From Rhizobiales bacterium 2SD (lineage in GTDB: Bacteria; Pseudomonadota; Alphaproteobacteria; Rhizobiales; Beijerinckiaceae), in the NCBI GenBank assembly GCA_005502805.1, contig SCMY01000008.1, positions 62,001-126,000 on the forward strand: DNA of 64,000 nucleotides. Direction: 5' to 3'. The translations under genes and the position numbers were made by a program. Positions 1 to 64,000 of this stretch are shown in pieces; the first letter of the stretch is position 1; the number at the start of each line of letters is the position of its first letter. A model generated the notes under the pieces. That model was given only the letters and a program-made list of their open reading frames with translations, was not told the origin of the DNA and did no database searches.

Positions 1-1
1 G

Positions 2-1039
2 ACGCAGCTGCCGTCGTTCGCCGACGTCGTCGATCGGGTCAAGCCCGCGGTCGTCTCCGTCCGCGTCAAGGCCAAGGTTGTCGCCAGCGCCAATGACGAG
101 GGCGGCCCGGCCGGCATCGAAGGCCTGCCTCCCGGTCATCCGCTCGAGCGCTTCCTCCGCCGCTTCGGCGAGGAGGGCATGGGCCCGCGCGGGCCGCAGC
201 AGCAGCCGCGCCTCCAGCTCTCGCAGGGCTCTGGCTTCTTCATCAGCCAGGACGGCTATGTCGTCACCAACAACCACGTCGTCGCCAATGCGGCTGAGGT
301 CCAGCTCGTCACCGATAGCGGCAAGACGCTCTCGGCCAAGGTGATCGGCACCGACCCGCGCACCGATCTGGCGCTGCTCAAGGTCAACGAATCCGGCAAC
401 TACCCCTTCGTCCAGCTCGCCTCGGGCAAGCCGCGGATCGGCGAGTGGGTGCTTGCGGTCGGTAACCCGTTCGGCCTCGGCGGCACCGTGACGGCCGGCA
501 TCGTCTCGGCGCAAGGGCGCGACATCGGTTCCGGCCCCTATGACGACTTCCTCCAGATCGACGCGGCAGTGAATCGCGGCAATTCCGGTGGGCCGACCTT
601 CAACCAGAAGGGTGAGGTCGTCGGCGTCAACACCGCGATCTACTCGCCTTCGGGTGGCAATGTCGGTATCGCCTTCGCGATCCCGGCGGCTACGGTCCAG
701 AGCGTCGTCGAGCAGCTCAAGGAGCATGGCTCGGTCGCCCGCGGCTTCATCGGCGTGCAGATCCAGCCGGTCACGGCCGAGGTCGCCGACGCGATCGGCC
801 TGAAGGACGCCAAGGGCGCCCTGATCGCCGAGGCGCAGGCCAATGGTCCTGCCGCCAAGGCTGGCCTGAAGCGCGGCGACACCATCCTCGCCGTCAACGG
901 CGAGAAGATCGCCGATGCCCGCGAGTTGTCGAAGAAGATCGCGACCTTCGCGCCGGGCACCAAGACCAGCCTGACCATCTGGCGCGATGGCAAGGAGCGC
1001 GAGGTCTCCTTCGAGGTCGGCCGCCAGCCGGCGGCCTGA
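2..1039 (+). CDS. degP: DegP/HtrA-like periplasmic serine protease, 5' end outside window
   Basis: Trypsin-fold protease of the HtrA/Do family, expected to degrade or refold misfolded envelope proteins. The frame is open from base 2, so the start lies upstream; 345 codons are visible. The catalytic triad can be read: His in the TNNHVV motif (codon at 275), Asp in DPRTDLAL (codon at 365) and Ser in RGNSGGP (codon at 584). One PDZ domain follows (GFIGVQIQPV to the end) and the protein stops right after it. Relatives in this chromosomal setting normally carry two PDZ domains in about 500 residues, so this copy is DegS-like in architecture. The next genes are a two-component pair, an arrangement known from other Hyphomicrobiales. 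Confidence 0.9.
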   Translation, partial: TQLPSFADVVDRVKPAVVSVRVKAKVVASANDEGGPAGIEGLPPGHPLERFLRRFGEEGMGPRGPQQQPRLQLSQGSGFFISQDGYVVTNNHVVANAAEVQLVTDSGKTLSAKVIGTDPRTDLALLKVNESGNYPFVQLASGKPRIGEWVLAVGNPFGLGGTVTAGIVSAQGRDIGSGPYDDFLQIDAAVNRGNSGGPTFNQKGEVVGVNTAIYSPSGGNVGIAFAIPAATVQSVVEQLKEHGSVARGFIGVQIQPVTAEVADAIGLKDAKGALIAEAQANGPAAKAGLKRGDTILAVNGEKIADARELSKKIATFAPGTKTSLTIWRDGKEREVSFEVGRQPAA

Positions 1040-1229
1040 CACCAGGTCCATCCAAGTTGGGGCATGCTCTCGCGCGTAGCGTCAATTGATCTGCGAGAGC
1101 CTGTTCCGGGCGGATGGCGTCTCCCGGCTGTCACGTCGCCCCCTGCCGGGAATGCCAGCCGCCTCGGCGGCAGGTCGGATCGTCACCTCCGGCCTGCCGC
1201 TTTTCGTTTTGATGAGGTAGCGTGACGCC

Positions 1230-1913
1230 ATGCGACTCCTGATCGTTGAAGACGATGCCGAGGCGGCAGCCTATCTGGTGAAAGCCTTTCGCGAGGCCGG
1301 CCATGTCGCCGACCACGCTCCCGATGGCCTGGAGGGTTATGCCATGGCGCAGGGCGGAGGCTATGACGTGCTCGTCGTCGACCGCATGCTGCCGCGCATG
1401 GACGGGCTCTCGGTGATCCGGTCACTGCGTGAGCAGGGCGAGACGGTGCCGGCACTGATCCTCTCGGCGCTCGCCCAGGTCGACGACCGCGTGAAGGGCC
1501 TGCGTGCCGGCGGTGACGATTACCTGCCCAAGCCCTATGCCTTCTCTGAGCTCCTTGCCCGCGTCGAGGTCCTGTCGCGCCGCCGCAGCGCACCGACCTC
1601 GGAACCGACCAGCTATCGCGTCGGCGATCTCCTGCTCGACCGGCTGGCTCATCGCGTCACCCGAGCCGGCGAGGAGATCGTGCTGCAGCCGCGCGAGTTC
1701 CGCCTGCTCGAATATCTGATGAAGCACGCCGGCCAGGTCGTGACCCGCACCATGCTGCTCGAGAACGTCTGGGACTATCATTTCGACCCGCAGACCAACG
1801 TCATCGACGTGCACGTCTCGCGGCTGCGCTCCAAGGTCGACAAGGGCTTCGAGCATCCGATGATCCACACCATCCGCGGCGCGGGATACATGGTCCGTGA
1901 CACAGCTCGCTGA
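1230..1913 (+). CDS. OmpR/PhoB-family response regulator
   Basis: Two-domain transcriptional regulator of 227 residues. The receiver domain (1-115) has the acidic pocket at EDD 7-9, the phospho-acceptor Asp51 in VVDRMLP and Lys101 in LPKPY. The C-terminal winged helix (about 128-225) carries the family signatures LQPREFRLLEYL and IRGAGYMV. It is followed by its cognate kinase, whose GTG start lies inside this gene (17-base overlap), so the two are translationally coupled. Location after a degP-like gene suggests an envelope-stress or envelope-homeostasis role, but the signal cannot be read from sequence. Confidence 0.93.
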   Translation: MRLLIVEDDAEAAAYLVKAFREAGHVADHAPDGLEGYAMAQGGGYDVLVVDRMLPRMDGLSVIRSLREQGETVPALILSALAQVDDRVKGLRAGGDDYLPKPYAFSELLARVEVLSRRRSAPTSEPTSYRVGDLLLDRLAHRVTRAGEEIVLQPREFRLLEYLMKHAGQVVTRTMLLENVWDYHFDPQTNVIDVHVSRLRSKVDKGFEHPMIHTIRGAGYMVRDTAR

Positions 1914-3414
1914 CGGCCGGACGGCGGACGCGACGCAGCCGTCCGGCCGCCTGCGCTTCCTGCCGCATCTCGTCCGCACCACCGCATTCAAGCTGACGGC
2001 GATCTACCTCGTCGTCTTCGCGGCTTTCGCCATCTTCGTGCTGGGCTATGTCGCCTGGAACGCCAAGAACCTGCTCGACGACCAGATCCGCTCGACCATC
2101 GACGCCGAGATTCAAGGGTTGGCCGAGCAGCAGCGCCTCGGCGGCATCAGGCGGCTGGTCCAGATCATCGAACGGCGCTCGCGCGGGCCGGGCGCCTCGC
2201 TCTATCTCGTAACCACACCGCTGGGCGAGCGCATCGCCGGCAATATCGAGGCGCTGCCGCCAGGCACGCTCGACCGCCCCGGCGAGAGCGAGATCGAATA
2301 TGCCCGCTCCTCCGAAGCGCTCGACCAGACCAATCACGCCATCGTCCGCGTCTTCATGCTGCCGGCAGGCTTCCGCTTGCTGGTCGGCCGCGACGTCGAG
2401 GAACGCGAGCGCCTGCGCGTCGTGATCAAGCGTGCCGCCGCCTGGTCGGTCCTGCTCGTCGTCGTGCTCGGCTGCTTCGCCGGCTGGTTCGTCGCCCGCC
2501 GGGTGCTGAAGCGCATCGACGGCATGAACGACACGGCCCGCTCGATCATGGCCGGCGACCTCAAGGGTCGGCTCGCCATCGCCGGCACCGGCGATGAGCT
2601 TGACCGGCTGGCCGGCAACCTCAACGCCATGCTCGACCGCATCGGCGAATTGATGAGCGGCATGCAGCAGGTCACGGACAATGTCGCCCACGACCTGAAG
2701 ACGCCGCTGACCCGCCTGCGCAACCGCGCCGAGGAGGCCTTGCGTACCGCCCAATCGCCGGAGCAGTTGCGCGCGGCGCTCGACGGCGCCATCGACGAGG
2801 CCGACGGGCTGATCCGCGTCTTCAATGCCCTGCTGATGATCGCCCGGCTGGAGACTCGCCAGATCAGCGACAGCATGGCCCCGCTCGATCTCGCAGAGAT
2901 CGTCGACGGTCTCTCCGAGCTTTACGAGCCGCTGGCGGAGGAGGCCGGGCTCACCCTCTCGGCCTCGGTCGAACCCGGCCTGTCGCTCACCGGCAATCGC
3001 GAACTGATCGGCCAGGCGCTGGCCAATCTCATCGACAACGCCCTGAAATACGGCAAGCCCGAAGGCGATGCTCCAGCGACCGTCGCAGTGACGGCGCGAC
3101 GTGTCGGCGACATGATCGAGCTCGGCGTCGCCGATCACGGCGCCGGCATCCCCGAGGCCGATCGCAGCCGCGTCCTCGAGCGCTTCGTCCGCCTCGACCA
3201 GAGCCGCAGCAAGCCGGGCTTCGGGTTGGGGCTCGCGCTGGCTTCCGCGGTCGCGCATCTGCATGGCGGCGCGATCCGCCTCGCCGACAATGCACCGGGG
3301 CTCGATGTCGTGATGTCGTTGCCTGTCGCACCGCCTCCTGTGGACAGGCCGCTCTTCGAAGCGCCCGCGGGCTCGACATCGCAGCCGGACGCGGCAGGGT
3401 TCCAGTCGGCTTGA
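1897..3414 (+). CDS. Sensor histidine kinase (HAMP, HisKA, HATPase)
   Basis: Membrane kinase of 505 residues paired with the upstream regulator. It has TM1 at about 33-53, a periplasmic sensor loop of about 125 residues with no domain I recognise, TM2 at about 181-201 and a HAMP linker at 200-252. The dimerisation/phosphoacceptor helix has His265 in VAHDLKTPLTRLRN. The ATP-binding domain shows the N box (Asn381 in NLIDNALKYG), the G1 box DHGAGIP and the G2 box GFGLGLALA. The start is GTG, overlapping the regulator gene. DLKTPLT in place of the common ELRTPL is seen in several proteobacterial kinases of this class and should not abolish activity. Confidence 0.92.
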   Translation: MTQLADGRTADATQPSGRLRFLPHLVRTTAFKLTAIYLVVFAAFAIFVLGYVAWNAKNLLDDQIRSTIDAEIQGLAEQQRLGGIRRLVQIIERRSRGPGASLYLVTTPLGERIAGNIEALPPGTLDRPGESEIEYARSSEALDQTNHAIVRVFMLPAGFRLLVGRDVEERERLRVVIKRAAAWSVLLVVVLGCFAGWFVARRVLKRIDGMNDTARSIMAGDLKGRLAIAGTGDELDRLAGNLNAMLDRIGELMSGMQQVTDNVAHDLKTPLTRLRNRAEEALRTAQSPEQLRAALDGAIDEADGLIRVFNALLMIARLETRQISDSMAPLDLAEIVDGLSELYEPLAEEAGLTLSASVEPGLSLTGNRELIGQALANLIDNALKYGKPEGDAPATVAVTARRVGDMIELGVADHGAGIPEADRSRVLERFVRLDQSRSKPGFGLGLALASAVAHLHGGAIRLADNAPGLDVVMSLPVAPPPVDRPLFEAPAGSTSQPDAAGFQSA

Positions 3415-3457
3415 TGACGGGCTAAGGCTCGCTCAGCCGATCGTCGCGGAGGTCAGT

Positions 3458-6412
3458 GTGGGCGAGCCCTTATGCGAATGCCTGAAGGCGGCGCCTGTCC
3501 TGCCGGCCCGCGGCAAGGTCGAGGCGCTCTGGCGCGAGGAGCTGATCGAGCGCCTGTTCGATGCCGAGGCCGGCGAGCGGCTCGTCGCGCACCTCGCCGG
3601 CAATGAAGCTTCGGCCGCGCTGGTCGCAGGCATCCTGGCGCATTCGCCTTTCCTCACCCAGATCATGCGGCGCGATCCGGACGGGTTGCTCGCCTCGCTG
3701 ACCAGCGATCCCGGCGAGCGCCGCGATGCGCTGCTTGCCGGCATCGCCAGCTTCGCCACGCCGGAGACGGCGACCGCCGACCTGATGCGCGAACTGCGTC
3801 GTTTCCGCCAGGCGATGGCGCTCCTGATCGCGCTCGCCGATATCGGCGGCGTCTGGCCGGTCGAGATGGTGACTGCGGCTCTCAGCGCCACTGCCGACAT
3901 GGCTGTGAAGCTCGCCAGCGAGCACGCTTTGCATCAGGCCGCCGGCCTCGGCCGGATCGAACTTTCAGACGCCGATGAGCCCGGCAAGGGCTCTGGCCTC
4001 GTCGTGCTGGCGCTCGGCAAGCACGGCGCCGGAGAGCTGAACTACTCTTCCGACATCGACATCGTCGTCTTCTTCGATCCGGAGATGGCCGAGGCCGCCG
4101 GCGTCGGCGAGCCCACGAGCTTCTTCGTCAAACTCACCCAGCAGATCGCCCGCATCATCCAGGAGCGCTCGCCGGACGGCTATGTCTTCCGTGTCGATCT
4201 GCGCCTGCGGCCCGATCCCGGCTCGACCCATGTCGCCGTCGCCCTGCCGACCGCCTATGCTTATTACGAGACGGTCGGCCAGAACTGGGAACGCGCCGCA
4301 ATGATCAAGGCGCGGCCCGTCGCCGGCGATATCGAGCTCGGCCGCCGCTTCATTGCCGATCTCGCCCCCTTCATCTGGCGCAAATATTTCGACTTCGCCG
4401 CCATTGCCGACATCCATGCGATGAAGCGCCAGATCCAGTCGGTGAAGGGCTTCGAGACGCTCAGCCTGCCCGGCCACAACGTCAAGCTCGGCCGCGGCGG
4501 CATCCGCGAGATCGAGTTCTTCGTCCAGACTCAGCAACTCGTCTTCGGCGGCCGGCGCCCGGCTCTGCGCGGGCCGCGTACGCTCGAGATGCTGGGCGAG
4601 CTCACCAAGGAGAACTGGATCAGCCCGCAGGCCCGCGACGAGCTGACGGAGTCCTATTGCTGGCTGCGCACCATCGAGCACCGGCTGCAGATGCGCCATG
4701 ACGAGCAGACGCAGACCCTGCCGACTGACGCGGCCGATCTCGACGCCTTCGCCCGCTTCTGCGGCTACCCGTCGGCGAAAGCCTTCGGCAAGGATCTGGA
4801 GGCCCATGCCAGGCGGGTCGAGGGCCATTATGCCTTGCTGTTCGAGGATGCGCCCAGCCTCGCCAGCGAGGCGGGCTCGCTCTCTTTCACCGGCACCGAG
4901 AACGATCCGGAGACACTGGCGACCCTCGGCAAGCTCGGCTTCCGCCAGCCAGCGACCGCGGCAGAGACGGTGCGCGGCTGGCATTTCGGCCGCCGCGCCG
5001 CCGTCACCAGCGCCCGCGCCCGCGAGGTCCTGACCGAGCTGACGCCGGCCCTCCTCGTCGCGCTCGGTCGCACCACCGATCCGGACGGCGCGCTCGCCCA
5101 TCTCGACAACGCCTTCGTGCGCATGCCGGCCGCGGTCGAGCTTTTGACCCTGCTGCGCTCGCATGACGCGCTGCTGCAGCTCTTCGCCGAGATCCTCGGC
5201 AGCGCGCCGCGCCTCGCCAAGGTCGCGGCGCTTTATCCGCATGTGCTTGATGCAGTGATCGATCCCGCCTTCAGCGCCCCGCGCCACGACGCAGAGCGGG
5301 TGGCGCAGCGCGTGCGCGCCATGGTCGGCACGCCGCCGCCCAGCGTCGAGGACGGGCTCGACCGCATGCGCGATGCCGCCCGGCAGGAGAACTTCCTGGT
5401 CGGCGCAAGATTGCTCTCCGGCGTGATCAACGCCGAACAGGCGGCGCAGGGCTATGCCGCGGTGGCGCAGGCCTGCGTTCGCGTCGCCTTTGACGACACC
5501 CGCGCCGCCTTCGCCGCCGATCATGGCCTCGTCGCGGGCGCCGAAGCCGTCGTGCTCGGCATGGGGCGCCTCGGCGCCGGCGAGCTCACCCCGTCATCCG
5601 ATCTCGACTTGATGCTGCTCTACGAGCGGCCGGAGGAGGCCGAGGCCAGCGACGGTCGACGCCCGCTCGATCCGGTGACCTGGCATGTCCGCTTCACCCA
5701 GCGGCTGGTGGCGGCACTGACCGTGCCGACGCGGCGCGGCACGCTCTATCAGGTCGACATGCGGCTGCGGCCGGCCGGCAACAAGAGCCCGGCGGCGACG
5801 CAGTTCGGTGGCTTTACGGCCTATCATCAGGGTGAGGCCGAAATCTGGGAGGAGATGGCGCTGACCCGCGCCCATGTCGTCGCGGGCGATCCCGGCTTGA
5901 AGGCGAAGGTCGAGGCTGCGATCCGCGAGATACTCCTGCGCAAGCGTGATCCGGCCAAGGTCGCGGCCGCAGTGGCCGAGATGCGGGCACTGATCGCCAA
6001 GGAAAAGGGCGAGGGCGATCCCTGGGATCTGAAGCTGGCTGCCGGCGGGCTGACTGATCTCGACTTCCTGGCGCAGTTCCTGGTGCTCGCTCATGGCCAC
6101 GATCATCCGCAGCTTCTCGCCCGCACGACGGCGGGGGTCTTCATCGCGGTGCGTGACACCGGAGTCATCCCTTCCGAGGATGCGGAGCGACTCGCGAGCG
6201 CGGCGCGCTTCATCGGCGATGTCCAGCTCTGGCAGCGTTTTGCCGTGGAGGAGGGGTTCGATCCCAAGGCCGTGCCGGCGCGCGTCCTGCAGCGGATCGC
6301 GACGGCCGTCGGCCTGCCGGATGCCAAGGTGCTGAAGGCGGAGCTCGACGAGACCCGTGGCACCGTACGCGCGATCTTCCGGCGCTTGCTGGCGAGCGCG
6401 CGCGCGTCGTAG
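3458..6412 (+). CDS. glnE: Bifunctional glutamine-synthetase adenylyltransferase/adenylyl-removase
   Basis: 984 residues, the normal size for GlnE, which adds AMP to and removes it from glutamine synthetase under control of PII proteins. Two nucleotidyltransferase domains are present in tandem. The N-terminal adenylyl-removase domain has the metal-binding motif NYSSDIDIVVFFD near residue 200; the C-terminal adenylyltransferase domain has TPSSDLDLMLLYE near residue 715. The central four-helix regulatory segment lies between them. The start is GTG with a CGGAGG ribosome site 5 bases upstream. The order protease, two-component pair, glnE, PleC-like kinase is conserved in related rhizobia. Confidence 0.97.
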   Translation: MGEPLCECLKAAPVLPARGKVEALWREELIERLFDAEAGERLVAHLAGNEASAALVAGILAHSPFLTQIMRRDPDGLLASLTSDPGERRDALLAGIASFATPETATADLMRELRRFRQAMALLIALADIGGVWPVEMVTAALSATADMAVKLASEHALHQAAGLGRIELSDADEPGKGSGLVVLALGKHGAGELNYSSDIDIVVFFDPEMAEAAGVGEPTSFFVKLTQQIARIIQERSPDGYVFRVDLRLRPDPGSTHVAVALPTAYAYYETVGQNWERAAMIKARPVAGDIELGRRFIADLAPFIWRKYFDFAAIADIHAMKRQIQSVKGFETLSLPGHNVKLGRGGIREIEFFVQTQQLVFGGRRPALRGPRTLEMLGELTKENWISPQARDELTESYCWLRTIEHRLQMRHDEQTQTLPTDAADLDAFARFCGYPSAKAFGKDLEAHARRVEGHYALLFEDAPSLASEAGSLSFTGTENDPETLATLGKLGFRQPATAAETVRGWHFGRRAAVTSARAREVLTELTPALLVALGRTTDPDGALAHLDNAFVRMPAAVELLTLLRSHDALLQLFAEILGSAPRLAKVAALYPHVLDAVIDPAFSAPRHDAERVAQRVRAMVGTPPPSVEDGLDRMRDAARQENFLVGARLLSGVINAEQAAQGYAAVAQACVRVAFDDTRAAFAADHGLVAGAEAVVLGMGRLGAGELTPSSDLDLMLLYERPEEAEASDGRRPLDPVTWHVRFTQRLVAALTVPTRRGTLYQVDMRLRPAGNKSPAATQFGGFTAYHQGEAEIWEEMALTRAHVVAGDPGLKAKVEAAIREILLRKRDPAKVAAAVAEMRALIAKEKGEGDPWDLKLAAGGLTDLDFLAQFLVLAHGHDHPQLLARTTAGVFIAVRDTGVIPSEDAERLASAARFIGDVQLWQRFAVEEGFDPKAVPARVLQRIATAVGLPDAKVLKAELDETRGTVRAIFRRLLASARAS

Positions 6413-6425
6413 CCAGCGCTGGATT

Positions 6426-8150
6426 CTACTCTGCGGCCAGGGAGTTGGCCGCGCCGCTCTGCTCCGATCGCGCGCCCTTGGCCTTCTGCGAGGGAGCGCG
6501 CACGACGCGATTCCGGCCTTCCTGCTTGGCGCGATACAGCGCCGCATCGGAATTGGCCAGCAGGTCGCGGCTGGAGTTCGAGGTGATAGGGACGCAGGCG
6601 ACGCCGAGCGAAGCCGAGACCTGCGCTCCGTTCGGTTCCGACAGCGCTTCGATGCTGGCCCTGATGCGCTCGGCCTTGGCCGCCGCCATCTCGAGCCCGC
6701 AATTGGGCAGCACGACGATCAGTTCCTCGCCGCCATAGCGGCAGGCGATGTCGGTCTCACGCAATTGGTTGATGATCGCCGCCGCGGAATCGCGCAGTAC
6801 GGCGTCGCCCTTGGCGTGACCGTGTTGGTCGTTGAGACGCTTGAAATGGTCGAGATCGATCATGATCACCGAGACCTCGGTGCGCTCTCGCTCGGCCAGG
6901 CGCACCACGCGCTCCAGCGCATCCTCCATATAGCGGCGGTTATAAAGGCCGGTCAGCGGATCACGCAGGGCCTGGCTGCGCAGCTTGTCGCGCAGGGCGA
7001 TGTTCGAGAGGGCCAGCGACATCGCATCGGCCAGGGCGGCGCCGATGCCGGCGATGCCCTGAAGCCGCTCCTCTGCCTGGTCACCGTCACAATAGATCTG
7101 CAGCAGGCCGAGGATCTCGCCGCGGGCGATCATCGGGATTTCCAGCGCGTAGTCGCTGACGCCGTGGTGCTCGCAGCAGAGCTTGTGGGAGTCAGGACGG
7201 TTGATATGGGATTTGCCGCGCTTCAGGGCCCAGCATTGCTGCAACCCGATCGTATCCGGCAGAGGCTCATTCTCCGGGCGCCCCCAGGTGGTCGACAGGG
7301 TGAGGCGGTCGCGCGAATTGTTGAAGACATAGAGCGCGCCGCCGAACTCGGGAATGAGTTCCCCGGCAGTCGCCCGAAGCACAGCGTTGGCGTCGGTGTG
7401 ATCCAGGGCGCTCTGCAGCATCTCCGTCATCTCGAACAGGCGGGAGACCTGCTCGCGAGACGCGTTCGCCGCGCCGATCGCGAGGTCGCGGCCCCGCGAG
7501 TCGCGGGCGCTGCTGCGCGAGGCCATGAAGAACGCCAGGATGCAGACGGCGCCCGTCAGGATCTGCAAGCCCAGGACGATATTGGTCGCCAAGGAGATGT
7601 TGCGATTCAGCTGGGCTTCGGTCGCTTCGCTCCTGATCAGTTCTCGCAGGATCGCCTGGAGCAGGCTGGTCGTGTTCGCATTCACCTCGCGGGCGGCATA
7701 GAGGGATTGCGCGATCTGCGGCTGCTGGCCGACGATGGCCGCGACCATGTCGGTCCAGGCGGACTTGAGCAGGTTGAGGATCACCCGGGTCGGAATCTCG
7801 TCAGCGCCGCGTGGGACGCTGCCGGGGAAGCTGTCGTCCGAGAAACTGTTGAGCCGGTTGAGCGCCCGCGCATAGTCGAGCACATTGGATTCGGCGGCAT
7901 TTCGCTGAATCATCAGGTTGCTGACGGCAGCACCGGTCTCCATCACGGCCTGGCGGGCCATGCGCAATGTGCGGATGTCCTTCCGCTCCCCATCCACCAG
8001 CGCCCGCTGTTGGTTGATGTAGAGAAAGCCGGAGATCACCAGCCCCACCATCAGGCTCAGCAACGCGATCGTCATCGCCGACGAGCGCCTGAGGCGGCTA
8101 CTGCCTTGAGGGGCGATCTGCGAACTCTCGGTTGGCGAGTGGACTTGCAT
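6426..8150 (-). CDS. Membrane GAF-GGDEF diguanylate cyclase
   Basis: Predicted c-di-GMP synthase. I chose the ATG at 8150 because it has GAGG 8 bases upstream; the same frame extends to a TTG at 8237 without such support. With this start it has 574 residues: TM1 about 26-45, an extracytoplasmic region of about 140 residues (four-helix-like, perhaps CHASE3-type), TM2 188-210, a GAF domain about 245-385 with Cys/His residues (QQCWALKRG, KLCCEHHG), then GGDEF about 395-560. The active-site loop reads GGEEL at 473-477, a permitted variant of GGEEF, and the inhibitory site RETD lies exactly five residues before it. Convergent with glnE (13-base gap). Confidence 0.88.
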   Translation of the reverse strand: MQVHSPTESSQIAPQGSSRLRRSSAMTIALLSLMVGLVISGFLYINQQRALVDGERKDIRTLRMARQAVMETGAAVSNLMIQRNAAESNVLDYARALNRLNSFSDDSFPGSVPRGADEIPTRVILNLLKSAWTDMVAAIVGQQPQIAQSLYAAREVNANTTSLLQAILRELIRSEATEAQLNRNISLATNIVLGLQILTGAVCILAFFMASRSSARDSRGRDLAIGAANASREQVSRLFEMTEMLQSALDHTDANAVLRATAGELIPEFGGALYVFNNSRDRLTLSTTWGRPENEPLPDTIGLQQCWALKRGKSHINRPDSHKLCCEHHGVSDYALEIPMIARGEILGLLQIYCDGDQAEERLQGIAGIGAALADAMSLALSNIALRDKLRSQALRDPLTGLYNRRYMEDALERVVRLAERERTEVSVIMIDLDHFKRLNDQHGHAKGDAVLRDSAAAIINQLRETDIACRYGGEELIVVLPNCGLEMAAAKAERIRASIEALSEPNGAQVSASLGVACVPITSNSSRDLLANSDAALYRAKQEGRNRVVRAPSQKAKGARSEQSGAANSLAAE

Positions 8151-8307
8151 CGATCGAACCTCGATGGGTGCGCGGCCTCCAGTTGAACGCGCCTTGTTCG
8201 ATTGACGCTTGCCCGAGCGGGATTGACGTTCTGTCAAATCTTGCGGTTAAGCCGCTGTTGAGGCTGCCGCGAGAATTTGAAGAAGCTCCCGGTTCGCATT
8301 GCCGTTT

Positions 8308-10605
<2,298 letters not shown>

Positions 10606-10786
10606 GCCCGTCCCCCTTCGGAAGCGATGTACCGACAGTAAGATCGGGAGACGTGCCGCATCCCCGAATCACAGTCAGTTGAATCCGAGGCCCCCGCTTT
10701 GTCTAGCGGAAACTTCGTCCTGACAGTGGTTTTGCGCGCGTTGGTTGTAGTGGCGAATCGGTTGAATCCTGCGCGCGCAGGACTTC

Positions 10787-10815
10787 GTTAACCTTTGGCG
10801 GCGCAGCCGGTTAAC
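10787..10815. promoter_or_regulatory. GTTAACC-N15-GGTTAAC inverted repeat upstream of the PleC-like kinase gene
   Basis: Perfect 7-base inverted repeat with a 15-base spacer, about 180 bases upstream of the kinase start on the minus strand. TTAACC half-sites are the core of CtrA-binding sites (TTAA-N7-TTAA in Caulobacter), but the spacing here is not canonical, so binding by CtrA or any other factor is only a suggestion. The repeat is plainly seen; the function is inferred. Confidence 0.4.
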
Positions 10816-10831
10816 GGGCGATTCTCGGGAG

Positions 10832-10877
10832 GTGAAACGGGACGTCGCCGACCGTTTCACAGGCCCTGGAACGGGCC
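10832..10877 (-). terminator. Two adjacent hairpins 3' of pepN
   Basis: GTGAAACGG (10832-10840) pairs with CCGTTTCAC (10852-10860) over an 11-base loop, and next to it GGCCC (10862-10866) pairs with GGGCC (10873-10877) over 6 bases. They begin about 50 bases past the pepN stop. No T-run follows, so this would be an atypical terminator; an operator for the kinase promoter is the alternative. Confidence 0.4.
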
Positions 10878-10926
10878 CCTTCCATCCGGCGTTGCGGGGG
10901 AATCAGGGGCCCATTGCTTGCGTCGG

Positions 10927-13566
10927 TCACCCCAGCGAGCGAGCCGCGATATCGGCCACATCGCGCGACAGGCTCGGCGTCGCCGCGACCATGCGCAGCG
11001 CCGCCTCCGCCTTGGCCCGCCGGCCCGCCTCCAGCATGCGCCAGCTCTTGAAGGAGCCGAGCAGGCGCGAGGCGACCTGCGGGTTGGTCCGGTCAAGCGC
11101 GATGACGATGTCGGCGACGAAGCCATAGCCTTCGCCATCGGCCCGGTTGAACTGGGTGAGGTTCGCCGCGAAGCCGCCGATCAGGCCGCGCACCCGGTTC
11201 GGATTGCCGAGCGAGAAGGCGGGGTGATTCATCAGTCCCTTGACCCGGGCGAGCGTACCGTCCTCGGCGATCAAGGCTTGCGCCATCAGCCATTTGTCGA
11301 GCACCAGCGGCTCGCGGGCATAGAGCTCGCCGAAGCGTGCGATCAGGTCCTCGCGCTCCGCACCGGGGATCAGCGTCATCGCGGCGAGCGCCGCGAGCCG
11401 GTCGGTCAGATTGTCGGCCTCGGCGAATTGCGCCAGCGCCAGCCGCGCGCCCTCGGCCGGAGCCCCGAGTGCGATCAGCCCGAGCGCCTCGTTGCGCAAC
11501 GCCCGCCGGCCGGCTGGGGCCGCAGCGGGTGAGTAGGGCCCGCGTTCGATGAGATCGTCGCGTAGGGCGGTGAGCTGGCTGGAGAGCGCTGCTCCGATCG
11601 CGGCCGAAAGCCGGCGATGGGCGCCATGTACGATGTCGGGATCGACGCCGCGCCCGATCTCGCGGGCGATGTCGGCGGGGGCGGGCAAGCGTAGCACCTG
11701 GGCGCCGAAGGCGGGATCGGCCAGGGCCGGGCCGGTGAGGAAGCCCGAGACTGCCTCGGCGAGCGCCGTCGCGGTCGCATCGAGCGTGGACTGGTCGCCC
11801 TTGCCGGCGCGCACCAGCGCCCGCGTCGCCACCGTCTGCAGTGCCTGCCAGCGGTTGAAGGAATCGCTGTCGGCGCTGAACAGCCGCAAGAGCTCGCCGT
11901 CGGCGAGGTCGAGCTCGAGCCGGACGGGCGCCGAGAAACCGCGCAGCAGCGATGGTGTCGGCGGCTCCTGCACATCGGTGAAGGTCACGGACAGCGACGG
12001 CTGGTCGAGCACGACCACGCCACCGGCCTTCAGTGCCGGCGAGATGCTGGTGAGCGGCAGGTCGCCGCCCTTGCCGACCATGCCGAGCACGACCGGAATG
12101 ACCACTGGCTTCTTCTCTGGCTGGCCGGGCGTCGCCGGCGTCGATTGCGCCAGCTGCAGCGTATAGCTCTTCGCCTGCGCATCGTATTTGCCGGAGGCGA
12201 CGACAGTCGGCGTTCCCGCCTGCTCGTACCATCCGGCGAAATGGGCGAGATCCTGGCCGGAGGCCTCGACGAAGCAGTCGAGGAATTCCTCGATCGTCGC
12301 GGCCGTGCCGTCGCAGCGCTCGAAATAGAGGTCCATGCCGCGGGAGAAGGCGTCCTCGCCGATCAGCACCTTGAGCATGCGGATCAGCTCCGCGCCCTTC
12401 TCGTAGACCGTCGGCGTGTAGAAGTTGTTGATCTCCTTGTAGGCGCGCGGTCTGACCGGATGGGCCAGGGGGCCGGCATCCTCGGAGAACTGGGTCGAGC
12501 GCAGGGTGCGCACATCGGCGATGCGCTTCACCGGGCGCGAGCGCTCGTCCGAGGAGAACTCCTGGTCGCGGAAGACGGTGAGGCCCTCCTTCAGGCAGAG
12601 CTGGAACCAGTCGCGGCAGGTGATGCGGTTGCCGGTCCAGTTGTGGAAGTACTCATGCGCGATGATCGCCTCGATCGAGGCATAGTCGCCGTCGCTCGCC
12701 GTCAGCGGGTCGGCGAGCACGTATTTGTCGTTGAAGATGTTGAGGCCCTTGTTCTCCATCGCCCCCATGTTGAAGTCGGACACGGCGACGACGTTGAACA
12801 CGTCGAGATCGTAGTTGCGGCCGAAGACGCGCTCGTCCCAGCGCATGCAGCGCACCAGGCTGTCCAGCGCCCAGCCGGCACGCCCGGCCTTGCCCGGCTC
12901 GACATAGACGGCGAGCTCGACCTTGCGCCCGTCGGCCGTGACATAGTCCTGCCGGACATGGTCGAGCTTGCCGCCGACCAGAGCGAACAGATAGGCGGGC
13001 TTGGGATGCGGGTCGTGCCACACGGCGAAATGCCGTTCGCCGCCGGGCAGCTCGGCTGCCGCGACGAGATTGCCGTTGGAGAGCAGGACTGGCGCCTCGG
13101 CTTTCTTCGCTTCGAGTCGGACCGTGTAGACGCTCATCACGTCGGGCCGATCGAGGAAATAGCTGATGCGGCGGAAGCCGTCGGCCTCGCATTGCGTGCA
13201 GTAGACGCCGCTGGAGCGGTAGAGCCCCATCAGCCTGGTGTTGGCGCTGGGGTCGAGCGTCGTCTCGATCCGGAGTGAGAAGGCCCGCGCCGGCGGCGCC
13301 TGGATCGTCAGCCCCTGTGGCGAGAGGGAGTACAGGGAAGGATCGAGCGGGACTTCGTCGAGCAGGATGGAGTCCGGTGTCAGCTCGTCGCCATCGAGTA
13401 TGAGCGGTGTGCCGGCATGACCGGCCGGGTTCGGCCGCAACTGCAGCTGCGAGCGCACCCTGGTGCGCGTCGGATCGAGGACGATGTCGAGATCGACGGT
13501 ATCGATCAGCCAGTCGGAGGGACGATAATCCTCTAGGCGGATCAGCGGGGCGTCTTCGGCGCGCAT
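10927..13566 (-). CDS. pepN: Aminopeptidase N (M1 family zinc metallopeptidase)
   Basis: 879 residues, the usual length of bacterial PepN, a cytoplasmic enzyme that removes N-terminal residues in peptide turnover. The exopeptidase motif GAMEN is at 268-272, the zinc site HEYFH at 304-308, and the third zinc ligand Glu327 in KEGLT. The N-terminal beta domain and the long C-terminal helical domain are present, with no break. Start ATG at 13566. It stands alone, with opposite or distant neighbours. Confidence 0.97.
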   Translation of the reverse strand: MRAEDAPLIRLEDYRPSDWLIDTVDLDIVLDPTRTRVRSQLQLRPNPAGHAGTPLILDGDELTPDSILLDEVPLDPSLYSLSPQGLTIQAPPARAFSLRIETTLDPSANTRLMGLYRSSGVYCTQCEADGFRRISYFLDRPDVMSVYTVRLEAKKAEAPVLLSNGNLVAAAELPGGERHFAVWHDPHPKPAYLFALVGGKLDHVRQDYVTADGRKVELAVYVEPGKAGRAGWALDSLVRCMRWDERVFGRNYDLDVFNVVAVSDFNMGAMENKGLNIFNDKYVLADPLTASDGDYASIEAIIAHEYFHNWTGNRITCRDWFQLCLKEGLTVFRDQEFSSDERSRPVKRIADVRTLRSTQFSEDAGPLAHPVRPRAYKEINNFYTPTVYEKGAELIRMLKVLIGEDAFSRGMDLYFERCDGTAATIEEFLDCFVEASGQDLAHFAGWYEQAGTPTVVASGKYDAQAKSYTLQLAQSTPATPGQPEKKPVVIPVVLGMVGKGGDLPLTSISPALKAGGVVVLDQPSLSVTFTDVQEPPTPSLLRGFSAPVRLELDLADGELLRLFSADSDSFNRWQALQTVATRALVRAGKGDQSTLDATATALAEAVSGFLTGPALADPAFGAQVLRLPAPADIAREIGRGVDPDIVHGAHRRLSAAIGAALSSQLTALRDDLIERGPYSPAAAPAGRRALRNEALGLIALGAPAEGARLALAQFAEADNLTDRLAALAAMTLIPGAEREDLIARFGELYAREPLVLDKWLMAQALIAEDGTLARVKGLMNHPAFSLGNPNRVRGLIGGFAANLTQFNRADGEGYGFVADIVIALDRTNPQVASRLLGSFKSWRMLEAGRRAKAEAALRMVAATPSLSRDVADIAARSLG

Positions 13567-13626
13567 GGCAGGCTCGCTTCCTTCAGTCGCTCTTATCTAT
13601 GGGGCCGGAGGCGATGGCGAAAGCCG

Positions 13627-15093
13627 TCAGGGCAGGGCGTAAGCTTTGTCTGTCGTCACCGCCGGCTCGGCATGGCTGACCAGGCGGCAGACGTCCGGCC
13701 GTGCCTCGCGCACCTTGCGCTCGATCCTGTCGACGGCGAGATGCACGGTGGCGACGTCGAGCGCCGCATCGGCGCGGCAGTGATAGTTGACCACGAGGCC
13801 GTTGCGGGTCTCGCGCACGCGGACGCTGTGGATGTCGCGGATCGGTCCGCCCGCCTCGGCGAGGCGGGCTGCCTCCTGCGCGATCGCCTTGCCGATCGCC
13901 TCGACCACCTCCCAGGGGGCGTTGTGGCCGGAGGGTTGGCCGGTCTCCATCGGCTCGATATGGGTGTCGACCTCGGTCTCGCCGCCGAATTCGGCGCGGA
14001 TCGCGTTCTCCAGGCGCGTGGCGATCTCGTGCGCCTCGCCGAGCGGCAGCTGCGCATCGACCTCCATGTCGAGCGAGACGGCGAGCCGCTCGCCGATGGT
14101 GTGGACGCTGACATGGTGCACCGGCACCTTCATCTTCAGCGCGATCAGCAGCACCCGCTCCAGCGCGGTCTCGTCGTCGACCTGGACCGGGTTGGCGGTG
14201 ACGGTCAGCGCCGAATCCGGCTCGACGGCGACGAGGGCGCGCAACAGGTCGTCCTTGATCGCGGTGACGCGGTCGAGCGGCAGGGTGCGCGAGACCTGGA
14301 TGCCGATCTCGCCCTGCACGACGCCGCCGGCGGGCCGCAGCCGCAGCCATTCGACATTGACGACGCCGGCGACACCCTGTGCCGCCTCGCGCAGCCGGTC
14401 GGCGACGCCTTTTGGAGCGGCGTCGATCAGTGTATCGACCGTGCGCCGGCCGAGCTTGACGGCGGTGGCGATCATGAACACGGCGAGGGCCAGCGCCGTC
14501 GCGCTGTCGGCCATCGGCACGCCCATGCGGGTCAGGATCAGACCGAGGAGCACCAGCGCCGTGCCGACGAAATCGGTGGCGAAATGCAGCGCCTCGGCCG
14601 CGAGCGCCTCGCTGCGGGTCTCCTTGGCGACCATGGTCAGCGTGCGCCAGCGTGTGGCGTCGACCATCAGTGAGAACAGCAGGACGCCGATCACCAGCGG
14701 CGTCACCGCGACATGCGGTTCGCTCCCGCTCCACAGCCGGTTGACCGCCTCCCACAGGATCGCGCCCGATAGCCCGAACAGGATCGCGGTCTCCAACAGC
14801 GCCGCCAGCGCCTCGAACTTGCCGTGGCCGTAATGATGCTCGTCATCGGCGGGCTTGTCGGCGGCGCGCACCGCGAACCAGGTGAACATGGTCGAGCCGA
14901 TGTCGATCAGCCCCTGCAGCGCATCGGTGAGCAGCGCGAGCGAGCCGGAGAGGATCGCCGCGCCGAACTTGGCGAGCGTCAGCACGATACTGGCGACGAC
15001 CGAGAGGGTTGCCGCCTTCTGCTTGACCCGGGAGACCTCGGCGGGCGACACCGGGCCGGCCGGGTTCGGCGTGCGATCCTGCGTTTCGCTCAT
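13627..15093 (-). CDS. Cation diffusion facilitator, long form with extended C-terminal domain
   Basis: Membrane exporter for divalent cations (Zn, Fe, Mn, Co class). The six-helix transport domain occupies about residues 20-220 and carries the metal-site helices DALQGLID and HFATD (HxxxD), with the loop motif HHYGHGKFE. The cytoplasmic part (about 225-488) is far longer than the single roughly 80-residue dimerisation domain of FieF/ZitB and looks like two or more such modules in series. I take the ATG at 15093 (MSETQD); the frame runs on to a TTG at 15168, which would overlap the promoter of the divergent gloA. Metal specificity cannot be told from sequence. Confidence 0.85.
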
Positions 15094-15172
15094 GATAGGT
15101 CCGCGCGAGCCCTCTTGGATTGGCGTCGGTTTGGCCCGATCCATCAGCCAGATCAACCCCGGGAGCAAAACA

Positions 15173-15622
15173 GTGCGTTATCTCCACACCATGGTCCGCG
15201 TCACCGACCTCGATGCCGCGCTCGATTTCTACGTGACCAAGTTCGGCTTGGTCGAAACCCGCCGGATTGAGAACGAGAAGGGCCGCTTCACTCTCGTCTT
15301 CCTCGCCGCGCCGGACGATGCGGCGACAGTGAAGGAGCAGGGCAGCCGCGGCCGCCCGACGCTCGAGCTGACCTATAACTGGGATCCGGAGGTCTATACC
15401 GGTGGGCGCAATTTCGGCCACCTCGCCTATGAGGTCGACGACATCTACGCGACCTGCGACAAGCTGATGAAGGCCGGCATCACCATCAATCGGCCGCCGC
15501 GCGACGGCAACATGGCCTTCGTCCGCTCGCCCGACAACATCTCGATCGAGATCCTGCAGAAGGGCGAGCCCAAGGCGCCGGCCGAGCCCTGGCTGAGCAT
15601 GCCGAATACCGGGGCTTGGTAA
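15173..15622 (+). CDS. gloA: Lactoylglutathione lyase (glyoxalase I)
   Basis: 149 residues, vicinal-oxygen-chelate fold. It converts the methylglyoxal-glutathione hemithioacetal to S-lactoylglutathione. The start is GTG ([10 protein letters not shown]) with GGGAG 8 bases upstream. The four metal ligands expected for the family are visible: His5 (YLHTMVRV), Glu in TLELTYNW, His in GHLAYEVDD and Glu in SIEILQKG near the C-terminus. Divergently placed from the CDF exporter. Confidence 0.93.
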
Positions 15623-15679
15623 AGGCGTAGCAGCAGGGCTTGCGCATACAGCGTGCCTGCGACTAGCGAGGAAGCGCGA

Positions 15680-15698
15680 CCGCCCGACTGAAGGGCGG
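15680..15698 (+). promoter_or_regulatory. Hairpin just before the galM ribosome site
   Basis: CCGCCC (15680-15685) and GGGCGG (15693-15698) pair over a 7-base loop. The stem ends six bases before the GGGAGG ribosome-binding site of galM. It could end gloA transcripts or modulate galM translation; there is no T-run. Confidence 0.35.
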
Positions 15699-15716
15699 CG
15701 CGGCGGGAGGTTGGCC

Positions 15717-16763
15717 TTGACCAAGACGCTGTTCGGCACGCTCGACGACGGCACGCCGATCCACGAGGCCGTGCTGCGCTCGGCCGGTGGCGCCGAGGCG
15801 CGGGTGATGGAATGGGGGGCGGTGCTGTGCGATCTCGTCGTGCCGCTGCCGGACGGTGGCCGCCAGCGCGTCGTGATCGGCTTCCCCGACTTTGCCAGCT
15901 ACCCGAAGCATTCACCGCATATGGGTGCGATCGCCGGCCGCTTCGCCAACCGCATCGGCGGCGGCCGCTTCGTGCTCGATGGCGTCGAATATCAGACGCC
16001 GCTCAATCAGGAGGGCCGTCATTCCCTGCACGGCGGCGGGAAGGGTTTCGGCAAGCGGCCCTGGACGCTGGTGCATCATGACGAGGCGAGCGCGACCTTG
16101 GCGCTTGTCTCAGCGGATGGCGATGCCGGCTATCCCGGCACGCTTGAAGTCTTTTGCCGCTACGGCCTCATAGGGGCTGCGACCTTGCGGATCGAGCTCA
16201 GCGCCACGACCGACGCACCGACGATCGTCAACCTGGCACATCACTCCTATTTCAAGCTCGACGATGCCCCCGACATCCTCGATCACGAATTCGAAGTCCG
16301 CGCCAATCTGATCACGCCGGTCGATGCCGACCTGATCCCGGACGGATCGGTCGCCTCGGTGGCAGGGACACCTTTCGATTTCCGCAAAGCCCGCCCGATC
16401 CGCTTCGCCAATCCGGACGGTTCGCGCTTCTGGTACGATCACAATTACCTGCTCCGGCGCGACCGGCGTGAGCCGGTGGCAGCGACCGGGCTCGAACTCG
16501 CTCATGCCGCGACCCTGCGCTCGCGCCGCTCGGGCCTCGTCATGGAGGTCTGGACGACCGAGCCGGCGCTGCAGGTCTATGACGGCTTCAAGCTGGATAC
16601 GCCGGTCGCGGGGCTGGATGGTGTTCGCTACGGCGCCTGCGCCGGGATTGCGCTCGAACCGCAGCATGTGCCGGATTCGCCCAACCTCCCGCATTTTCCC
16701 TCGACGGTGCTGCGCCCGGGCGAGGTCTACCGCCAGATCAGCGAATTCAGGTTCGGAGCGTAA
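15717..16763 (+). CDS. galM: Aldose 1-epimerase (mutarotase)
   Basis: 348 residues; interconverts alpha and beta anomers of aldoses. The start is TTG at 15717, chosen because GGGAGG ends 6 bases before it; an in-frame TTG at 15711 abuts that site. Family landmarks: FANRIGGG and HSLHGG in the N-terminal half, the catalytic His in NLAHHSYF, and the catalytic Glu in IALEPQHVPDSPN near the C-terminus. The sugar kinase gene starts 5 bases after its stop, so the two form a small sugar-processing operon. Confidence 0.93.
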   Translation: MTKTLFGTLDDGTPIHEAVLRSAGGAEARVMEWGAVLCDLVVPLPDGGRQRVVIGFPDFASYPKHSPHMGAIAGRFANRIGGGRFVLDGVEYQTPLNQEGRHSLHGGGKGFGKRPWTLVHHDEASATLALVSADGDAGYPGTLEVFCRYGLIGAATLRIELSATTDAPTIVNLAHHSYFKLDDAPDILDHEFEVRANLITPVDADLIPDGSVASVAGTPFDFRKARPIRFANPDGSRFWYDHNYLLRRDRREPVAATGLELAHAATLRSRRSGLVMEVWTTEPALQVYDGFKLDTPVAGLDGVRYGACAGIALEPQHVPDSPNLPHFPSTVLRPGEVYRQISEFRFGA

Positions 16764-16768
16764 GTCGC

Positions 16769-17662
16769 ATGGCCGGTGTCTTCTGTCTCGGTATCGCGAC
16801 GCTCGACTATGTCTACAGCGTCGAGCGCGTGCCCAATCCCGGCGAGAAGGACCGGGCCCGCGATCTCGTCGTCACGGGCGGCGGCTGCGCCGGCAGCGGC
16901 TCGGCCGCGATCGGCCGGCTCGGTGGCAAGGCCTGGTTGGCGACGCGGCTCGGGGACGACGCGGTCGGCGACACCATCGTCGCGCAATTGCAGCAGGACG
17001 GCGTCGACACCTCGCTCTCGCCGCGTTTCAAGGGCTTGCGCTCGCCCGTTTCCTCGATCCTGATCGACGCCCAGGGCGAGCGCATGGTGGTCTCCTATAC
17101 CGACCCGAAGACGCCGCTCTCGCCCGACTGGCTGCCGGACGCGCTGCCGTCCGGTTGTGATGGCGTGCTGGTCGATACGCGCTGGGGCGAGGGCTCGCTC
17201 GCGGCGCTTGAGCTCGCCCGCAAGGCTGGCGTGCCGGGCGTGATCGATGGCGACCGCCAGCCGACCCATCCGGAGATGGTCACCACCGCCAGTCATGTCG
17301 CCTTCAGTGAGAAGGCGCTGAGCGAGATTTCCGGCGGGCAGGAGCCGAAGGCGGCGCTGGAAGCGCTGGCGCGCGACGCGCAGAACTGGCTGGCGGTGAC
17401 GCTCGGCCCGCGCGGCGTGCTCTTCATGGAGAATGGTAGCATCGCCCATCTCCCGGCCTTCCCGATCGAGGCGATTGACACGCTCGGCGCTGGCGATGTC
17501 TGGCATGGCGCCTTCGCGCTGGCGTTGGCCGAGGGGCAAAGCGAGCGTGAGGCAGTGCGCTTCGCCTCGGCAGTGGCGGCGATCAAGTGCACCCGCTTCG
17601 GCGGCCGGGCAGGCACGCCGAACCGCGAGGAGGTCGAGCGCTTCCTGGCGGCGCATCCCTGA
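16769..17662 (+). CDS. PfkB/ribokinase-family carbohydrate kinase
   Basis: 297 residues. Ribokinase-fold kinase phosphorylating a sugar or sugar derivative. The N-terminal GGG.A.GSGSAA motif and the C-terminal signature DTLGAGDVWHGAF, which holds the anion hole and catalytic Asp, are intact. The exact substrate is unknown: the sequence has features of the ketohexokinase/sulfofructose-kinase-like branch (N-terminal FCLGIATLDYVY), but no sulfoglycolysis genes are near. Cotranscribed with galM, which suggests a hexose substrate. Confidence 0.88.
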   Translation: MAGVFCLGIATLDYVYSVERVPNPGEKDRARDLVVTGGGCAGSGSAAIGRLGGKAWLATRLGDDAVGDTIVAQLQQDGVDTSLSPRFKGLRSPVSSILIDAQGERMVVSYTDPKTPLSPDWLPDALPSGCDGVLVDTRWGEGSLAALELARKAGVPGVIDGDRQPTHPEMVTTASHVAFSEKALSEISGGQEPKAALEALARDAQNWLAVTLGPRGVLFMENGSIAHLPAFPIEAIDTLGAGDVWHGAFALALAEGQSEREAVRFASAVAAIKCTRFGGRAGTPNREEVERFLAAHP

Positions 17663-17787
17663 GGGGAGCTTCAACTCGATCGCTGGTGTCGTCGATGCGT
17701 CAGTACCGCGTCGCGCCCTCGTCACGCTGTTCGGGCATCTGATTGGCCGTGCGCCCCCGCGCACCTGGTCAATCTGAGGAGAGCGTC

Positions 17788-18141
17788 ATGCTGGCGATCC
17801 AGGGACTGAAATGCGTCTATGATACCGGCTCCCGCGGCTGGGCGATCGAGCTCGCCCTGAAGGGCGAGGGTGAGGAAGCCGTGCGCCGCTTCGATGTCGA
17901 CGGCCCCGAGGATGCCGAGATGCTGATCGAGGCCTTCGACGAGTCGACCGCGAGCAGCTTCGATCCGGCGACCGGCGAGATCGTCTTCGCCTATGAATAC
18001 GCCACCCTCGACGACGAAGACGAGGATGAGGACGAGGCGGAGAGCGACGACGAGGCGGACGAGGAAGAGGACGAGGACGCCGAAGTCGCTGAGGATGACG
18101 CAGCCGAAGACGAAGAAGAAGACGAGAAGGTCAAGGCCTGA
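17788..18141 (+). CDS. Small protein with a poly-acidic C-terminal tail
   Basis: 117 residues, no family that I recognise. Residues 1-70 look like a compact beta-rich domain. From about residue 71 to the end almost every residue is Asp, Glu, Ala or Ser, with a short KVKA end. ATG start with GAGGAGAG just upstream; the frame is open further up but lacks an initiation signal. The tail could mimic DNA or bind cations or basic proteins; that is speculation. A strong hairpin follows. Confidence 0.75.
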   Translation: MLAIQGLKCVYDTGSRGWAIELALKGEGEEAVRRFDVDGPEDAEMLIEAFDESTASSFDPATGEIVFAYEYATLDDEDEDEDEAESDDEADEEEDEDAEVAEDDAAEDEEEDEKVKA

Positions 18142-18193
18142 CTTCGAAGGCCGCGTCGCAGGCAGGCGCGGCGCCGGTCTGGATCATTCCGGA

Positions 18194-18216
18194 GCCGCCG
18201 CGCCTTGCGCGGCGGC
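18194..18216 (+). terminator. GC-rich hairpin after the acidic-protein gene
   Basis: GCCGCCGCGC (18194-18203) and GCGCGGCGGC (18207-18216) are perfect complements around CTT, about 50 bases past the stop. A U-tract is lacking, as is common for hairpins in such GC-rich genomes. Probable terminator. Confidence 0.5.
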
Positions 18217-18269
18217 ACGCCGGCCGGTGGAGGACGACCGAGGCAGTTCCCGAGTGACGCATTTGCGAC

Positions 18270-19187
18270 GTGATCCTGCTTCAGCGTAACGATGCGATGC
18301 TGCCAGCTCCTCTCGTGAGGGCCCGGACCGTCGCAGTCGAACGCACCTCATGTCAGGCCGCCATGCAAGACGACGCCGTGCTCCCGCCTCATCTGACGCT
18401 CGAAACCGGCAAGGGCAAACGCGGTGTTTGCGCCATCAGCGGCGCCGAGCTCAGCCGCAAGAGCCTCATCGCGCTCGGCACCTTGCGGCCCTCGCTGGTG
18501 GAGCATATCCGGCGCGACTTCCCCAGTCTGGAAGACGGCAGCCTGATCAGCCTCAAGGAGCTGGCGCGCTACCGCACTCGCTATGTCGAGGAGATCCTGC
18601 GCGAGGAGCATGGCGAGTACACCGACCTCGACCGCGAGGTCGCCGAGAGCATCGCCCGGCAGGAGACCATCGCCGAGAACGTCGAGGATGATTTCGAGGA
18701 GCATCGCACCCTCGGCGAGCGCTTGTCGGACGGGCTCGCCAGCTTCGGTGGCTCATGGGCCTTCCTGATCAGCTTCGGCGTCGTGCTGTTCGGCTGGATG
18801 GCGCTGAATATCGCGATGGCGGCCAGCGCCTTCGATCCCTATCCCTTCATCCTGCTCAATCTCGTGCTGTCCTGCCTCGCCGCCATCCAGGCGCCGATCA
18901 TCATGATGAGCCAGAAGCGGCAGGAGGCGAAGGACCGGCTGCGTTCCTTCAACGACTACCAGGTCAACCTCAAGGCCGAGCTCGAGGTCAGGCATCTGCA
19001 CGAGAAGATCGACCATCTGATCACGCGGCAATGGCAGCGCCTCGCCGAGATCCAGCAGGTCCAGCTCGAAATGCTGCAGGAGGCGCAGTTGCCGCGGCGC
19101 AAGCCGAAGCGCCGCAAGAAGCCGGCGGCGAAGAAGACTGCGGCTATGGCTCCCGCGGAACTGCCGGAGCCGGGCTCCCCGACCTGA
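18270..19187 (+). CDS. DUF1003-type membrane protein
   Basis: Up to 305 residues; function unknown. Two transmembrane helices lie in the middle (SWAFLISFGVVLFGWMALNIAM and PFILLNLVLSCLAAIQAPIIM), framed by the GSWAFL and MMSQKRQEAKDR motifs characteristic of the DUF1003 family. A long helical segment and a Lys/Arg/Pro/Ala-rich basic tail follow. The N-terminal part has a CxxSG element (GVCAISGAELS) also seen in the family. The start is uncertain: GTG 18270, ATG 18297 and ATG 18363 are in frame and none has a convincing ribosome site. Confidence 0.78.
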   Translation: MILLQRNDAMLPAPLVRARTVAVERTSCQAAMQDDAVLPPHLTLETGKGKRGVCAISGAELSRKSLIALGTLRPSLVEHIRRDFPSLEDGSLISLKELARYRTRYVEEILREEHGEYTDLDREVAESIARQETIAENVEDDFEEHRTLGERLSDGLASFGGSWAFLISFGVVLFGWMALNIAMAASAFDPYPFILLNLVLSCLAAIQAPIIMMSQKRQEAKDRLRSFNDYQVNLKAELEVRHLHEKIDHLITRQWQRLAEIQQVQLEMLQEAQLPRRKPKRRKKPAAKKTAAMAPAELPEPGSPT

Positions 19188-19289
19188 CGCCCGCTCGGAG
19201 CCCGGTCAGGCAGCAAAGAGCGGTTGACAGGTCGAGGCGCGCTCTTTCTGGTGTCGGCTAACAAAAATTGGCCGTCCAGGGAGGTTGCC

Positions 19290-20318
19290 TTGATCCGTCT
19301 GTCTCACCTTGCTCTCCTCACCGGGACGGCTTTGGCCGCCTTCGCGACGCCTGCCGCCGCCCAGGGGCAGGTCACCGTCTACTGCTCGATCCTGGAGGAG
19401 CAGTGCCGCGAGGGCGCCTCGATCTTCGAGAAGGCGACCGGCATCAAGGTGCAGATGGTCCGCAAGTCGACCGGCGAGGTCTATGCCCAGGTCAAGGCCG
19501 AGGCCTCCAATCCGCGCGGCGACGTCTGGTGGGGCGGCCCGGGCGAGCCGCATCTCCAGGCTGCCGACGAGGGCCTGCTCGACGAGTACAAGTCGCCGAA
19601 GCTGGCGGAGCTGCACGATTGGGCCAGGCGCCACGCCGAGCAGTCGAAGTTCCGCACGTCGGGGATTTATCTCGGCGCGCTCGGCATCGGCTACAACCTC
19701 GAGACCCTGAAGAGCAAGAAGCTGGCCGAGCCGAAATGCTGGGCCGACCTGCTCGATCCCAAGTTCAAGGACGAGGTCCAGGTCGCCGATCCCAGCTCTT
19801 CCGGCACGGCCTATGTCTTCCTCGCCACGACCGTCCAGCGTCTCGGCGAGGAGAAGGGCTTCGAGTTCCTGAAGAGCCTGCACAAGAACATCAGCCAGTA
19901 CACCAAGTCGGGAATAGCGCCGGTCAAGGCGACGGCGCTCGGCGAGACCGCGGTCGGCATCGCCTTCATGCACGACATGCTGACGCAGAAGTTGCAGGGC
20001 GCGCCGATCGGCATCGTCGCCCCCTGCGAGGGCACCGGCTACGAGACCGGCTCGGTCTCGGTGATCAAGGGCGGCAAGAACCCGGAAGCGGCGCGCAAAT
20101 TCGTCGATTTCACGCTCTCGCCCGAGGCGCAGGACATCAACGCCAAGCTCAAGATCAACTCGATCCCGTCGAACAAGAACGCAAAGCTCTCGCCCGACGC
20201 GCCGAAGTTCGAGGAGATCAAGCTGATCGACTACGACACCCCGCGCTGGGGCAGCCCGGCCGAGCGCTCGCGCCTCCTGAAGAAGTTCGACGACGAGGTG
20301 AAGGCGCTGCCGCGCTGA
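19290..20318 (+). CDS. ABC transporter periplasmic binding protein, iron/FbpA-like family, orphan
   Basis: 342 residues. The start is TTG at 19290, preceded by CAGGGAGG with 5-base spacing; an upstream in-frame ATG would put extra residues before the signal peptide. A Sec signal (about 1-24, ending ATPAAAQG) leads into a type-2 binding-protein fold of the COG1840 class (VTVYCSILEEQ, WWGGPGEPHLQAADEGLL). Such proteins carry ferric ion, thiamine or phosphonate-like ligands. No permease or ATPase gene adjoins it, so the partner is elsewhere or it acts as a sensor component. Confidence 0.85.
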   Translation: MIRLSHLALLTGTALAAFATPAAAQGQVTVYCSILEEQCREGASIFEKATGIKVQMVRKSTGEVYAQVKAEASNPRGDVWWGGPGEPHLQAADEGLLDEYKSPKLAELHDWARRHAEQSKFRTSGIYLGALGIGYNLETLKSKKLAEPKCWADLLDPKFKDEVQVADPSSSGTAYVFLATTVQRLGEEKGFEFLKSLHKNISQYTKSGIAPVKATALGETAVGIAFMHDMLTQKLQGAPIGIVAPCEGTGYETGSVSVIKGGKNPEAARKFVDFTLSPEAQDINAKLKINSIPSNKNAKLSPDAPKFEEIKLIDYDTPRWGSPAERSRLLKKFDDEVKALPR

Positions 20319-20327
20319 AGGTGACGG

Positions 20328-20365
20328 CGTTCAGTAGCGCTGGTGCTTGCCAGTGCTACTGAACG
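20328..20365. terminator. Bidirectional terminator hairpin between convergent binding-protein genes
   Basis: CGTTCAGTAGC (20328-20338) pairs with GCTACTGAACG (20355-20365), and the pairing continues inward (GCTGG with CCAGT, one G-T pair) to a 6-base loop TGCTTG, giving about 16 base pairs. It lies 10 bases after one stop and 19 bases before the other, so it can serve both strands. Confidence 0.75.
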
Positions 20366-20383
20366 TCCCCGCCATAGGGATTG

Positions 20384-21427
20384 CTAACGCACCGGTGGGG
20401 CGTATTGCAGGCCGCCCTGCGTCCACAGCCTGTTCATGCCGCGCGGCAGGTTGAGCGGCGACTTGGCGCCGAGATGCCGGTCGAAGCTCTCGCCATAATT
20501 GCCGACCGCCTTGACGATGCGCACCACCCAGTCATTGGTCAGGCCGAGTCCTTCGCCGAACTTGCCTTCGGCGCCGAGCAGACGCTTGATCTCGGGATTG
20601 GTGGATTTCACCATCTCGTCGACATTGGCCTGGGTGATCCCGAACTCCTCGGCGTTCAGCATGGCGTAGACCGTCCAGCGCACGATATCGAACCAGGTGT
20701 CATCGCCCTGGCGGACCCAGGGGCCGAGCGGTTCCTTCGAGATCATCTCGGGCAGCAGGTCATGCTCGGCCGGCGCCTTGAGTTTCATCCGGTTCGCCGC
20801 GAGCTGCGACAGGTCGGTGGTGTAGGCGTCGCAGCGTCCGGCTTCATAGGCCTGGATCGTTTCGTCGAGGCCAGCATAGGCGATGACCTCGTATTTCATG
20901 CTGTTGTTGCGGAAATAGTCGGCGAGGTTGAGTTCGGTCGTGGTGCCCTGCGCGACGCAGATCGAGGCGCCGTTGAGCGCCTTGATGTCCTTCACGCCGG
21001 TGCTCTTGCGGACGAGGAAGCCCTGGCCGTCGAAGTAGTTGATCGCGGTGAAGTTGAGCCCGAAGCCGGCGTCGCGGCCGAGCGTCCAGGTGGTGGTGCG
21101 CGAGAGCACGTCGATCTCGCCGCTCTGCAGCACGGTCAGCCGGTCCTTCGAGGCGAGCGAGATGTATTTCGCCTTCTCCTGGTCGTTGAAGATCGCCGCC
21201 GCCAGCGCCCGGCAGAGATCGGTGTCGAAGCCGCGCCATTGTCCTTGCGCATCCGGCAGCGAGAAGCCGGCGACGCCCTGGCTGGTGCCGCAGATCAGAT
21301 GCCCGCGCTGCTTGATCCGCTCCAGTGTCGCTTGGGCCTGGGCGACGGCCGGAAGCGCCGCTGCGAGGCAAAGGCCCGCCAGAGCGCTACCGAGATTGCG
21401 GGCGCGGCGTGCTGAAATTCTGAGCAT
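20384..21427 (-). CDS. General L-amino-acid ABC transporter binding protein (AapJ/BztA-like), orphan
   Basis: 347 residues with a Sec signal peptide (cleavage after about AQA, residue 32). It belongs to the AapJ/BztA family of broad-range amino-acid binding proteins, shown by LICGTSQGVAGFS, RGFDTDLCRALAAAIF, SRTTTWTL and GPWVRQGDD. The usual aapQMP genes for two permeases and an ATPase do not follow, so this is a stand-alone copy that may use a transporter encoded elsewhere. Confidence 0.88.
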   Translation of the reverse strand: MLRISARRARNLGSALAGLCLAAALPAVAQAQATLERIKQRGHLICGTSQGVAGFSLPDAQGQWRGFDTDLCRALAAAIFNDQEKAKYISLASKDRLTVLQSGEIDVLSRTTTWTLGRDAGFGLNFTAINYFDGQGFLVRKSTGVKDIKALNGASICVAQGTTTELNLADYFRNNSMKYEVIAYAGLDETIQAYEAGRCDAYTTDLSQLAANRMKLKAPAEHDLLPEMISKEPLGPWVRQGDDTWFDIVRWTVYAMLNAEEFGITQANVDEMVKSTNPEIKRLLGAEGKFGEGLGLTNDWVVRIVKAVGNYGESFDRHLGAKSPLNLPRGMNRLWTQGGLQYAPPVR

Positions 21428-21575
21428 GAGTGTCCCCTGATTATTGGCCTTTTGATCTAACAGTGCTGGTGCGGGGCGGGCCAGAGCTATTTATGCGGCT
21501 AATCGATCGGTGCTGCATCCAAGTGTTTCTCTGCCACGTACTGGATGGATCCTTCCTCGTGGAGCCGCGTCCAGC

Positions 21576-21884
21576 ATGTCCGATCCCGTCCTCGTCATCG
21601 CCCGCGCCAAGGTCCGACAGGGCGAGCGCGAACGTTTCATCGCGGCGGCGCGCGATTGCATTGCGGCAACACGTCGCGAGCAAGGCTGCCTCGGCTATCA
21701 CATCTGTGAAAGCCTCACCGATCCCGGCCATTTCGTCAGTGTCGAGAGCTGGGAGAAGCGCGCCGATGTCGACCACCACATGCAGCAGGCCCATCTCCAG
21801 GCCTTCCTCGCCATCGCCGGGACTTGCGTCAGCGCCGCTCCGGTGATCGAAGTGGTGGAACCGCGATCGGTCGATCGCCTCTGA
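21576..21884 (+). CDS. ABM-domain (antibiotic biosynthesis monooxygenase-fold) small protein
   Basis: 102 residues, dimeric alpha/beta ferredoxin-like fold expected. The pattern VLVIARAKVRQGERERFI...REQGCLGYHI...FVSVESWEKRADVDHHMQQAH is the standard ABM layout. Related proteins include quinol monooxygenase YgiN and autoinducer-degrading LsrG, but many are uncharacterised. ATG 21576 follows GGAG at a slightly long distance. A preceding in-frame extension to 21510 has no support. Confidence 0.82.
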   Translation: MSDPVLVIARAKVRQGERERFIAAARDCIAATRREQGCLGYHICESLTDPGHFVSVESWEKRADVDHHMQQAHLQAFLAIAGTCVSAAPVIEVVEPRSVDRL

Positions 21885-21907
21885 TCCATCACGCCACGGG
21901 TTTTTCC

Positions 21908-22606
21908 ATGCAGCGCGCCATCTCCGTCGTCCGCAAGGCCGCGGTCAAGCAGGACCGGGTCGTCGAGACCCTCACCCTCGATCATCATGGCCGCAACGCT
22001 CGCCATGCCGCGCTCAAGGGCGATGGCGGGCGGGAGATTCTGCTCGATCTCGACAAGCCGGCCGCGCTGAACGACGGCGATGCGGTCAAGCTCGAGGACG
22101 GCTCGCTCGTCCTGATCAAGGCGGCCGCGCAGAGGCTGATCGCGATCACCGCCGAGAACCCGCTGCGGTTGACGCGCCTGGCCTGGCATCTCGGCGGGCA
22201 TCATGTTCCCGTGGAGGTCACTGCCGATGCGATCTATGTCGAGCGCGATGCCGCGCTGGTCGAGCTGGTTCGCGGCCAGGGCTGTGCGATGAGCGAGGTC
22301 GAGCGGCCGTTCCAGCCCGAGCCCGAGGTCCATCACCACGACCACGGCGATGCCTGCGGCTGCGGCCATGACCACGACCATCACGGCCATCATCACCACG
22401 GTCATGATCACAGCCATCACCATGATCATGACCATTCCCATGCCGGTCACGGCCACGAGCACCATCACACGCATGCGCACGAGCATGGCGCGTCCTGCGG
22501 CTGCGGCCATGATCACCACCATCACCATGACGACCACGGCCACAAGCATGACCATGGCCATCATGGCCACGAGCACGGCCACAAGGGCCACAAGCACGAT
22601 CATTGA
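21908..22606 (+). CDS. ureE: UreE-like nickel chaperone with very long His-rich tail
   Basis: 232 residues. Residues 1-140 match UreE, the metallochaperone that delivers Ni to urease (LTLDHHGR, LRLTRLAWHLGGHHVPVEV, PFQPEPE). The conserved interface histidine region is kept (GGHH), but the segment equivalent to the DHVL element, which carries accessory metal-binding His residues, reads RDAAL. Residues 141-232 form a tail in which about half of the residues are His, with Asp, Gly and two CGCGHDH motifs. No urease structural or accessory gene lies within the window. A nickel-storage or general metal-buffering role is possible. Confidence 0.85.
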   Translation: MQRAISVVRKAAVKQDRVVETLTLDHHGRNARHAALKGDGGREILLDLDKPAALNDGDAVKLEDGSLVLIKAAAQRLIAITAENPLRLTRLAWHLGGHHVPVEVTADAIYVERDAALVELVRGQGCAMSEVERPFQPEPEVHHHDHGDACGCGHDHDHHGHHHHGHDHSHHHDHDHSHAGHGHEHHHTHAHEHGASCGCGHDHHHHHDDHGHKHDHGHHGHEHGHKGHKHDH

Positions 22607-22753
22607 GCCGCGGCGAGGCGGCTCATCCTCGACCTCGGTCCAGGGGGCGAGTCGGTCGGCTGAGAGGCTGTTTGCGCCAGCGCGGGCCGGCGTCATCGCC
22701 ATGTCATGAAGAACGCTCAAGCGCGCCGTCCTTTCAGTGGCGGAGGCGGAGCA

Positions 22754-23899
22754 TTGAGACTGCATATCACCGGCGGCGAGGTGCTGGCGGACACGCTTGT
22801 TCACGCCGATCTGGTCGTCGAGAGTGGCAACATCCTCGCTCTCGACGCTGCGGCCCCCGCCGGGGCGCTGCGCCTCGATGCGGCCGGGCTTTACGTCCTG
22901 CCCGGCATCGTCGACTGCCATGGTGACGCCTTCGAGCGCCACATCATGCCGCGGCCCGGTGTCTCCTTCGACATCGATCTTGCGCTGCGCGATGCCGATC
23001 GTGCCATCCTGGCGAGCGGCATCACCACCGCCTTCCATGGCGTCACCTGGTCCTGGGAGCCAGGGCTGCGCGGCGCCGACAACGCTCGTCGGCTGGTCGA
23101 GCGGATTGCGGCGCTGAAGCCCGAGCTCGGCGCCGACACGCGCTTCCATCTCCGTCACGAGACCTTCAACCTCGACGCCGAGGCCGAGATCATCGATTGG
23201 CTCGGTTCTGGCCGCGTGGGCGTGCTCGCCTTCAACGACCATACCGGCGGCATCCTGAAAGCGAGCGCGCGGCCGGACAAGGTCGCCAAGATGGTCGAGC
23301 GCACCGGGTTGAGCCATGAGGATTTCATGGCGCTGGCCGAGAATGTCTGGAACCGCAAGGACGAGGTGCCGGGCTCGATCGAGCGGCTCGCGGCGGCGGC
23401 GCGAGCCCACGACGTTCCGGCGATGTCGCATGACGACATGAGCCCGGAGATGCGGCGCTGGTATCGCAGCCTCGGCGTCGCTGTCGCCGAATTCCCGATC
23501 AACGAGGCGACGACCCGCGAGGCGGCCGCCCATGGCGAGGCAATCGTCTTCGGCGCGCCCAACGTCGTGCGCGGCGGCTCGCATATCGATTGCCCGGCAG
23601 CCGAGGCGATGGTGAGGGCAGGGCTCTGCACCATCCTCGCCTCGGACTATTACTATCCTGCCCTGCCGCTCGCGCCCTTCATCCTGGCGCGCAAGGGCGC
23701 GGCGGGGTTTGCTGCTGCTTGGCGGCTGGTCTCGCAGGGGCCGGCTCAGGCGCTGGGGCTCTCGGACCGTGGCGTCATCGCGCCCGGCAAGCGCGCCGAC
23801 CTTGTCCTCGTCGCCCCGGAACCGCAGCCACGCATCGTCGCAACCATTGCCGGCGGGCGGCTGGTGCATCTGGCGGATCAGCGCATTCTGGCTCGCTAG
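22754..23899 (+). CDS. phnM: PhnM-type phosphonate metabolism hydrolase, isolated
   Basis: 381 residues from TTG 22754, which has GGAGG 7 bases upstream; an in-frame ATG at 22706 lacks a ribosome site. Amidohydrolase-superfamily enzyme that in C-P lyase pathways removes diphosphate from ribose-1-methylphosphonate 5-triphosphate. Metal-site motifs: GIVDCHGDAFERH, the HHETFN-like RHETFN, SHDDMS and LASDYYYPA. Other phn genes are absent here, so it may serve a phn operon elsewhere or a related deamination/hydrolysis. Confidence 0.88.
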   Translation: MRLHITGGEVLADTLVHADLVVESGNILALDAAAPAGALRLDAAGLYVLPGIVDCHGDAFERHIMPRPGVSFDIDLALRDADRAILASGITTAFHGVTWSWEPGLRGADNARRLVERIAALKPELGADTRFHLRHETFNLDAEAEIIDWLGSGRVGVLAFNDHTGGILKASARPDKVAKMVERTGLSHEDFMALAENVWNRKDEVPGSIERLAAAARAHDVPAMSHDDMSPEMRRWYRSLGVAVAEFPINEATTREAAAHGEAIVFGAPNVVRGGSHIDCPAAEAMVRAGLCTILASDYYYPALPLAPFILARKGAAGFAAAWRLVSQGPAQALGLSDRGVIAPGKRADLVLVAPEPQPRIVATIAGGRLVHLADQRILAR

Positions 23900-23925
23900 A
23901 GAAGGGTTGTTTGCGGGAGTTCCAC

Positions 23926-24777
23926 TCAGGATCGAAACGCTGCCGCGATCGCAGTGAGCGTTGCAGCCGCCCGGCTCTGGCTGACGCTGGAATGCAGGAT
24001 GATCGGCCGCGTCGGCACGGCAGGGAGCGAGAGGCGTGCGCCGATCTCGCCCAGGCCCGTCGGTGCCGCCTGACGGGCGAGCAGGGCGACGCCGAGGCCT
24101 GCCATCGCGGCAGCGCCGACCGCCGCGGCGCCCTCGCCGGTGAAAGCCTCGCGCCAGGGAATGTCAGCCGCTTCCAGCGCTTCGACGGCCATCAGCCGTA
24201 ATTTGCAGGGTTCCGGTTGGGCCGCCAGCGGCAGCGGCTGCTCCCGCGAGATCAAGACGTCGGGCGCGCAGAACCAGCCGAATTGCGCTTGCGTCAGGAC
24301 TTCGCCACCCCGACGGCTTTCGTCGTAGCGCAGGGCGACGACCGCATCGAGCTCACCTGCGTCGTAGCGTTGGAGCAGCGTCCGGGTCGCACCGATCCGC
24401 AGATTCAGGGTCACCCCGCCATCGCGCCTGCTCGCCGCCTGAAGCAGGCGGGCGAGGTCCGGACCGACGAGATGATGCGTGATGCCGACCGAGAGGCGAA
24501 CGCTGTCGCCGGAGAGGGCGTCGGTCGCCCGGCGATGCGCAGCGAGGAACTCTCGTGCCGGGATGAGAAAGCGCTCTCCGGCGGAGGTGAGGGCGACCCG
24601 TCTCGGCGTTCGTTCAAGGAGGCGCTGGCCCAATCGCTCCTCCAGCCGGCGCAGGCGCAGCGAGGCGGCGGCCTGTGTCGTGTTCAGCAGCCCGGCGGCG
24701 CGCGTGAAGGAGCGATGCTCCGCCACGAGGACGAAGGTCTCGACGGCTTCGGGGTCGAGCGTCGGGCGCGTTTCCAT
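23926..24777 (-). CDS. LysR-family transcriptional regulator
   Basis: 283 residues. The N-terminal winged helix-turn-helix (about 7-65) reads LDPEAVETFVLVAEHRSFTRAAGLLNTTQAAASLRLRRLE in continuous LysR style, followed by the linker and the periplasmic-binding-like effector domain. It is divergent from the MFS transporter gene across 97 bases, the usual arrangement in which the LysR protein controls both itself and its neighbour. The effector is unknown. Confidence 0.93.
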   Translation of the reverse strand: METRPTLDPEAVETFVLVAEHRSFTRAAGLLNTTQAAASLRLRRLEERLGQRLLERTPRRVALTSAGERFLIPAREFLAAHRRATDALSGDSVRLSVGITHHLVGPDLARLLQAASRRDGGVTLNLRIGATRTLLQRYDAGELDAVVALRYDESRRGGEVLTQAQFGWFCAPDVLISREQPLPLAAQPEPCKLRLMAVEALEAADIPWREAFTGEGAAAVGAAAMAGLGVALLARQAAPTGLGEIGARLSLPAVPTRPIILHSSVSQSRAAATLTAIAAAFRS

Positions 24778-24874
24778 AACAGGATGATATCACTGAAACA
24801 CGAATGACGACAGTTTCGATCGCCTCGTTGAGAGTGTTCTGTGGCGGCAGCGTCCTGCGAAAGCCCTGCTGCCC

Positions 24875-26122
24875 ATGTCGAAGACCAGTCCGAGCCTCGC
24901 TCCCGAAGCCACCGCGAGCCGTCCTGAAACCGATCCCTACATCTGGACCGTGCTCACCGTCGCGGTCGCGACGCAGACGGCGGGGTCGTTCGTCTCGCAG
25001 GGCGTCTATATCCTGGTTCCGTTCTGGCGCGATGCATTCGGCGTATCGCTCGCCTCTGCCGCGCTCGCGGTCACCGCCATGAACGGCACGCAGATCCTGA
25101 CGATGGTTGCGCTCGGGCGTGCAATCGATCGCCATGGCGAGCGGGTCGTGGTCGGCATCGCGATGGTCGGCATGGCGCTCGCTATGGTCGCGGCGGCCTT
25201 CGTCGGCGAGTTGATCGGGCTGCTGATCTGCATGAGCGTTCTGGGCGGCACTTATGCGGCGGTGCAGCCGGGCGGGACGCGCGCGATCATGCGCTGGTTT
25301 CCGCCGCGGCACCGCGGCCTCGCGACCGGCTTCCGGCAGGCCGCGGTACCCTTGGGCACGATGATGGCGGCCGCGCTGTTGCCGCTGCTCATCGTGCGTT
25401 TCGGTCTGGCCACAGCCGCCTGGTCGAGCGCGGCTGTCTCGCTGCTTGGGGCGCTGCTGTTCCTGCTCTTCTACAAGGAAGGAGAGGCGGTGCAGGCCAA
25501 GCGTGAGACACCACTAGCCTTGCGCGAGCTGATCCGGAGCGTCGGCGAAAATCCACGGTTCTGGCCGGTGCTGCGCCTCGGCATCGCCATGTCGGCCTTC
25601 CAGTTCACCTTCACCGCCCACGCGATCGGCTACATGGCCGATGCCCTCGCGCTCGGCATGCTCGGTGCTGCGAGCCTGTTCGCTCTGGCGCAACTCGCCG
25701 GCATTCCCGGCCGCGTCCTGCTGCCCTGGCTCAGCGACAGGCTGAGGCGCGGGCGGCGCTCCCAGTCCTTTGCCGTGACCGCGCTGCTCGGAGCAGGGGC
25801 GGCCGCGGCACTCGCCGCGCTGCCGGCCGGTGTGCCCGCGCCGCTTCTGGCGGCCGTGCTCGTCGTCCTCGGCGTCTTCGGGATCGGCTGGTTTCCCCTC
25901 TATCTGCTCGATATCGCCGAGATGGCGCCGCGCAGTTCGATCGCCTCGACCGTGAGTTTCGCCTCGACGCTCTGCCTGATCGCCATGGCGCTTGGACCCT
26001 GGCTCTTCGGCCTCGTCGCCGGCAGGTTCGGCTACGCCAGCGCCTGGACGTTCCTGATCGCCCCGGTCGTCGTCCTTGCGCTGCCGCTGCTGGGGAGTGG
26101 AGGTCGCGGGGGCGAGAACTGA
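24875..26122 (+). CDS. Major facilitator superfamily transporter
   Basis: 415 residues with about 12 hydrophobic segments. The MFS loop 2-3 signature appears as GRAIDRHGERVVV, and the second half has the matching SDRLRRGRR. Starts at ATG 24875 (MSKTSPSL); the ribosome site is weak. The divergent LysR gene suggests substrate-induced expression. Family members of this kind import organic acids or export small molecules; the direction cannot be told. Confidence 0.88.
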   Translation: MSKTSPSLAPEATASRPETDPYIWTVLTVAVATQTAGSFVSQGVYILVPFWRDAFGVSLASAALAVTAMNGTQILTMVALGRAIDRHGERVVVGIAMVGMALAMVAAAFVGELIGLLICMSVLGGTYAAVQPGGTRAIMRWFPPRHRGLATGFRQAAVPLGTMMAAALLPLLIVRFGLATAAWSSAAVSLLGALLFLLFYKEGEAVQAKRETPLALRELIRSVGENPRFWPVLRLGIAMSAFQFTFTAHAIGYMADALALGMLGAASLFALAQLAGIPGRVLLPWLSDRLRRGRRSQSFAVTALLGAGAAAALAALPAGVPAPLLAAVLVVLGVFGIGWFPLYLLDIAEMAPRSSIASTVSFASTLCLIAMALGPWLFGLVAGRFGYASAWTFLIAPVVVLALPLLGSGGRGGEN

Positions 26123-26125
26123 GCG

Positions 26126-26151
26126 GATGGGCCAGCTTCAGCTGGCCCATC
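26126..26151. terminator. Bidirectional terminator between MFS and uxuA genes
   Basis: GATGGGCCAGC (26126-26136) and GCTGGCCCATC (26141-26151) are perfect 11-base complements around a TTCA loop. The outer GCGGAT/ATCCGC can also pair. It lies directly after the MFS stop and before the convergent uxuA stop. Confidence 0.7.
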
Positions 26152-26168
26152 AGGAAGGCTGATCCGCT

Positions 26169-27365
26169 TCAGCTCGCATACCCTTTGACGCTCGACAGCG
26201 CCGTCATCACCCCGCGCAGCTCTGCAAGGCCGCGCAGTCGGCCGACCGCCGGATAGCCCGGGAAGGAGCCCTTCTTGGCGTCGTCGAGCAGTTCATGGCC
26301 GTGGTCCGGGCGCATCGGGATGCGCCAGTGCGTCCAGCCGGCGGCCTTGCGGCGCGTCTGCTCGGCCATCAGCGCATCGACGAGCGCGACCATATCGGTA
26401 TCGCCGCCGAGATGCTCGGCTTCCATGAAGGAGCCGTCCGGATCCTTGGCGACGTTGCGCAGATGCGCGAACCAGATCCGGTCGGCGAAACGGCGCGCGA
26501 TCCCCGGCACATCGTTCTTCGGATTGGCGCCGAGCGAGCCGGAGCAGAGGGTGAGCCCGTTCGAGGGGCTGTCGACCGCACCGAGGATAAAGGCGATGTC
26601 GTCTTCGTTCGAGCAGATGCGCGGCAGGCCGAAGAGCGGCCGCGGCGGATCATCGGGATGGATGCACATGCGGATGCCGACTTCTTCCGCGGTCGGGATC
26701 ACCGCTTCGAGAAAGCGTTTCAGGTTGGCGCGCAGGCCGTCATGGCTCATGTCGGCATAGCGCGCCAGGATGCGCTTCAGCCCCGGTACGTCGTAGCGGT
26801 CATAGGCGCCGGGCAGGCCCGCCATGATGTTGGCCATCAGCCTGGCCCGGTCCGACTCCGACGAGCGCTCGAACCAGACCTTGGCCCTGTCCATCACCTC
26901 GGCCGGATGGCCTTCGTCGGCGCCCGGCCGCTGCAGCATGAAATGGTCGACGACGACATACTCGTGCAGGTTGAAGCGCAGCGCCGTGCCGCCGCCGGGG
27001 AGGGGTTGGGCGAGATCGGTGCGGGTCCAGTCCAGCACCGGCATGAAATTGTAGCAGACCACCTCGATGCCGCAGGCGGCGAGGTTGCGCAGCGACTGGC
27101 GGTAGTTGGCGAATATGGTCTCGAGGTCGCCTTCGCCGATCTTGACGTTCTCGTGGATCGGCAGGCTCTCGACCACCGCCCAGCGCAGGCCGAGGCTCTT
27201 GTCGGCTTCGATGATCGCCTTGCGCTTCTCGATCTCCTCGACTTCCCAGACCACGCCATAGGGGATCTGATGGAGCGCGTTGACAATGCCGCGCGCGCCC
27301 GCCTGCCGGGCCTGGGCGAGCGTCACCACATCGTCCGGGCCGAACCAGCGCCAGGTCTGTTCCAT
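26169..27365 (-). CDS. uxuA: D-mannonate dehydratase
   Basis: 398 residues; dehydrates D-mannonate to 2-keto-3-deoxygluconate in hexuronate catabolism. TIM-barrel enzyme with the metal/substrate motifs MCIHPDDPPRPLFGLPRI, LCSGSLGAN and HLRN. ATG 27365 is preceded by AAGGAC at normal spacing; the frame continues upstream into the regulator gene but is not meaningful there. It is 41 bases downstream of the GntR gene on the same strand, so the two are one operon. uxaC and uxuB are not in the window. Confidence 0.94.
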   Translation of the reverse strand: MEQTWRWFGPDDVVTLAQARQAGARGIVNALHQIPYGVVWEVEEIEKRKAIIEADKSLGLRWAVVESLPIHENVKIGEGDLETIFANYRQSLRNLAACGIEVVCYNFMPVLDWTRTDLAQPLPGGGTALRFNLHEYVVVDHFMLQRPGADEGHPAEVMDRAKVWFERSSESDRARLMANIMAGLPGAYDRYDVPGLKRILARYADMSHDGLRANLKRFLEAVIPTAEEVGIRMCIHPDDPPRPLFGLPRICSNEDDIAFILGAVDSPSNGLTLCSGSLGANPKNDVPGIARRFADRIWFAHLRNVAKDPDGSFMEAEHLGGDTDMVALVDALMAEQTRRKAAGWTHWRIPMRPDHGHELLDDAKKGSFPGYPAVGRLRGLAELRGVMTALSSVKGYAS

Positions 27366-27406
27366 CGTTGCTGTCCTTTTTGAGGGCGCCGTCTGCTGCG
27401 GCTCTT

Positions 27407-28120
27407 TCAGGTGGGCTTGTTGAGACCGCCACTCGCGGCAAAAGCGTCGACATGGTCGCGCGCGATCGTCTCGATCGCGTCGAAGACGGTGCGCAGATGC
27501 GCCCGCATGGTGCGCTCGGCCCGGGCCTCGTCGCCGGCGCTGACGGCCTCTGCGATCTCGCGGTGCTCGCTCAGGATCATCTCGGACCAGCCGCCGGTGT
27601 CGAGCGACAGGCAGCGTACCCGGTCGAGCTGCGCCTTGACGCTCTCGATCAGCCCCCAGACGGACGGGTGGCCCGAGAGCCTTGCCAGCTCCGCATGGAA
27701 CTCTTCGTCGCTGCGGAAGAAGCCGGTCCGGTCGCCGTCCGCGAGCGCCTGTTCCTGTGTCCGGATCAGCGCGGCGAGGGCCGTCCGCCCGTCTTCGTCG
27801 ATGTTCTTCGCCGCCAGCGCGACCGTGCGGCATTCCAGCGTCTCGCGCACAAATTGGCTGTCATAGACGGCGGCGAGGTCGATCGGCGCGACGAAGGTGC
27901 CGACCTGCGGCACGACGACGAGAAAGCCGTCCTCGACCAGCCGCTTGAAGGATTCGCGCACCGGCGTCCGGCTGACGCCGAACTGCAGCGCCATGCGCGC
28001 TTCCGAGATCGACTCGCCCGGACGCAGTACCGCGTTCAGGATGTCGCCGCGCAACGCCCGGTAGATCTGGTCGGTGCTCTGTCTCGCCGCGGCGATGCCC
28101 ATTGCCAAGCTCTTGTTCAC
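27407..28120 (-). CDS. GntR-family (FadR/FCD) regulator of the uxuA region
   Basis: 237 residues from GTG 28120; ATG 28102 (MGIAAARQ) is a possible alternative. Winged helix at about 15-80 (ILRPGESISEARMALQFGVSRTPVRESFKRL style) and an FCD effector domain with the metal/ligand histidines (DEEFHAELARLSGH, SEHREIAEAV, RAHLRTVF). UxuR/ExuR-type regulators belong to this subfamily. A perfect CTAGTATACTAG palindrome touches the start codon, so autoregulation and control of the divergent ABC operon are likely. Confidence 0.92.
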   Translation of the reverse strand: MNKSLAMGIAAARQSTDQIYRALRGDILNAVLRPGESISEARMALQFGVSRTPVRESFKRLVEDGFLVVVPQVGTFVAPIDLAAVYDSQFVRETLECRTVALAAKNIDEDGRTALAALIRTQEQALADGDRTGFFRSDEEFHAELARLSGHPSVWGLIESVKAQLDRVRCLSLDTGGWSEMILSEHREIAEAVSAGDEARAERTMRAHLRTVFDAIETIARDHVDAFAASGGLNKPT

Positions 28121-28131
28121 TAGTATACTAG
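28120..28131. promoter_or_regulatory. Palindromic GntR/FadR-type operator
   Basis: CTAGTATACTAG, a perfect 12-base palindrome with the GTATAC core typical of FadR-subfamily operators (for example the UxuR/ExuR type TTGGTATACCAA). A further half-site GGATACC follows directly. It sits in the shared region of gntR-uxuA (minus) and the ABC transporter operon (plus). Confidence 0.65.
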
Positions 28132-28265
28132 GATACCGGCTCGAACGGAGGCGTCAACTCCGAAAGCCGCGATTTCAATAGAAGCCGGTGCTAAAAGTGC
28201 CGCAAGAGCCCGCTTTTCACGGGCTGGGGAAACAGCAGGCGGATGAGCCGCCGGGAGGGGAGATC

Positions 28266-29456
28266 ATGGTCCAGGATACGATTCATCGCCGTACATTCCT
28301 CGGCGGCGTCGCTGGCATGGCCGGTATCGCGGCCGCGCCTGGAGCCTTCGCTCAGACACTCAAGCTGCCGGCGTCGCCGCTCACGATCAGCGTCATCGAC
28401 GTCGGCGGGGCGCTCGCACTGGTCCAGACGCCGTTGGAGAACTATCCCAAGGCAAATCCCAAGGCCGTCTCGCGGATGGTCTTCACCAAGGCGCCTGCTC
28501 CCGAGCTGCCGGCGAAGATCAAGGCCCAGCAGAATGCCGGTCGCCTCGATATCGACCTCGTCATCGGCGGCCTCGACGTGCTCTCGGCCGGTATCGACCA
28601 GAAGCTCTGGGTTGACCTGCTGCCGCGCTTGCAGGCCGAGCTGCCGAAGCCGGAAGACATCTACCTCAAGCCGGCGCTGGCCATGCACAATCTGGGGCAG
28701 GGCCAAGCCATGGCGATGGTCTATTATCCCTCCGGTCCGCTGCTCGAATACATGCCGGATCGCGTCAAGCAGGTTCCGACCACGGCCGAGGAACTGCTGG
28801 CCTGGACCAAGCAGAACAAGAACCGCTTCTTCTATGGCCGCCCGGCCAATTCCGGCCCTGGCCGCACCTGGATCATGGGCCTGCCCTATCTCCTGGGCGA
28901 CAAGGATCCGAAAGACCCGGAGAAGGGCTGGGACAAGACCTGGGCCTATCTCAAGGAACTCGGCGAGAACATCGAGTACTATCCGGCCGGCACCGGCCAG
29001 ACGATGAAGGAGCTCGGCGACGGCTCCCGCGACATCATCGTCTCGACGACGGGCTGGGACATCAATCCGCGCGTGCTCGGCATCGTGCCGAAGGAAGCCA
29101 AGATCCAGACGCTGAAGGGTTTCCACTGGGTCACGGACGCCCAGTACATGATGATCCCGAAGGGCGTCTCGGACGAGAAGCTCAACGTGCTGCTCGATCT
29201 GATCCGCCACATGCTGACGCCGGCGCAGCAGGCCTATACCTATGATGAGGGCTATTTCTATCCCGGCCCGGCGGTGAAGGACGTTCCGCTATCGATGGCG
29301 CCAGCTTCCAGCCAGAAGGCGATCGAGGAGTATGGCCGGCCGGAATACGAGAAGCTGATCGCCGACAACCCGATGGAAACCCCGCTCAACCCCGACAAGA
29401 TGGTGATCGCCTTCCGCATCTGGGACGAGCAGGTCGGCGGCGCCAAGCGCAAATAG
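28266..29456 (+). CDS. ABC transporter substrate-binding protein, PotD-like, Tat-exported
   Basis: 396 residues, ATG 28266 with GGGAGGGG upstream. The N-terminus has a Tat-type signal (HRRTFLGGVAGMAG, cleavage near AFAQ). The mature part is a large type-2 binding protein of the extracellular solute-binding family 1/8 class. It starts an operon with a PotA-like ATPase and two PotB/PotC-like permeases. The ligand is unknown. Position opposite gntR-uxuA suggests a sugar acid or oligouronide instead of a polyamine; that is inference from context. Confidence 0.85.
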   Translation: MVQDTIHRRTFLGGVAGMAGIAAAPGAFAQTLKLPASPLTISVIDVGGALALVQTPLENYPKANPKAVSRMVFTKAPAPELPAKIKAQQNAGRLDIDLVIGGLDVLSAGIDQKLWVDLLPRLQAELPKPEDIYLKPALAMHNLGQGQAMAMVYYPSGPLLEYMPDRVKQVPTTAEELLAWTKQNKNRFFYGRPANSGPGRTWIMGLPYLLGDKDPKDPEKGWDKTWAYLKELGENIEYYPAGTGQTMKELGDGSRDIIVSTTGWDINPRVLGIVPKEAKIQTLKGFHWVTDAQYMMIPKGVSDEKLNVLLDLIRHMLTPAQQAYTYDEGYFYPGPAVKDVPLSMAPASSQKAIEEYGRPEYEKLIADNPMETPLNPDKMVIAFRIWDEQVGGAKRK

Positions 29457-29474
29457 TCCTGCTGAAATCACGAA

Positions 29475-29499
29475 GCAGGCCGGTCCTTGACCGGCCTGC
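29475..29499 (+). terminator. Perfect hairpin between binding-protein and ATPase genes
   Basis: GCAGGCCGGT (29475-29484) and ACCGGCCTGC (29490-29499) form a 10-base-pair stem over CCTTG, 18 bases after the binding-protein stop and 60 bases before the ATPase start. In many ABC operons such a stem causes partial termination or protects the upstream mRNA, giving excess binding protein. Confidence 0.6.
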
Positions 29500-29558
29500 C
29501 GCTGTGCTGTCGCCTGTCGGCAGCCGCCCGCCCATCCGTTCGAACCCGATGGTCCTTC

Positions 29559-30632
29559 ATGTCGATACATGCCGCGAATTTCCGCGAACTCAGGCTCGAC
29601 CGGCTCTGCCGCGACTTCGGCACCCATAACGCCGTCAAGGACGTCACGCTGACGATCAAGCAGGGCGAGTTCATCGCGCTGCTCGGCCCGTCTGGCTGCG
29701 GCAAGTCGACGACGCTCAACCTGATCGCCGGCCTGCTGCCCGCGACCGGTGGCGGCATCTGGCTCGACGAGAAGCGCATCGACCCGCTGCGTCCTGAAGA
29801 GCGCGGCTTCGGCATGGTCTTCCAGAGCTATGCGCTCTTCCCGCATATGAGCGTCAAGAAGAATGTCGGCTTCGGCCTGAAGATGCGCGGCATGGCCAAG
29901 GCGGAGAGCGACCGCCGCATCGCCGAGGCTGTTGCACTTGTCCGCCTGCAGGGTCAGGAGGAGAAACTGCCGGGCCAGCTCTCCGGCGGCCAGCAGCAGC
30001 GTGTCGCCATTGCCCGTGCGATTGCGGTGCAGCCGCCGCTCGTGCTGATGGACGAACCGCTTTCCAATCTCGACGCCAAACTGCGCCTCGAGATGCGCGC
30101 CGAGATCCGGCGCATCCACAACACGCTCGGCGCTACCACGATCTACGTCACCCACGACCAGGAGGAGGCGCTCTCGCTCGCTGACCGCATCGTGGTGATG
30201 CGCGATGGCGAGATCCGCCAGGTCGGCGGGCCGGAGGACCTGTTCTCGCGGCCGGACCACCTCGACGTCGCCGAATTCATGGGCTTCCGCAACAAGGTCG
30301 CTGGCCGGGTCGCCTCCGCCACGGCCGAATCGGCAACGGTTACCGTCGGCGAGGTCGGCGTCGTCGGCCGCGTCAGATCGCCGGTTGCGGCCGGGCAGGG
30401 AGCCCATCTCTCGATCCGCCCCGAGGACCTGCACCCGGTGGCGGATGGCGCGCCGGGTCTTGCCGCCAAGGTCGTCTCGACCGAATTCCACGGCCGCGAA
30501 TTCGTCGGCTTCGCCCGCATGGCTGATGACACGCCGCTGACTTTCCTGGCCGATAGCCGCATTGCGCCGGGCACCGAGATCCGCCTCGCTGCGGCCCCCG
30601 ATCGCGTCCTCGTCTTCGGAGGGGGCGCATGA
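29559..30632 (+). CDS. ABC transporter ATP-binding protein, PotA/FbpC-like
   Basis: 357 residues. Walker A GPSGCGKST, Q loop FQSYALFPHM, signature LSGGQQQR, Walker B LVLMDEPLSNLD and switch His in THDQEEAL are intact. A C-terminal TOBE/OB regulatory domain (about 240-357, SIRPEDLHPV) marks it as the MalK/PotA branch. Its stop overlaps the start of the first permease by four bases (ATGA), showing translational coupling. Confidence 0.93.
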   Translation: MSIHAANFRELRLDRLCRDFGTHNAVKDVTLTIKQGEFIALLGPSGCGKSTTLNLIAGLLPATGGGIWLDEKRIDPLRPEERGFGMVFQSYALFPHMSVKKNVGFGLKMRGMAKAESDRRIAEAVALVRLQGQEEKLPGQLSGGQQQRVAIARAIAVQPPLVLMDEPLSNLDAKLRLEMRAEIRRIHNTLGATTIYVTHDQEEALSLADRIVVMRDGEIRQVGGPEDLFSRPDHLDVAEFMGFRNKVAGRVASATAESATVTVGEVGVVGRVRSPVAAGQGAHLSIRPEDLHPVADGAPGLAAKVVSTEFHGREFVGFARMADDTPLTFLADSRIAPGTEIRLAAAPDRVLVFGGGA

Positions 30633-31525
30633 GCGCGTCCACCACCACCGCCGACATCCCGCTGAAACAACGCCTCGCCGCGCGCGGGCTCGACGGGCTG
30701 ACCCTGCTCGTCCTGCCGGCGGTGTTCTTCCTGCTGGCGCTGTTCATCTACCCGTTCCTCTACGGGCTCTTCCTCTCCTTCACGCCGAAGGCGGGCGGGG
30801 CGCTGGCCAACTATCAGCGCTTCTTCTCCGACGCGTTTCTCTACGACACGATCGCGACCACGCTCTGGCTCGCTCTGCCGGTGACGATCGTGACGCTGCT
30901 GCTGGCGATCCCGATCGCCTTCCGCGTCCGCCTGATGAAGAACCAGCGCTTGCTCACCACCATCCTGGTGATCCCGATCACGCTCGGGACCGTGCTGGTC
31001 GCGGAAGGGCTGCTGAACTATCTCGGCCCGCAAGGCTGGTTCAACCGCACGCTGATGACGCTCGGCATCATCTCCTCGCCGGTGAAGCTGCTGCACAATT
31101 ACTGGGGCGTGATGCTCTCGCTGGTCATTACCGGCTTTCCTTTCACCTTCCTGCTGACGCTGTCCTACCTCACCGGCGTCGACCCGGCGCTGGAGCAGGC
31201 CGGCGCGACGCTCGGCGCCGGTCCCTGGCAGCGTTTCAAGCACATCCTCCTCCCGCTGCTGCTGCCCGGTCTCGCCATCACCTTCTGCCTGAGCTTCGTC
31301 CAGGCCTTTTCGGTATTCCCCTCGGCAGTGCTGCTCGGTGCTCCCGCGGGGCCGACACGCGTCATCTCGATCGCCGCCTACCAGGCCGCCTTCGAGGAAT
31401 ACGACTACTCGATGGCCTCGGCCGTCGCGATGATCATGGGCATGGTCCAGCTCGCCATCGTCGTCGCAGTGCTCGGCATGCGCGGCATGCTCTATCGCGG
31501 CCCGGCCGGCGGCGGGAAGGGCTGA
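30629..31525 (+). CDS. ABC transporter permease, PotB-like
   Basis: 298 residues, six predicted membrane helices after a short cytoplasmic N-terminus. The EAA loop that docks on the ATPase reads LEQAGATLGAGPWQRFKHILLP. Translationally coupled to the ATPase gene upstream, and the second permease begins 4 bases downstream. Confidence 0.9.
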   Translation: MSASTTTADIPLKQRLAARGLDGLTLLVLPAVFFLLALFIYPFLYGLFLSFTPKAGGALANYQRFFSDAFLYDTIATTLWLALPVTIVTLLLAIPIAFRVRLMKNQRLLTTILVIPITLGTVLVAEGLLNYLGPQGWFNRTLMTLGIISSPVKLLHNYWGVMLSLVITGFPFTFLLTLSYLTGVDPALEQAGATLGAGPWQRFKHILLPLLLPGLAITFCLSFVQAFSVFPSAVLLGAPAGPTRVISIAAYQAAFEEYDYSMASAVAMIMGMVQLAIVVAVLGMRGMLYRGPAGGGKG

Positions 31526-31529
31526 TCCG

Positions 31530-32360
31530 ATGGTCAAGGACACCCGCCTTTCCACCAAGCTCTGGGCCGCGGCCAACTGGACGCTGATCGGCTTCTTCAT
31601 CGTCAACCTGATCGGCATGATCGCCGCGGTGGTAACGAGTTCGTTCTCGACGCGCTGGCTGCGTTCGTGGCTGCCGGACGGCTGGACGACGCGCTGGTAC
31701 GGCGCCGCCTGGAGCGAGTTCCAGCTCGGCGACGTGCTGACGGTCACCTTCCAGATCGTCTTCCTCGTCGTCTTCCTGTCGGGGCTGATCGGCGTGCCCG
31801 CCGCCTATGCGCTGGCGCGGCGCGATTTCCCCGGCAAGAAGCTGGTGATGCTGCTTTTCCTGCTGCCGCTGCTGGTGCCGCCGATCACCTTCGGCATCCC
31901 GCTCGCGACGGTGCTCTACCGCACCGGGCTCGCCGGTTCGATGTCGGGCGTGGTGCTCGCCAATCTCGTGCCCACCGTGCCCTTCGTCATCCTGGTGATG
32001 ATCCCGTTCATCGAGCAGATCGACACCAAGATCGAGGCGGCGGCGCGCGTCTTCGGCGCCAACACCTTCAAACTCTTCATTCATGTCCTGCTGCCGCTGC
32101 TGATGCCCGGCATCCTCGCTGCGCTGCTGCTCGTGCTGGTCCGCACGATCGCGATGTTCGAGCTGACCTTCCTCACGGCCGGCCCGACCAGCCAGACGCT
32201 GGTGGTCGCGCTCTACTACGCGGTCTTCGCCGCCGGCGTGCGCGCCGTGCAGTCGATCGACGCCATGGCGGTGATCTACATGGTGACGACGCTGGTCTGG
32301 CTGGTGATCGCCCTGCGCTTCGTCAATCCGACGCAGATCGTGGCAAGGGCGAAGCGGTAG
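31530..32360 (+). CDS. ABC transporter permease, PotC-like
   Basis: 276 residues with six membrane helices and the EAA-type loop IEAAARVFGANTFKLFIHVLLP. It is the last gene of the four-gene transporter operon, and a hairpin follows at 32386-32412. Together with the PotB-like subunit it would form the membrane channel. Confidence 0.9.
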   Translation: MVKDTRLSTKLWAAANWTLIGFFIVNLIGMIAAVVTSSFSTRWLRSWLPDGWTTRWYGAAWSEFQLGDVLTVTFQIVFLVVFLSGLIGVPAAYALARRDFPGKKLVMLLFLLPLLVPPITFGIPLATVLYRTGLAGSMSGVVLANLVPTVPFVILVMIPFIEQIDTKIEAAARVFGANTFKLFIHVLLPLLMPGILAALLLVLVRTIAMFELTFLTAGPTSQTLVVALYYAVFAAGVRAVQSIDAMAVIYMVTTLVWLVIALRFVNPTQIVARAKR

Positions 32361-32385
32361 GGAACCTGACGCCTGGTTCCGCATT

Positions 32386-32412
32386 CCTCCGCAGCCGGTC
32401 GAGCTGCGGAGG
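32386..32412 (+). terminator. Hairpin after the ABC operon
   Basis: CCTCCGCAGC (32386-32395) and GCTGCGGAGG (32403-32412) pair perfectly over a 7-base loop. It lies 26 bases after the last permease stop and only 6 bases before the topoisomerase start. A smaller GGAACC/GGTTCC stem (32361-32380) precedes it. Confidence 0.55.
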
Positions 32413-32418
32413 CGTTGA

Positions 32419-33441
32419 ATGGTCACGAAGGGCAGGGGAGGCGCCAAGGCGAGCCAGGGCCGCCTGCGCCGCGCGACTATCGACGATCTCACCATCCGCC
32501 GCGTCAGGGTCGGTCGCAATTTCGGCTATCGCGACGCCGATGGCGGCAGGATCACCGACGAAGAAGCGCTCGCCCGTATCCGCTCGCTGGCGATCCCGCC
32601 GGCCTATGAGGACGTGCTGATCGCCAGTGATCCGCGTGCCCATCTCCAGGCGGCTGGTCGTGACGATGCCGGGCGCATCCAGCATCGCTATCATCCCGAT
32701 TGGGAGAAGGTGCGCGAGCGCCGCAAGCTCAAGCGCCTCGCTCACCTGATCGATGCGCTGCCGAAACTGCGCGAGCGCATCGCCACCGACCTCAAGGATC
32801 GCACCTTGTCGCGCAAGAAAGCGCTCGCCTGCGCCGCCGCAGTCATCGACCGTTGCCATATCCGCGTCGGCAACGAGGTCTACGCCCGCACCAATGGCAG
32901 CCACGGCGCCTCTACCCTGCTGAAGCGCCATGTCGACATCTCCGGCAAGCATGTCGCGCTCGCCTTCCGCGGCAAGGGCGGCAAGGATATCATCTGTGGG
33001 CGCGACGACGCCCCGCTCGCCCGCGCCCTGATGCGGTTGAAGACAATTCCAGGGAAGCGCCTGTTTCAGTATCGCGCCGAGGATGGTTCGGCCGCTGCGA
33101 TCAACGCCGCCGACATCAACGCCTATTTGAAGGGGGCGGCCGGCCTGCCGGTCTCCAGCAAGGATCTGCGCATGCTCGCCGCCAATGCCGCGGCTGCCGA
33201 GCTATTGCTCTCGACCGACATTGCTGCCAGCGAGAGCGGCCGCAAGCGCCAGCTCGCCGACATCATGCGCGCCATCGCCGAGCGGCTGGTCAACACGCCG
33301 GCCGTGGTGCGCAAGAGCTATGTCCACGCCATCGTCGTCGACGCCTATGCCAGCGGGCGCCTCAGCCGCGCCTATCGCAAGGCGCGCGGCCGTGGTGGCT
33401 GCTCGCGCATCGAGCGGGCGCTGGGATTGCTGGCGGCGTGA
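32419..33441 (+). CDS. DNA topoisomerase IB (poxvirus-like)
   Basis: 340 residues, the size of the small bacterial type IB enzymes, which relax supercoils through a 3'-phosphotyrosine intermediate. The N-terminal domain has RRVRVGRNFGYRDADG and IPPAYEDVLI. The catalytic domain shows the Arg/Lys/Arg elements (RVGNEVYART, FRGKGGKD, KDLRMLAAN) and the nucleophilic Tyr near residue 301 in VRKSYVHA. In most relatives the third motif is KD.RTW; the Trp is replaced here. ATG follows closely on a terminator hairpin; the ribosome site is not obvious. Confidence 0.9.
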   Translation: MVTKGRGGAKASQGRLRRATIDDLTIRRVRVGRNFGYRDADGGRITDEEALARIRSLAIPPAYEDVLIASDPRAHLQAAGRDDAGRIQHRYHPDWEKVRERRKLKRLAHLIDALPKLRERIATDLKDRTLSRKKALACAAAVIDRCHIRVGNEVYARTNGSHGASTLLKRHVDISGKHVALAFRGKGGKDIICGRDDAPLARALMRLKTIPGKRLFQYRAEDGSAAAINAADINAYLKGAAGLPVSSKDLRMLAANAAAAELLLSTDIAASESGRKRQLADIMRAIAERLVNTPAVVRKSYVHAIVVDAYASGRLSRAYRKARGRGGCSRIERALGLLAA

Positions 33442-33542
33442 GCGGGATGCATGGTCGCCTGCCTGAACCGGGCGCCGCCGGGGGTTGAACCCGCCGCCAC
33501 ACTGGTGATGCTCGGAGCAAATCATCCGAGGAAGCGCCAGGC

Positions 33543-34685
33543 ATGTTTCTCACCAATTCCGACATGGTCGAGCTGATCGAGCTGCGTCATGCCCTCCACC
33601 GCGCGCCGGAGATCTCCGGCGAGGAGCGCGAGACGGCGAAGGCGATCGTCGGCTTCCTCGCGCCGAGCGCGCCCGATCGCATCGTCACCGATCTCGGTGG
33701 CCATGGCGTCGCCGCGATCTATGAAGGCGCCGAGCCCGGCCCGACGGTGTTGGTCCGCTGCGAGCTCGACGCCCTGCCGATCGAAGATTTGTCTGGTGTG
33801 CCGCATTCTTCGCAAGTGCCGGGCAAGGGCCATCTCTGCGGCCATGACGGCCACATGACCACGGTCGCGGCGCTCTCGCGCGGGCTCGGCCGGCAGCGGC
33901 CGCAGCGCGGACGCGCCATCCTGCTCTTCCAGCCGGCGGAGGAGACCGGGGCGGGCGCCGCCGCGGTGATCGCCGATCCTAAATTCCCGGAGATCGCGCC
34001 CGATTTCTCCTTCTCGCTACACAACAAGCCGGGCCTGCCGCTCGGCGCGGTCCGGATTTCCGAGGGGCCGGCCAATTGCGCCTCGCGCGGACTGAAGATC
34101 GTATTGACCGGCCACACCTCGCATGCCGCGACGCCGGAGCATGCGGTCTCGCCGATGAGGGCGCTCGCGCGACTGATGCCGGAACTGACGGCGCTCGGCC
34201 CGGGCGGCGCCCTCGAGGGCAATTACCGATTGGTCACCGTCACCCATGCCAGCATGGGCGAGCCGGCCTTCGGCATCACCCCCGGCCGCGCCGAGCTCTG
34301 GGCGACCTTGCGCACGCTGAACGATGCCCTGATGGGCTCGCTCTGCGCCGAGGCGGAGGCACTGGTGCGCGAAGCCGCTTCCGCCGGTGGGCTCTCCGTG
34401 GCGATGGACTATCACGACGTCTTCCATCACTGCGAAAACCATCCCGAGGCCGTGGCGCATCTGCGCCGGGCCTGCGACGAGGAGGGCATCGCGCGTGGCG
34501 AGACGCCGCCGCAGCGCGGCTCCGAGGATTTCGGCCTGTTCGGCCGCTCGTCGAAATCGGCGATGTTCCTGCTCGGCTCCGGCGACACCCCGCCGCTGCA
34601 CAATCCCGATTACGACTTCCCTGACGCCATCATCGCGCCCGGCGCCCGCGTCTTCATGCGCACGGTCCGCAATCTGCTGGGTTAG
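33543..34685 (+). CDS. M20-family amidohydrolase/aminoacylase
   Basis: 380 residues, zinc-dependent hydrolase of the M20D (hippurate hydrolase/IAA-amino-acid hydrolase) type. Visible landmarks are LRHALHRAPEISGEE, CELDALPIEDLSG, the metal site CGHDGHMTTVA, QPAEETGAGA and GSEDFG near the end. The dimerisation domain lies in the middle (about 175-290). The natural substrate is an N-acyl amino acid or amide; not determinable. A REP-like repeat follows the stop. Confidence 0.9.
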   Translation: MFLTNSDMVELIELRHALHRAPEISGEERETAKAIVGFLAPSAPDRIVTDLGGHGVAAIYEGAEPGPTVLVRCELDALPIEDLSGVPHSSQVPGKGHLCGHDGHMTTVAALSRGLGRQRPQRGRAILLFQPAEETGAGAAAVIADPKFPEIAPDFSFSLHNKPGLPLGAVRISEGPANCASRGLKIVLTGHTSHAATPEHAVSPMRALARLMPELTALGPGGALEGNYRLVTVTHASMGEPAFGITPGRAELWATLRTLNDALMGSLCAEAEALVREAASAGGLSVAMDYHDVFHHCENHPEAVAHLRRACDEEGIARGETPPQRGSEDFGLFGRSSKSAMFLLGSGDTPPLHNPDYDFPDAIIAPGARVFMRTVRNLLG

Positions 34686-34697
34686 CAGATGATCGCC

Positions 34698-34766
34698 ATT
34701 CTCGGGCGAAGCGAAGCGCAGACCCGAGAATCTCCCGAATGAGATGCTCGGGTCGAGCCCGAGCAT
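34698..34766. repeat. REP-like pair of CTCGGG palindromes
   Basis: Two adjacent inverted repeats with shared arm sequence. ATTCTCGGG (34698-34706) pairs with CCCGAGAAT (34723-34731), and ATGCTCGGG (34744-34752) pairs with CCCGAGCAT (34758-34766) over TCGAG. This is the form of the interspersed palindromic elements found between genes in many Hyphomicrobiales. Only one copy is in this window. Confidence 0.6.
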
Positions 34767-34821
34767 GACGTGCCCTTGCCAGATCGTGCTATGCGGCGCC
34801 TCGAACACAGCAGAGGTGCCC

Positions 34822-35583
34822 ATGCGCAGGATCAGGATCATCGGCATCGGCGCCGGCAATCCCGAGCACGTCACGATCCAGGCGATCAAGGCGCTCAACA
34901 CGGTTGATGTCGTCTTCGTGCCGGACAAGGGCACCGAGAAGGGTGCCTTGCGCGAGCTGCGCGAGGAGATCTGCCGGCGCTATATCGAGCACGACAACTG
35001 GCGCTCCGTGCCGCTCGCCGTTCCCAAGCGCGCCGAAGCGGGCGACGACTATCGCGGCAGCGTCGACGACTGGCATGCGGCGCTGGCCAAGAGCTATGAG
35101 CGCCTGTTCCGCGAGGAGCTCGGCGAGGATCAGACCGGCGCGCTGCTGGTCTGGGGCGATCCCTCGCTCTACGACAGCACGCTGCGCATCATCGAGGCCG
35201 TGCGCGCCCGCGGGCTCCTGTTCGACTACGACGTCATCCCCGGCATCACCTCCGTCCAGGCGCTGGCGGCGGCGCACAAGCTGGTGCTGAACCGGATCGG
35301 CGAGCCTGTCACCATCACCACCGGCCGCAAGATCGCCGAAGGCGGCTTCCGCGACGAGGACGGAAGCACCATCGTCATGCTCGACGGCGAGCAGGCCTTC
35401 GCCAAGATTGATCCCGCCGGGCTCGACATCTGGTGGGGCGCCTATCTCGGCGCGCCGCAGGAGGTTCTCGCCTCCGGCCCGCTCGCCGACATCTCGGATG
35501 AGATCGTCCGTGCCCGCGAGAATGCCCGCGCCGAGAATGGCTGGATCATGGACACCTATCTGCTGCGCAAGCGCGAGGGTTGA
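34822..35583 (+). CDS. cobF: Precorrin-6A synthase (deacetylating)
   Basis: 253 residues; SAM-dependent methylase that methylates C1 of precorrin-5 with loss of acetate in the aerobic cobalamin pathway. The family N-terminus IIGIGAGNPEHVTIQAIKAL and the internal WGDPSLYDSTLRI and GITSVQAL motifs are clear. ATG 34822 has AGAGG upstream; the frame continues further up through the REP-like repeat without meaning. It stands apart from any other cob gene in the window. Confidence 0.92.
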   Translation: MRRIRIIGIGAGNPEHVTIQAIKALNTVDVVFVPDKGTEKGALRELREEICRRYIEHDNWRSVPLAVPKRAEAGDDYRGSVDDWHAALAKSYERLFREELGEDQTGALLVWGDPSLYDSTLRIIEAVRARGLLFDYDVIPGITSVQALAAAHKLVLNRIGEPVTITTGRKIAEGGFRDEDGSTIVMLDGEQAFAKIDPAGLDIWWGAYLGAPQEVLASGPLADISDEIVRARENARAENGWIMDTYLLRKREG

Positions 35584-35609
35584 CCGGCGTCGTTTGCCGT
35601 TAGGCCACC

Positions 35610-35619
35610 ATACCGGTAT
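35610..35619. promoter_or_regulatory. ATACCGGTAT palindrome upstream of GntR gene
   Basis: Perfect 10-base palindrome 34 bases before the regulator start, overlapping a TATAAT-like element (TATAATAT at about 35617-35624). The GGTAT half-sites resemble FadR-subfamily operators, so autoregulation is plausible. Confidence 0.5.
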
Positions 35620-35653
35620 AATATCGGCACGGCTGGCCGAAGGAGTTTCGCTC

Positions 35654-36370
35654 ATGGACGTCCAGCTCCGCCTTCGCGATCCGATCGCGCCGCAGCTCGT
35701 CGCGGCCCTGCGCCAGGCAATCATCGCCAGCGAGCTCCGGCCCGGTGAAGCGCTGTCGGAAAAGGAGATAGCCGGCCGCTTCGGTGTCAGCCGCCAGCCG
35801 GTGCGCGAGGCCTTCATCAAGCTCTCCGAGGCCGGTCTGGTGCAGATCCTGCCGAGCCGCGGCACCTATGTCATGAAGATCTCGTTGCGCGAGGTCGCCA
35901 ATGCCCGCTTCGTGCGCGAAGCCGTGGAATGCGCGCTGGCGCGGGCGGCGAGCAAGCTGATCGATCCAGGGGGCGTTGCGCTGCTGCGCCGTCTCATCGC
36001 CGAACAGGCCGCGGCCGCCGGGCGGGGCGATTACACCCGCTTCACCGTGCTCGACGAAGCTTTCCATCAGGCGATCGCCGAGATTGTCGATTGCGACTAT
36101 GCCGGAAAAGTGGTCGAGAGCGCCCGTGCCCAGACCGACCGGGTGCGCTATCTCTCGCTACCCGGCACCTCGCCGATCCCGCTGTTGATCACCCAGCACA
36201 ATGCCATCGTCGATGCGCTCGAATCCGGTGATTCAGACATGGCCGCGACCGCGATGCGCATCCATCTGCGCGAGATCCTCAACGCGCTGCCGCGCATCGC
36301 TGCGGAGAATCCCGGCCTGTTCGAGGATGAGGAGATGCCGGCTCATACGAAGGCACTGCGTCAGCGCTGA
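35654..36370 (+). CDS. GntR-family (FadR/FCD) regulator
   Basis: 238 residues. ATG 35654 with AGGAG 8 bases upstream. Winged helix about 10-72 (LRPGEALSEKEIAGRFGVSRQPVREAF) and an FCD domain with the ligand/metal residues in DEAFHQAIAEI, QHNAIVDAL and RIHLREIL. Its 3' end overlaps the 3' end of the convergent MocR-type gene by 10 bases. The target is not evident; candidates are itself and the neighbouring amide/amino-acid operon. Confidence 0.9.
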   Translation: MDVQLRLRDPIAPQLVAALRQAIIASELRPGEALSEKEIAGRFGVSRQPVREAFIKLSEAGLVQILPSRGTYVMKISLREVANARFVREAVECALARAASKLIDPGGVALLRRLIAEQAAAAGRGDYTRFTVLDEAFHQAIAEIVDCDYAGKVVESARAQTDRVRYLSLPGTSPIPLLITQHNAIVDALESGDSDMAATAMRIHLREILNALPRIAAENPGLFEDEEMPAHTKALRQR

Positions 36371-37698
36371 TCGCTCAGCTGCGCCGCCTTGATCAGGGCA
36401 TCGGCGACTCGTTCGTATTCCTCGGCCAGGATCGCGGTCGCGACCCGGACATGCTCGGTCGGCCTCGCCGCGCATTTGCTGCCGGGCAAAACGGCGATGC
36501 CGTGTGCCGCCAGCGTCACCAGTGCGAACTGTTCGGATGCGACCGGCACCCAGATGCACAGCCCGTCGCTCTCCGGCATCGCGAGCCCGCGCTCGGCAAG
36601 GCAGGCGACCAGCGCCCGTCGCCGCTCGGCATAGATTGCGCGGGCTTCGGCGACCCGCCGGCCGGTCCCGGCGTCGGTGAGCAGCCAGGCGGTTGCGGCT
36701 TGCAGCAGCCGGCTGGTCCAGCCCGAGGAGAAGCTGCGATAGGACTGGATCTGCCGGATCACCATGGCAGGCGCCGACAGCACCGCGATCCGAAGATCGG
36801 GTCCCAGCGATTTCGAGAAGGAGCGGATATGCACGACCCGCTCAGGCATGGTCGTGCCGAGGCTGATCGGCGGGTGGATCGAGACGTCGCCGACGCCATC
36901 ATCCTCGATCACCAGCGTGTCGCTATTGGCGAGCACGCGGCCGAGTTCGGCGAGCCGCGCCGGGCTGACATGCTGGCCAGTGACCGAATGGGTGCGCGGC
37001 TGGAAGATGAAGGCGGAAGGCCTCCGCTCCAGCGCGGCGGCGAGTTCCGAGGGCAGGGGGCCTTCCGCATCGCGGCCGACCGGCAGGATCTCGGCGCCAA
37101 GGTCCTCGATGATATCGAGCAGCCGCATCGCGGTCGGATCCTCGATCGCGATGCAGGAGCCGGGCAGAACGGTGGCGTGCAGCACCGAGTAGACCGCGTT
37201 GTAGCCGCCATTGGTGGCGAGGAAGGCGGCCGGCCCGTAGGGCCAATCCGGCGCCACGGCGTCGCGAAGCGCCGGCAGGATCGGCGTGCGCTCGTAGCTA
37301 TTGAGGTTCTCCGCGCTTGCCGCTTGCGCTAGCGCCTCGCGCAAAGGCGGCAGCAGGGCGGCATCCGGCACCGCCAGCGAGAGGTCGAGCGCGTCCGGCC
37401 CGAAATCGGCGACGCTCGTCATCCGCGTCGGCCGCGGCGTCGCATTGTCACCGCTGATCCAGGCGCCGCCGCGCCCGCGCCCCGAGACGATCTTCTGTCG
37501 CTTCAGTTCGCTCCAGGCTTCCGAGACCGTGCCGGGGCTGACGCCGAGCCGGAAAGCGAGGTCGCGCACGGTCGGCAGCCTCATGCCGACCGGCAGCAGG
37601 CCGGAGCGGATCATCTGGCTGAGATCGAGCGCGAGGCCGCGCGCGGTGCGCTGCGTCAGGCGGCTGGCCAGCCAGGCGGCGTCGGGTTCGTCGCTCAT
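36361..37698 (-). CDS. MocR-type regulator (GntR helix-turn-helix fused to aminotransferase-like domain)
   Basis: 445 residues. Residues about 10-80 form a GntR winged helix (LPVGMRLPTVRDLAFRLGVSPGTVSEAW). The rest is a fold-type I PLP domain with the PLP lysine in RSFSKSLGPDLR and the aspartate in EDDGVGD. MocR proteins bind PLP or PLP-amino acid adducts and control metabolism of amino compounds. It is divergent from the operon 37802-42220, which encodes an amidase and an amino-acid ABC transporter; the shared region has GTTC/GAAC repeats. Confidence 0.9.
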   Translation of the reverse strand: MSDEPDAAWLASRLTQRTARGLALDLSQMIRSGLLPVGMRLPTVRDLAFRLGVSPGTVSEAWSELKRQKIVSGRGRGGAWISGDNATPRPTRMTSVADFGPDALDLSLAVPDAALLPPLREALAQAASAENLNSYERTPILPALRDAVAPDWPYGPAAFLATNGGYNAVYSVLHATVLPGSCIAIEDPTAMRLLDIIEDLGAEILPVGRDAEGPLPSELAAALERRPSAFIFQPRTHSVTGQHVSPARLAELGRVLANSDTLVIEDDGVGDVSIHPPISLGTTMPERVVHIRSFSKSLGPDLRIAVLSAPAMVIRQIQSYRSFSSGWTSRLLQAATAWLLTDAGTGRRVAEARAIYAERRRALVACLAERGLAMPESDGLCIWVPVASEQFALVTLAAHGIAVLPGSKCAARPTEHVRVATAILAEEYERVADALIKAAQLSDQR

Positions 37699-37712
37699 CG
37701 ACTCAAAAATGA

Positions 37713-37765
37713 ATGTTCAGGAACGTAATAGAGATTGATCAGCTGAATTGAACATTTATCGTTCC
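37713..37765. promoter_or_regulatory. Interleaved inverted repeats in MocR divergent promoter
   Basis: ATGTTCA (37713-37719) is repeated inverted as TGAACAT (37749-37755), and GGAACG (37720-37725) as CGTTCC (37760-37765). GTTCAGGAAC is itself a near-palindrome. The region is unusually AT-rich for this genome and separates the MocR start from the amidase/ABC operon, as expected for a MocR-controlled promoter. Confidence 0.5.
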
Positions 37766-37801
37766 GGCCGTCCAAGGTTTTCTGCTCAGCGAGGCACCTG
37801 C

Positions 37802-38773
37802 TTGAAACCTGTGATCCGGCTGGCCCTGCGCGACTGGGACTTCATCACACCGCTCTTGCTCGGCGACCTCGCTTCCGATCGTTTCGAGCTGAAGATCGAG
37901 CGCCTCGCCGCGCTGCCTGACGATTTCGCCAGCGATCCGCGCTTCGATGCCAGCGAGATCTCGTTCAGCCGTTACACCACCGGATGCGCCCGCGGCGAGG
38001 CTGGCGTCGTCGGCATTCCGAACTTCATCATGCGCGGCTTCCGCCATCGCTGCGTCGTCACCGCAGCCGACAGCAGGCTGACCCGCTTCGACGAGCTCCG
38101 CGGCAAGCGCATCGGCATTGCCGGCTGGCAGGATTCCGGCAACACCTGGACCCGCGCCGCCATGGCGCAGGCTGGGCTCGGCATCGACGACGCCTTCTGG
38201 GCCGTCAGCCGCCTTGCCGCCGATCACCCGATCACCGACCGCGTCGGGCGCTATGCCCGCCCCGGACGGATCGAGGCACTGCCCGGCCAGCCGCCGCTGC
38301 TCGACTTGCTCGCCGCGGGCGAGATCGACGCCGTGCTCATGCCCTTCATGCCGAAGGGCTTCTTCTCGAAGGGCTCGCGCTTCCGGGCGCTGCTGCCGGA
38401 TGTCCGCGCTTCTGAGCGTGAGTATTTCGGCAAGGTCGGCTACGTCCCGGGCATGCACATCATCGGCCTCAAGCCCGAGCTCGCCGCGCGCGAGCCCTGG
38501 CTGGCGCAGGCGCTGAGCGACCTGCTCGACGAGAGCCAGCGCATCTGGCTGGAGAAGCGCCGCCGCTATGCCGACACCACGCCCTGGCTGATCGACGAGC
38601 TGGTGCGCAGCGGGCATGATCTGCCCGAGAGCTGGAACGAGAGCGGGCTGGCCGCGAACCGGACGATGATCGCCGCGTTCATCGAGCAGCTGCGGATTCA
38701 ACAGCTCGCCGAGACCGATCTGACGCCCGAGACCCTGTTCCCGGCCGCATCCGCGCTGGAAGGAGCCAACTGA
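37802..38773 (+). CDS. SsuA/NMT1-like substrate-binding-type protein without signal peptide
   Basis: 323 residues from TTG 37802, which has GAGG 8 bases before it; a TTG at 37748 would lie inside the inverted repeats. Type-2 periplasmic-binding fold related to the NMT1/SsuA group and to proteins annotated as 4,5-dihydroxyphthalate decarboxylase (LRDWDF, FSRYTTG, RGKRIGIAGWQDSGNTW). No signal peptide is seen, so a cytoplasmic enzyme or sensor is as likely as a transport component. Its stop overlaps the start of the amidase gene (TGATG). Confidence 0.78.
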   Translation: MKPVIRLALRDWDFITPLLLGDLASDRFELKIERLAALPDDFASDPRFDASEISFSRYTTGCARGEAGVVGIPNFIMRGFRHRCVVTAADSRLTRFDELRGKRIGIAGWQDSGNTWTRAAMAQAGLGIDDAFWAVSRLAADHPITDRVGRYARPGRIEALPGQPPLLDLLAAGEIDAVLMPFMPKGFFSKGSRFRALLPDVRASEREYFGKVGYVPGMHIIGLKPELAAREPWLAQALSDLLDESQRIWLEKRRRYADTTPWLIDELVRSGHDLPESWNESGLAANRTMIAAFIEQLRIQQLAETDLTPETLFPAASALEGAN

Positions 38774-39564
38774 TGAAAGCCGCGCTCGGACAATTCGCCG
38801 TCAGCCGCGAATGGCAGGAAAACCTCGCCACTTCCGTCCGCCTGATGGGCGAGGCGAAGGCCGCCGGCGCCGATTTGCTGCTGCTGCCTGAAGGCATTCT
38901 GGCCCGCGACATCACCGATCCCGACATCGTGCTGAAGACGGCGCAGCCGCTCGACGGCCCGTTCATGCAGGGCGTGCTGGAAGCGAGCAAGGGCTCGGCG
39001 CTGACGACCCTGTTCTGCATCCACGTCCCGAACGGCAAGGGCCGCGTCTTCAACGTCCATGTCGCGGTCCGCGACGGCGCTATCGTCGCCGCCTATCGCA
39101 AGCTCCATCTCTACGACGCCTTTTCGGCGTTGGAATCGACCAATGTCGAGCCGGGCAGCGAAGTGCCGCCGCTGCTCGAGATCGCCGGCCTGAAATGCGG
39201 GCTGATGACCTGCTACGATGTGCGCTTTCCGGAGCTGGCTCGCCGCCTCGCGCTCGATGGCGCCGACGTGCTGCTGCTGCCGGCCGCCTGGGTGCGCGGC
39301 CTCGGCAAGGAGGCGCATTGGGATGTGCTGGTCACGGCCCGCGCGCTGGAGAACACCTGCTACGTCGTCGCCACCGGTGAGTGCGGTCCGCGCAATATCG
39401 GCGCCAGCATGGTGGTCGATCCGCTCGGCGTCGCCATTGCCCGCGCCGGCGAGGCTCCGGCGCTGATCTATGCGCAGATCGATCCGGCCCGCATCGCCGC
39501 GGCACGCGCCGCGCTGCCGGTCCTCGCCAACCGCCGCTTCGCCGGTCCCGAGCTCGCCGCCTAA
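38773..39564 (+). CDS. Nitrilase-superfamily amidohydrolase
   Basis: 263 residues, one-domain carbon-nitrogen hydrolase with the complete catalytic triad: Glu40 (LLLPEG), Lys110 (YRKLHLYD) and Cys147 (LMTCYDVRFPE). Closest in motif style to omega-amidase/deaminated-glutathione amidase. Translationally coupled to the upstream binding-like protein and followed after 45 bases by an amino-acid ABC transporter, so it probably frees ammonia or an amino acid from an imported amide. Confidence 0.88.
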   Translation: MKAALGQFAVSREWQENLATSVRLMGEAKAAGADLLLLPEGILARDITDPDIVLKTAQPLDGPFMQGVLEASKGSALTTLFCIHVPNGKGRVFNVHVAVRDGAIVAAYRKLHLYDAFSALESTNVEPGSEVPPLLEIAGLKCGLMTCYDVRFPELARRLALDGADVLLLPAAWVRGLGKEAHWDVLVTARALENTCYVVATGECGPRNIGASMVVDPLGVAIARAGEAPALIYAQIDPARIAAARAALPVLANRRFAGPELAA

Positions 39565-39609
39565 GAGCGGGCCGCCGGTCTCCAGACAACGATAAAAGGG
39601 AACGTCGCC

Positions 39610-40506
39610 ATGAACATGATCGTGAAAGTCGCCGGAGCCGCCGCGCTGGCGGCCGTACTCCTGCAGGCTCCGGCCTTCGCCCAGGACGCCAGCATCAAGA
39701 TTCCCGAGCAGAAGGTCGACGAGACCCTGCGCGCCAAATTGCCGGAGGCGATCCGCAGCGCCGGCAAGATGATCTCGGTCAACAACGGCTCCTTCCCGCC
39801 CTACGAGATCGTCACCGACGCCAAGACCATGACCGGAGCCGCCGCCGAGCTTTCCGACGCCATCGGCCAGCTCCTCGGCGTCAAGATCGAGCATGCGACG
39901 GTGAGCGGGCTCGCCGCGGCGCTGAGCGGCATCGCTTCCGGCCGCTATCAGTTCGCCATGGGGCCGGTCGGCGACTTCAAGTCACGCCAGGAGTCGAACG
40001 ACTTCGTCGACTATGTCCGGGAGTTCGTGATCTTCGCGGTGCAGAAGGGCAACCCGAAGGCGATCGCCAGCCTCGACGACACCTGCGGCAAGAAGATCGC
40101 GGTGATGTCGGCGGGCTCTGCCGAGAAGGTGATCAAGGCGCAGGCCGAGAAATGCGCGGCCGAAGGCAAGCCTACGCTGGAGGTGATGTCCTTCACCGAC
40201 CAGCCGACCTCGATCCTCTCGGTCCGCTCGCGGCGCTCAGACGGCTTCTTCTCCTCGCAGGCGCCGCTGACCTATTTCGTCCAGCAGGCCAAGGGCGACC
40301 TCGAACTCGCCGCGGTCGGCAAGGCCAACGGCTTCCAGGATCTGTTCCAGGGCGCGGTCGTGCCGAAGGGCTCGCCGCTGGGCGAGGTGTTGCTGGCTTC
40401 GATCAAGGTACTCAAGGCGAATGGCACCTATGAGGCGATCTTCAAGAAATGGGGCCTCGAGAACAATATGATCGGCGAGCCCGGCATCAATCTTTCGAAG
40501 AACTGA
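39610..40506 (+). CDS. Polar amino-acid ABC transporter binding protein
   Basis: 298 residues with a Sec signal (cleavage after about FAQ, residue 25). SBP_bac_3 fold: MISVNNGSFPPYEI, GAAAELSDAIGQLLGVK, GIASGRYQFAMGPVGDF. Part of a PAAT-type system with the next two genes. Ligand probably an amino acid, opine or amide derivative; not determinable. Confidence 0.9.
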   Translation: MNMIVKVAGAAALAAVLLQAPAFAQDASIKIPEQKVDETLRAKLPEAIRSAGKMISVNNGSFPPYEIVTDAKTMTGAAAELSDAIGQLLGVKIEHATVSGLAAALSGIASGRYQFAMGPVGDFKSRQESNDFVDYVREFVIFAVQKGNPKAIASLDDTCGKKIAVMSAGSAEKVIKAQAEKCAAEGKPTLEVMSFTDQPTSILSVRSRRSDGFFSSQAPLTYFVQQAKGDLELAAVGKANGFQDLFQGAVVPKGSPLGEVLLASIKVLKANGTYEAIFKKWGLENNMIGEPGINLSKN

Positions 40507-40517
40507 GCGGGCAAGCC

Positions 40518-41429
40518 ATGAGCAGCGCGGCTGAGCCGATGCATGACCGGCAGGCGACGCTGCGCGACGTCGCCAACGCCCACCGCCCGGTCGAATGGGG
40601 GCGCTGGCTGCTCTGGGCCTTCGTGCTCGCGGTCAGCGCCAATTTCGCCTGGATCGTCGCCTGGAACCCGAATTTCGGCTGGCCGGTCGTGGCGCAATGG
40701 TTCACGGCCGAGTCGATCCTGCGCGGCCTTTACGTCACGCTTGGGCTCACCGTGGTGGCGATGGTGATCGGCGTCATCATCGGCCTCCTGCTGGCGATCG
40801 CACGGCTCTCGGACGACCGGCTGTTCAGCGGCCTCGCCGGGCTCTTCATCTGGTTCTTCCGCGGCACGCCGCTGCTGGTCCAGCTGATCTTCTGGTACAA
40901 CCTCTCGACGCTCTTTCCCGAGATCTCGATATCGATCCCGTTCGGGCCGACGCTGGTCAGCTGGCACACCAACGACCTGATCACGCCGATGACGGCGGCG
41001 ATTGCCGGCCTGTCGCTCAACGAGGCCGCCTATATGGCCGAGATCATCCGCGGCGGCCTGCTTTCGGTCGACAAGGGTCAGACCGAGGCGAGCGACGCCT
41101 TCGGCATGACGCGGGCGCGGGCGCTGCGCCGGGTCATCATCCCGCAGGCGATGCGCTCGATCGTGCCGCCTACCGGCAACCAGTTGATCAGCATGATCAA
41201 GGCGACCTCGCTGGTCAGCGTCATCGCCATGGCCGACCTGCTCTATTCGGTGCAGGCCGTCTACAACCGCACCTTCGAGGTCGTCCCGATGCTGATGGTC
41301 GCGGTGATCTGGTATCTCATCATCACCACCGTCCTGAACATCGGCCAGGGCTTCATCGAGCGCTACTATGCCCGCGGCGAGCGTGGCGCGACCGAGCGCA
41401 TGCCCGTCATCGCGGAGGCGACGCCATGA
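40518..41429 (+). CDS. Polar amino-acid ABC transporter permease
   Basis: 303 residues from ATG 40518; the frame reaches 40449 inside the previous gene. Several membrane helices with the HisM/GlnP landmarks FFRGTPLLVQLIFWY and the EAA loop EASDAFGMTRARALRRVIIPQAMR. Only one permease gene is present, so a homodimeric channel is likely. Four-base overlap with the ATPase gene. Confidence 0.92.
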   Translation: MSSAAEPMHDRQATLRDVANAHRPVEWGRWLLWAFVLAVSANFAWIVAWNPNFGWPVVAQWFTAESILRGLYVTLGLTVVAMVIGVIIGLLLAIARLSDDRLFSGLAGLFIWFFRGTPLLVQLIFWYNLSTLFPEISISIPFGPTLVSWHTNDLITPMTAAIAGLSLNEAAYMAEIIRGGLLSVDKGQTEASDAFGMTRARALRRVIIPQAMRSIVPPTGNQLISMIKATSLVSVIAMADLLYSVQAVYNRTFEVVPMLMVAVIWYLIITTVLNIGQGFIERYYARGERGATERMPVIAEATP

Positions 41430-42220
41430 GCCGGATCGCGAGCGAGGGCGCGCCGCTGGTCAGTGCCCGCAACGTCCACAAATCCTTCGGCCATAACGAG
41501 GTGCTGAAGGGCATCGATCTCGACGTCATGCCGGGCGAGGTCGTCGTCGTGCTAGGGCCCTCCGGTTCGGGCAAGTCGACCTTCCTGCGCTGCATCAACC
41601 ATCTGGAAGCGATCGATCGCGGCTCGATCATGGTCGCCGGCGAGCAGATCGGCTACCGGCTGAGCGGCGAACGGCTGACCAAGCTCTCGCCGCGCGCGAT
41701 CGCGGCGCAGCGCCGGCAGATCGGCATGGTCTTCCAGCAGTTCAATCTCTTTCCACATATGACGGCGCTGGAGAACATCATCGAGGCGCCGGTCGGCGTC
41801 CACGGCCACTCCCGCAAGGACGCGACCGACTACGCCATGGAACTGCTCGCCCGCATCGGGCTGACCGAGAAGGCCAACGCCTATCCGCGCCAGCTCTCCG
41901 GCGGCCAGCAGCAGCGCGTCGCCATCGCCCGGGCGCTGGCGATCCGGCCGAAGCTGATGCTCTTCGACGAGCCGACCTCGGCGCTCGATCCCGAGCTCGT
42001 CGGCGAGGTGCTGGCGACGATGCGCGATCTCGCCGGCCAGGGCCTGACCATGATCGTCGTCACCCATGAGATCGGCTTTGCCCGCGAGGCGGCCGACCGC
42101 GTCGTCTTCATGGATGGTGGCCTCGTCGTCGAGCAGGGGAGGCCGGAAGAGGTGCTCGCCAATCCGAGCCATCCGCGCACCCGCCTCTTCCTCAGCCGCT
42201 TCATCCGCGAAGCGGCCTAA
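41426..42220 (+). CDS. Polar amino-acid ABC transporter ATPase, GlnQ-like
   Basis: 264 residues. Walker [11 protein letters not shown] loop [15 protein letters not shown], signature LSGGQQQR, Walker [15 protein letters not shown] and switch [18 protein letters not shown], all of GlnQ/HisP type. ATG overlaps the permease stop (ATGA) and is preceded by GGAGG. It ends the operon that starts at 37802. Confidence 0.95.
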
Positions 42221-42287
42221 GGACGGCCAGTCCCGTCAGAATGATCCCCGACGCAATCGCGCCGGGCGGCTCGGCAAGGCGCCTTGG

Positions 42288-42297
42288 TTAACGTTAA
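42288..42297. promoter_or_regulatory. TTAACGTTAA palindrome before the chemoreceptor gene
   Basis: Perfect 10-base palindrome about 65 bases before the chemoreceptor start, followed by an AT-rich stretch (about 42295-42330) that probably holds the promoter. It resembles CtrA half-sites but lacks the seven-base spacing. Confidence 0.35.
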
Positions 42298-42362
42298 ACG
42301 ATCATTATCAGATATCCGAATATATTGATGGAAAGGGGTGTGAAGACCGGGGGAGACTGAGC

Positions 42363-44531
42363 ATGGGCCGTCCGCAATCTCAGCGGCAGCGCTTTCGCCT
42401 GACAGGTGTCGGCGCGGTCATCGGCATGGCCCTGACAGCAGCCGTCGCACTCGTCGCCGCAGCCGGCGCCTTTTCCACCCAGCGCCTCGGCAACCGAATC
42501 CTGACCGAGACGATCGCGCGCGAAATGACGAGTGCCCAGGAGACCCTGCGCACCAGCCTGGACAGCGAAGTCAAGCGCGCTTTGTCCATGGCGGATGTCA
42601 TCGCGAGCAATGCCCAGATCCAGGCGCGTTTCGCCGCTGGCGATCGCGAGGCTCTCGCCGCCGCGACTGTCCCGGGTTTCGCCGCGCTGAAGGCGAATGA
42701 CGGCGTCGTCCAGCTGCAGTTCCATGTCGCGCCGGCCACCTCGTTCCTGCGCGCGCATCGCCCGGAGAAGTTCGGCGACGACCTGTCTTCCTTCCGCTTC
42801 ACGGTGGTCGAAGCCAACAAGTCGGGCAAGCCGGTCTTCGGTCTCGAGAATGGCGTCGAGGGCCTCGGCGTGCGTGGCGTGATGCCGGTCCGGTTCGAGG
42901 GCAAGGCGGTCGGGACTGTCGAAGTCGGGCTCAATTTCGGCCAGGCCTTCTTCGACGCCTTCAAGAAGATGTCCGGCAACGACATCGCCTTTTTCGTCCT
43001 CGCCAATGGCGAGCTCAAGCGCTTCGCCTCGACGCTTGCCGATGACGGTCTGCTCTCGCAGGAGATGTTGCGTCAGGGCCTCTCTGGGACGACGGAAGTC
43101 CAGCGTCTCGCCATTGGCGGGCGCGCCAGCGCCATGGTCTATGCGCCGGTCAAGGACTACCGCGGCGATGTGATCGGCGCCTACGCACTCGTCTCCGACA
43201 TCTCCGCCCTCAGCTCGATCATGGATGCCGCGCTGTCGGCCTCGGCGCTGGTCGCGCTCGTCAGCCTGATTTCGGCGATCGCCTGCGCCTGGATGTTGAA
43301 TCGCTGGATCGCCGCCCCGGTGCGCGGCATGACCAGCACGATGACGGCGCTGGCGCAGGGCGATCGCGACGTGCTCGTTCCCTCGCTGTCGCGCCGTGAC
43401 GAAATCGGCGAGATGGCTCAGGCGGTCGATGTCTTCAAGCGTGCCGCTATCGAGAAGGAGGCGATCGCCGCCGAGAAACAGCATGCCGAGCAGGAGGTCG
43501 AGGCCCAGCGCCATGCCGCTGACGCCGAGCGGTCGCGCAACGAGGCCGAGCGTCAGGACGCCACGCAGCAGCTGGCGGTCGTGGTCTCGGCACTGGGCAC
43601 CGGGCTGGAGCATCTCGCCAATGGCAATCTCGGCTATCGCATCGATCAGCCGGTCGCAACCGCCTATGCCAAATTGAAGGACGATTTCAACGCGGCGATC
43701 GGCAAGCTGCGCGACACGATGCGGCGGATCGCGACGAGTACCGAGAGCATGAAGGCGGGCGCCGGCGAGATCAGCCAGGCGGCGGACGACCTCGCCAGCC
43801 GCACCGAGCAGCAGGCTTCCTCGGTCGAGGAGACTGCGACGGCGCTCGACCAGCTGACCGCGACCGTGCGTCAGACCGCCGAAGGCGCGCGCCAGGCCAG
43901 CCACGCGACGACGCAGGTCAAGGGCGAAGCCGAGCAGTCCGGCCAGATCGTCCGCGAGGCGGTCGCCGCCATGAGCGGCATCGAGAAATCCTCCGACGAG
44001 ATCTCGCAGATCGTCGGCGTGATCGACGAGATCGCCTTCCAGACCAATCTGCTCGCGCTGAATGCCTCGGTCGAGGCGGCGCGCGCCGGCGATGCCGGCA
44101 AGGGCTTTGCGGTCGTCGCCTCCGAGGTGCGGGCGCTGGCGCAGCGCTCGGCGGATGCGGCCAAGGAGATCAAGGGCCTGATCACGGCTTCCAGCGTCGA
44201 GGTCGAGAAGGGTGTCGCGCTGGTCGGCCAGACCGGAACGGCGCTGGAGCGGATGTCCGGCGAGATCACCCGCGCCACCTCGCTGGTCGCCGAGATCGCC
44301 TCGGCCGCACAGGAGCAGGCGACGGGGCTGCAGGAGGTCAACACCGCGGTCAACGAGATGGATCAGGCGACGCAGCAGAACGCGGCGATGGCCGAGCAGT
44401 CGACCGCCGCCTCGCAGGCGCTGGCGCAGGAAGCCGACAGGCTGGCGGCGCTCGTTTCCTACTTCAGCCTTGAAGCGCCTGAGCCGCCACTGCGGCAGGC
44501 CGCGTGGAGCCCGGCGCGCGACGCGGCCTGA
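42363..44531 (+). CDS. Methyl-accepting chemotaxis protein with double-Cache-like sensor
   Basis: 722 residues. TM1 about 13-37; a periplasmic domain of about 250 residues that looks like a dCACHE sensor ([22 protein letters not shown]); TM2 about 285-310; HAMP domain(s) to about 440; then a methyl-accepting coiled coil with the hairpin tip [20 protein letters not shown]. The C-terminus lacks an obvious CheR/CheB-docking pentapeptide. ATG 42363 has GGGGAG 8 bases upstream. Located after an amino-acid transporter operon, which hints at an amino-acid or amine ligand, but it has its own promoter region. Confidence 0.92.
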
Positions 44532-44538
44532 GGGGCGA

Positions 44539-45012
44539 TCAGCCCCCCTCCAGCTCCCTGGCCCGCTCCAGCGCCAGCTCGGTGCCTTTCTCGACAAAGT
44601 CGGCGATCAGCTCGAGTTCCTCGACACTGTATTGCCGCATCAGTGCGGCCGAGCGCTCCGCCATCGGCGCGAACAGCTCCAGGATCGGCCTGATCGCCTC
44701 CGGCACGATCCGGACGACGACCTTGCGTCGATCCTGTGGATCGGCGGCTCGCTCGACATAGCCCTTCCTGGCGAGGCGATCGATCAGGCCGGTCACGGCG
44801 CCGCTGGTCAGCTTCGTATGCTCCATGATCTGCCCGGCGGTCACGGGGCCGGCGAGCAGGATCATGTCGAGACATTCGAGATCGACAGAGGCGATACCCA
44901 CCCGTTTTGCAACCGCCTGGCTGTGTAGCGCGCTCGCGGCGCCCATCCGGCGCAGGACCGTGGTCAGGCGTGCGATCGCTCGAACTTGACTGGAAGGAGG
45001 CGTCTGTCTCAT
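44539..45012 (-). CDS. MarR-family regulator
   Basis: 157 residues, winged helix dimer. Core DNA-binding region at about 50-110: LTSGAVTGLIDRLARKGYVERAADPQDRRKVVV. It is divergent from a small membrane-protein gene, with a TATCT/AGATA repeat at its start, an arrangement typical of MarR regulators that repress themselves and their neighbour until a ligand binds. Confidence 0.92.
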   Translation of the reverse strand: MRQTPPSSQVRAIARLTTVLRRMGAASALHSQAVAKRVGIASVDLECLDMILLAGPVTAGQIMEHTKLTSGAVTGLIDRLARKGYVERAADPQDRRKVVVRIVPEAIRPILELFAPMAERSAALMRQYSVEELELIADFVEKGTELALERARELEGG

Positions 45013-45019
45013 ATCTCAG

Positions 45020-45030
45020 TATCTAAGATA
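45020..45030. promoter_or_regulatory. TATCTAAGATA operator candidate for MarR
   Basis: TATCT and AGATA around a central A, 8 bases upstream of the MarR start and about 20 bases before the divergent gene. Another TATCT lies at 45013-45017. MarR proteins typically bind such short AT-rich inverted repeats. Confidence 0.55.
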
Positions 45031-45051
45031 ATTAGCGATCGAGATAAAACC

Positions 45052-45507
45052 ATGGACGCGATCATCCTGTCTACGGCGTTGGCGGCGCTTCTGGCCAATA
45101 TCGGGCTGGGCGGCGGAATCTTCGAGCACAGCGTTGTCGACCGGGCCTGGCCGCGCAAGCCCGAGATCATCCAGCCCCGGAAGGGTGGCATCAGCCGAGC
45201 CCGGTTCTGGATCCCCGCCCATTCCCTGTTTGAGCTCAGCCTGCTCGTCACGCTCTATCTCGGCTGGGGCCATGACGGCGTCCGCAATGCGCTGCTCCTG
45301 GCACTCGCCGCGCATCTGGCGCTGCGGCTTTGGTCGGCCTTCGACATGATCCCGAAGGCGATTGCCTTCGAGAAGGCGGAGACGATCGACGAGGTCGCCG
45401 CTCGCGACTGGACGAAGCGCAGCCTGATGCGGTTTCCGCTGGCGCTGCTCACCAGCCTCGCCGCGCTCGCGGCTTTCGGCGCCGCTTGCGGCCTGAATCT
45501 GGGCTGA
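45052..45507 (+). CDS. Small integral membrane protein divergent from MarR gene
   Basis: 151 residues, about four membrane helices (near 5-20, 55-72, 76-92 and 125-145), with a conserved-looking cytoplasmic loop VVDRAWPRKPEIIQPRKGG. No family that I can name; the size and layout are like DUF1772-type or other MarR-linked membrane proteins. ATG 45052 is the first Met after the operator. Likely controlled by the adjacent MarR protein. Confidence 0.72.
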   Translation: MDAIILSTALAALLANIGLGGGIFEHSVVDRAWPRKPEIIQPRKGGISRARFWIPAHSLFELSLLVTLYLGWGHDGVRNALLLALAAHLALRLWSAFDMIPKAIAFEKAETIDEVAARDWTKRSLMRFPLALLTSLAALAAFGAACGLNLG

Positions 45508-45556
45508 GTTCAGCGGCCTCCCAAACGTCGGTAGGAGAAGGCGCGGTAGATTGACA

Positions 45557-45580
45557 ATGTTTTGCATATAAGACAAACAT
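45557..45580. promoter_or_regulatory. Imperfect palindrome and AT-rich promoter before the TTT operon
   Basis: ATGTTT (45557-45562) and AAACAT (45575-45580) are inverted arms of a 24-base element matching at 9 of 12 positions. It overlaps a TTGACA (45551-45556) and a TTGCAT/TATAAA pair (45562, 45586) of promoter type. Probably the operator/promoter of the tctBAC genes; no regulator gene adjoins. Confidence 0.45.
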
Positions 45581-45649
45581 TCATATATAAATGAAAAGCG
45601 TGGTGCCCGGCTCTGGTCCGAAGGCGCCCGTCGCGCCGGGGGAGGAGCG

Positions 45650-46147
45650 ATGAGCCCGCTGAACGACAGCGACGTGCGAGCTGCCGCGGCGCCGCCGGAA
45701 ACGGCTCAGGCCTCGGGCGCGAACGATATTCTGCTCGGCCTGCTCTTCGCTGCGATCGGGGCGGCGGCGCTCTTTATCGGCCGCGACTATGTCTTCGGCA
45801 GCAGCCTGCGCATGGGGCCCGGTTTCCTGCCGCGGATCGTCGCCGGCGGCCTCGTTCTGCTCGGGATCGTGCTGATGATCCGCGGCATGTTCGCCCGAGG
45901 CTGGGCGCCTCCGGCCATGGTCTGGCGGCCGATCGTGCTGATTTCGTTGGCCGTGATCGTCTTCTCCGCGACGATCGACCGGCTCGGCCTGTTCGTCGCT
46001 AGCCTCCTGACCGTCAGCATCGGCGCCTGCGCAGGGCAGGAGGTCCGCTGGAAGGAACTGCCGTTCGTCGCGCTCGGGCTCGCGGCCTTCTGCACCATCC
46101 TGTTCGGCTATCTCCTGAAGATCTCGATGCCGGTGTGGCCGCGATGA
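45650..46147 (+). CDS. tctB: Tripartite tricarboxylate transporter, TctB subunit
   Basis: 165 residues, four membrane helices, the small membrane subunit of a TTT-family secondary transporter. RMGPGFLPRIVAGGLVLLGI is the typical TctB motif near helix 2. ATG 45650 follows GGGGGAGGAGCG. Overlaps the TctA start by four bases. Confidence 0.92.
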   Translation: MSPLNDSDVRAAAAPPETAQASGANDILLGLLFAAIGAAALFIGRDYVFGSSLRMGPGFLPRIVAGGLVLLGIVLMIRGMFARGWAPPAMVWRPIVLISLAVIVFSATIDRLGLFVASLLTVSIGACAGQEVRWKELPFVALGLAAFCTILFGYLLKISMPVWPR

Positions 46148-47646
46148 GCGAGATCGTCCAGTCGCTGGCGCTCGGTTTTGGCGTCGCCGCCTCCCTAAGC
46201 AATCTCTGGTACTGCTTTCTCGGCGCGCTGATCGGCACGCTGATCGGCGTCCTGCCCGGCATCGGCCCGATCGCGACCATGGCGATGCTGCTGCCGCTGA
46301 CCTATTACCTGCAGCCGACCGAGGCATTGATCATGCTCGCCGGCATCTATTACGGCGCTCAATATGGCGGCTCGACCACCGCCGTGCTGATGCGCCTGCC
46401 GGGCGAGTCCTCCTCCGTCGTCACCTGCCTCGACGGCTATGCCATGGCGCGCAAAGGCCGCGCCGGCACCGCGCTCGCGACGGCGGCGCTCGCCTCCTTC
46501 TTCGCCGGCACGGTGGTGACGCTGCTGATCGCGATCGCCAGCCCCGCCTTGACCGAGCTCGCGCAGAAATTCGGCCCGGCCGAATATTTCTCGCTGATGG
46601 CGCTCGGCCTCGTCGCCGCCGTCGTCTTCGCGCAGGGCTCGCCCTTGCGCGCGGTCGGCGCGATCTTCCTCGGCCTGCTGCTCGGCCTGATCGGCGCCGA
46701 CGTCAACACCGGCTTCGACCGCTTTACCTTCGACCGGCCGGAGCTGCGCGACGGCATCGGGGTCGTCGTCGTCTCGATGGGCCTGTTCGGCATCGCCGAG
46801 ATCATGCTCAATTTGTCCGGTGGACCGGAAGGGCAGGGCGAGCGCACGAAGCTGTCACGGCTCTGGCTGACGAAAGAGGATTTCCGCGCGGCGTGGCCGG
46901 CGACCTTGCGCGGCACCGGGCTCGGTGCGCTGCTCGGCGTCCTGCCCGGCGGCGGCGCCATGCTCGGCTCCTTCGCCTCCTATGCGATCGAGAAGCGGAT
47001 CTCGGACACGCCGGAGCGCTTCGGTGAAGGTGCGATCGAGGGCGTCGCCGGGCCGGAAGCGGCCAACAATGCCGGCGCGCAATCCTCCTTCATCCCGATG
47101 CTGGCGCTCGGCATCCCCGGCAATTCGGTGATGGCGATGATGGCCGGCGCCATGCTGATCCACGGCATCGCGCCGAGCCCGAACCTCGCCTCGACCCAGC
47201 CGCAGCTGTTCTGGGGCCTGATCGCCAGCATGTGGTTCGGCAATTTTATGCTGCTCGTCATCAACCTCCCGCTGATCGGGCTCTGGGTGAAGCTGCTGGC
47301 CGCGCCCTACCGCATGCTGTTCCCGGCGATCCTGCTGTTCTGCTGCATCGGCATCTACACCGTGAACAACAGCGCCTTCGAGGTCGGCCTCGTCGCTCTG
47401 TTCGGCCTGCTCGGCGTGGTCTTGGCCAAGCTCGAATGCCCGCTGGCACCGCTGGTGCTCGCCTTCATCCTCGGGCCGATGATGGAGGAGAATCTGCGCC
47501 GCGCCATGCTGCTCTCGCGCGGCGACCCGTCGATCTTCCTGTCGAGGCCGATCAGCCTGGGGTTGCTGATCGCTTGCGCGCTGGTGGTGGCCCTGCTGCT
47601 GATGCCGAATTTCCGCCGGGCCCGCGAGGCGGCGACGGAAGCCTGA
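46144..47646 (+). CDS. tctA: Tripartite tricarboxylate transporter, TctA subunit
   Basis: 500 residues, about 12 membrane helices, the main channel subunit. Family-defining repeats GVLPGIGPIATMAMLLPLTY and LLGVLPGGGAMLGSFASYAIEK and the GEGAIEGVAGPEAANNA segment are intact. ATG 46144 overlaps the tctB stop. Confidence 0.96.
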   Translation: MSEIVQSLALGFGVAASLSNLWYCFLGALIGTLIGVLPGIGPIATMAMLLPLTYYLQPTEALIMLAGIYYGAQYGGSTTAVLMRLPGESSSVVTCLDGYAMARKGRAGTALATAALASFFAGTVVTLLIAIASPALTELAQKFGPAEYFSLMALGLVAAVVFAQGSPLRAVGAIFLGLLLGLIGADVNTGFDRFTFDRPELRDGIGVVVVSMGLFGIAEIMLNLSGGPEGQGERTKLSRLWLTKEDFRAAWPATLRGTGLGALLGVLPGGGAMLGSFASYAIEKRISDTPERFGEGAIEGVAGPEAANNAGAQSSFIPMLALGIPGNSVMAMMAGAMLIHGIAPSPNLASTQPQLFWGLIASMWFGNFMLLVINLPLIGLWVKLLAAPYRMLFPAILLFCCIGIYTVNNSAFEVGLVALFGLLGVVLAKLECPLAPLVLAFILGPMMEENLRRAMLLSRGDPSIFLSRPISLGLLIACALVVALLLMPNFRRAREAATEA

Positions 47647-47673
47647 GTTGTGTTGGGAAAGGGGAGGACGACG

Positions 47674-48657
47674 ATGATAACACCCAGCAGGCGTAGCGCG
47701 CTCGGCCTCATCGCCGCGGCCTCCCTCGCGGCCCTGCCGCAGGTCGCAATGGCTCAGGCCTACCCGACAAAACCGGTGAAGATCATCGTGCCTTTTGCCG
47801 CCGGCGGGCGAGCCGATGCGCTGGCGCGTATGCTGGCACAGGGCCTGCAGGAGCAGATGGGCCAGCCTTTCGTGGTCGAGAACCGCGGCGGCGCCAGCGG
47901 CAGCCTCGGCTCCGATCTCGTCGCGAAGGCGCCGCCCGACGGCTACACCCTGCTGCTCGCCTCGACCGGCACGCAGGCCATCCTGCCGAAGATCAGCGCC
48001 AAGCTGCCCTATGATGCCGATCGTGACTTCACGCCGATCGCGCTGATGGTCGAGAGCTATAGCTTCATCGGCGTGCATCCCGGCGTGAAGGCGAGCAACC
48101 TAAAGGAGTTCGTCGATCTCGCGCGGGCCAAGCCGGGAGAGTTCAACTATGCCAGCTCCGGCGTCGGCACCTACAACCACTTCGCCGGCGAGTTCTTCAA
48201 CATCGCCGCCGGCTCGAAGATCACCCATATCGCCTATCGCGGCAGCGGCCCCTCGGTGAACGATCTCGTCGCTGGCCATGTCCAGATGATGATCGGTGGT
48301 GAGTTCGTCGAGGTCGCGCAGGCCGGCAAGGTCCGCATCCTCGCGACGACCAATCCGCAGCGCTGGCCCGGCCTGCCGGACATTCCGACCATGAAGGAGG
48401 CCGGGCTCGCCGAATTCTCGGCGCCACCGCTCTGGTTCGGCCTGCTCGGGCCTGGCGGCATGCCGCGCGAGCTCGTCGAGAAGCTCAACCAGGCCGCCAA
48501 CAAGGCGATGAGTGACCCGAAGACCGTCGAGCGCGTCAAGGCCGCGGCGAGCATCGTGCGGACCGAGAGCGCCGACGCCTTCGCCGGCCTGATCAAGGCC
48601 GAGCAGAAGGCCTTCGGCGACGTCGCCAGGCAGACCAACATGAAGTTCGAGGAGTAA
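47674..48657 (+). CDS. tctC: TctC-family periplasmic receptor (first of two)
   Basis: 327 residues, ATG 47674 with GGGGAGG 7 bases upstream. Signal peptide about 1-27 (cleaved near AMAQA). Bug/TctC fold: YPTKPVKIIVPFAAGG, KAPPDGYTLLLASTGT and HIAYRGSGPSVNDLVAGHVQ. These receptors bind citrate, other carboxylates or nicotinate-like compounds; ligand unknown. A paralogue follows after 45 bases. Confidence 0.93.
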   Translation: MITPSRRSALGLIAAASLAALPQVAMAQAYPTKPVKIIVPFAAGGRADALARMLAQGLQEQMGQPFVVENRGGASGSLGSDLVAKAPPDGYTLLLASTGTQAILPKISAKLPYDADRDFTPIALMVESYSFIGVHPGVKASNLKEFVDLARAKPGEFNYASSGVGTYNHFAGEFFNIAAGSKITHIAYRGSGPSVNDLVAGHVQMMIGGEFVEVAQAGKVRILATTNPQRWPGLPDIPTMKEAGLAEFSAPPLWFGLLGPGGMPRELVEKLNQAANKAMSDPKTVERVKAAASIVRTESADAFAGLIKAEQKAFGDVARQTNMKFEE

Positions 48658-48702
48658 CCGGGCGGAGGATCCGGAACACTCGGCGAGACAGGGGAGGAAG
48701 CG

Positions 48703-49686
48703 ATGCTCAAGGGACAACTGACGCGCCGTATGGCGCTGCTGCTCGCCGCTGCGGGCGCATTCGGTGCAGGCGTAGTTGAAGCGGCTGCGCAGGCCTATCC
48801 GGCCAAACCGGTGAAGATCATCGTGCCGTTCGCGCCGGGCGGGCGCGTCGAGGGCATCGCCCGCCTGCTCGCCAACAGCATGAGCATCGATCTCGGCCAG
48901 CCCTTCGTCGTCGAGAGCCGTGCCGGCGCCGGCGGCGCGATCGGTTCCGATTTCGTCGCGAAGGCGGCGCCGGACGGCTACACGCTGCTGCTCGCCTCGG
49001 CCGGCACCCACGCCATCCTGCCCAATGTCGACAAGAAGCTGCCCTATGACTCGGTGAAGGATTTCACTCCGATCGCCAATCTCGTCGAAGGCTTCACTTT
49101 CCTGGGAGCGCATCCCTCCGTCGAGGCCAAGACGGTCGCCGAACTCGTCGCTCTCGCCAAGGCCAAACCCGGCACGATCGGCTTCGCCAGCTCCGGCGTC
49201 GGCACCTACGGCCATTTTGCCGGCGAGCTGCTCAAGATCTCCTCCGGCGCCGATCTGATGCATGTGCCCTATCGCGGCAGCGGCCCGGCGCTCAACGACA
49301 TCGCCGCCGGCCATGTCCCGCTGATGATGGCGGGCGAGCTCGTCGAGCTCGCCAAGGCCGGCAAGGTCCGCATCCTCGCGACGACCAATGAGCGGCGCTG
49401 GTTCGAGTTGCCCGACGTCCCGACGATGAAGGAAAGCGGCTTCCCGCAATTCACGGCGCATTCCTGGATCGGGCTGGCAGGTCCGGCAGGCATGAACCCC
49501 GAGATCGTCGCCAAGCTCAACGCGGCCGCCGGCAAGGCGCTGGCCGATCCGAGGGCGCAGGAGCAGCTCAAGACGCTCGGCGTCCTGCCGAATTTCTCGA
49601 CCCCGGCGGAATTTGCCGCACGCATCGCCGCCGACCGCGCCGTCTATGCCGAGATCGTCGCCAAGGCGAACCTCACATTCCAGTAG
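48703..49686 (+). CDS. tctC: TctC-family periplasmic receptor (second of two)
   Basis: 327 residues, same length as the preceding gene and alignable over the whole mature part (YPAKPVKIIVPFAPGGR, KAAPDGYTLLLASAGTHAILPN, HVPYRGSGPALNDIAAGHVPLMM). Tandem duplication of the receptor is evident; the signal peptides differ. Both probably feed the single TctAB channel. Convergent with the minus-strand operon, 14 bases away. Confidence 0.93.
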   Translation: MLKGQLTRRMALLLAAAGAFGAGVVEAAAQAYPAKPVKIIVPFAPGGRVEGIARLLANSMSIDLGQPFVVESRAGAGGAIGSDFVAKAAPDGYTLLLASAGTHAILPNVDKKLPYDSVKDFTPIANLVEGFTFLGAHPSVEAKTVAELVALAKAKPGTIGFASSGVGTYGHFAGELLKISSGADLMHVPYRGSGPALNDIAAGHVPLMMAGELVELAKAGKVRILATTNERRWFELPDVPTMKESGFPQFTAHSWIGLAGPAGMNPEIVAKLNAAAGKALADPRAQEQLKTLGVLPNFSTPAEFAARIAADRAVYAEIVAKANLTFQ

Positions 49687-49700
49687 GTGGGGGGTAGCGC

Positions 49701-50036
49701 TCAGGCTTTCAGATGCAGCGTCACCAGCACGGTGATCTCGGCGCCATCCGGCAGCGTCGCGGCGACGCGCAGGAAATTGCCGAAATGGGCGAGGCGCTGG
49801 AAGGTCACGGCGTCCTGGGCGGCCGGCAGCGGAAACTCCGAGCCCTCGGCGCACCAGTGCATGCCATCCGCCGAGATTTCGATCCGCGCCTTGGGCAGCG
49901 CTCCCTTCGGCTGCTTCAGCGCCCGCACGAAGACGATCGCTTCCCTGGCCCAGCCGGCCTCGTAAGGCTCGGTCGCGCTTGATCCCGTCCAGATCTCGTT
50001 GCGGGCGACGACGGCGGTCAGGTTCTCGGGCAGCAT
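49701..50036 (-). CDS. Uncharacterised 111-residue protein of the sugar-acid cluster
   Basis: 111 residues, no recognised family. Beta-rich sequence (EIWTGSSATEPYEAGWAREAIVFVRAL, ARIEISADGMHWCAEG), no signal peptide or membrane helix. It looks like a small beta-sandwich or jelly-roll module. Its ATG overlaps the stop of the 294-residue gene (TGATG), so both are made together, and it is the last gene of a five-gene minus-strand operon with an enolase-superfamily enzyme and two sugar permeases. Confidence 0.75.
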   Translation of the reverse strand: MLPENLTAVVARNEIWTGSSATEPYEAGWAREAIVFVRALKQPKGALPKARIEISADGMHWCAEGSEFPLPAAQDAVTFQRLAHFGNFLRVAATLPDGAEITVLVTLHLKA

Positions 50037-50920
50037 CAGAACTCTCCCGACAGGCAGACGGAATCGAGATAGGCGAAGGCGCGCTTGTCGGTGTCGGTCT
50101 CGGCGAAGAAGGCGAGGTTGAGCATGCACCATAGGTTCTTCATCGCCGGGATGCGGATGCAGTCGAAGCCGTCCATGGCGAAAACGCGGTCGTTGACCTG
50201 GAACCGTGTCGCCTGCATCGCGGCGAGGTCGAAGTCGAAGCGCAGATAGTGCCAGTTCACCTTGGTCGGGATCTCGTTGTAGCAGAGCCGCTGCTCGCCG
50301 CCCGGCAAGTCCTCCCAGTCGTCGGGAGCAAGGTGGTAGTGGGTGATCGTCTTGCCGGCCGTTCCGATCGGCTTGATCGGCGTCGTCCTGCGCTTGAACT
50401 GCCATCTCTGGATATGCTTGCCGTCCTGCGCGTTGAGGAAGCGTAAGTGCGGCATGACGCGATCGCCGGGTCCGGAGGTATCGCCGATCTGGAGATCGTA
50501 GAGGAAGCCGAAGGAGCGGATATCGGTCTCCGAGAGCTGCAGCTCGCTCGCCTCGGGCTTGAAGGTGAAATAGGCCTCGAGCCGGATTGGGCCAGGCTTG
50601 CGGAAGGTCAGGCGCTTGATCGCGACGTTCTGCGCGCCCTTCTTCGGCCGCGTCGCGATCTTCAGCGCATAGGAGCCGTCGACACCGCCATGCGAGCCGA
50701 AATCCCAATTCGGCAGGGTCGAGAGCATGGCGTGGCTGTGCTGGGCATAGCCCGGCAGCATGGCGTCCAATGTGTCCTCGTAATTGCCGACGAGCTGGGT
50801 CCAGCCGCACATGCCGCGGTCGAAGTCGTCGAGGCAGATGATGCGGGGCAGGGGATCGAAGCGGCTCAAGTGCGGATCGGCCTCGCGGATGGCGCGTCTG
50901 AAGTCGTCGAGCTGGGTCAT
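50036..50920 (-). CDS. Uncharacterised 294-residue protein of the sugar-acid cluster
   Basis: 294 residues, no signal peptide or membrane helix. Sequence is rich in Trp, Tyr and Phe and in alternating beta patterns (CLDDFDRGMCGWTQLVGNYED, PIRLEAYFTFKPEASELQLS, KVNWHYLRFDFDLAAMQATRFQ), suggesting a large beta-sandwich, possibly carbohydrate-binding. I think it belongs to a conserved family of unknown function (DUF6772-like) but could not check. It follows the ABC permease gene by 4 bases and precedes the coupled 111-residue gene. Confidence 0.75.
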   Translation of the reverse strand: MTQLDDFRRAIREADPHLSRFDPLPRIICLDDFDRGMCGWTQLVGNYEDTLDAMLPGYAQHSHAMLSTLPNWDFGSHGGVDGSYALKIATRPKKGAQNVAIKRLTFRKPGPIRLEAYFTFKPEASELQLSETDIRSFGFLYDLQIGDTSGPGDRVMPHLRFLNAQDGKHIQRWQFKRRTTPIKPIGTAGKTITHYHLAPDDWEDLPGGEQRLCYNEIPTKVNWHYLRFDFDLAAMQATRFQVNDRVFAMDGFDCIRIPAMKNLWCMLNLAFFAETDTDKRAFAYLDSVCLSGEF

Positions 50921-50924
50921 GATC

Positions 50925-51752
50925 CTACCCTTTCACCGCGCCGGCGGTCAGGCCCGCGACGAGATGCTTCTGCATGAGGATGACGAAGGCGAGCACCGGC
51001 ACGAGCTGCACGGTCGAGGCGGCGAAGAGCACGCCCCATTCGACGCCCTCGACGGCGCCGATCATCTCGGAGATCACCAATGGCGCGGTCTTCGCCTTGG
51101 TGGTGGTGAAGATGAAGGCGAAGAGGAACTCGTTCCAGGCGTAGACGATGACGAAGACCGAGACGGCGAGCATGCCCTGCGCCGCCATCGGCAGGATCAC
51201 CTTGGCGATGATCTGCATCTGCGAGGCGCCGTCCATCATCGCGGCCTCGTCGAGCTCGCGCGGGATCTGGTCGATGAAGGTGCGCATCACCACCGTGCCC
51301 AGCGAGACGAAGAAGGTTGCGTAGAGCACGATCAGCACGAAGTGGGTGTCGTTGAGGCCGAGCCAGTTCACCACCGGGAAGAGCGGCAGGGTGATCACGA
51401 TCGGCGGGATCAACCGGATGAAGATCAGGAAGAAGGCCGAGGCCTGCAGCCCCTTGGAGGCGAAGCGCGAATAGGCGAAGCCGGCGAGCAGGGAGACGCC
51501 GACGGCGAGCACGGTCGCGCCTAGCGTGACGAGGAAGCTGTTCCACAGGCCGAAGAAGAAGTCGCCCCAGCGGCTCCATAATGCTTCATAGTTCGCGAAG
51601 GTCGGCGCGAAGGCGAAAGTGCCGGAGGTCGAAAAGATGTCGCGGTCGGCCTTGAAGGACGACATGGCGATCAGGCCGATTGGCACCAGCGACCAGGCGA
51701 CGATGGCGAGGACGCCGACGAGTTTCAGGAGATGGCGCAGGAGTTTAGGCAC
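50925..51752 (-). CDS. CUT1-type sugar ABC transporter permease, MalG-like
   Basis: 275 residues, six membrane helices. MalG/UgpE features: SSFKADRDIF near the N-terminus and the EAA loop ELDEAAMMDGASQMQIIAKVILP. Overlaps the partner permease gene by 8 bases. It forms the channel with the next upstream gene; no ATPase gene is found in the cluster. Confidence 0.92.
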   Translation of the reverse strand: MPKLLRHLLKLVGVLAIVAWSLVPIGLIAMSSFKADRDIFSTSGTFAFAPTFANYEALWSRWGDFFFGLWNSFLVTLGATVLAVGVSLLAGFAYSRFASKGLQASAFFLIFIRLIPPIVITLPLFPVVNWLGLNDTHFVLIVLYATFFVSLGTVVMRTFIDQIPRELDEAAMMDGASQMQIIAKVILPMAAQGMLAVSVFVIVYAWNEFLFAFIFTTTKAKTAPLVISEMIGAVEGVEWGVLFAASTVQLVPVLAFVILMQKHLVAGLTAGAVKG

Positions 51753-52617
51753 GCGCGAACGTCTCCTTGTAGAGCCGGCGCAGATAGAACAGCGCGAGCA
51801 GGAGCGAGGCGAGCACCAGGAGCCAGCCGGTGGCGGCAGCCGGGCCGAAGGCGTTGTAGCGGAAGGCCTCGAGATAGAGATAGACCGCCATCACCTCGGT
51901 CGAGCGCGCCGGGCCGCCGCCGGTCATCAGCCAGACCTCGGAGAACAGGCGGAAGGCGAAGATGTAGCGGAACAGCGCCGCGATCAGCAGCGCCGGCATC
52001 AGCAGCGGCAGCGTCACCCGGCGGAAGGAGGTCCAGGGCGAGGCGCCGTCGATCGCTGCGGCCTCGTAGAGGTCGCTGGGGATCGAGAGCCTGGCGGCAT
52101 AGAGGATGATGAAGCTGAACGGCAGGTGCAGCCAGATCGAGAGCAGGCTGACCATGGCGAGCCCGTGGCTCGGGTTCACAGCCCATTCGATTGGCGGCAG
52201 GCCAAGTGACAGCAGGAGACGACTCATCATCCCGACATCCGGCTCGAACAGGAAGCGCCACATCACCACTGCCGAGACCTCGCTGACCGCGTAGGGCGCG
52301 AGCACGATCGCCAGCAGCAGCGGCCGGAACGGCACGCCCGAGGCGAAGAACAGCGCCATGCCGAGGCCGAGCAGGAGCTCGACATGCACCACCACGGCGA
52401 CGACGATCACCGTATTGACCAGCGCCTTCCAGAAATAGGCGTCGCCCAGCACCTTGGCGTAGTTGGCGAAGCCGACGAAGCTCGCCGCCTGGCCGAAGGA
52501 GGACTGGTTGAGGCTGAGCCAGAAGACATAGATCGCCGGCAGGAAGATGATGCCGCCGATCATCAATTGGACCGGCGAGACCAACGCGATGGCGGAGAGG
52601 GGCGTGCGCGCGCTCAT
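51745..52617 (-). CDS. CUT1-type sugar ABC transporter permease, MalF/UgpA-like
   Basis: 290 residues from ATG 52617, which overlaps the stop of the enolase-superfamily gene; the frame runs further upstream inside that gene without meaning. Six membrane helices and the EAA loop YEAAAIDGASPWTSFRRVTLP. Partner of the MalG-like subunit. Confidence 0.92.
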   Translation of the reverse strand: MSARTPLSAIALVSPVQLMIGGIIFLPAIYVFWLSLNQSSFGQAASFVGFANYAKVLGDAYFWKALVNTVIVVAVVVHVELLLGLGMALFFASGVPFRPLLLAIVLAPYAVSEVSAVVMWRFLFEPDVGMMSRLLLSLGLPPIEWAVNPSHGLAMVSLLSIWLHLPFSFIILYAARLSIPSDLYEAAAIDGASPWTSFRRVTLPLLMPALLIAALFRYIFAFRLFSEVWLMTGGGPARSTEVMAVYLYLEAFRYNAFGPAAATGWLLVLASLLLALFYLRRLYKETFARA

Positions 52618-53741
52618 CAGGCGATCCTGAAGCGCGCCAAGGCGTCGCGGTCGATCTCGATGCCGAGCCCCGGCCCCTGCGGCACGGAAAGCTTGCCCTC
52701 GACCAGCTGCGAGCCCTCGCCGACGATCGGATGGGTGAAGGCGTCGCGTAGGGGGTTCTGGTAGACCATGCACTCGAAGGTGCGGAAGGTCTCGGCCGCG
52801 GCGGCGAGCTGCAGGCTGGCGGCGACGCAGATCGCGCCCGACCAGCCGACATGTGGGGCGTAAGCGGTGTTGAAGGCGGCGGCGAGCTCGCAGATGCGCC
52901 AGGTCTCGCTGATCCCGCCCGAGCGCGTCACGTCCGGCTGGATCAGCCCGAGCGAGCGGTCCTGCAGCGAGATCAGCGCGTCCGAGGCGACGAAGTCGCT
53001 CTCGCCGGCGGCGAGCCTGATCGGCAGATGCTGGGCGAGGCGGCGATAGCCCTCGCGATCCTGCGGCGCGATCGGCTCCTCGAAGAAGCCATAGCCGAGA
53101 TCGGCCAGCGCCCGCCCGACGATCAGCGCATCGTCGACGTCATAGGCCCAGTTGGCATCGACATAGAGCGCGATGTCGTCGCCGGCGAGCTTGCGGACCA
53201 ACCTGGCGCGGGCGATCGCATCGCGGAGCGGATGGCCGAGTTTGACCTTGATCTCGCGGAAGCCGGCTTTCAGCACGGCGGCGACCTCGGCCTCGACCGT
53301 GGCATCGTCGAGCCAGTTGATCGAGGAGGCATAGGCCGCGACCTCGCTGCGCCCCATGCCGCCGAGCAGCCTATGGATCGGCTGGCCGGCCTGCTTGCCC
53401 GCGATGTCCCAGAGCGCAATGTCGACAGCTGCGATCGCCTCGACGATCTGGCCGCCAGGGCGCCCGGACAAGGCGGCGCGCATTGCCTTCCAGAGTGCCC
53501 GCCGGTCGGCTGCATCGCGCCCGATCAGGCGCGGCACCAGCGCCTCCTCGATGAAGCGGGCATAGCCGGCGGCGCCGCGGCGGCAGAGCCCCTCGCCGAA
53601 GCCGACGACGCCATCGGCGGTCTCGACTTCGACCACGACGATCTCGATCGCCGGATAGTCGCCCTGCGACGTCCGCTGGACCTTGGGCAGCGTGGCCCGC
53701 AGCGGATGCGCGGTGATCTTCGCGATACGGCTGGCCGACAT
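52617..53741 (-). CDS. Enolase-superfamily sugar-acid dehydratase/racemase (mandelate racemase group)
   Basis: 374 residues. Barrel-domain catalytic residues can be placed: Lys165/Lys167 (EIKVKLG), metal ligands Asp195 (YVDANWAY), Glu221 (FFEEPI) and Glu247 (AAGESD), then Asp270 (QPDVTRSGG) and His297 (PHVGWSG), the His-Asp dyad of the mandelate-racemase group. Members dehydrate or epimerise aldonic and uronic acids. First gene of the minus-strand operon, divergent from the GntR gene with a palindrome between; the substrate is probably the cargo of the adjoining ABC permeases. Confidence 0.9.
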   Translation of the reverse strand: MSASRIAKITAHPLRATLPKVQRTSQGDYPAIEIVVVEVETADGVVGFGEGLCRRGAAGYARFIEEALVPRLIGRDAADRRALWKAMRAALSGRPGGQIVEAIAAVDIALWDIAGKQAGQPIHRLLGGMGRSEVAAYASSINWLDDATVEAEVAAVLKAGFREIKVKLGHPLRDAIARARLVRKLAGDDIALYVDANWAYDVDDALIVGRALADLGYGFFEEPIAPQDREGYRRLAQHLPIRLAAGESDFVASDALISLQDRSLGLIQPDVTRSGGISETWRICELAAAFNTAYAPHVGWSGAICVAASLQLAAAAETFRTFECMVYQNPLRDAFTHPIVGEGSQLVEGKLSVPQGPGLGIEIDRDALARFRIA

Positions 53742-53765
53742 GAAGCGGCGTCCTCTTGAGTGCTT

Positions 53766-53782
53766 AACTTATCTGATAGGTT
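53766..53782. promoter_or_regulatory. Palindromic operator of the sugar-acid cluster
   Basis: AACTTATC-T-GATAGGTT: arms match at 7 of 8 positions about a central T. It lies 25 bases upstream of the enolase-superfamily start and 56 bases upstream of the divergent GntR start. The form fits operators of FadR-subfamily GntR regulators. Confidence 0.6.
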
Positions 53783-53837
53783 GAACAGTTGCCAAGCTGA
53801 GCGGCATCTGTCAATGATCATCGAACGGAGGTGATCG

Positions 53838-54629
53838 ATGAGCGAGGCCGCTTCATCCCTGCTCGATGGCGATGACCCATTCGCCGGCGGTGACGTCGTG
53901 CCGATGCGGCTCGGCGATGCCGTGATCCAGCGCATCACCCAGGCGATCCAGGACGGCAGGCTGAAGCCCGGCGACGCCCTGCCGTCGGAAGCGCGCATCG
54001 CCGCCTCCTTCGGCGTCAGCAAGCCGATCGCCCGCGAGGTGATCCGCCAGCTCGCGGCAATGGGTGTCGTCCATATCCAGCAGGGCAAGCCGACTCGGGT
54101 GCAGGCGCTCGACGCCGCCCCGCTCGACCGCTTCTACCGTTTCGCCGTGCGCGGCCGCCCGAACGGCCTGACCGAGGCGGTGGAGTTGCGCCGCATCCTC
54201 GAGCCGCCGATCGCGGCCCATAGCGCGGCGCGCCGCTCGGCCGAGGATGTCGAGAAGCTCGACCTGATCCTCGCCCGCATGGAGGATGCGCTCGGCCATG
54301 TGCCGCGCTGGATCGAGGCCGATCTCGACTTCCACGAGGCCATCGCGGCCTCCTCCGGCAACCGCCTGCTCGACTTCCAGATCAGGGGCCTCAGGCCGGT
54401 GATCCGCGAGGTCATGGAAATTTTCAACTCACGCGGCAAGCGCACCAAGGACGATTGGCGGCGCACATTCGAGCGCCATGTCCGCGTCGTCGAGGCGATC
54501 CGCGCCGGCAATCCGACTGCGGCGGCTGCAGCCATGAACAAGCATTTCGAAGCGGCTGAAGCCGCCATCGCGGAACTCGCGAACCCTCGGGAGGACAGGC
54601 ATGGGCACGGAGACGGGACTCAACCGTAG
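53838..54629 (+). CDS. GntR-family (FadR/FCD) regulator of the sugar-acid cluster
   Basis: 263 residues. Winged helix about 30-95 (DGRLKPGDALPSEARIAASFGVSKPIAREVIRQLAAMGVV) and FCD domain with DLDFHEAIAASSGNRLL and ERHVRVVEAIRAG. Its last 29 bases overlap the first binding-protein gene, whose ribosome site (GGGAGG) lies inside it. It probably binds the palindrome at 53766-53782 and controls both arms of the cluster in response to a sugar acid. Confidence 0.92.
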   Translation: MSEAASSLLDGDDPFAGGDVVPMRLGDAVIQRITQAIQDGRLKPGDALPSEARIAASFGVSKPIAREVIRQLAAMGVVHIQQGKPTRVQALDAAPLDRFYRFAVRGRPNGLTEAVELRRILEPPIAAHSAARRSAEDVEKLDLILARMEDALGHVPRWIEADLDFHEAIAASSGNRLLDFQIRGLRPVIREVMEIFNSRGKRTKDDWRRTFERHVRVVEAIRAGNPTAAAAAMNKHFEAAEAAIAELANPREDRHGHGDGTQP

Positions 54630-55902
54630 GCAGTTCGGCGCCGGCGTTCTCGGACTGAGCTTCACGGCGCTGGGCGCCGGAGGCGTCCGCGCGCAGCAAG
54701 GCGGGCCGTTCAATGTCTTCGCCCATCGCGTCATGCAGACGGTCGCGACCGGCGCGCAGGGCGGCGACATCACCAGGGACTGGGCCGCCAAGAACGGCGT
54801 CGGCGTCCAGTGGACGACCTTCGACACCGGCCCGCTGCAGGAGCGGCTGTTTCGCGAGGCGAGCCTCGGCCAGACCTCGGTCGATGTCGGCTTCGTCCTC
54901 AACACCCAGGTGGTGCCGCGCGCGGCGAACCTGTTCGAGCCGCTCGACGACTATCTCAAGAAGGACCCGGTAGAGGACCCCGCCGACATCTTTCCCGGCC
55001 TGATGCAGGGCATGACTGTCGGCGGCAAGCAGCTCGCCGTCCCGTTCCGACATGCCTCCTCCGGCCTGCACTACAATGAGGAGATCCTGGCCGAGAAGGG
55101 CTTCTCCAAGCCGCCGGCGACGATCGAGGAGATGATCGAGATCGCAAGGGCCTGCAGTTATCGCCGCGCCGACGGCACGCAAGTCGTCGGGCTGTGCATG
55201 CCGGGCGTGACCTATCCCAATGTGATCGACCTCGCCCGCGCCTGGGATGGCGAGTTCATCACGCCCGACTTCAAATGCGCCGCCGACCAGCCGCCGATGC
55301 TGAATGCGATCCGGACGCTGCGCGAGCTCTTCCAGGCCAATGCCTTCCCGCGCAATTTCGCGACACTGTCGCCCGAGGACGTCAATGTCTGGATGCAGCA
55401 GGGCCGGGCGGCGATGAGCCTGCAGAGCATGGGCCGCAATCGCATCTACAACGACCCACAGAAGTCGAAATTCTCCGGCAAGATCAAGACGATCGCGGTG
55501 CCGGCTTCGAAGATGCTGGCCGGCAAATACGAGGCCGCTCCGGCCAAGGTCGAGTTCTGGGGCATGGTCATCCCGAAGAACGCCAGGCGCAAGGACCTCG
55601 CCTGGAGCTTTATCAAGGCGATGGTCTCGAAAGAGGCGACGCTCAAGGCCGCGCTCAACGGCAACGGCCCGGTGCGCGCCTCGACCTATGCAGACCAGAG
55701 CTTCGCCGGCACCGTGCCCTATGCGGCCGAGGAGTTGAAGGTCTTGAAGGTGGCGCGGGTGCCGCTGCCGGCCTTCGACGAGGCGGCCCGCGCCGGCGAC
55801 CTCTTCAAGGAGGAGGCGGAGGCTGCGGTGCTCGGCATGAAGACGCCGGAGGAGGCGATGGCCTCGCTGGTCAAGCGCGTGCAGCCGCTGCTGCCGGCCT
55901 GA
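54601..55902 (+). CDS. Sugar ABC transporter binding protein, Tat-type signal (first of two)
   Basis: 433 residues, ATG 54601 with GGGAGGA upstream. Twin-arginine signal (NRRQFGAGVLGLS) cleaved near VRAQQ. Type-2 family-1 extracellular binding protein (ERLFREASLGQTSVDVGFVL, HYNEEILAEKGF, WMQQGRAAMSLQ). Paralogue of the next gene. Probably works with the CUT1 permeases at 50925-52617. Confidence 0.9.
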   Translation: MGTETGLNRRQFGAGVLGLSFTALGAGGVRAQQGGPFNVFAHRVMQTVATGAQGGDITRDWAAKNGVGVQWTTFDTGPLQERLFREASLGQTSVDVGFVLNTQVVPRAANLFEPLDDYLKKDPVEDPADIFPGLMQGMTVGGKQLAVPFRHASSGLHYNEEILAEKGFSKPPATIEEMIEIARACSYRRADGTQVVGLCMPGVTYPNVIDLARAWDGEFITPDFKCAADQPPMLNAIRTLRELFQANAFPRNFATLSPEDVNVWMQQGRAAMSLQSMGRNRIYNDPQKSKFSGKIKTIAVPASKMLAGKYEAAPAKVEFWGMVIPKNARRKDLAWSFIKAMVSKEATLKAALNGNGPVRASTYADQSFAGTVPYAAEELKVLKVARVPLPAFDEAARAGDLFKEEAEAAVLGMKTPEEAMASLVKRVQPLLPA

Positions 55903-55933
55903 CAAAAGGCGGAACAAGCCTGGAGGAGATGCC

Positions 55934-57223
55934 ATGACCTTTCCGATCTCGCGCCGCCGCTTCGGCGCTCTCGCCGGCGCGGCTGTCGCGGCCTCCACCT
56001 TGCCCGGCCGTGCACTCGCACAGGCGAAGACGCTGACCGTGCTCGGCCATCGCGTCCATCAGACTGCCGCCACGACTGGGCCGGGCGGCGACGCCACCGA
56101 AGCCTTCCGCAAGGCGAGCGGAGCGAACCTGAACTGGGTCACCTTCGGCGACGTCAACGCCGTGCATGAGCGCCTGCTGCGCGAGGCCTCGCTGGCCGAG
56201 ACCTCGATCGACGTCGCCTATCTCGTCAACGGCCGCGCCGTGCCGCGCAATCTCAAGCTGTTCGAGCCGCTCGATACGTTCATGAAGGACGCGCCGATCG
56301 AGGCCTTCGACGATTTCGCCCCCGGCCTGATCGGCCCGCTCAAGGTCGAGGGCGCCCTGCATGGCATCCCCGTGCGCCACGCCACCAACGCGCTGATCTA
56401 CAACGAGGCGCTTCTGGAAGAGCGCGGCGTCAGCAAGCTGCCGACGAGCTTCGAGGAACTGGTCGAGGTCGCGCGCAAGCTCACCTTCAAGCGCGAGGAC
56501 GGCACGCAGGTCCATGGCCTCGCCTTCACCGCCGTCTTCGCCTCGAATTTCCTGACATTCTCGCGCTGCCTCGGTGGCGACTACATGACGGCGGACGGCA
56601 AGCTCACCGCCAACGAGCCGGCGATGGTCAAGGCGCTGACCATCCTCGCCGACCTCTACAAGGCCGGTGTGCTGCCGCGGAACTTTGCCACGGTGAACAA
56701 TGAGGAGATCACCACCTGGATGCAGCAGGGCCGGGCGGCGATGACGATCAACCCCTTCGCCCGGCTGGTCTCCTACAACGACCCGGCCAAGGGCAAATAT
56801 GGCGGGCGCTTAAAGTCGCTGCTGCCGCCCATGGCCGCCGAGCTTTCCGGCAAGCTCGCCTTCGCGCCGACGGTCGAATTCTGGTCGCTGATGATCCCAA
56901 AGAACGCCAAGCAGAAACCGCTCGCCTGGGAGCTGATCCGCGCGCTGTCCTCCAAGGCCGGCACCACGGCGATGGCGCTGAACGGCAACGGGCCGACTCG
57001 GATATCGACCTATGCCGACGAGAAGCTGAAGGCGGCGATGTCCTATGCCGCCGACGAGGCCGCGGCGCTGAAGGCCTCGCGCATCCATCTGCCCGCCTTC
57101 GACGAGCAGGCGCGCGCCCATGACATCTTCGTCGAGGAAACGCAGGCCGCGGTGCTCGGCCGCAAGCCGCCGCAGCAGGCGATGGATGATGCCGTCGCAC
57201 GCGTGAAGCCGCTGCTCGGCTGA
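55934..57223 (+). CDS. Sugar ABC transporter binding protein (second of two)
   Basis: 429 residues. Twin-arginine-like signal (ISRRRFGALAGAAVA, cleaved near ALAQA). It aligns with the preceding protein through most of its length (VLGHRVHQTAATTG, ERLLREASLAETSIDVAYLV, IYNEALLEERGV, WMQQGRAAMTIN), so the pair arose by tandem duplication and has diverged widely. Its stop overlaps the SDR start (TGATG). Confidence 0.9.
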   Translation: MTFPISRRRFGALAGAAVAASTLPGRALAQAKTLTVLGHRVHQTAATTGPGGDATEAFRKASGANLNWVTFGDVNAVHERLLREASLAETSIDVAYLVNGRAVPRNLKLFEPLDTFMKDAPIEAFDDFAPGLIGPLKVEGALHGIPVRHATNALIYNEALLEERGVSKLPTSFEELVEVARKLTFKREDGTQVHGLAFTAVFASNFLTFSRCLGGDYMTADGKLTANEPAMVKALTILADLYKAGVLPRNFATVNNEEITTWMQQGRAAMTINPFARLVSYNDPAKGKYGGRLKSLLPPMAAELSGKLAFAPTVEFWSLMIPKNAKQKPLAWELIRALSSKAGTTAMALNGNGPTRISTYADEKLKAAMSYAADEAAALKASRIHLPAFDEQARAHDIFVEETQAAVLGRKPPQQAMDDAVARVKPLLG

Positions 57224-57975
57224 TGGCAGGATCGCTTTCAGGGCGTGTCGCCCTCGTCACCGGTGCGGCGCGGGGGATCGGCTTGGCGATTGCGACGCGG
57301 CTCACCGAGGCCGGCGCGCATGCGATCATCCATGACCGGGACGTAGTGGCCACGACCGCGGCGGCGGCCGACCTGCGGGCGAGAGACCTCGCGGCCTCAC
57401 CTTTGATCGCCGATCTTGCGGAGGTAACAGCTCCTTCCACCATGGCGGCGGAGCTGATGGCGAACGGCACCGAGCCCGATATCCTCGTGCTCTGCGCCTC
57501 CGTCGAAACACTGGAAAGCTGGGATGCAGTCTCGGAAGCTGCGATGGCTGCCCAGACCGAAATCAATCTCCACGCGACGCTGCGGCTACTGCAGGCCTTC
57601 CTGCCGGGCATGCTGGCGCGCGGCTTCGGCCGGATCATCGCGATCGGCAGCGTGCAGGAGACGCGCCCCAATCCGACGCATTTCTATTACGCGGCGACCA
57701 AGGCGGCGCAGACCAACATGATCCTCAATCTGGCGCGGACCCTGGGTGTCCCGGATGTTACCTGCAACATCATCCAGCCCGGCGCGATCCTGACCGATCG
57801 CAATCGCGCTGTCCTGGCCCAACCCGGACGGGAGGAGCAGGTGCTCGCGCGCATTCCGCTCGGCAGGCTCGGACGTGCCGAGGACTGCGGAGGTGTTGCA
57901 TTGCTGCTCTGCTCCCCCGAAGGCGCCTATATCAACGGTGCCGAAATCCCTGTCGATGGCGGCATGCGACTCTGA
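57223..57975 (+). CDS. Short-chain dehydrogenase/reductase of the sugar-acid cluster
   Basis: 250 residues, classical SDR. Cofactor motif TGAARGIG at 13-20, catalytic Asn115, Ser143 (IGSVQ), Tyr156 and Lys160 (YYAATK). The usual NNAG element is replaced by LCASVE (about 90-95), which is atypical. C-terminal INGAEIPVDGGMRL fits FabG-like sugar or polyol dehydrogenases. Translationally coupled to the second binding protein, so it likely oxidises or reduces the imported compound. Confidence 0.9.
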   Translation: MAGSLSGRVALVTGAARGIGLAIATRLTEAGAHAIIHDRDVVATTAAAADLRARDLAASPLIADLAEVTAPSTMAAELMANGTEPDILVLCASVETLESWDAVSEAAMAAQTEINLHATLRLLQAFLPGMLARGFGRIIAIGSVQETRPNPTHFYYAATKAAQTNMILNLARTLGVPDVTCNIIQPGAILTDRNRAVLAQPGREEQVLARIPLGRLGRAEDCGGVALLLCSPEGAYINGAEIPVDGGMRL

Positions 57976-58179
57976 ACTATGTTTGAGCGGAAGGAGGCCC
58001 GTTGCCTCCAGGGGCGGCCGTCGCGGTGTCGAACCTGCGCTTCTGTGCGGCAGATCACCTTCTCGGATTCGCGAATGCACCGATCGATGACGCCGCCCGA
58101 TTTGGGGCCGACGATCCCCACCAAATTGAGAGCCCGCGACAACAGGGCTTTGGCACGTCGAGCCTGGCCTTGAGCGGCA
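57976..58179. other. Intergenic gap between SDR and cusA, no gene recognised
   Basis: About 200 bases between two convergent genes. A minus-strand stretch (58142 down to about 58000) has the look of coding sequence (ALNLVGIVGPKSGGVIDRCI) but no start signal, no family match and no sensible end; it may be a gene remnant. No clear terminator hairpin was found. Confidence 0.35.
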
Positions 58180-61100
58180 TCACGTCGTCACCCCGGACAG
58201 ACTCTCGGTTTCCTCCACCGGCGGCAGCCGCCAAGCCTTGACCAGCCCGTAGATCGCCGGGATCACGAGCAACGTGAGCACGGTCGACGAAACCATGCCG
58301 CCGATCATCGGCACGGCGATGCGCTGCATCACCTCGGAGCCGGTGCCTGTGTTCCAAAGGATTGGCAACAAGCCAGCCATAATGGCGACGACGGTCATGA
58401 TCTTCGGCCGCACGCGCTCGACGGCGCCGATCATGATGGCCTCATGCAGATCGGCCCGGGTGAAGGTCCGCCTCTGCGTTTCGCAGCGTGCCCGCACCTC
58501 GTCGAGCGCGTGATCGAGATAGATCAGCATGATCACGCCGGTTTCGGCGGCGACGCCGGCGAGAGCGATGAAACCGACGGCGACGGCGACCGACATGTTG
58601 AAGCCGAGCCACCAGAGCAGCCAGACGCCGCCGACCAGCGCAAACGGCAACGACAGCATGACGATGATGGTTTCGGTCAGCCTGCGGAAGTTCAGGTAGA
58701 GCAGCAGGAAGATGAGCGCGAGGGTCACCGGCACGACTAGCCTGAGGCGTGCTTCAGCCCTTTGGAGATACTCGAACTGGCCGCTCCAGGCGACTCGGTA
58801 GCCCGCCGGTAGCTTGACGCTCTGCGCGATCGCGTTCTGCGCCTCGCTGACATAGCCGCCGAGGTCGCGCCCAACGGTGTCCACGAAAATGTAGACAGCG
58901 AGCTCGCCATTCTCGGTGCGGATCGAGGTGGCGCCGCGCTTGCGCTCGATGCTCGCGACCTCTCCGAGCGGCACGCTGGCACCGGACGGCGTCGAGACCT
59001 GCACCTCGCGCGCGATCGCCTGCGGGTCGGAACGCAGGTCGCGGGGATAGCGGATGGCGACCCCGTAGCGCTCGCGACCCTCGACCGTCGTCGTCACGGT
59101 CTCGCCGCCCATCGCCATCACCACGGCGTTCTGGACGTCGCCGACGGAGAGCCCGTAGCGGCCGAGCGCGATCCGGTCCGGCGCGATGTCGAGGAAGTAG
59201 CCGCCGATGACCCGCTCGGCATAGGCGCTGCTCGTGCCCGGAACCGCCTTCAGCACAGTTTCGATCTGGCGCGAGACTGCCTCCATCTGCGCGAGATCGG
59301 TGCCGAACACCTTCACCCCGATCGGCGTGCGGATACCGGTCGCCAGCATGTCGATGCGGGCCCGGATCGGCTGCGTCCAGGCGTTGGAGACGCCCGGGAA
59401 CTGCAGGGCCTTGTCCATCTCCGCCTTGAGCCTGTCGAGCGTGACGCCTTCCCGCCATTCCGCCTTGGGCTTCAGGTTGATGATGGTTTCGAACATCTCG
59501 GTCGGCGCCGGATCGGTCGCAGTCTGGGCCCGCCCGGCCTTGCCGTAGACCGAGGCGACCTCGGGGAACGAGCGGATGATCCGGTTCTGGGTTTGGAGCA
59601 ACTCGGCTACCTTGGTCACCGAGAGCCCGGGCAGGGTCGTCGGCATGTACATCAGCGTACCCTCGTCGAGCGTCGGCATGAACTCCGAGCCGAGCTGCCG
59701 TGCCGGCCAGAGGCTGAGGCCCAGCACCGCGACCGCCAGAACGATGGTCAATGTCTTGGCCTTGAGCACGCCGCGGATGAGCGGACGGTAGAGCGCGATC
59801 AGGAACCGGTTGATCGGGTTCCTGGCCTCCGGAATGATCCGGCCCCTTACGAAGATGACCATCAGCGCCGGAACCAGGGTCACCGAGAGCAAGGCTGCAG
59901 CAGCCATTGCGAAGGTCTTTGTGTAAGCGAGCGGCCCGAACAGCCTGCCTTCCTCCGCCTCCAGCGTGAAGATCGGCAGGAACGAGACGGTGATGACGAG
60001 CAGGCTGAAGAACAGCGCTGGCCCGACCTCGCTTGCCGCTTCGATCAGAATCTCGACGCGCGGCTTGTCCGGCGGCGCCCGCTCAAGGTGCTTGTGGGCA
60101 TTCTCTATCATGACGATGGCAGCGTCGATCATGGCGCCGACCGCAATGGCAATCCCGCCCAGGCTCATGATGTTGGAGCCGAGGCCGAGCGCTTTCATCG
60201 CCGCGAAGGCCATCAGGATGCCGACCGGCAGCATGATGATCGCCACCAGCGCGCTACGCAGGTGAAGCAGGAAGACGATGCAGACCAGGGCAACGATGAT
60301 GCTCTCTTCGATCAGCGTGCCCTTCAGCGTCTCGATTGCCCGCTCGATCAGCCCGGAGCGGTCATAGACCGGCACGATCCCGGCCCCGCCTGATAAACTC
60401 GGGGCGATCTCGGCAAGCCGCGCCTTGGCGCGCTCGATCACGGCGAGCGCATTGGCGCCGAAACGCTGCAGGACGATGCCGCTCGCGACCTCTCCCTCGC
60501 CGTTGAGCTCGGTGATGCCGCGCCGCTCGTCCGGGCCGAGCTCGACGCGAGCGACATCGGAGAGGCGCAAGGCTGCGCCGCGCTCGCTCTTCAGGACGAT
60601 GTTCTCGATATCGGCGATCGATTTCAGATAGCCGCGGCCACGTACCATGAATTCGAATTCGCTGAGCTCGACCGTGCGGCCGCCGACGTCGAGGTTGCTG
60701 CTGCGGACCGTCTCGCGCAGCGCAGCCAGCGAGATGCCTTGGGCGCGCAGCCGTACCGGATCCACCACGATCGCATATTGCTTGACGAAGCCGCCGACGC
60801 TGGCGACCTCGGCGACGCCCTCCGCGCGCGAAGCTGCGAAGCGGATCCTCCAATCCTGCAGAGAACGGAGTTCGGCCAGGGACATGTCCTTGGCCATGAC
60901 CGCATATTGGTACACCCAGCCGACGCCGGTCGCGTCCGGCCCGAGCGTCGGCGTTACGCCCGGTGGCAGACGGCGCGCGGCGGTGTTGAGGTATTCGAGC
61001 ACGCGCGAGCGCGCCCAATAGGGATCGGTGCCATCTTCGAAGATCACGTAGACGAACGAGACGCCGAAGAAGGAGAAGCCGCGCACGACGCGCGCGCTCG

Positions 61101-61329
61101 GCACGGTCAACATCGAGGTTGTCAACGGATAGGTGACCTGATCCTCGATCACCTGCGGCGCCTGGCCGGGATATTCGGTGTAGACGATGACCTGGACATC
61201 GGAGAGGTCGGGGATGGCGTCGAGCGGCAAGGTCCTGAGCGCGTAGAGCCCGGCGGCAACGACGAAGGCCGTGGCGACGAAGACGAGGATCAGGTTGCGC
61301 GCTGACCAGGCGATCAGGCGGGCGATCAT
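58180..61329 (-). CDS. cusA: CusA/CzcA-family heavy-metal RND efflux pump
   Basis: 1049 residues, the normal size of HME-RND inner-membrane pumps. The N-terminal DAIPDLSDVQVIVYTEYPGQAPQVIEDQVTYPLTT block and the TM4 proton-relay motif GGIAIAVGAMIDAAIVMIENAH are typical of the monovalent (Cu/Ag) CusA group. Two blocks of membrane helices and two large periplasmic loops are present. Start overlaps the cusB stop by four bases. No outer-membrane channel gene (cusC) lies in the window. Confidence 0.93.
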   Translation of the reverse strand: MIARLIAWSARNLILVFVATAFVVAAGLYALRTLPLDAIPDLSDVQVIVYTEYPGQAPQVIEDQVTYPLTTSMLTVPSARVVRGFSFFGVSFVYVIFEDGTDPYWARSRVLEYLNTAARRLPPGVTPTLGPDATGVGWVYQYAVMAKDMSLAELRSLQDWRIRFAASRAEGVAEVASVGGFVKQYAIVVDPVRLRAQGISLAALRETVRSSNLDVGGRTVELSEFEFMVRGRGYLKSIADIENIVLKSERGAALRLSDVARVELGPDERRGITELNGEGEVASGIVLQRFGANALAVIERAKARLAEIAPSLSGGAGIVPVYDRSGLIERAIETLKGTLIEESIIVALVCIVFLLHLRSALVAIIMLPVGILMAFAAMKALGLGSNIMSLGGIAIAVGAMIDAAIVMIENAHKHLERAPPDKPRVEILIEAASEVGPALFFSLLVITVSFLPIFTLEAEEGRLFGPLAYTKTFAMAAAALLSVTLVPALMVIFVRGRIIPEARNPINRFLIALYRPLIRGVLKAKTLTIVLAVAVLGLSLWPARQLGSEFMPTLDEGTLMYMPTTLPGLSVTKVAELLQTQNRIIRSFPEVASVYGKAGRAQTATDPAPTEMFETIINLKPKAEWREGVTLDRLKAEMDKALQFPGVSNAWTQPIRARIDMLATGIRTPIGVKVFGTDLAQMEAVSRQIETVLKAVPGTSSAYAERVIGGYFLDIAPDRIALGRYGLSVGDVQNAVVMAMGGETVTTTVEGRERYGVAIRYPRDLRSDPQAIAREVQVSTPSGASVPLGEVASIERKRGATSIRTENGELAVYIFVDTVGRDLGGYVSEAQNAIAQSVKLPAGYRVAWSGQFEYLQRAEARLRLVVPVTLALIFLLLYLNFRRLTETIIVMLSLPFALVGGVWLLWWLGFNMSVAVAVGFIALAGVAAETGVIMLIYLDHALDEVRARCETQRRTFTRADLHEAIMIGAVERVRPKIMTVVAIMAGLLPILWNTGTGSEVMQRIAVPMIGGMVSSTVLTLLVIPAIYGLVKAWRLPPVEETESLSGVTT

Positions 61330-62744
61330 GGTTTGGTCTCCGGCTGGGCGAATCCGCTCAGGGCGGCCTTGAGATTGCTCTCGGCATCGATCAGGAAATT
61401 GGCCGAGACGACGACGCGATCGCTTTCGGAGACACCTTCGGCGATCGCCACCATGCCGTCGCCATGCCGACCCAGCTTGACCTCGCGCGGCTCGAAGCGG
61501 CCTTCGCCGCGATCCAGGATGACAACGCTTCGTGTGCCGCTGTCGATCACGGCGCTCCGGGGAACCGCCAGTTCCAAGTTCGCGTCACCGGCGCCGATCT
61601 CGACGTCGGCATACATGTTCGGCAGCAGGACACCGTCCGGATTGGCGAGTTCGATACGGACCTTCGCCGTTCGTGTCGCCTCGGCGATCTGTGGGTAGAT
61701 CACGCCGACGCGCCCTTCGAACGCCATGTCGGGGCGGCCGCGGAGCCGAGCCACCCCCGACGCTCCGATCCGGATCTGCGCCAGATCACGCTCCGGCACG
61801 TCGGCCAGGACCCAGATCGTCGAGATGTCGGCAAGTCGGAACAGGCTGCTGCCGGCAGCCATCTTCATGCCGTCGCTGACGTTACGCTCCAGCACGATGC
61901 CATCGCGCGGCGTCGACCAGTTGACCGTCGGCGGCACCTTCCGGCTGCGCTCGATCTCGGCAATGATTTCGGCGGGAACACCGAGGTTTTCGAGGCGCTG
62001 CCTTGCTCCTCCTTCGGGCACGCCTCGTGCTGCAGCGTTCAGCTCGGTGATGAACTGGGCGCCAGCCGTGCTGATCTCGGGCGAGTAGATGCGCGCGAGC
62101 CGGGTTCCTTTCGCCACACGGTCGCCCGTCGTGACCGGTGCGACCTCCTGCACGAAGGCATCGGCACGGATCGCCACCACGGAAATCCGCCGCTCGTCGA
62201 GCTGCACCACGCCCGGAACACGCACGGTCTGAGTGATCGTCTGGCGACGGACCGGTTCGGAACGGACGCCGCTACGCTGGATGCGCCCGGGCGAGAGCTT
62301 GATGATCCCGTCCTCGCTCGCCTCGCCCTCATGGACGGGGAGATAGTCCATCCCCATCGAGTCCTTCCTGGGCACCGGCGAGGTGTCGGGCAAGCCCATC
62401 GGATTGCGATAGTAGAGGATGCGCCCCTTCTCGGCCTGGGCCGCTTGTTTTTCGGCCGGCTGCTTCTCCTCGAAGCTGACATCCTCGCTGGCATGGACGG
62501 CTCTGAACGGCCGCCCATCAGCCGTCCGGCGCGGCTCAGCCGAATAGACCGGCTTCCGGTCCGGATCCTGGTAGTAGATCACCGGTCCTGCTCCGGCGGG
62601 CTCGTTTGCCGCGAGCGAGTCTTCGATGCCGCGCCAATTCCGCAGGCCAGACAGCGCGATGCCGCGATGACCGGCCCAGTAGCCAGCCCCTCCCGCCGCC
62701 AGAACGGCAGCGAGCGCCATGCCTGCGAGCAGAGTGCGCTTCAT
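61326..62744 (-). CDS. cusB: CusB-like periplasmic adaptor with two heavy-metal-binding modules
   Basis: 472 residues, membrane-fusion subunit that bridges CusA and an outer-membrane channel. N-terminal signal/anchor (about 5-25). Two related short modules follow: VIYYQDPDRKPVYSAEP...RPFRAVH at about 54-84 and ILYYRNPMGLPDTSPVPRKDSMGMDYLPVH at about 108-138. The second keeps the Met residues of the family metal site; the first has lost them. Barrel-sandwich, hairpin and beta-barrel domains fill the rest. The start overlaps the stop of the upstream YtkA-like gene. Confidence 0.92.
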   Translation of the reverse strand: MKRTLLAGMALAAVLAAGGAGYWAGHRGIALSGLRNWRGIEDSLAANEPAGAGPVIYYQDPDRKPVYSAEPRRTADGRPFRAVHASEDVSFEEKQPAEKQAAQAEKGRILYYRNPMGLPDTSPVPRKDSMGMDYLPVHEGEASEDGIIKLSPGRIQRSGVRSEPVRRQTITQTVRVPGVVQLDERRISVVAIRADAFVQEVAPVTTGDRVAKGTRLARIYSPEISTAGAQFITELNAAARGVPEGGARQRLENLGVPAEIIAEIERSRKVPPTVNWSTPRDGIVLERNVSDGMKMAAGSSLFRLADISTIWVLADVPERDLAQIRIGASGVARLRGRPDMAFEGRVGVIYPQIAEATRTAKVRIELANPDGVLLPNMYADVEIGAGDANLELAVPRSAVIDSGTRSVVILDRGEGRFEPREVKLGRHGDGMVAIAEGVSESDRVVVSANFLIDAESNLKAALSGFAQPETKP

Positions 62745-63139
62745 GGCAGGGCCTTGAGGATCAGCTTGCTGTCGAGCGTGCCGGTTTCGCCCTGGATCTT
62801 GGCACCTAGAGACAGGCGCCAGCCGCCTTCCATGGTCAGGTTTGTCCTGAAGCTGTAGCTCCCCATTGCCGGAGCAGGGGCTGCTTCGATGGGCGAGGTC
62901 ATCGCGGCCATGCCCTCCGGTTCCATGTCGATGCGCTTGGCGAAGATAACGGCGTCCGGCACCGGCTTGCCGGATCGCTTGTCGATCAGCCTGACGGTGA
63001 CGACGACACCGTCGCCCTGCTTGAACTCGTTCTGGGTGAGCTGGAATTCATAGTCGTTGATGGCCGCCCGGGCCGGCAATGCGACGGCGGCGAGCGGAAG
63101 CGCGGCGACAAGCGCGCGCAAAGTGCGGGTGATACCCAT
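62741..63139 (-). CDS. YtkA/FixH-like periplasmic protein of the copper operon
   Basis: 132 residues with a Sec signal (cleaved near ARA, residue 25). The single beta-sandwich domain with DYEFQLTQNEFKQGDGVVVTVRLID, a Met-rich loop (DMEPEGMAAM) and MEGGWRLSLGAKIQGE matches the YtkA/FixH-like family that often sits with copper exporters. It probably helps deliver or sense periplasmic Cu(I), in place of CusF. Four-base overlap with cusB. Confidence 0.85.
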   Translation of the reverse strand: MGITRTLRALVAALPLAAVALPARAAINDYEFQLTQNEFKQGDGVVVTVRLIDKRSGKPVPDAVIFAKRIDMEPEGMAAMTSPIEAAPAPAMGSYSFRTNLTMEGGWRLSLGAKIQGETGTLDSKLILKALP

Positions 63140-63269
63140 CTGTCGATATCCTGAGACGGCGAGACTGCCGCGCCTGCGCGCGCAGCTCCGAACGTGGCGC
63201 TAGCCACGGTTCACCGACCGCGCGGCATGACCGTGCGATCGGAGCCGGCACGTCAGCGCCGGCGATGTC

Positions 63270-63620
63270 TCAGCTTCGTGGTGGTCGGGCGGGAGGCTCG
63301 GCCGGTCGGGAGATGCGGAGCGCCTCATTGCCGGCAAGCCCGAGTGTCGCGACCACTGGACGAACAACCGCGTCGAACGCCATGGGTGCGCTTGCGAAGC
63401 ACTTGGCCAGGCAGAAGGTCACGGCCGGGCAATTCGTCGTGCAATCCGATTGCTTGTCCTTCGGAGTGGGGCAGCACGGCATGTCGGCAGACATGGCCGT
63501 CATCGTCTCATGCTCCATGCGGACATAACTGGCCTTGGTCGGCGAGACGAAGGCGGACAGCATCGTGGCCGTGGCGAACAGCCCGATGATCAGAACATGC
63601 GCGAGAAGCCGGAACTTCAT
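63270..63620 (-). CDS. Small exported Cys/Met-rich protein of the copper operon
   Basis: 116 residues. N-terminal signal/anchor about 5-25, then Met/His residues (RMEHETMTAMSADM) and six Cys at 49, 50, 60, 64, 70 and 74 (PCCP, SDCTTNC, TFCLAKC). Related short proteins are common beside Cu/Ag efflux genes and are unnamed. Likely a membrane-anchored or periplasmic metal binder. Confidence 0.78.
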   Translation of the reverse strand: MKFRLLAHVLIIGLFATATMLSAFVSPTKASYVRMEHETMTAMSADMPCCPTPKDKQSDCTTNCPAVTFCLAKCFASAPMAFDAVVRPVVATLGLAGNEALRISRPAEPPARPPRS

Positions 63621-63810
63621 GGCCTCTGTTCTGCCACGCCGTCAGATCTCGCAAAAGGGCGAGAACTGCGGCTGTTTGATCGGGAGCAGGTAAGATCGCT
63701 GTTTCGTGATCGCGAGCTTGGTGCCTCAGCATGCGGCGCAGAATGTCATCACGCCGATAAAATGATGCCACAGCGCGCCAGCAACATCACCGCGAGCACC
63801 AGCATCGTCC
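63621..63810. other. Gap between copA and the Cys-rich protein gene, nothing recognised
   Basis: About 190 bases on the minus strand between the copA stop and the Cys-rich gene start. No credible gene and no clear hairpin. It should contain the promoter of the Cys-rich/YtkA/cusBA operon, but I could not identify a copper-regulator operator in it. Confidence 0.4.
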
Positions 63811-63999
63811 CTATTGGAGAGACACCGTTCTCAGGCGTAGCGCGTTGCCGATTACGCTCACCGATGACAGTGCCATCGCCGCCGCCGCGATGATCGGGGA
63901 CAGAAGCAGCCCGAACAGCGGATAGAGCACGCCCGCCGCCACCGGCACGCCGGCGGCGTTGTAGATGAAAGCGAAGAACAGGTTCTGCCGGATGTTGCG
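63811..63999 (-). CDS. copA: Copper-translocating P-type ATPase, C-terminal end only
   Basis: Only the last 62 codons are in the window; the rest lies beyond the right edge. The sequence [27 protein letters not shown] followed by [27 protein letters not shown] is the highly conserved end of PIB-1 (CopA-type) Cu(I) exporters, including the last two membrane helices and the MALSSVSV signature. It fits the neighbouring Cus genes. Confidence 0.9.
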
Positions 64000-64000
64000 C

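What the first reader, a model, noticed from the sequence alone, without database searches (positions are those of the whole stretch)
49701..57975. Divergent sugar-acid cluster with two unknown proteins, two binding proteins and no ATPase
Nine genes are arranged around one palindrome (53766-53782): enolase-superfamily enzyme, two CUT1 permeases, a 294-residue and a coupled 111-residue protein of unknown function on one strand; GntR, two binding proteins and an SDR on the other. Gene overlaps bind each arm into one transcription unit. The two unknown soluble proteins are welded to the transporter genes yet are neither transport subunits nor known enzymes; beta-sandwich composition suggests ligand binding or a new isomerase/lyase. 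This is my best candidate for an undescribed catabolic route.
Basis: partly seen in the sequence, partly recalled or inferred. Interest (0 to 1): 0.75.

Follow-up and report, generated by a model that had tools for sequence, protein, structure and literature searches.

The report
Sugar-uptake cluster with paired unknown proteins
A soil bacterium's sugar-uptake and sugar-acid breakdown gene cluster carries two uncharacterised proteins that are almost always encoded side by side, probably two halves of one enzyme or carbohydrate-handling complex whose substrate is not known.

Summary
Nine genes lie as described around one palindrome in a Bosea genome. The 294-residue protein is not family-less: it is Pfam DUF6772. 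The 111-residue protein is only weakly like DUF6385. Neither name appears in the paper library searched. In 100 of 100 wide relatives and 43 of 43 sampled-genome loci (overlapping sets), the small gene directly follows DUF6772, usually sharing one base. The pair also occurs in an actinobacterium (about 35% identity). The enolase is the commonest partner but not obligate: three DUF6772 branches and two main-branch loci lack it. All 81 loci with full flanks carry CUT1-type permeases, but two permease lineages, about 30% identical, serve closely similar pairs, and the actinobacterial pair sits beside an MFS carrier. So the pair is the conserved core; transporter and enzymes are interchangeable. 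Predicted folds: lectin/concanavalin-like sandwich (moderate confidence) and small jelly roll (high confidence). Best reading: a cytoplasmic two-subunit enzyme acting early on an imported glycoside or oligosaccharide, feeding the enolase/SDR route. Activity, complex and substrate are unproven. The palindrome is a conserved, probable operator of the cluster's GntR, with one exact site in the genome. The missing ATPase is ordinary.

The parts
50036..50920 (-). DUF6772 protein, 294 aa; proposed large subunit of the pair, lectin/concanavalin-like fold
   Evidence: Pfam PF20562 E=1.4e-136; AF2 pLDDT 71, Foldseek probability 1.00 to L-type lectins but rmsd about 8.5 A or more and TM-scores mostly 0.3-0.4; 42 positions kept across 102 sequences
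49701..50036 (-). p111, 111 aa; proposed small subunit, jelly-roll beta-sandwich, weakly DUF6385-like
   Evidence: PF19912 16.2 bits, below the 26.8 cut-off; 59 of 63 aligned members hit it at E<=1, best 1.6e-6; AF2 pLDDT 96.5; adjacent to DUF6772 in 100 of 100 loci
50925..51752 (-). CUT1-type permease B
   Evidence: PF00528 E=2.6e-16
51745..52617 (-). CUT1-type permease A; start shares one base with the MR stop
   Evidence: PF00528 E=1.9e-12; junction
52617..53741 (-). Enolase-superfamily (MR group) putative acid-sugar dehydratase
   Evidence: PF13378 E=6.3e-59; K165/K167, D195, E221, E247, D270, H297 kept at 98% or more in an alignment of 81
53766..53782 (.). Probable operator palindrome, AACTTATCTGATAGGTT
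   Evidence: Derived motif with <=2 mismatches in 63 of 65 divergent GntR/MR intergenic regions, against 1 of 1300 shuffles (partly circular); one exact site in the genome
53838..54629 (+). GntR/FCD regulator
   Evidence: PF07729 E=2.9e-27, PF00392 E=9.7e-19
54601..55902 (+). Solute-binding protein 1, twin-arginine-like N-terminus (my reading)
   Evidence: PF01547 E=1.7e-16; N-terminus printed
55934..57223 (+). Solute-binding protein 2, twin-arginine-like N-terminus (my reading)
   Evidence: PF01547 E=1.8e-24; N-terminus printed
57223..57975 (+). SDR oxidoreductase
   Evidence: PF13561 E=9.2e-43

Best explanation
The region is a probably GntR-controlled uptake-and-catabolism divergon. Shown by sequence: a CUT1-type importer without ATPase (two binding proteins, two permeases), an MR-group enolase with an intact catalytic set, an SDR, and an overlapping gene pair DUF6772 + p111. 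Inferred: the binding proteins capture a plant- or soil-derived glycoside, oligosaccharide or sugar acid in the periplasm; a CUT1 ATPase encoded elsewhere drives the permeases; GntR leaves the operator when a pathway intermediate binds; in the cytoplasm DUF6772 and p111 form one complex with the active site on the DUF6772 sheet and p111 completing or gating it, cutting or converting the imported compound; the released sugar acid goes to the MR dehydratase and SDR. Other lineages plug the same pair into different downstream enzymes (amidohydrolase with or without aldo-keto reductase, or aldehyde dehydrogenase with an HpcH aldolase) and different importers, so the pair should act at the entry of the pathway rather than in the enolase chemistry.
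For: Pair adjacency 100 of 100 and 43 of 43; one-base overlap in 74 of 100; in 199 family genomes DUF6772 occurs in 21 and p111 in 23, the two extras being decay remnants: one p111 preceded by the bases for the DUF6772 C-terminus LSGDF-stop with no other DUF6772 match within the 19 kb fetched (the LSGDF reading is mine), one a 32-residue fragment. Pair conserved in Nonomuraea at about 35% identity. Modular partners: MR not found in 10 of 10 paralogue-group loci while permeases and binding proteins remain. 42 positions kept over 102 sequences, many charged or polar (R26, H77, R103, E115, K121, E123, D142, R154, C213, N215, E216, K220, Y225, D231, D244, R280, D286), which I judge to fit catalysis better than a purely structural role. 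E115, K121 and E123 have the same parity on or next to one predicted strand (111-122), so may face one way (inference). Fold class. MR catalytic set.
Against: No activity, substrate or complex was shown. The DUF6772 model is only moderate (pLDDT 71; TM-scores to the 50 listed PDB hits 0.25-0.41 by query length), so concanavalin-like is a fold class, not a homology claim, and such folds are also plain lectins. No catalytic pattern of a known glycosidase or lyase was matched; no solved relative was found for DUF6772 by profile (two weak hits, best E=0.08). The Nonomuraea genes called within 10 kb include no obvious downstream sugar enzyme apart from an SDR 8 kb away. The small protein's fold hits are weak and mixed. 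Cytoplasmic location rests on my reading of the N-termini: the hydrophobicity scan also stays low for the two binding proteins, so it does not discriminate.
Confidence: 0.4

Rival explanations
1. The pair catalyses a step in the enolase pathway itself (lactone hydrolysis, epimerisation, or cleavage of a keto-deoxy acid), as the first reader's 'new isomerase/lyase' suggests.
For: MR present in 70 of 72 main-clade loci with full flanks, in the Rhizobium-type loci directly upstream of the pair.
Against: Three DUF6772 branches show no MR (10 of 10 loci), and one of them has its own amidohydrolase, in part with an AKR; two main-clade loci also lack it.
Confidence: 0.25
2. The pair is a non-catalytic cytoplasmic lectin-like complex that binds the imported ligand, as buffer, sensor or carrier.
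For: Best fold hits of the large protein are L-type lectins and some hits of the small one are carbohydrate-binding modules; no known catalytic motif recognised.
Against: 42 positions kept down to about 35% identity, many charged, is more than lectin folds usually need (recalled, not tested); the pair persists with different transporters and regulators (GntR and LacI).
Confidence: 0.22
3. The pair is an accessory of the ABC importer (coupling, gating or substrate hand-over).
For: CUT1-type permeases within 8.5 kb in 81 of 81 loci with full flanks; the pair directly follows permeases in Bosea-type loci.
Against: Two CUT1 lineages, about 30% identical, serve pairs whose DUF6772 is about 72% identical, and Nonomuraea has an MFS carrier and no permease or binding-protein match within 10 kb.
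Confidence: 0.1

Closest known systems
Pfam DUF6772 (PF20562)
   Same: The 294-residue protein is a full-length member, E=1.4e-136.
   Different: The Pfam name gives no function; neither DUF6772 nor DUF6385 occurs in the paper library searched, so I found no account of the pairing.
C-deglycosidases (DgpB/DgpC, CarB/CarC; PMC8563793, passages seen)
   Same: Two subunits, the small one a beta-sandwich, with the active site at their interface; catabolism of a sugar conjugate.
   Different: Their large subunit is a Mn-binding TIM barrel; here it is predicted lectin-like. No entry so named is among the 50 listed structure hits of either model. Analogy of architecture only.
MR-group acid-sugar dehydratase clusters with SDR and ABC importer (recalled kind)
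   Same: MR catalytic set, GntR/FCD regulator, binding-protein-dependent importer.
   Different: The three best solved relatives of the enolase carry only putative or family names (3ozm, 3h12, 3bjs); the fifth is a galactonate dehydratase (5olc, E=2.2e-47). No equivalog cut-off is reached. The DUF6772/p111 pair is extra.
Concanavalin-like and L-type lectin folds (Emp46/47, VIP36, ERGIC-53)
   Same: Predicted fold class, Foldseek probability mostly 1.00.
   Different: Sequence identity 6-14% and rmsd about 8.5-14 A over the 50 listed hits; no homology claim.

Membership tests
DUF6772 (PF20562) | Score above the curated cut-off over the whole profile | tested here: met
   454.8 bits against 27, profile 1-283 of 284
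DUF6385 (PF19912) | Score above the curated cut-off | tested here: not met
   16.2 bits against 26.8 for the window protein; two paralogues in other genomes just reach it, one only with its neighbours in the frame
Mandelate-racemase group of the enolase superfamily | KxK, D/E/E metal ligands and His-Asp dyad (set recalled) | tested here: met
   K165/K167, D195, E221, E247, D270, H297 at >=98% in 81 aligned sequences
A characterised acid-sugar dehydratase | NCBIfam equivalog cut-off | tested here: not met
   Arabinonate dehydratase 192.7 bits against 650; L-talarate/galactarate dehydratase 176.5 against 500; galactonate dehydratase 174.7 against 311
CUT1 ABC importer | Binding protein and two permeases | tested here: met
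   Pfam hits for two binding proteins and two permeases; CUT1 assignment of the permeases from the nearest NCBIfam models (UgpA/UgpE, GlcT/GlcU), none at its cut-off
CUT1 ABC importer | Own ATPase in the cluster | tested here: not met
   Only two matches in the window, both outside the cluster; 151 matches in the genome, best 58% identical
C-deglycosidase heterodimer | TIM-barrel large subunit | tested here: not met
   Large protein is predicted mostly beta, with two helices in the N-terminal 60 residues
3-keto-disaccharide hydrolase (DUF1080) | Pfam match | tested here: not met
   Not among the hits at E<=1; fold relation not tested

The most novel reading that the evidence does not exclude
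DUF6772 and p111 are the large and small subunits of an undescribed class of cytoplasmic carbohydrate-active enzyme with a lectin-fold large subunit, used as a portable first step by several otherwise unrelated sugar-catabolic pathways in at least two phyla.
Probability: 0.35. Interest if true: 0.75.

Novelty: new variant of a known kind. Interest (0 to 1): 0.5.

Why it matters
It turns two separate unknowns into one testable unit: two genes nearly always side by side, with a probable single operator to use as a reporter and a known set of partner enzymes. If the pair is an enzyme, it would explain what an uncharacterised gene pair does in rhizobia, Bosea, Chelatococcus, Microvirga and others, and would supply a chemistry to several incomplete sugar-acid routes. 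The Rhizobium johnstonii 3841 copy lies beside a CUT1/enolase cluster that is probably the one reported to be induced in plant rhizospheres, with a mutant that competes less well on pea (PMC3333776, passages), so plant-root relevance is plausible; that published result concerns, as far as I can map it, the neighbouring cluster.

Tried and rejected
Lactonase role for the pair: weakened, because one paralogue branch carries its own amidohydrolase of a family that holds sugar lactonases (family role recalled). C-deglycosidase membership: rejected on fold. Orphan ATPase: of 151 ATPase matches I looked at 12 with 1.5 kb flanks and opened two without a permease match there, L146 and L148; both have permease matches 2-4 kb away, so no dedicated orphan ATPase was found, but the rest were not opened. 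Regulon: with up to two mismatches the operator has two more sites, while the reversed control pattern has one, so these are near chance level; one stands in front of a GntR paralogue with a permease of another type, an SDR-like gene and an enolase, the other (L145, 3 kb) has no match to the query set. Viral contigs: no relative. Papers on DUF6772 or DUF6385: none; three broader paper searches for the locus or the kind of cluster gave nothing on the pair. Substrate from solved relatives of the enolase, SDR and binding protein: no usable answer. A mapping of the Rhizobium locus to locus tags rests on RL3853 being described as an FAD-dependent oxidoreductase (PMC7105596, passage) and RL3858 as an MR protein (PMC3333776, passages); it is an inference.
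Full report
What is there. The window belongs to a Bosea: its DUF6772 protein is 97% identical to one from a Bosea MAG and 95-96% to several named strains, with other Bosea down to 83%. Pfam names the 294-residue protein DUF6772 with E=1.4e-136; the 111-residue protein (p111) only brushes DUF6385, 16.2 bits against a cut-off of 26.8; 59 of 63 aligned members, the window included, brush it at E<=1, the best at 1.6e-6. Neither name occurs in the full-text library searched.

The pair. I took the best 80 of 291 GTDB loci and 20 more from sampled genomes, 100 loci in all; at least one locus appears twice (L069 and L137 are identical in the tree). p111 follows DUF6772 on the same strand in 100 of 100, with one shared base in 74 of 100; in three loci my script took a start that is probably too far upstream (gap -94), the others lie between -22 and +14 bases. 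The 80 are the most similar loci, so I checked a second set: the 43 DUF6772 loci returned by genome searches in family, order, phylum and class samples (30 + 10 new + 1 new + 2 new). p111 is adjacent in 43 of 43. The two sets overlap. The other way round, 199 genomes of the family gave DUF6772 in 21 and p111 in 23. The two extra genomes hold remnants: in G036 an intact p111 is preceded by bases that spell the DUF6772 C-terminus LSGDF-stop, and tblastn finds no DUF6772 in the 19 kb around it (the LSGDF reading is mine), with a tRNA-Pro 0.9 kb upstream; in G084 only 32 residues of p111 remain. A Nonomuraea record (Actinomycetota) has the pair too, DUF6772 at 34.6% identity and a 105-residue p111 relative that the p111 profile finds at E=1.7e-24 in a two-sequence test.

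The partners. Among 81 loci with at least 8.5 kb on both sides, tblastn with window and relative queries finds CUT1-type permeases within 8.5 kb in 81, a binding protein in 81, the MR enolase in 70, an SDR in 62, a GntR in 64. Among the 72 of these in the main DUF6772 clade the enolase is in 70; L095 and L100 lack it. In the ten loci of the other DUF6772 branches (nine with full flanks) the enolase is found in none, permeases and binding proteins in ten. Their partners differ: amidohydrolase in five (L123-L125, L133, L134), with an aldo-keto reductase in three of them; an SDR in L126-L128, with a cupin-like protein just under the Pfam cut-off in L126, the only one scanned; aldehyde dehydrogenase and HpcH aldolase in L129 and L130. 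L177, fetched later, repeats the amidohydrolase/AKR type. A tree of 80 DUF6772 rows separates these branches from the enolase-associated clade, but the tool warns of long branches meeting, so the deep order is unsure.

Interchangeable transporters. In Bosea-type loci the permeases are part of the pair's own operon. In Rhizobium-type loci the pair follows the enolase, and the importer, with its own ATPase, lies on the divergent arm; its permeases are only about 30% identical to the window's although DUF6772 is about 65-77% and p111 about 55-70% identical. Nonomuraea has an MFS carrier with a sugar-transporter match and a LacI regulator beside the pair, and queries for permeases, binding proteins and MR find nothing there. 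This argues against a transport subunit. The absence of an ATPase in the Bosea cluster is probably not remarkable: some relatives (L069, L071, L072, L075) carry one next to the enolase, and the own genome has 151 ATPase matches, the best 58% identical to the Rhizobium one.

Regulation. The near-palindrome at 53766-53782 is conserved: the derived motif AACYTAKCNNMTARGTT occurs with at most two mismatches in 63 of 65 GntR/enolase intergenic regions, against 1 of 1300 shuffled regions. The motif was derived from the same regions, so the test is partly circular. In the own genome the Bosea form has one exact site and two sites with two mismatches; the reversed control pattern has one. That GntR binds it is inferred.

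Structure. AlphaFold2 gave DUF6772 pLDDT 71, pTM 0.75, mostly beta apart from two helices in the N-terminal 60 residues. Foldseek's best PDB hits are L-type lectins, probability 1.00, E about 1e-6, with TM-scores of 0.25-0.41 by query length over the 50 listed: a fold class only. p111 gave pLDDT 96.5 and an eight-stranded sandwich; its hits are weak (E 1.4e-4 to 1.6e-3 over the 50 listed) and mixed: spore-appendage and prophage proteins (YomS, TM 0.60), F5/8-type domains and carbohydrate-binding modules among others. The second structural aligner was unavailable. Across 102 DUF6772 sequences, including Nonomuraea, 42 positions are kept in at least 97% of all rows and in every paralogue row; many are charged or polar. 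Neither protein shows a signal-like N-terminus to my reading; the hydrophobicity scan does not settle it, since the two binding proteins also score low.

Enolase. The MR catalytic set is complete and conserved. No NCBIfam equivalog is reached; the three best solved relatives carry putative or family names, the fifth is a galactonate dehydratase. The substrate therefore stays open.

Interpretation. Shown: a conserved divergon, a conserved palindrome, and a pair that travels together through changes of enolase, transporter and regulator. Inferred: a two-subunit cytoplasmic complex, more likely an enzyme than a lectin, acting on the imported compound before the lineage-specific enzymes. I put this at 0.4.

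Literature. PMC3333776 (passages seen) reports that in Rhizobium leguminosarum the CUT1 genes RL3860-2, near MR genes RL3858 and RL3864-66, are induced in all rhizospheres and that an RL3860 mutant competes less well in pea (index 0.58). PMC7105596 (passage seen) lists RL3853 as an FAD-dependent oxidoreductase. In L101 an FAD oxidoreductase (Pfam) lies directly after the pair and a second MR/CUT1 cluster follows, so the reported genes are probably that second cluster, not this one. PMC8563793 (passages seen) gives the architectural analogy of C-deglycosidases.

Noticed in passing
L101:14807-20871 (Rhizobium johnstonii 3841): A second MR enolase + CUT1 importer cluster lies beside the DUF6772 cluster; probably the rhizosphere-induced RL3858-RL3862 system of PMC3333776.
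   Followed up: partly
L160:9121-13680 (own genome C11): A GntR paralogue (41% identical) near a two-mismatch copy of the operator heads a permease of another type, an SDR-like gene and another MR enolase, without DUF6772 (the genome has one copy).
   Followed up: partly
L167:8984-9333 (G036): Intact p111 after a scar that keeps only the C-terminal codons of DUF6772, 0.9 kb from a tRNA-Pro.
   Followed up: partly
window 46135-49686: TctA-type tripartite tricarboxylate transporter gene followed by two TctC binding proteins in a row: another doubled binding protein.
   Followed up: no
window 58180-62744: RND efflux pump and CusB/HlyD-type fusion protein directly next to the cluster.
   Followed up: no
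L107, L132, L135: Two MR enolase matches in tandem before DUF6772.
   Followed up: no
L065, L067: Three binding-protein matches on the divergent arm instead of two.
   Followed up: no
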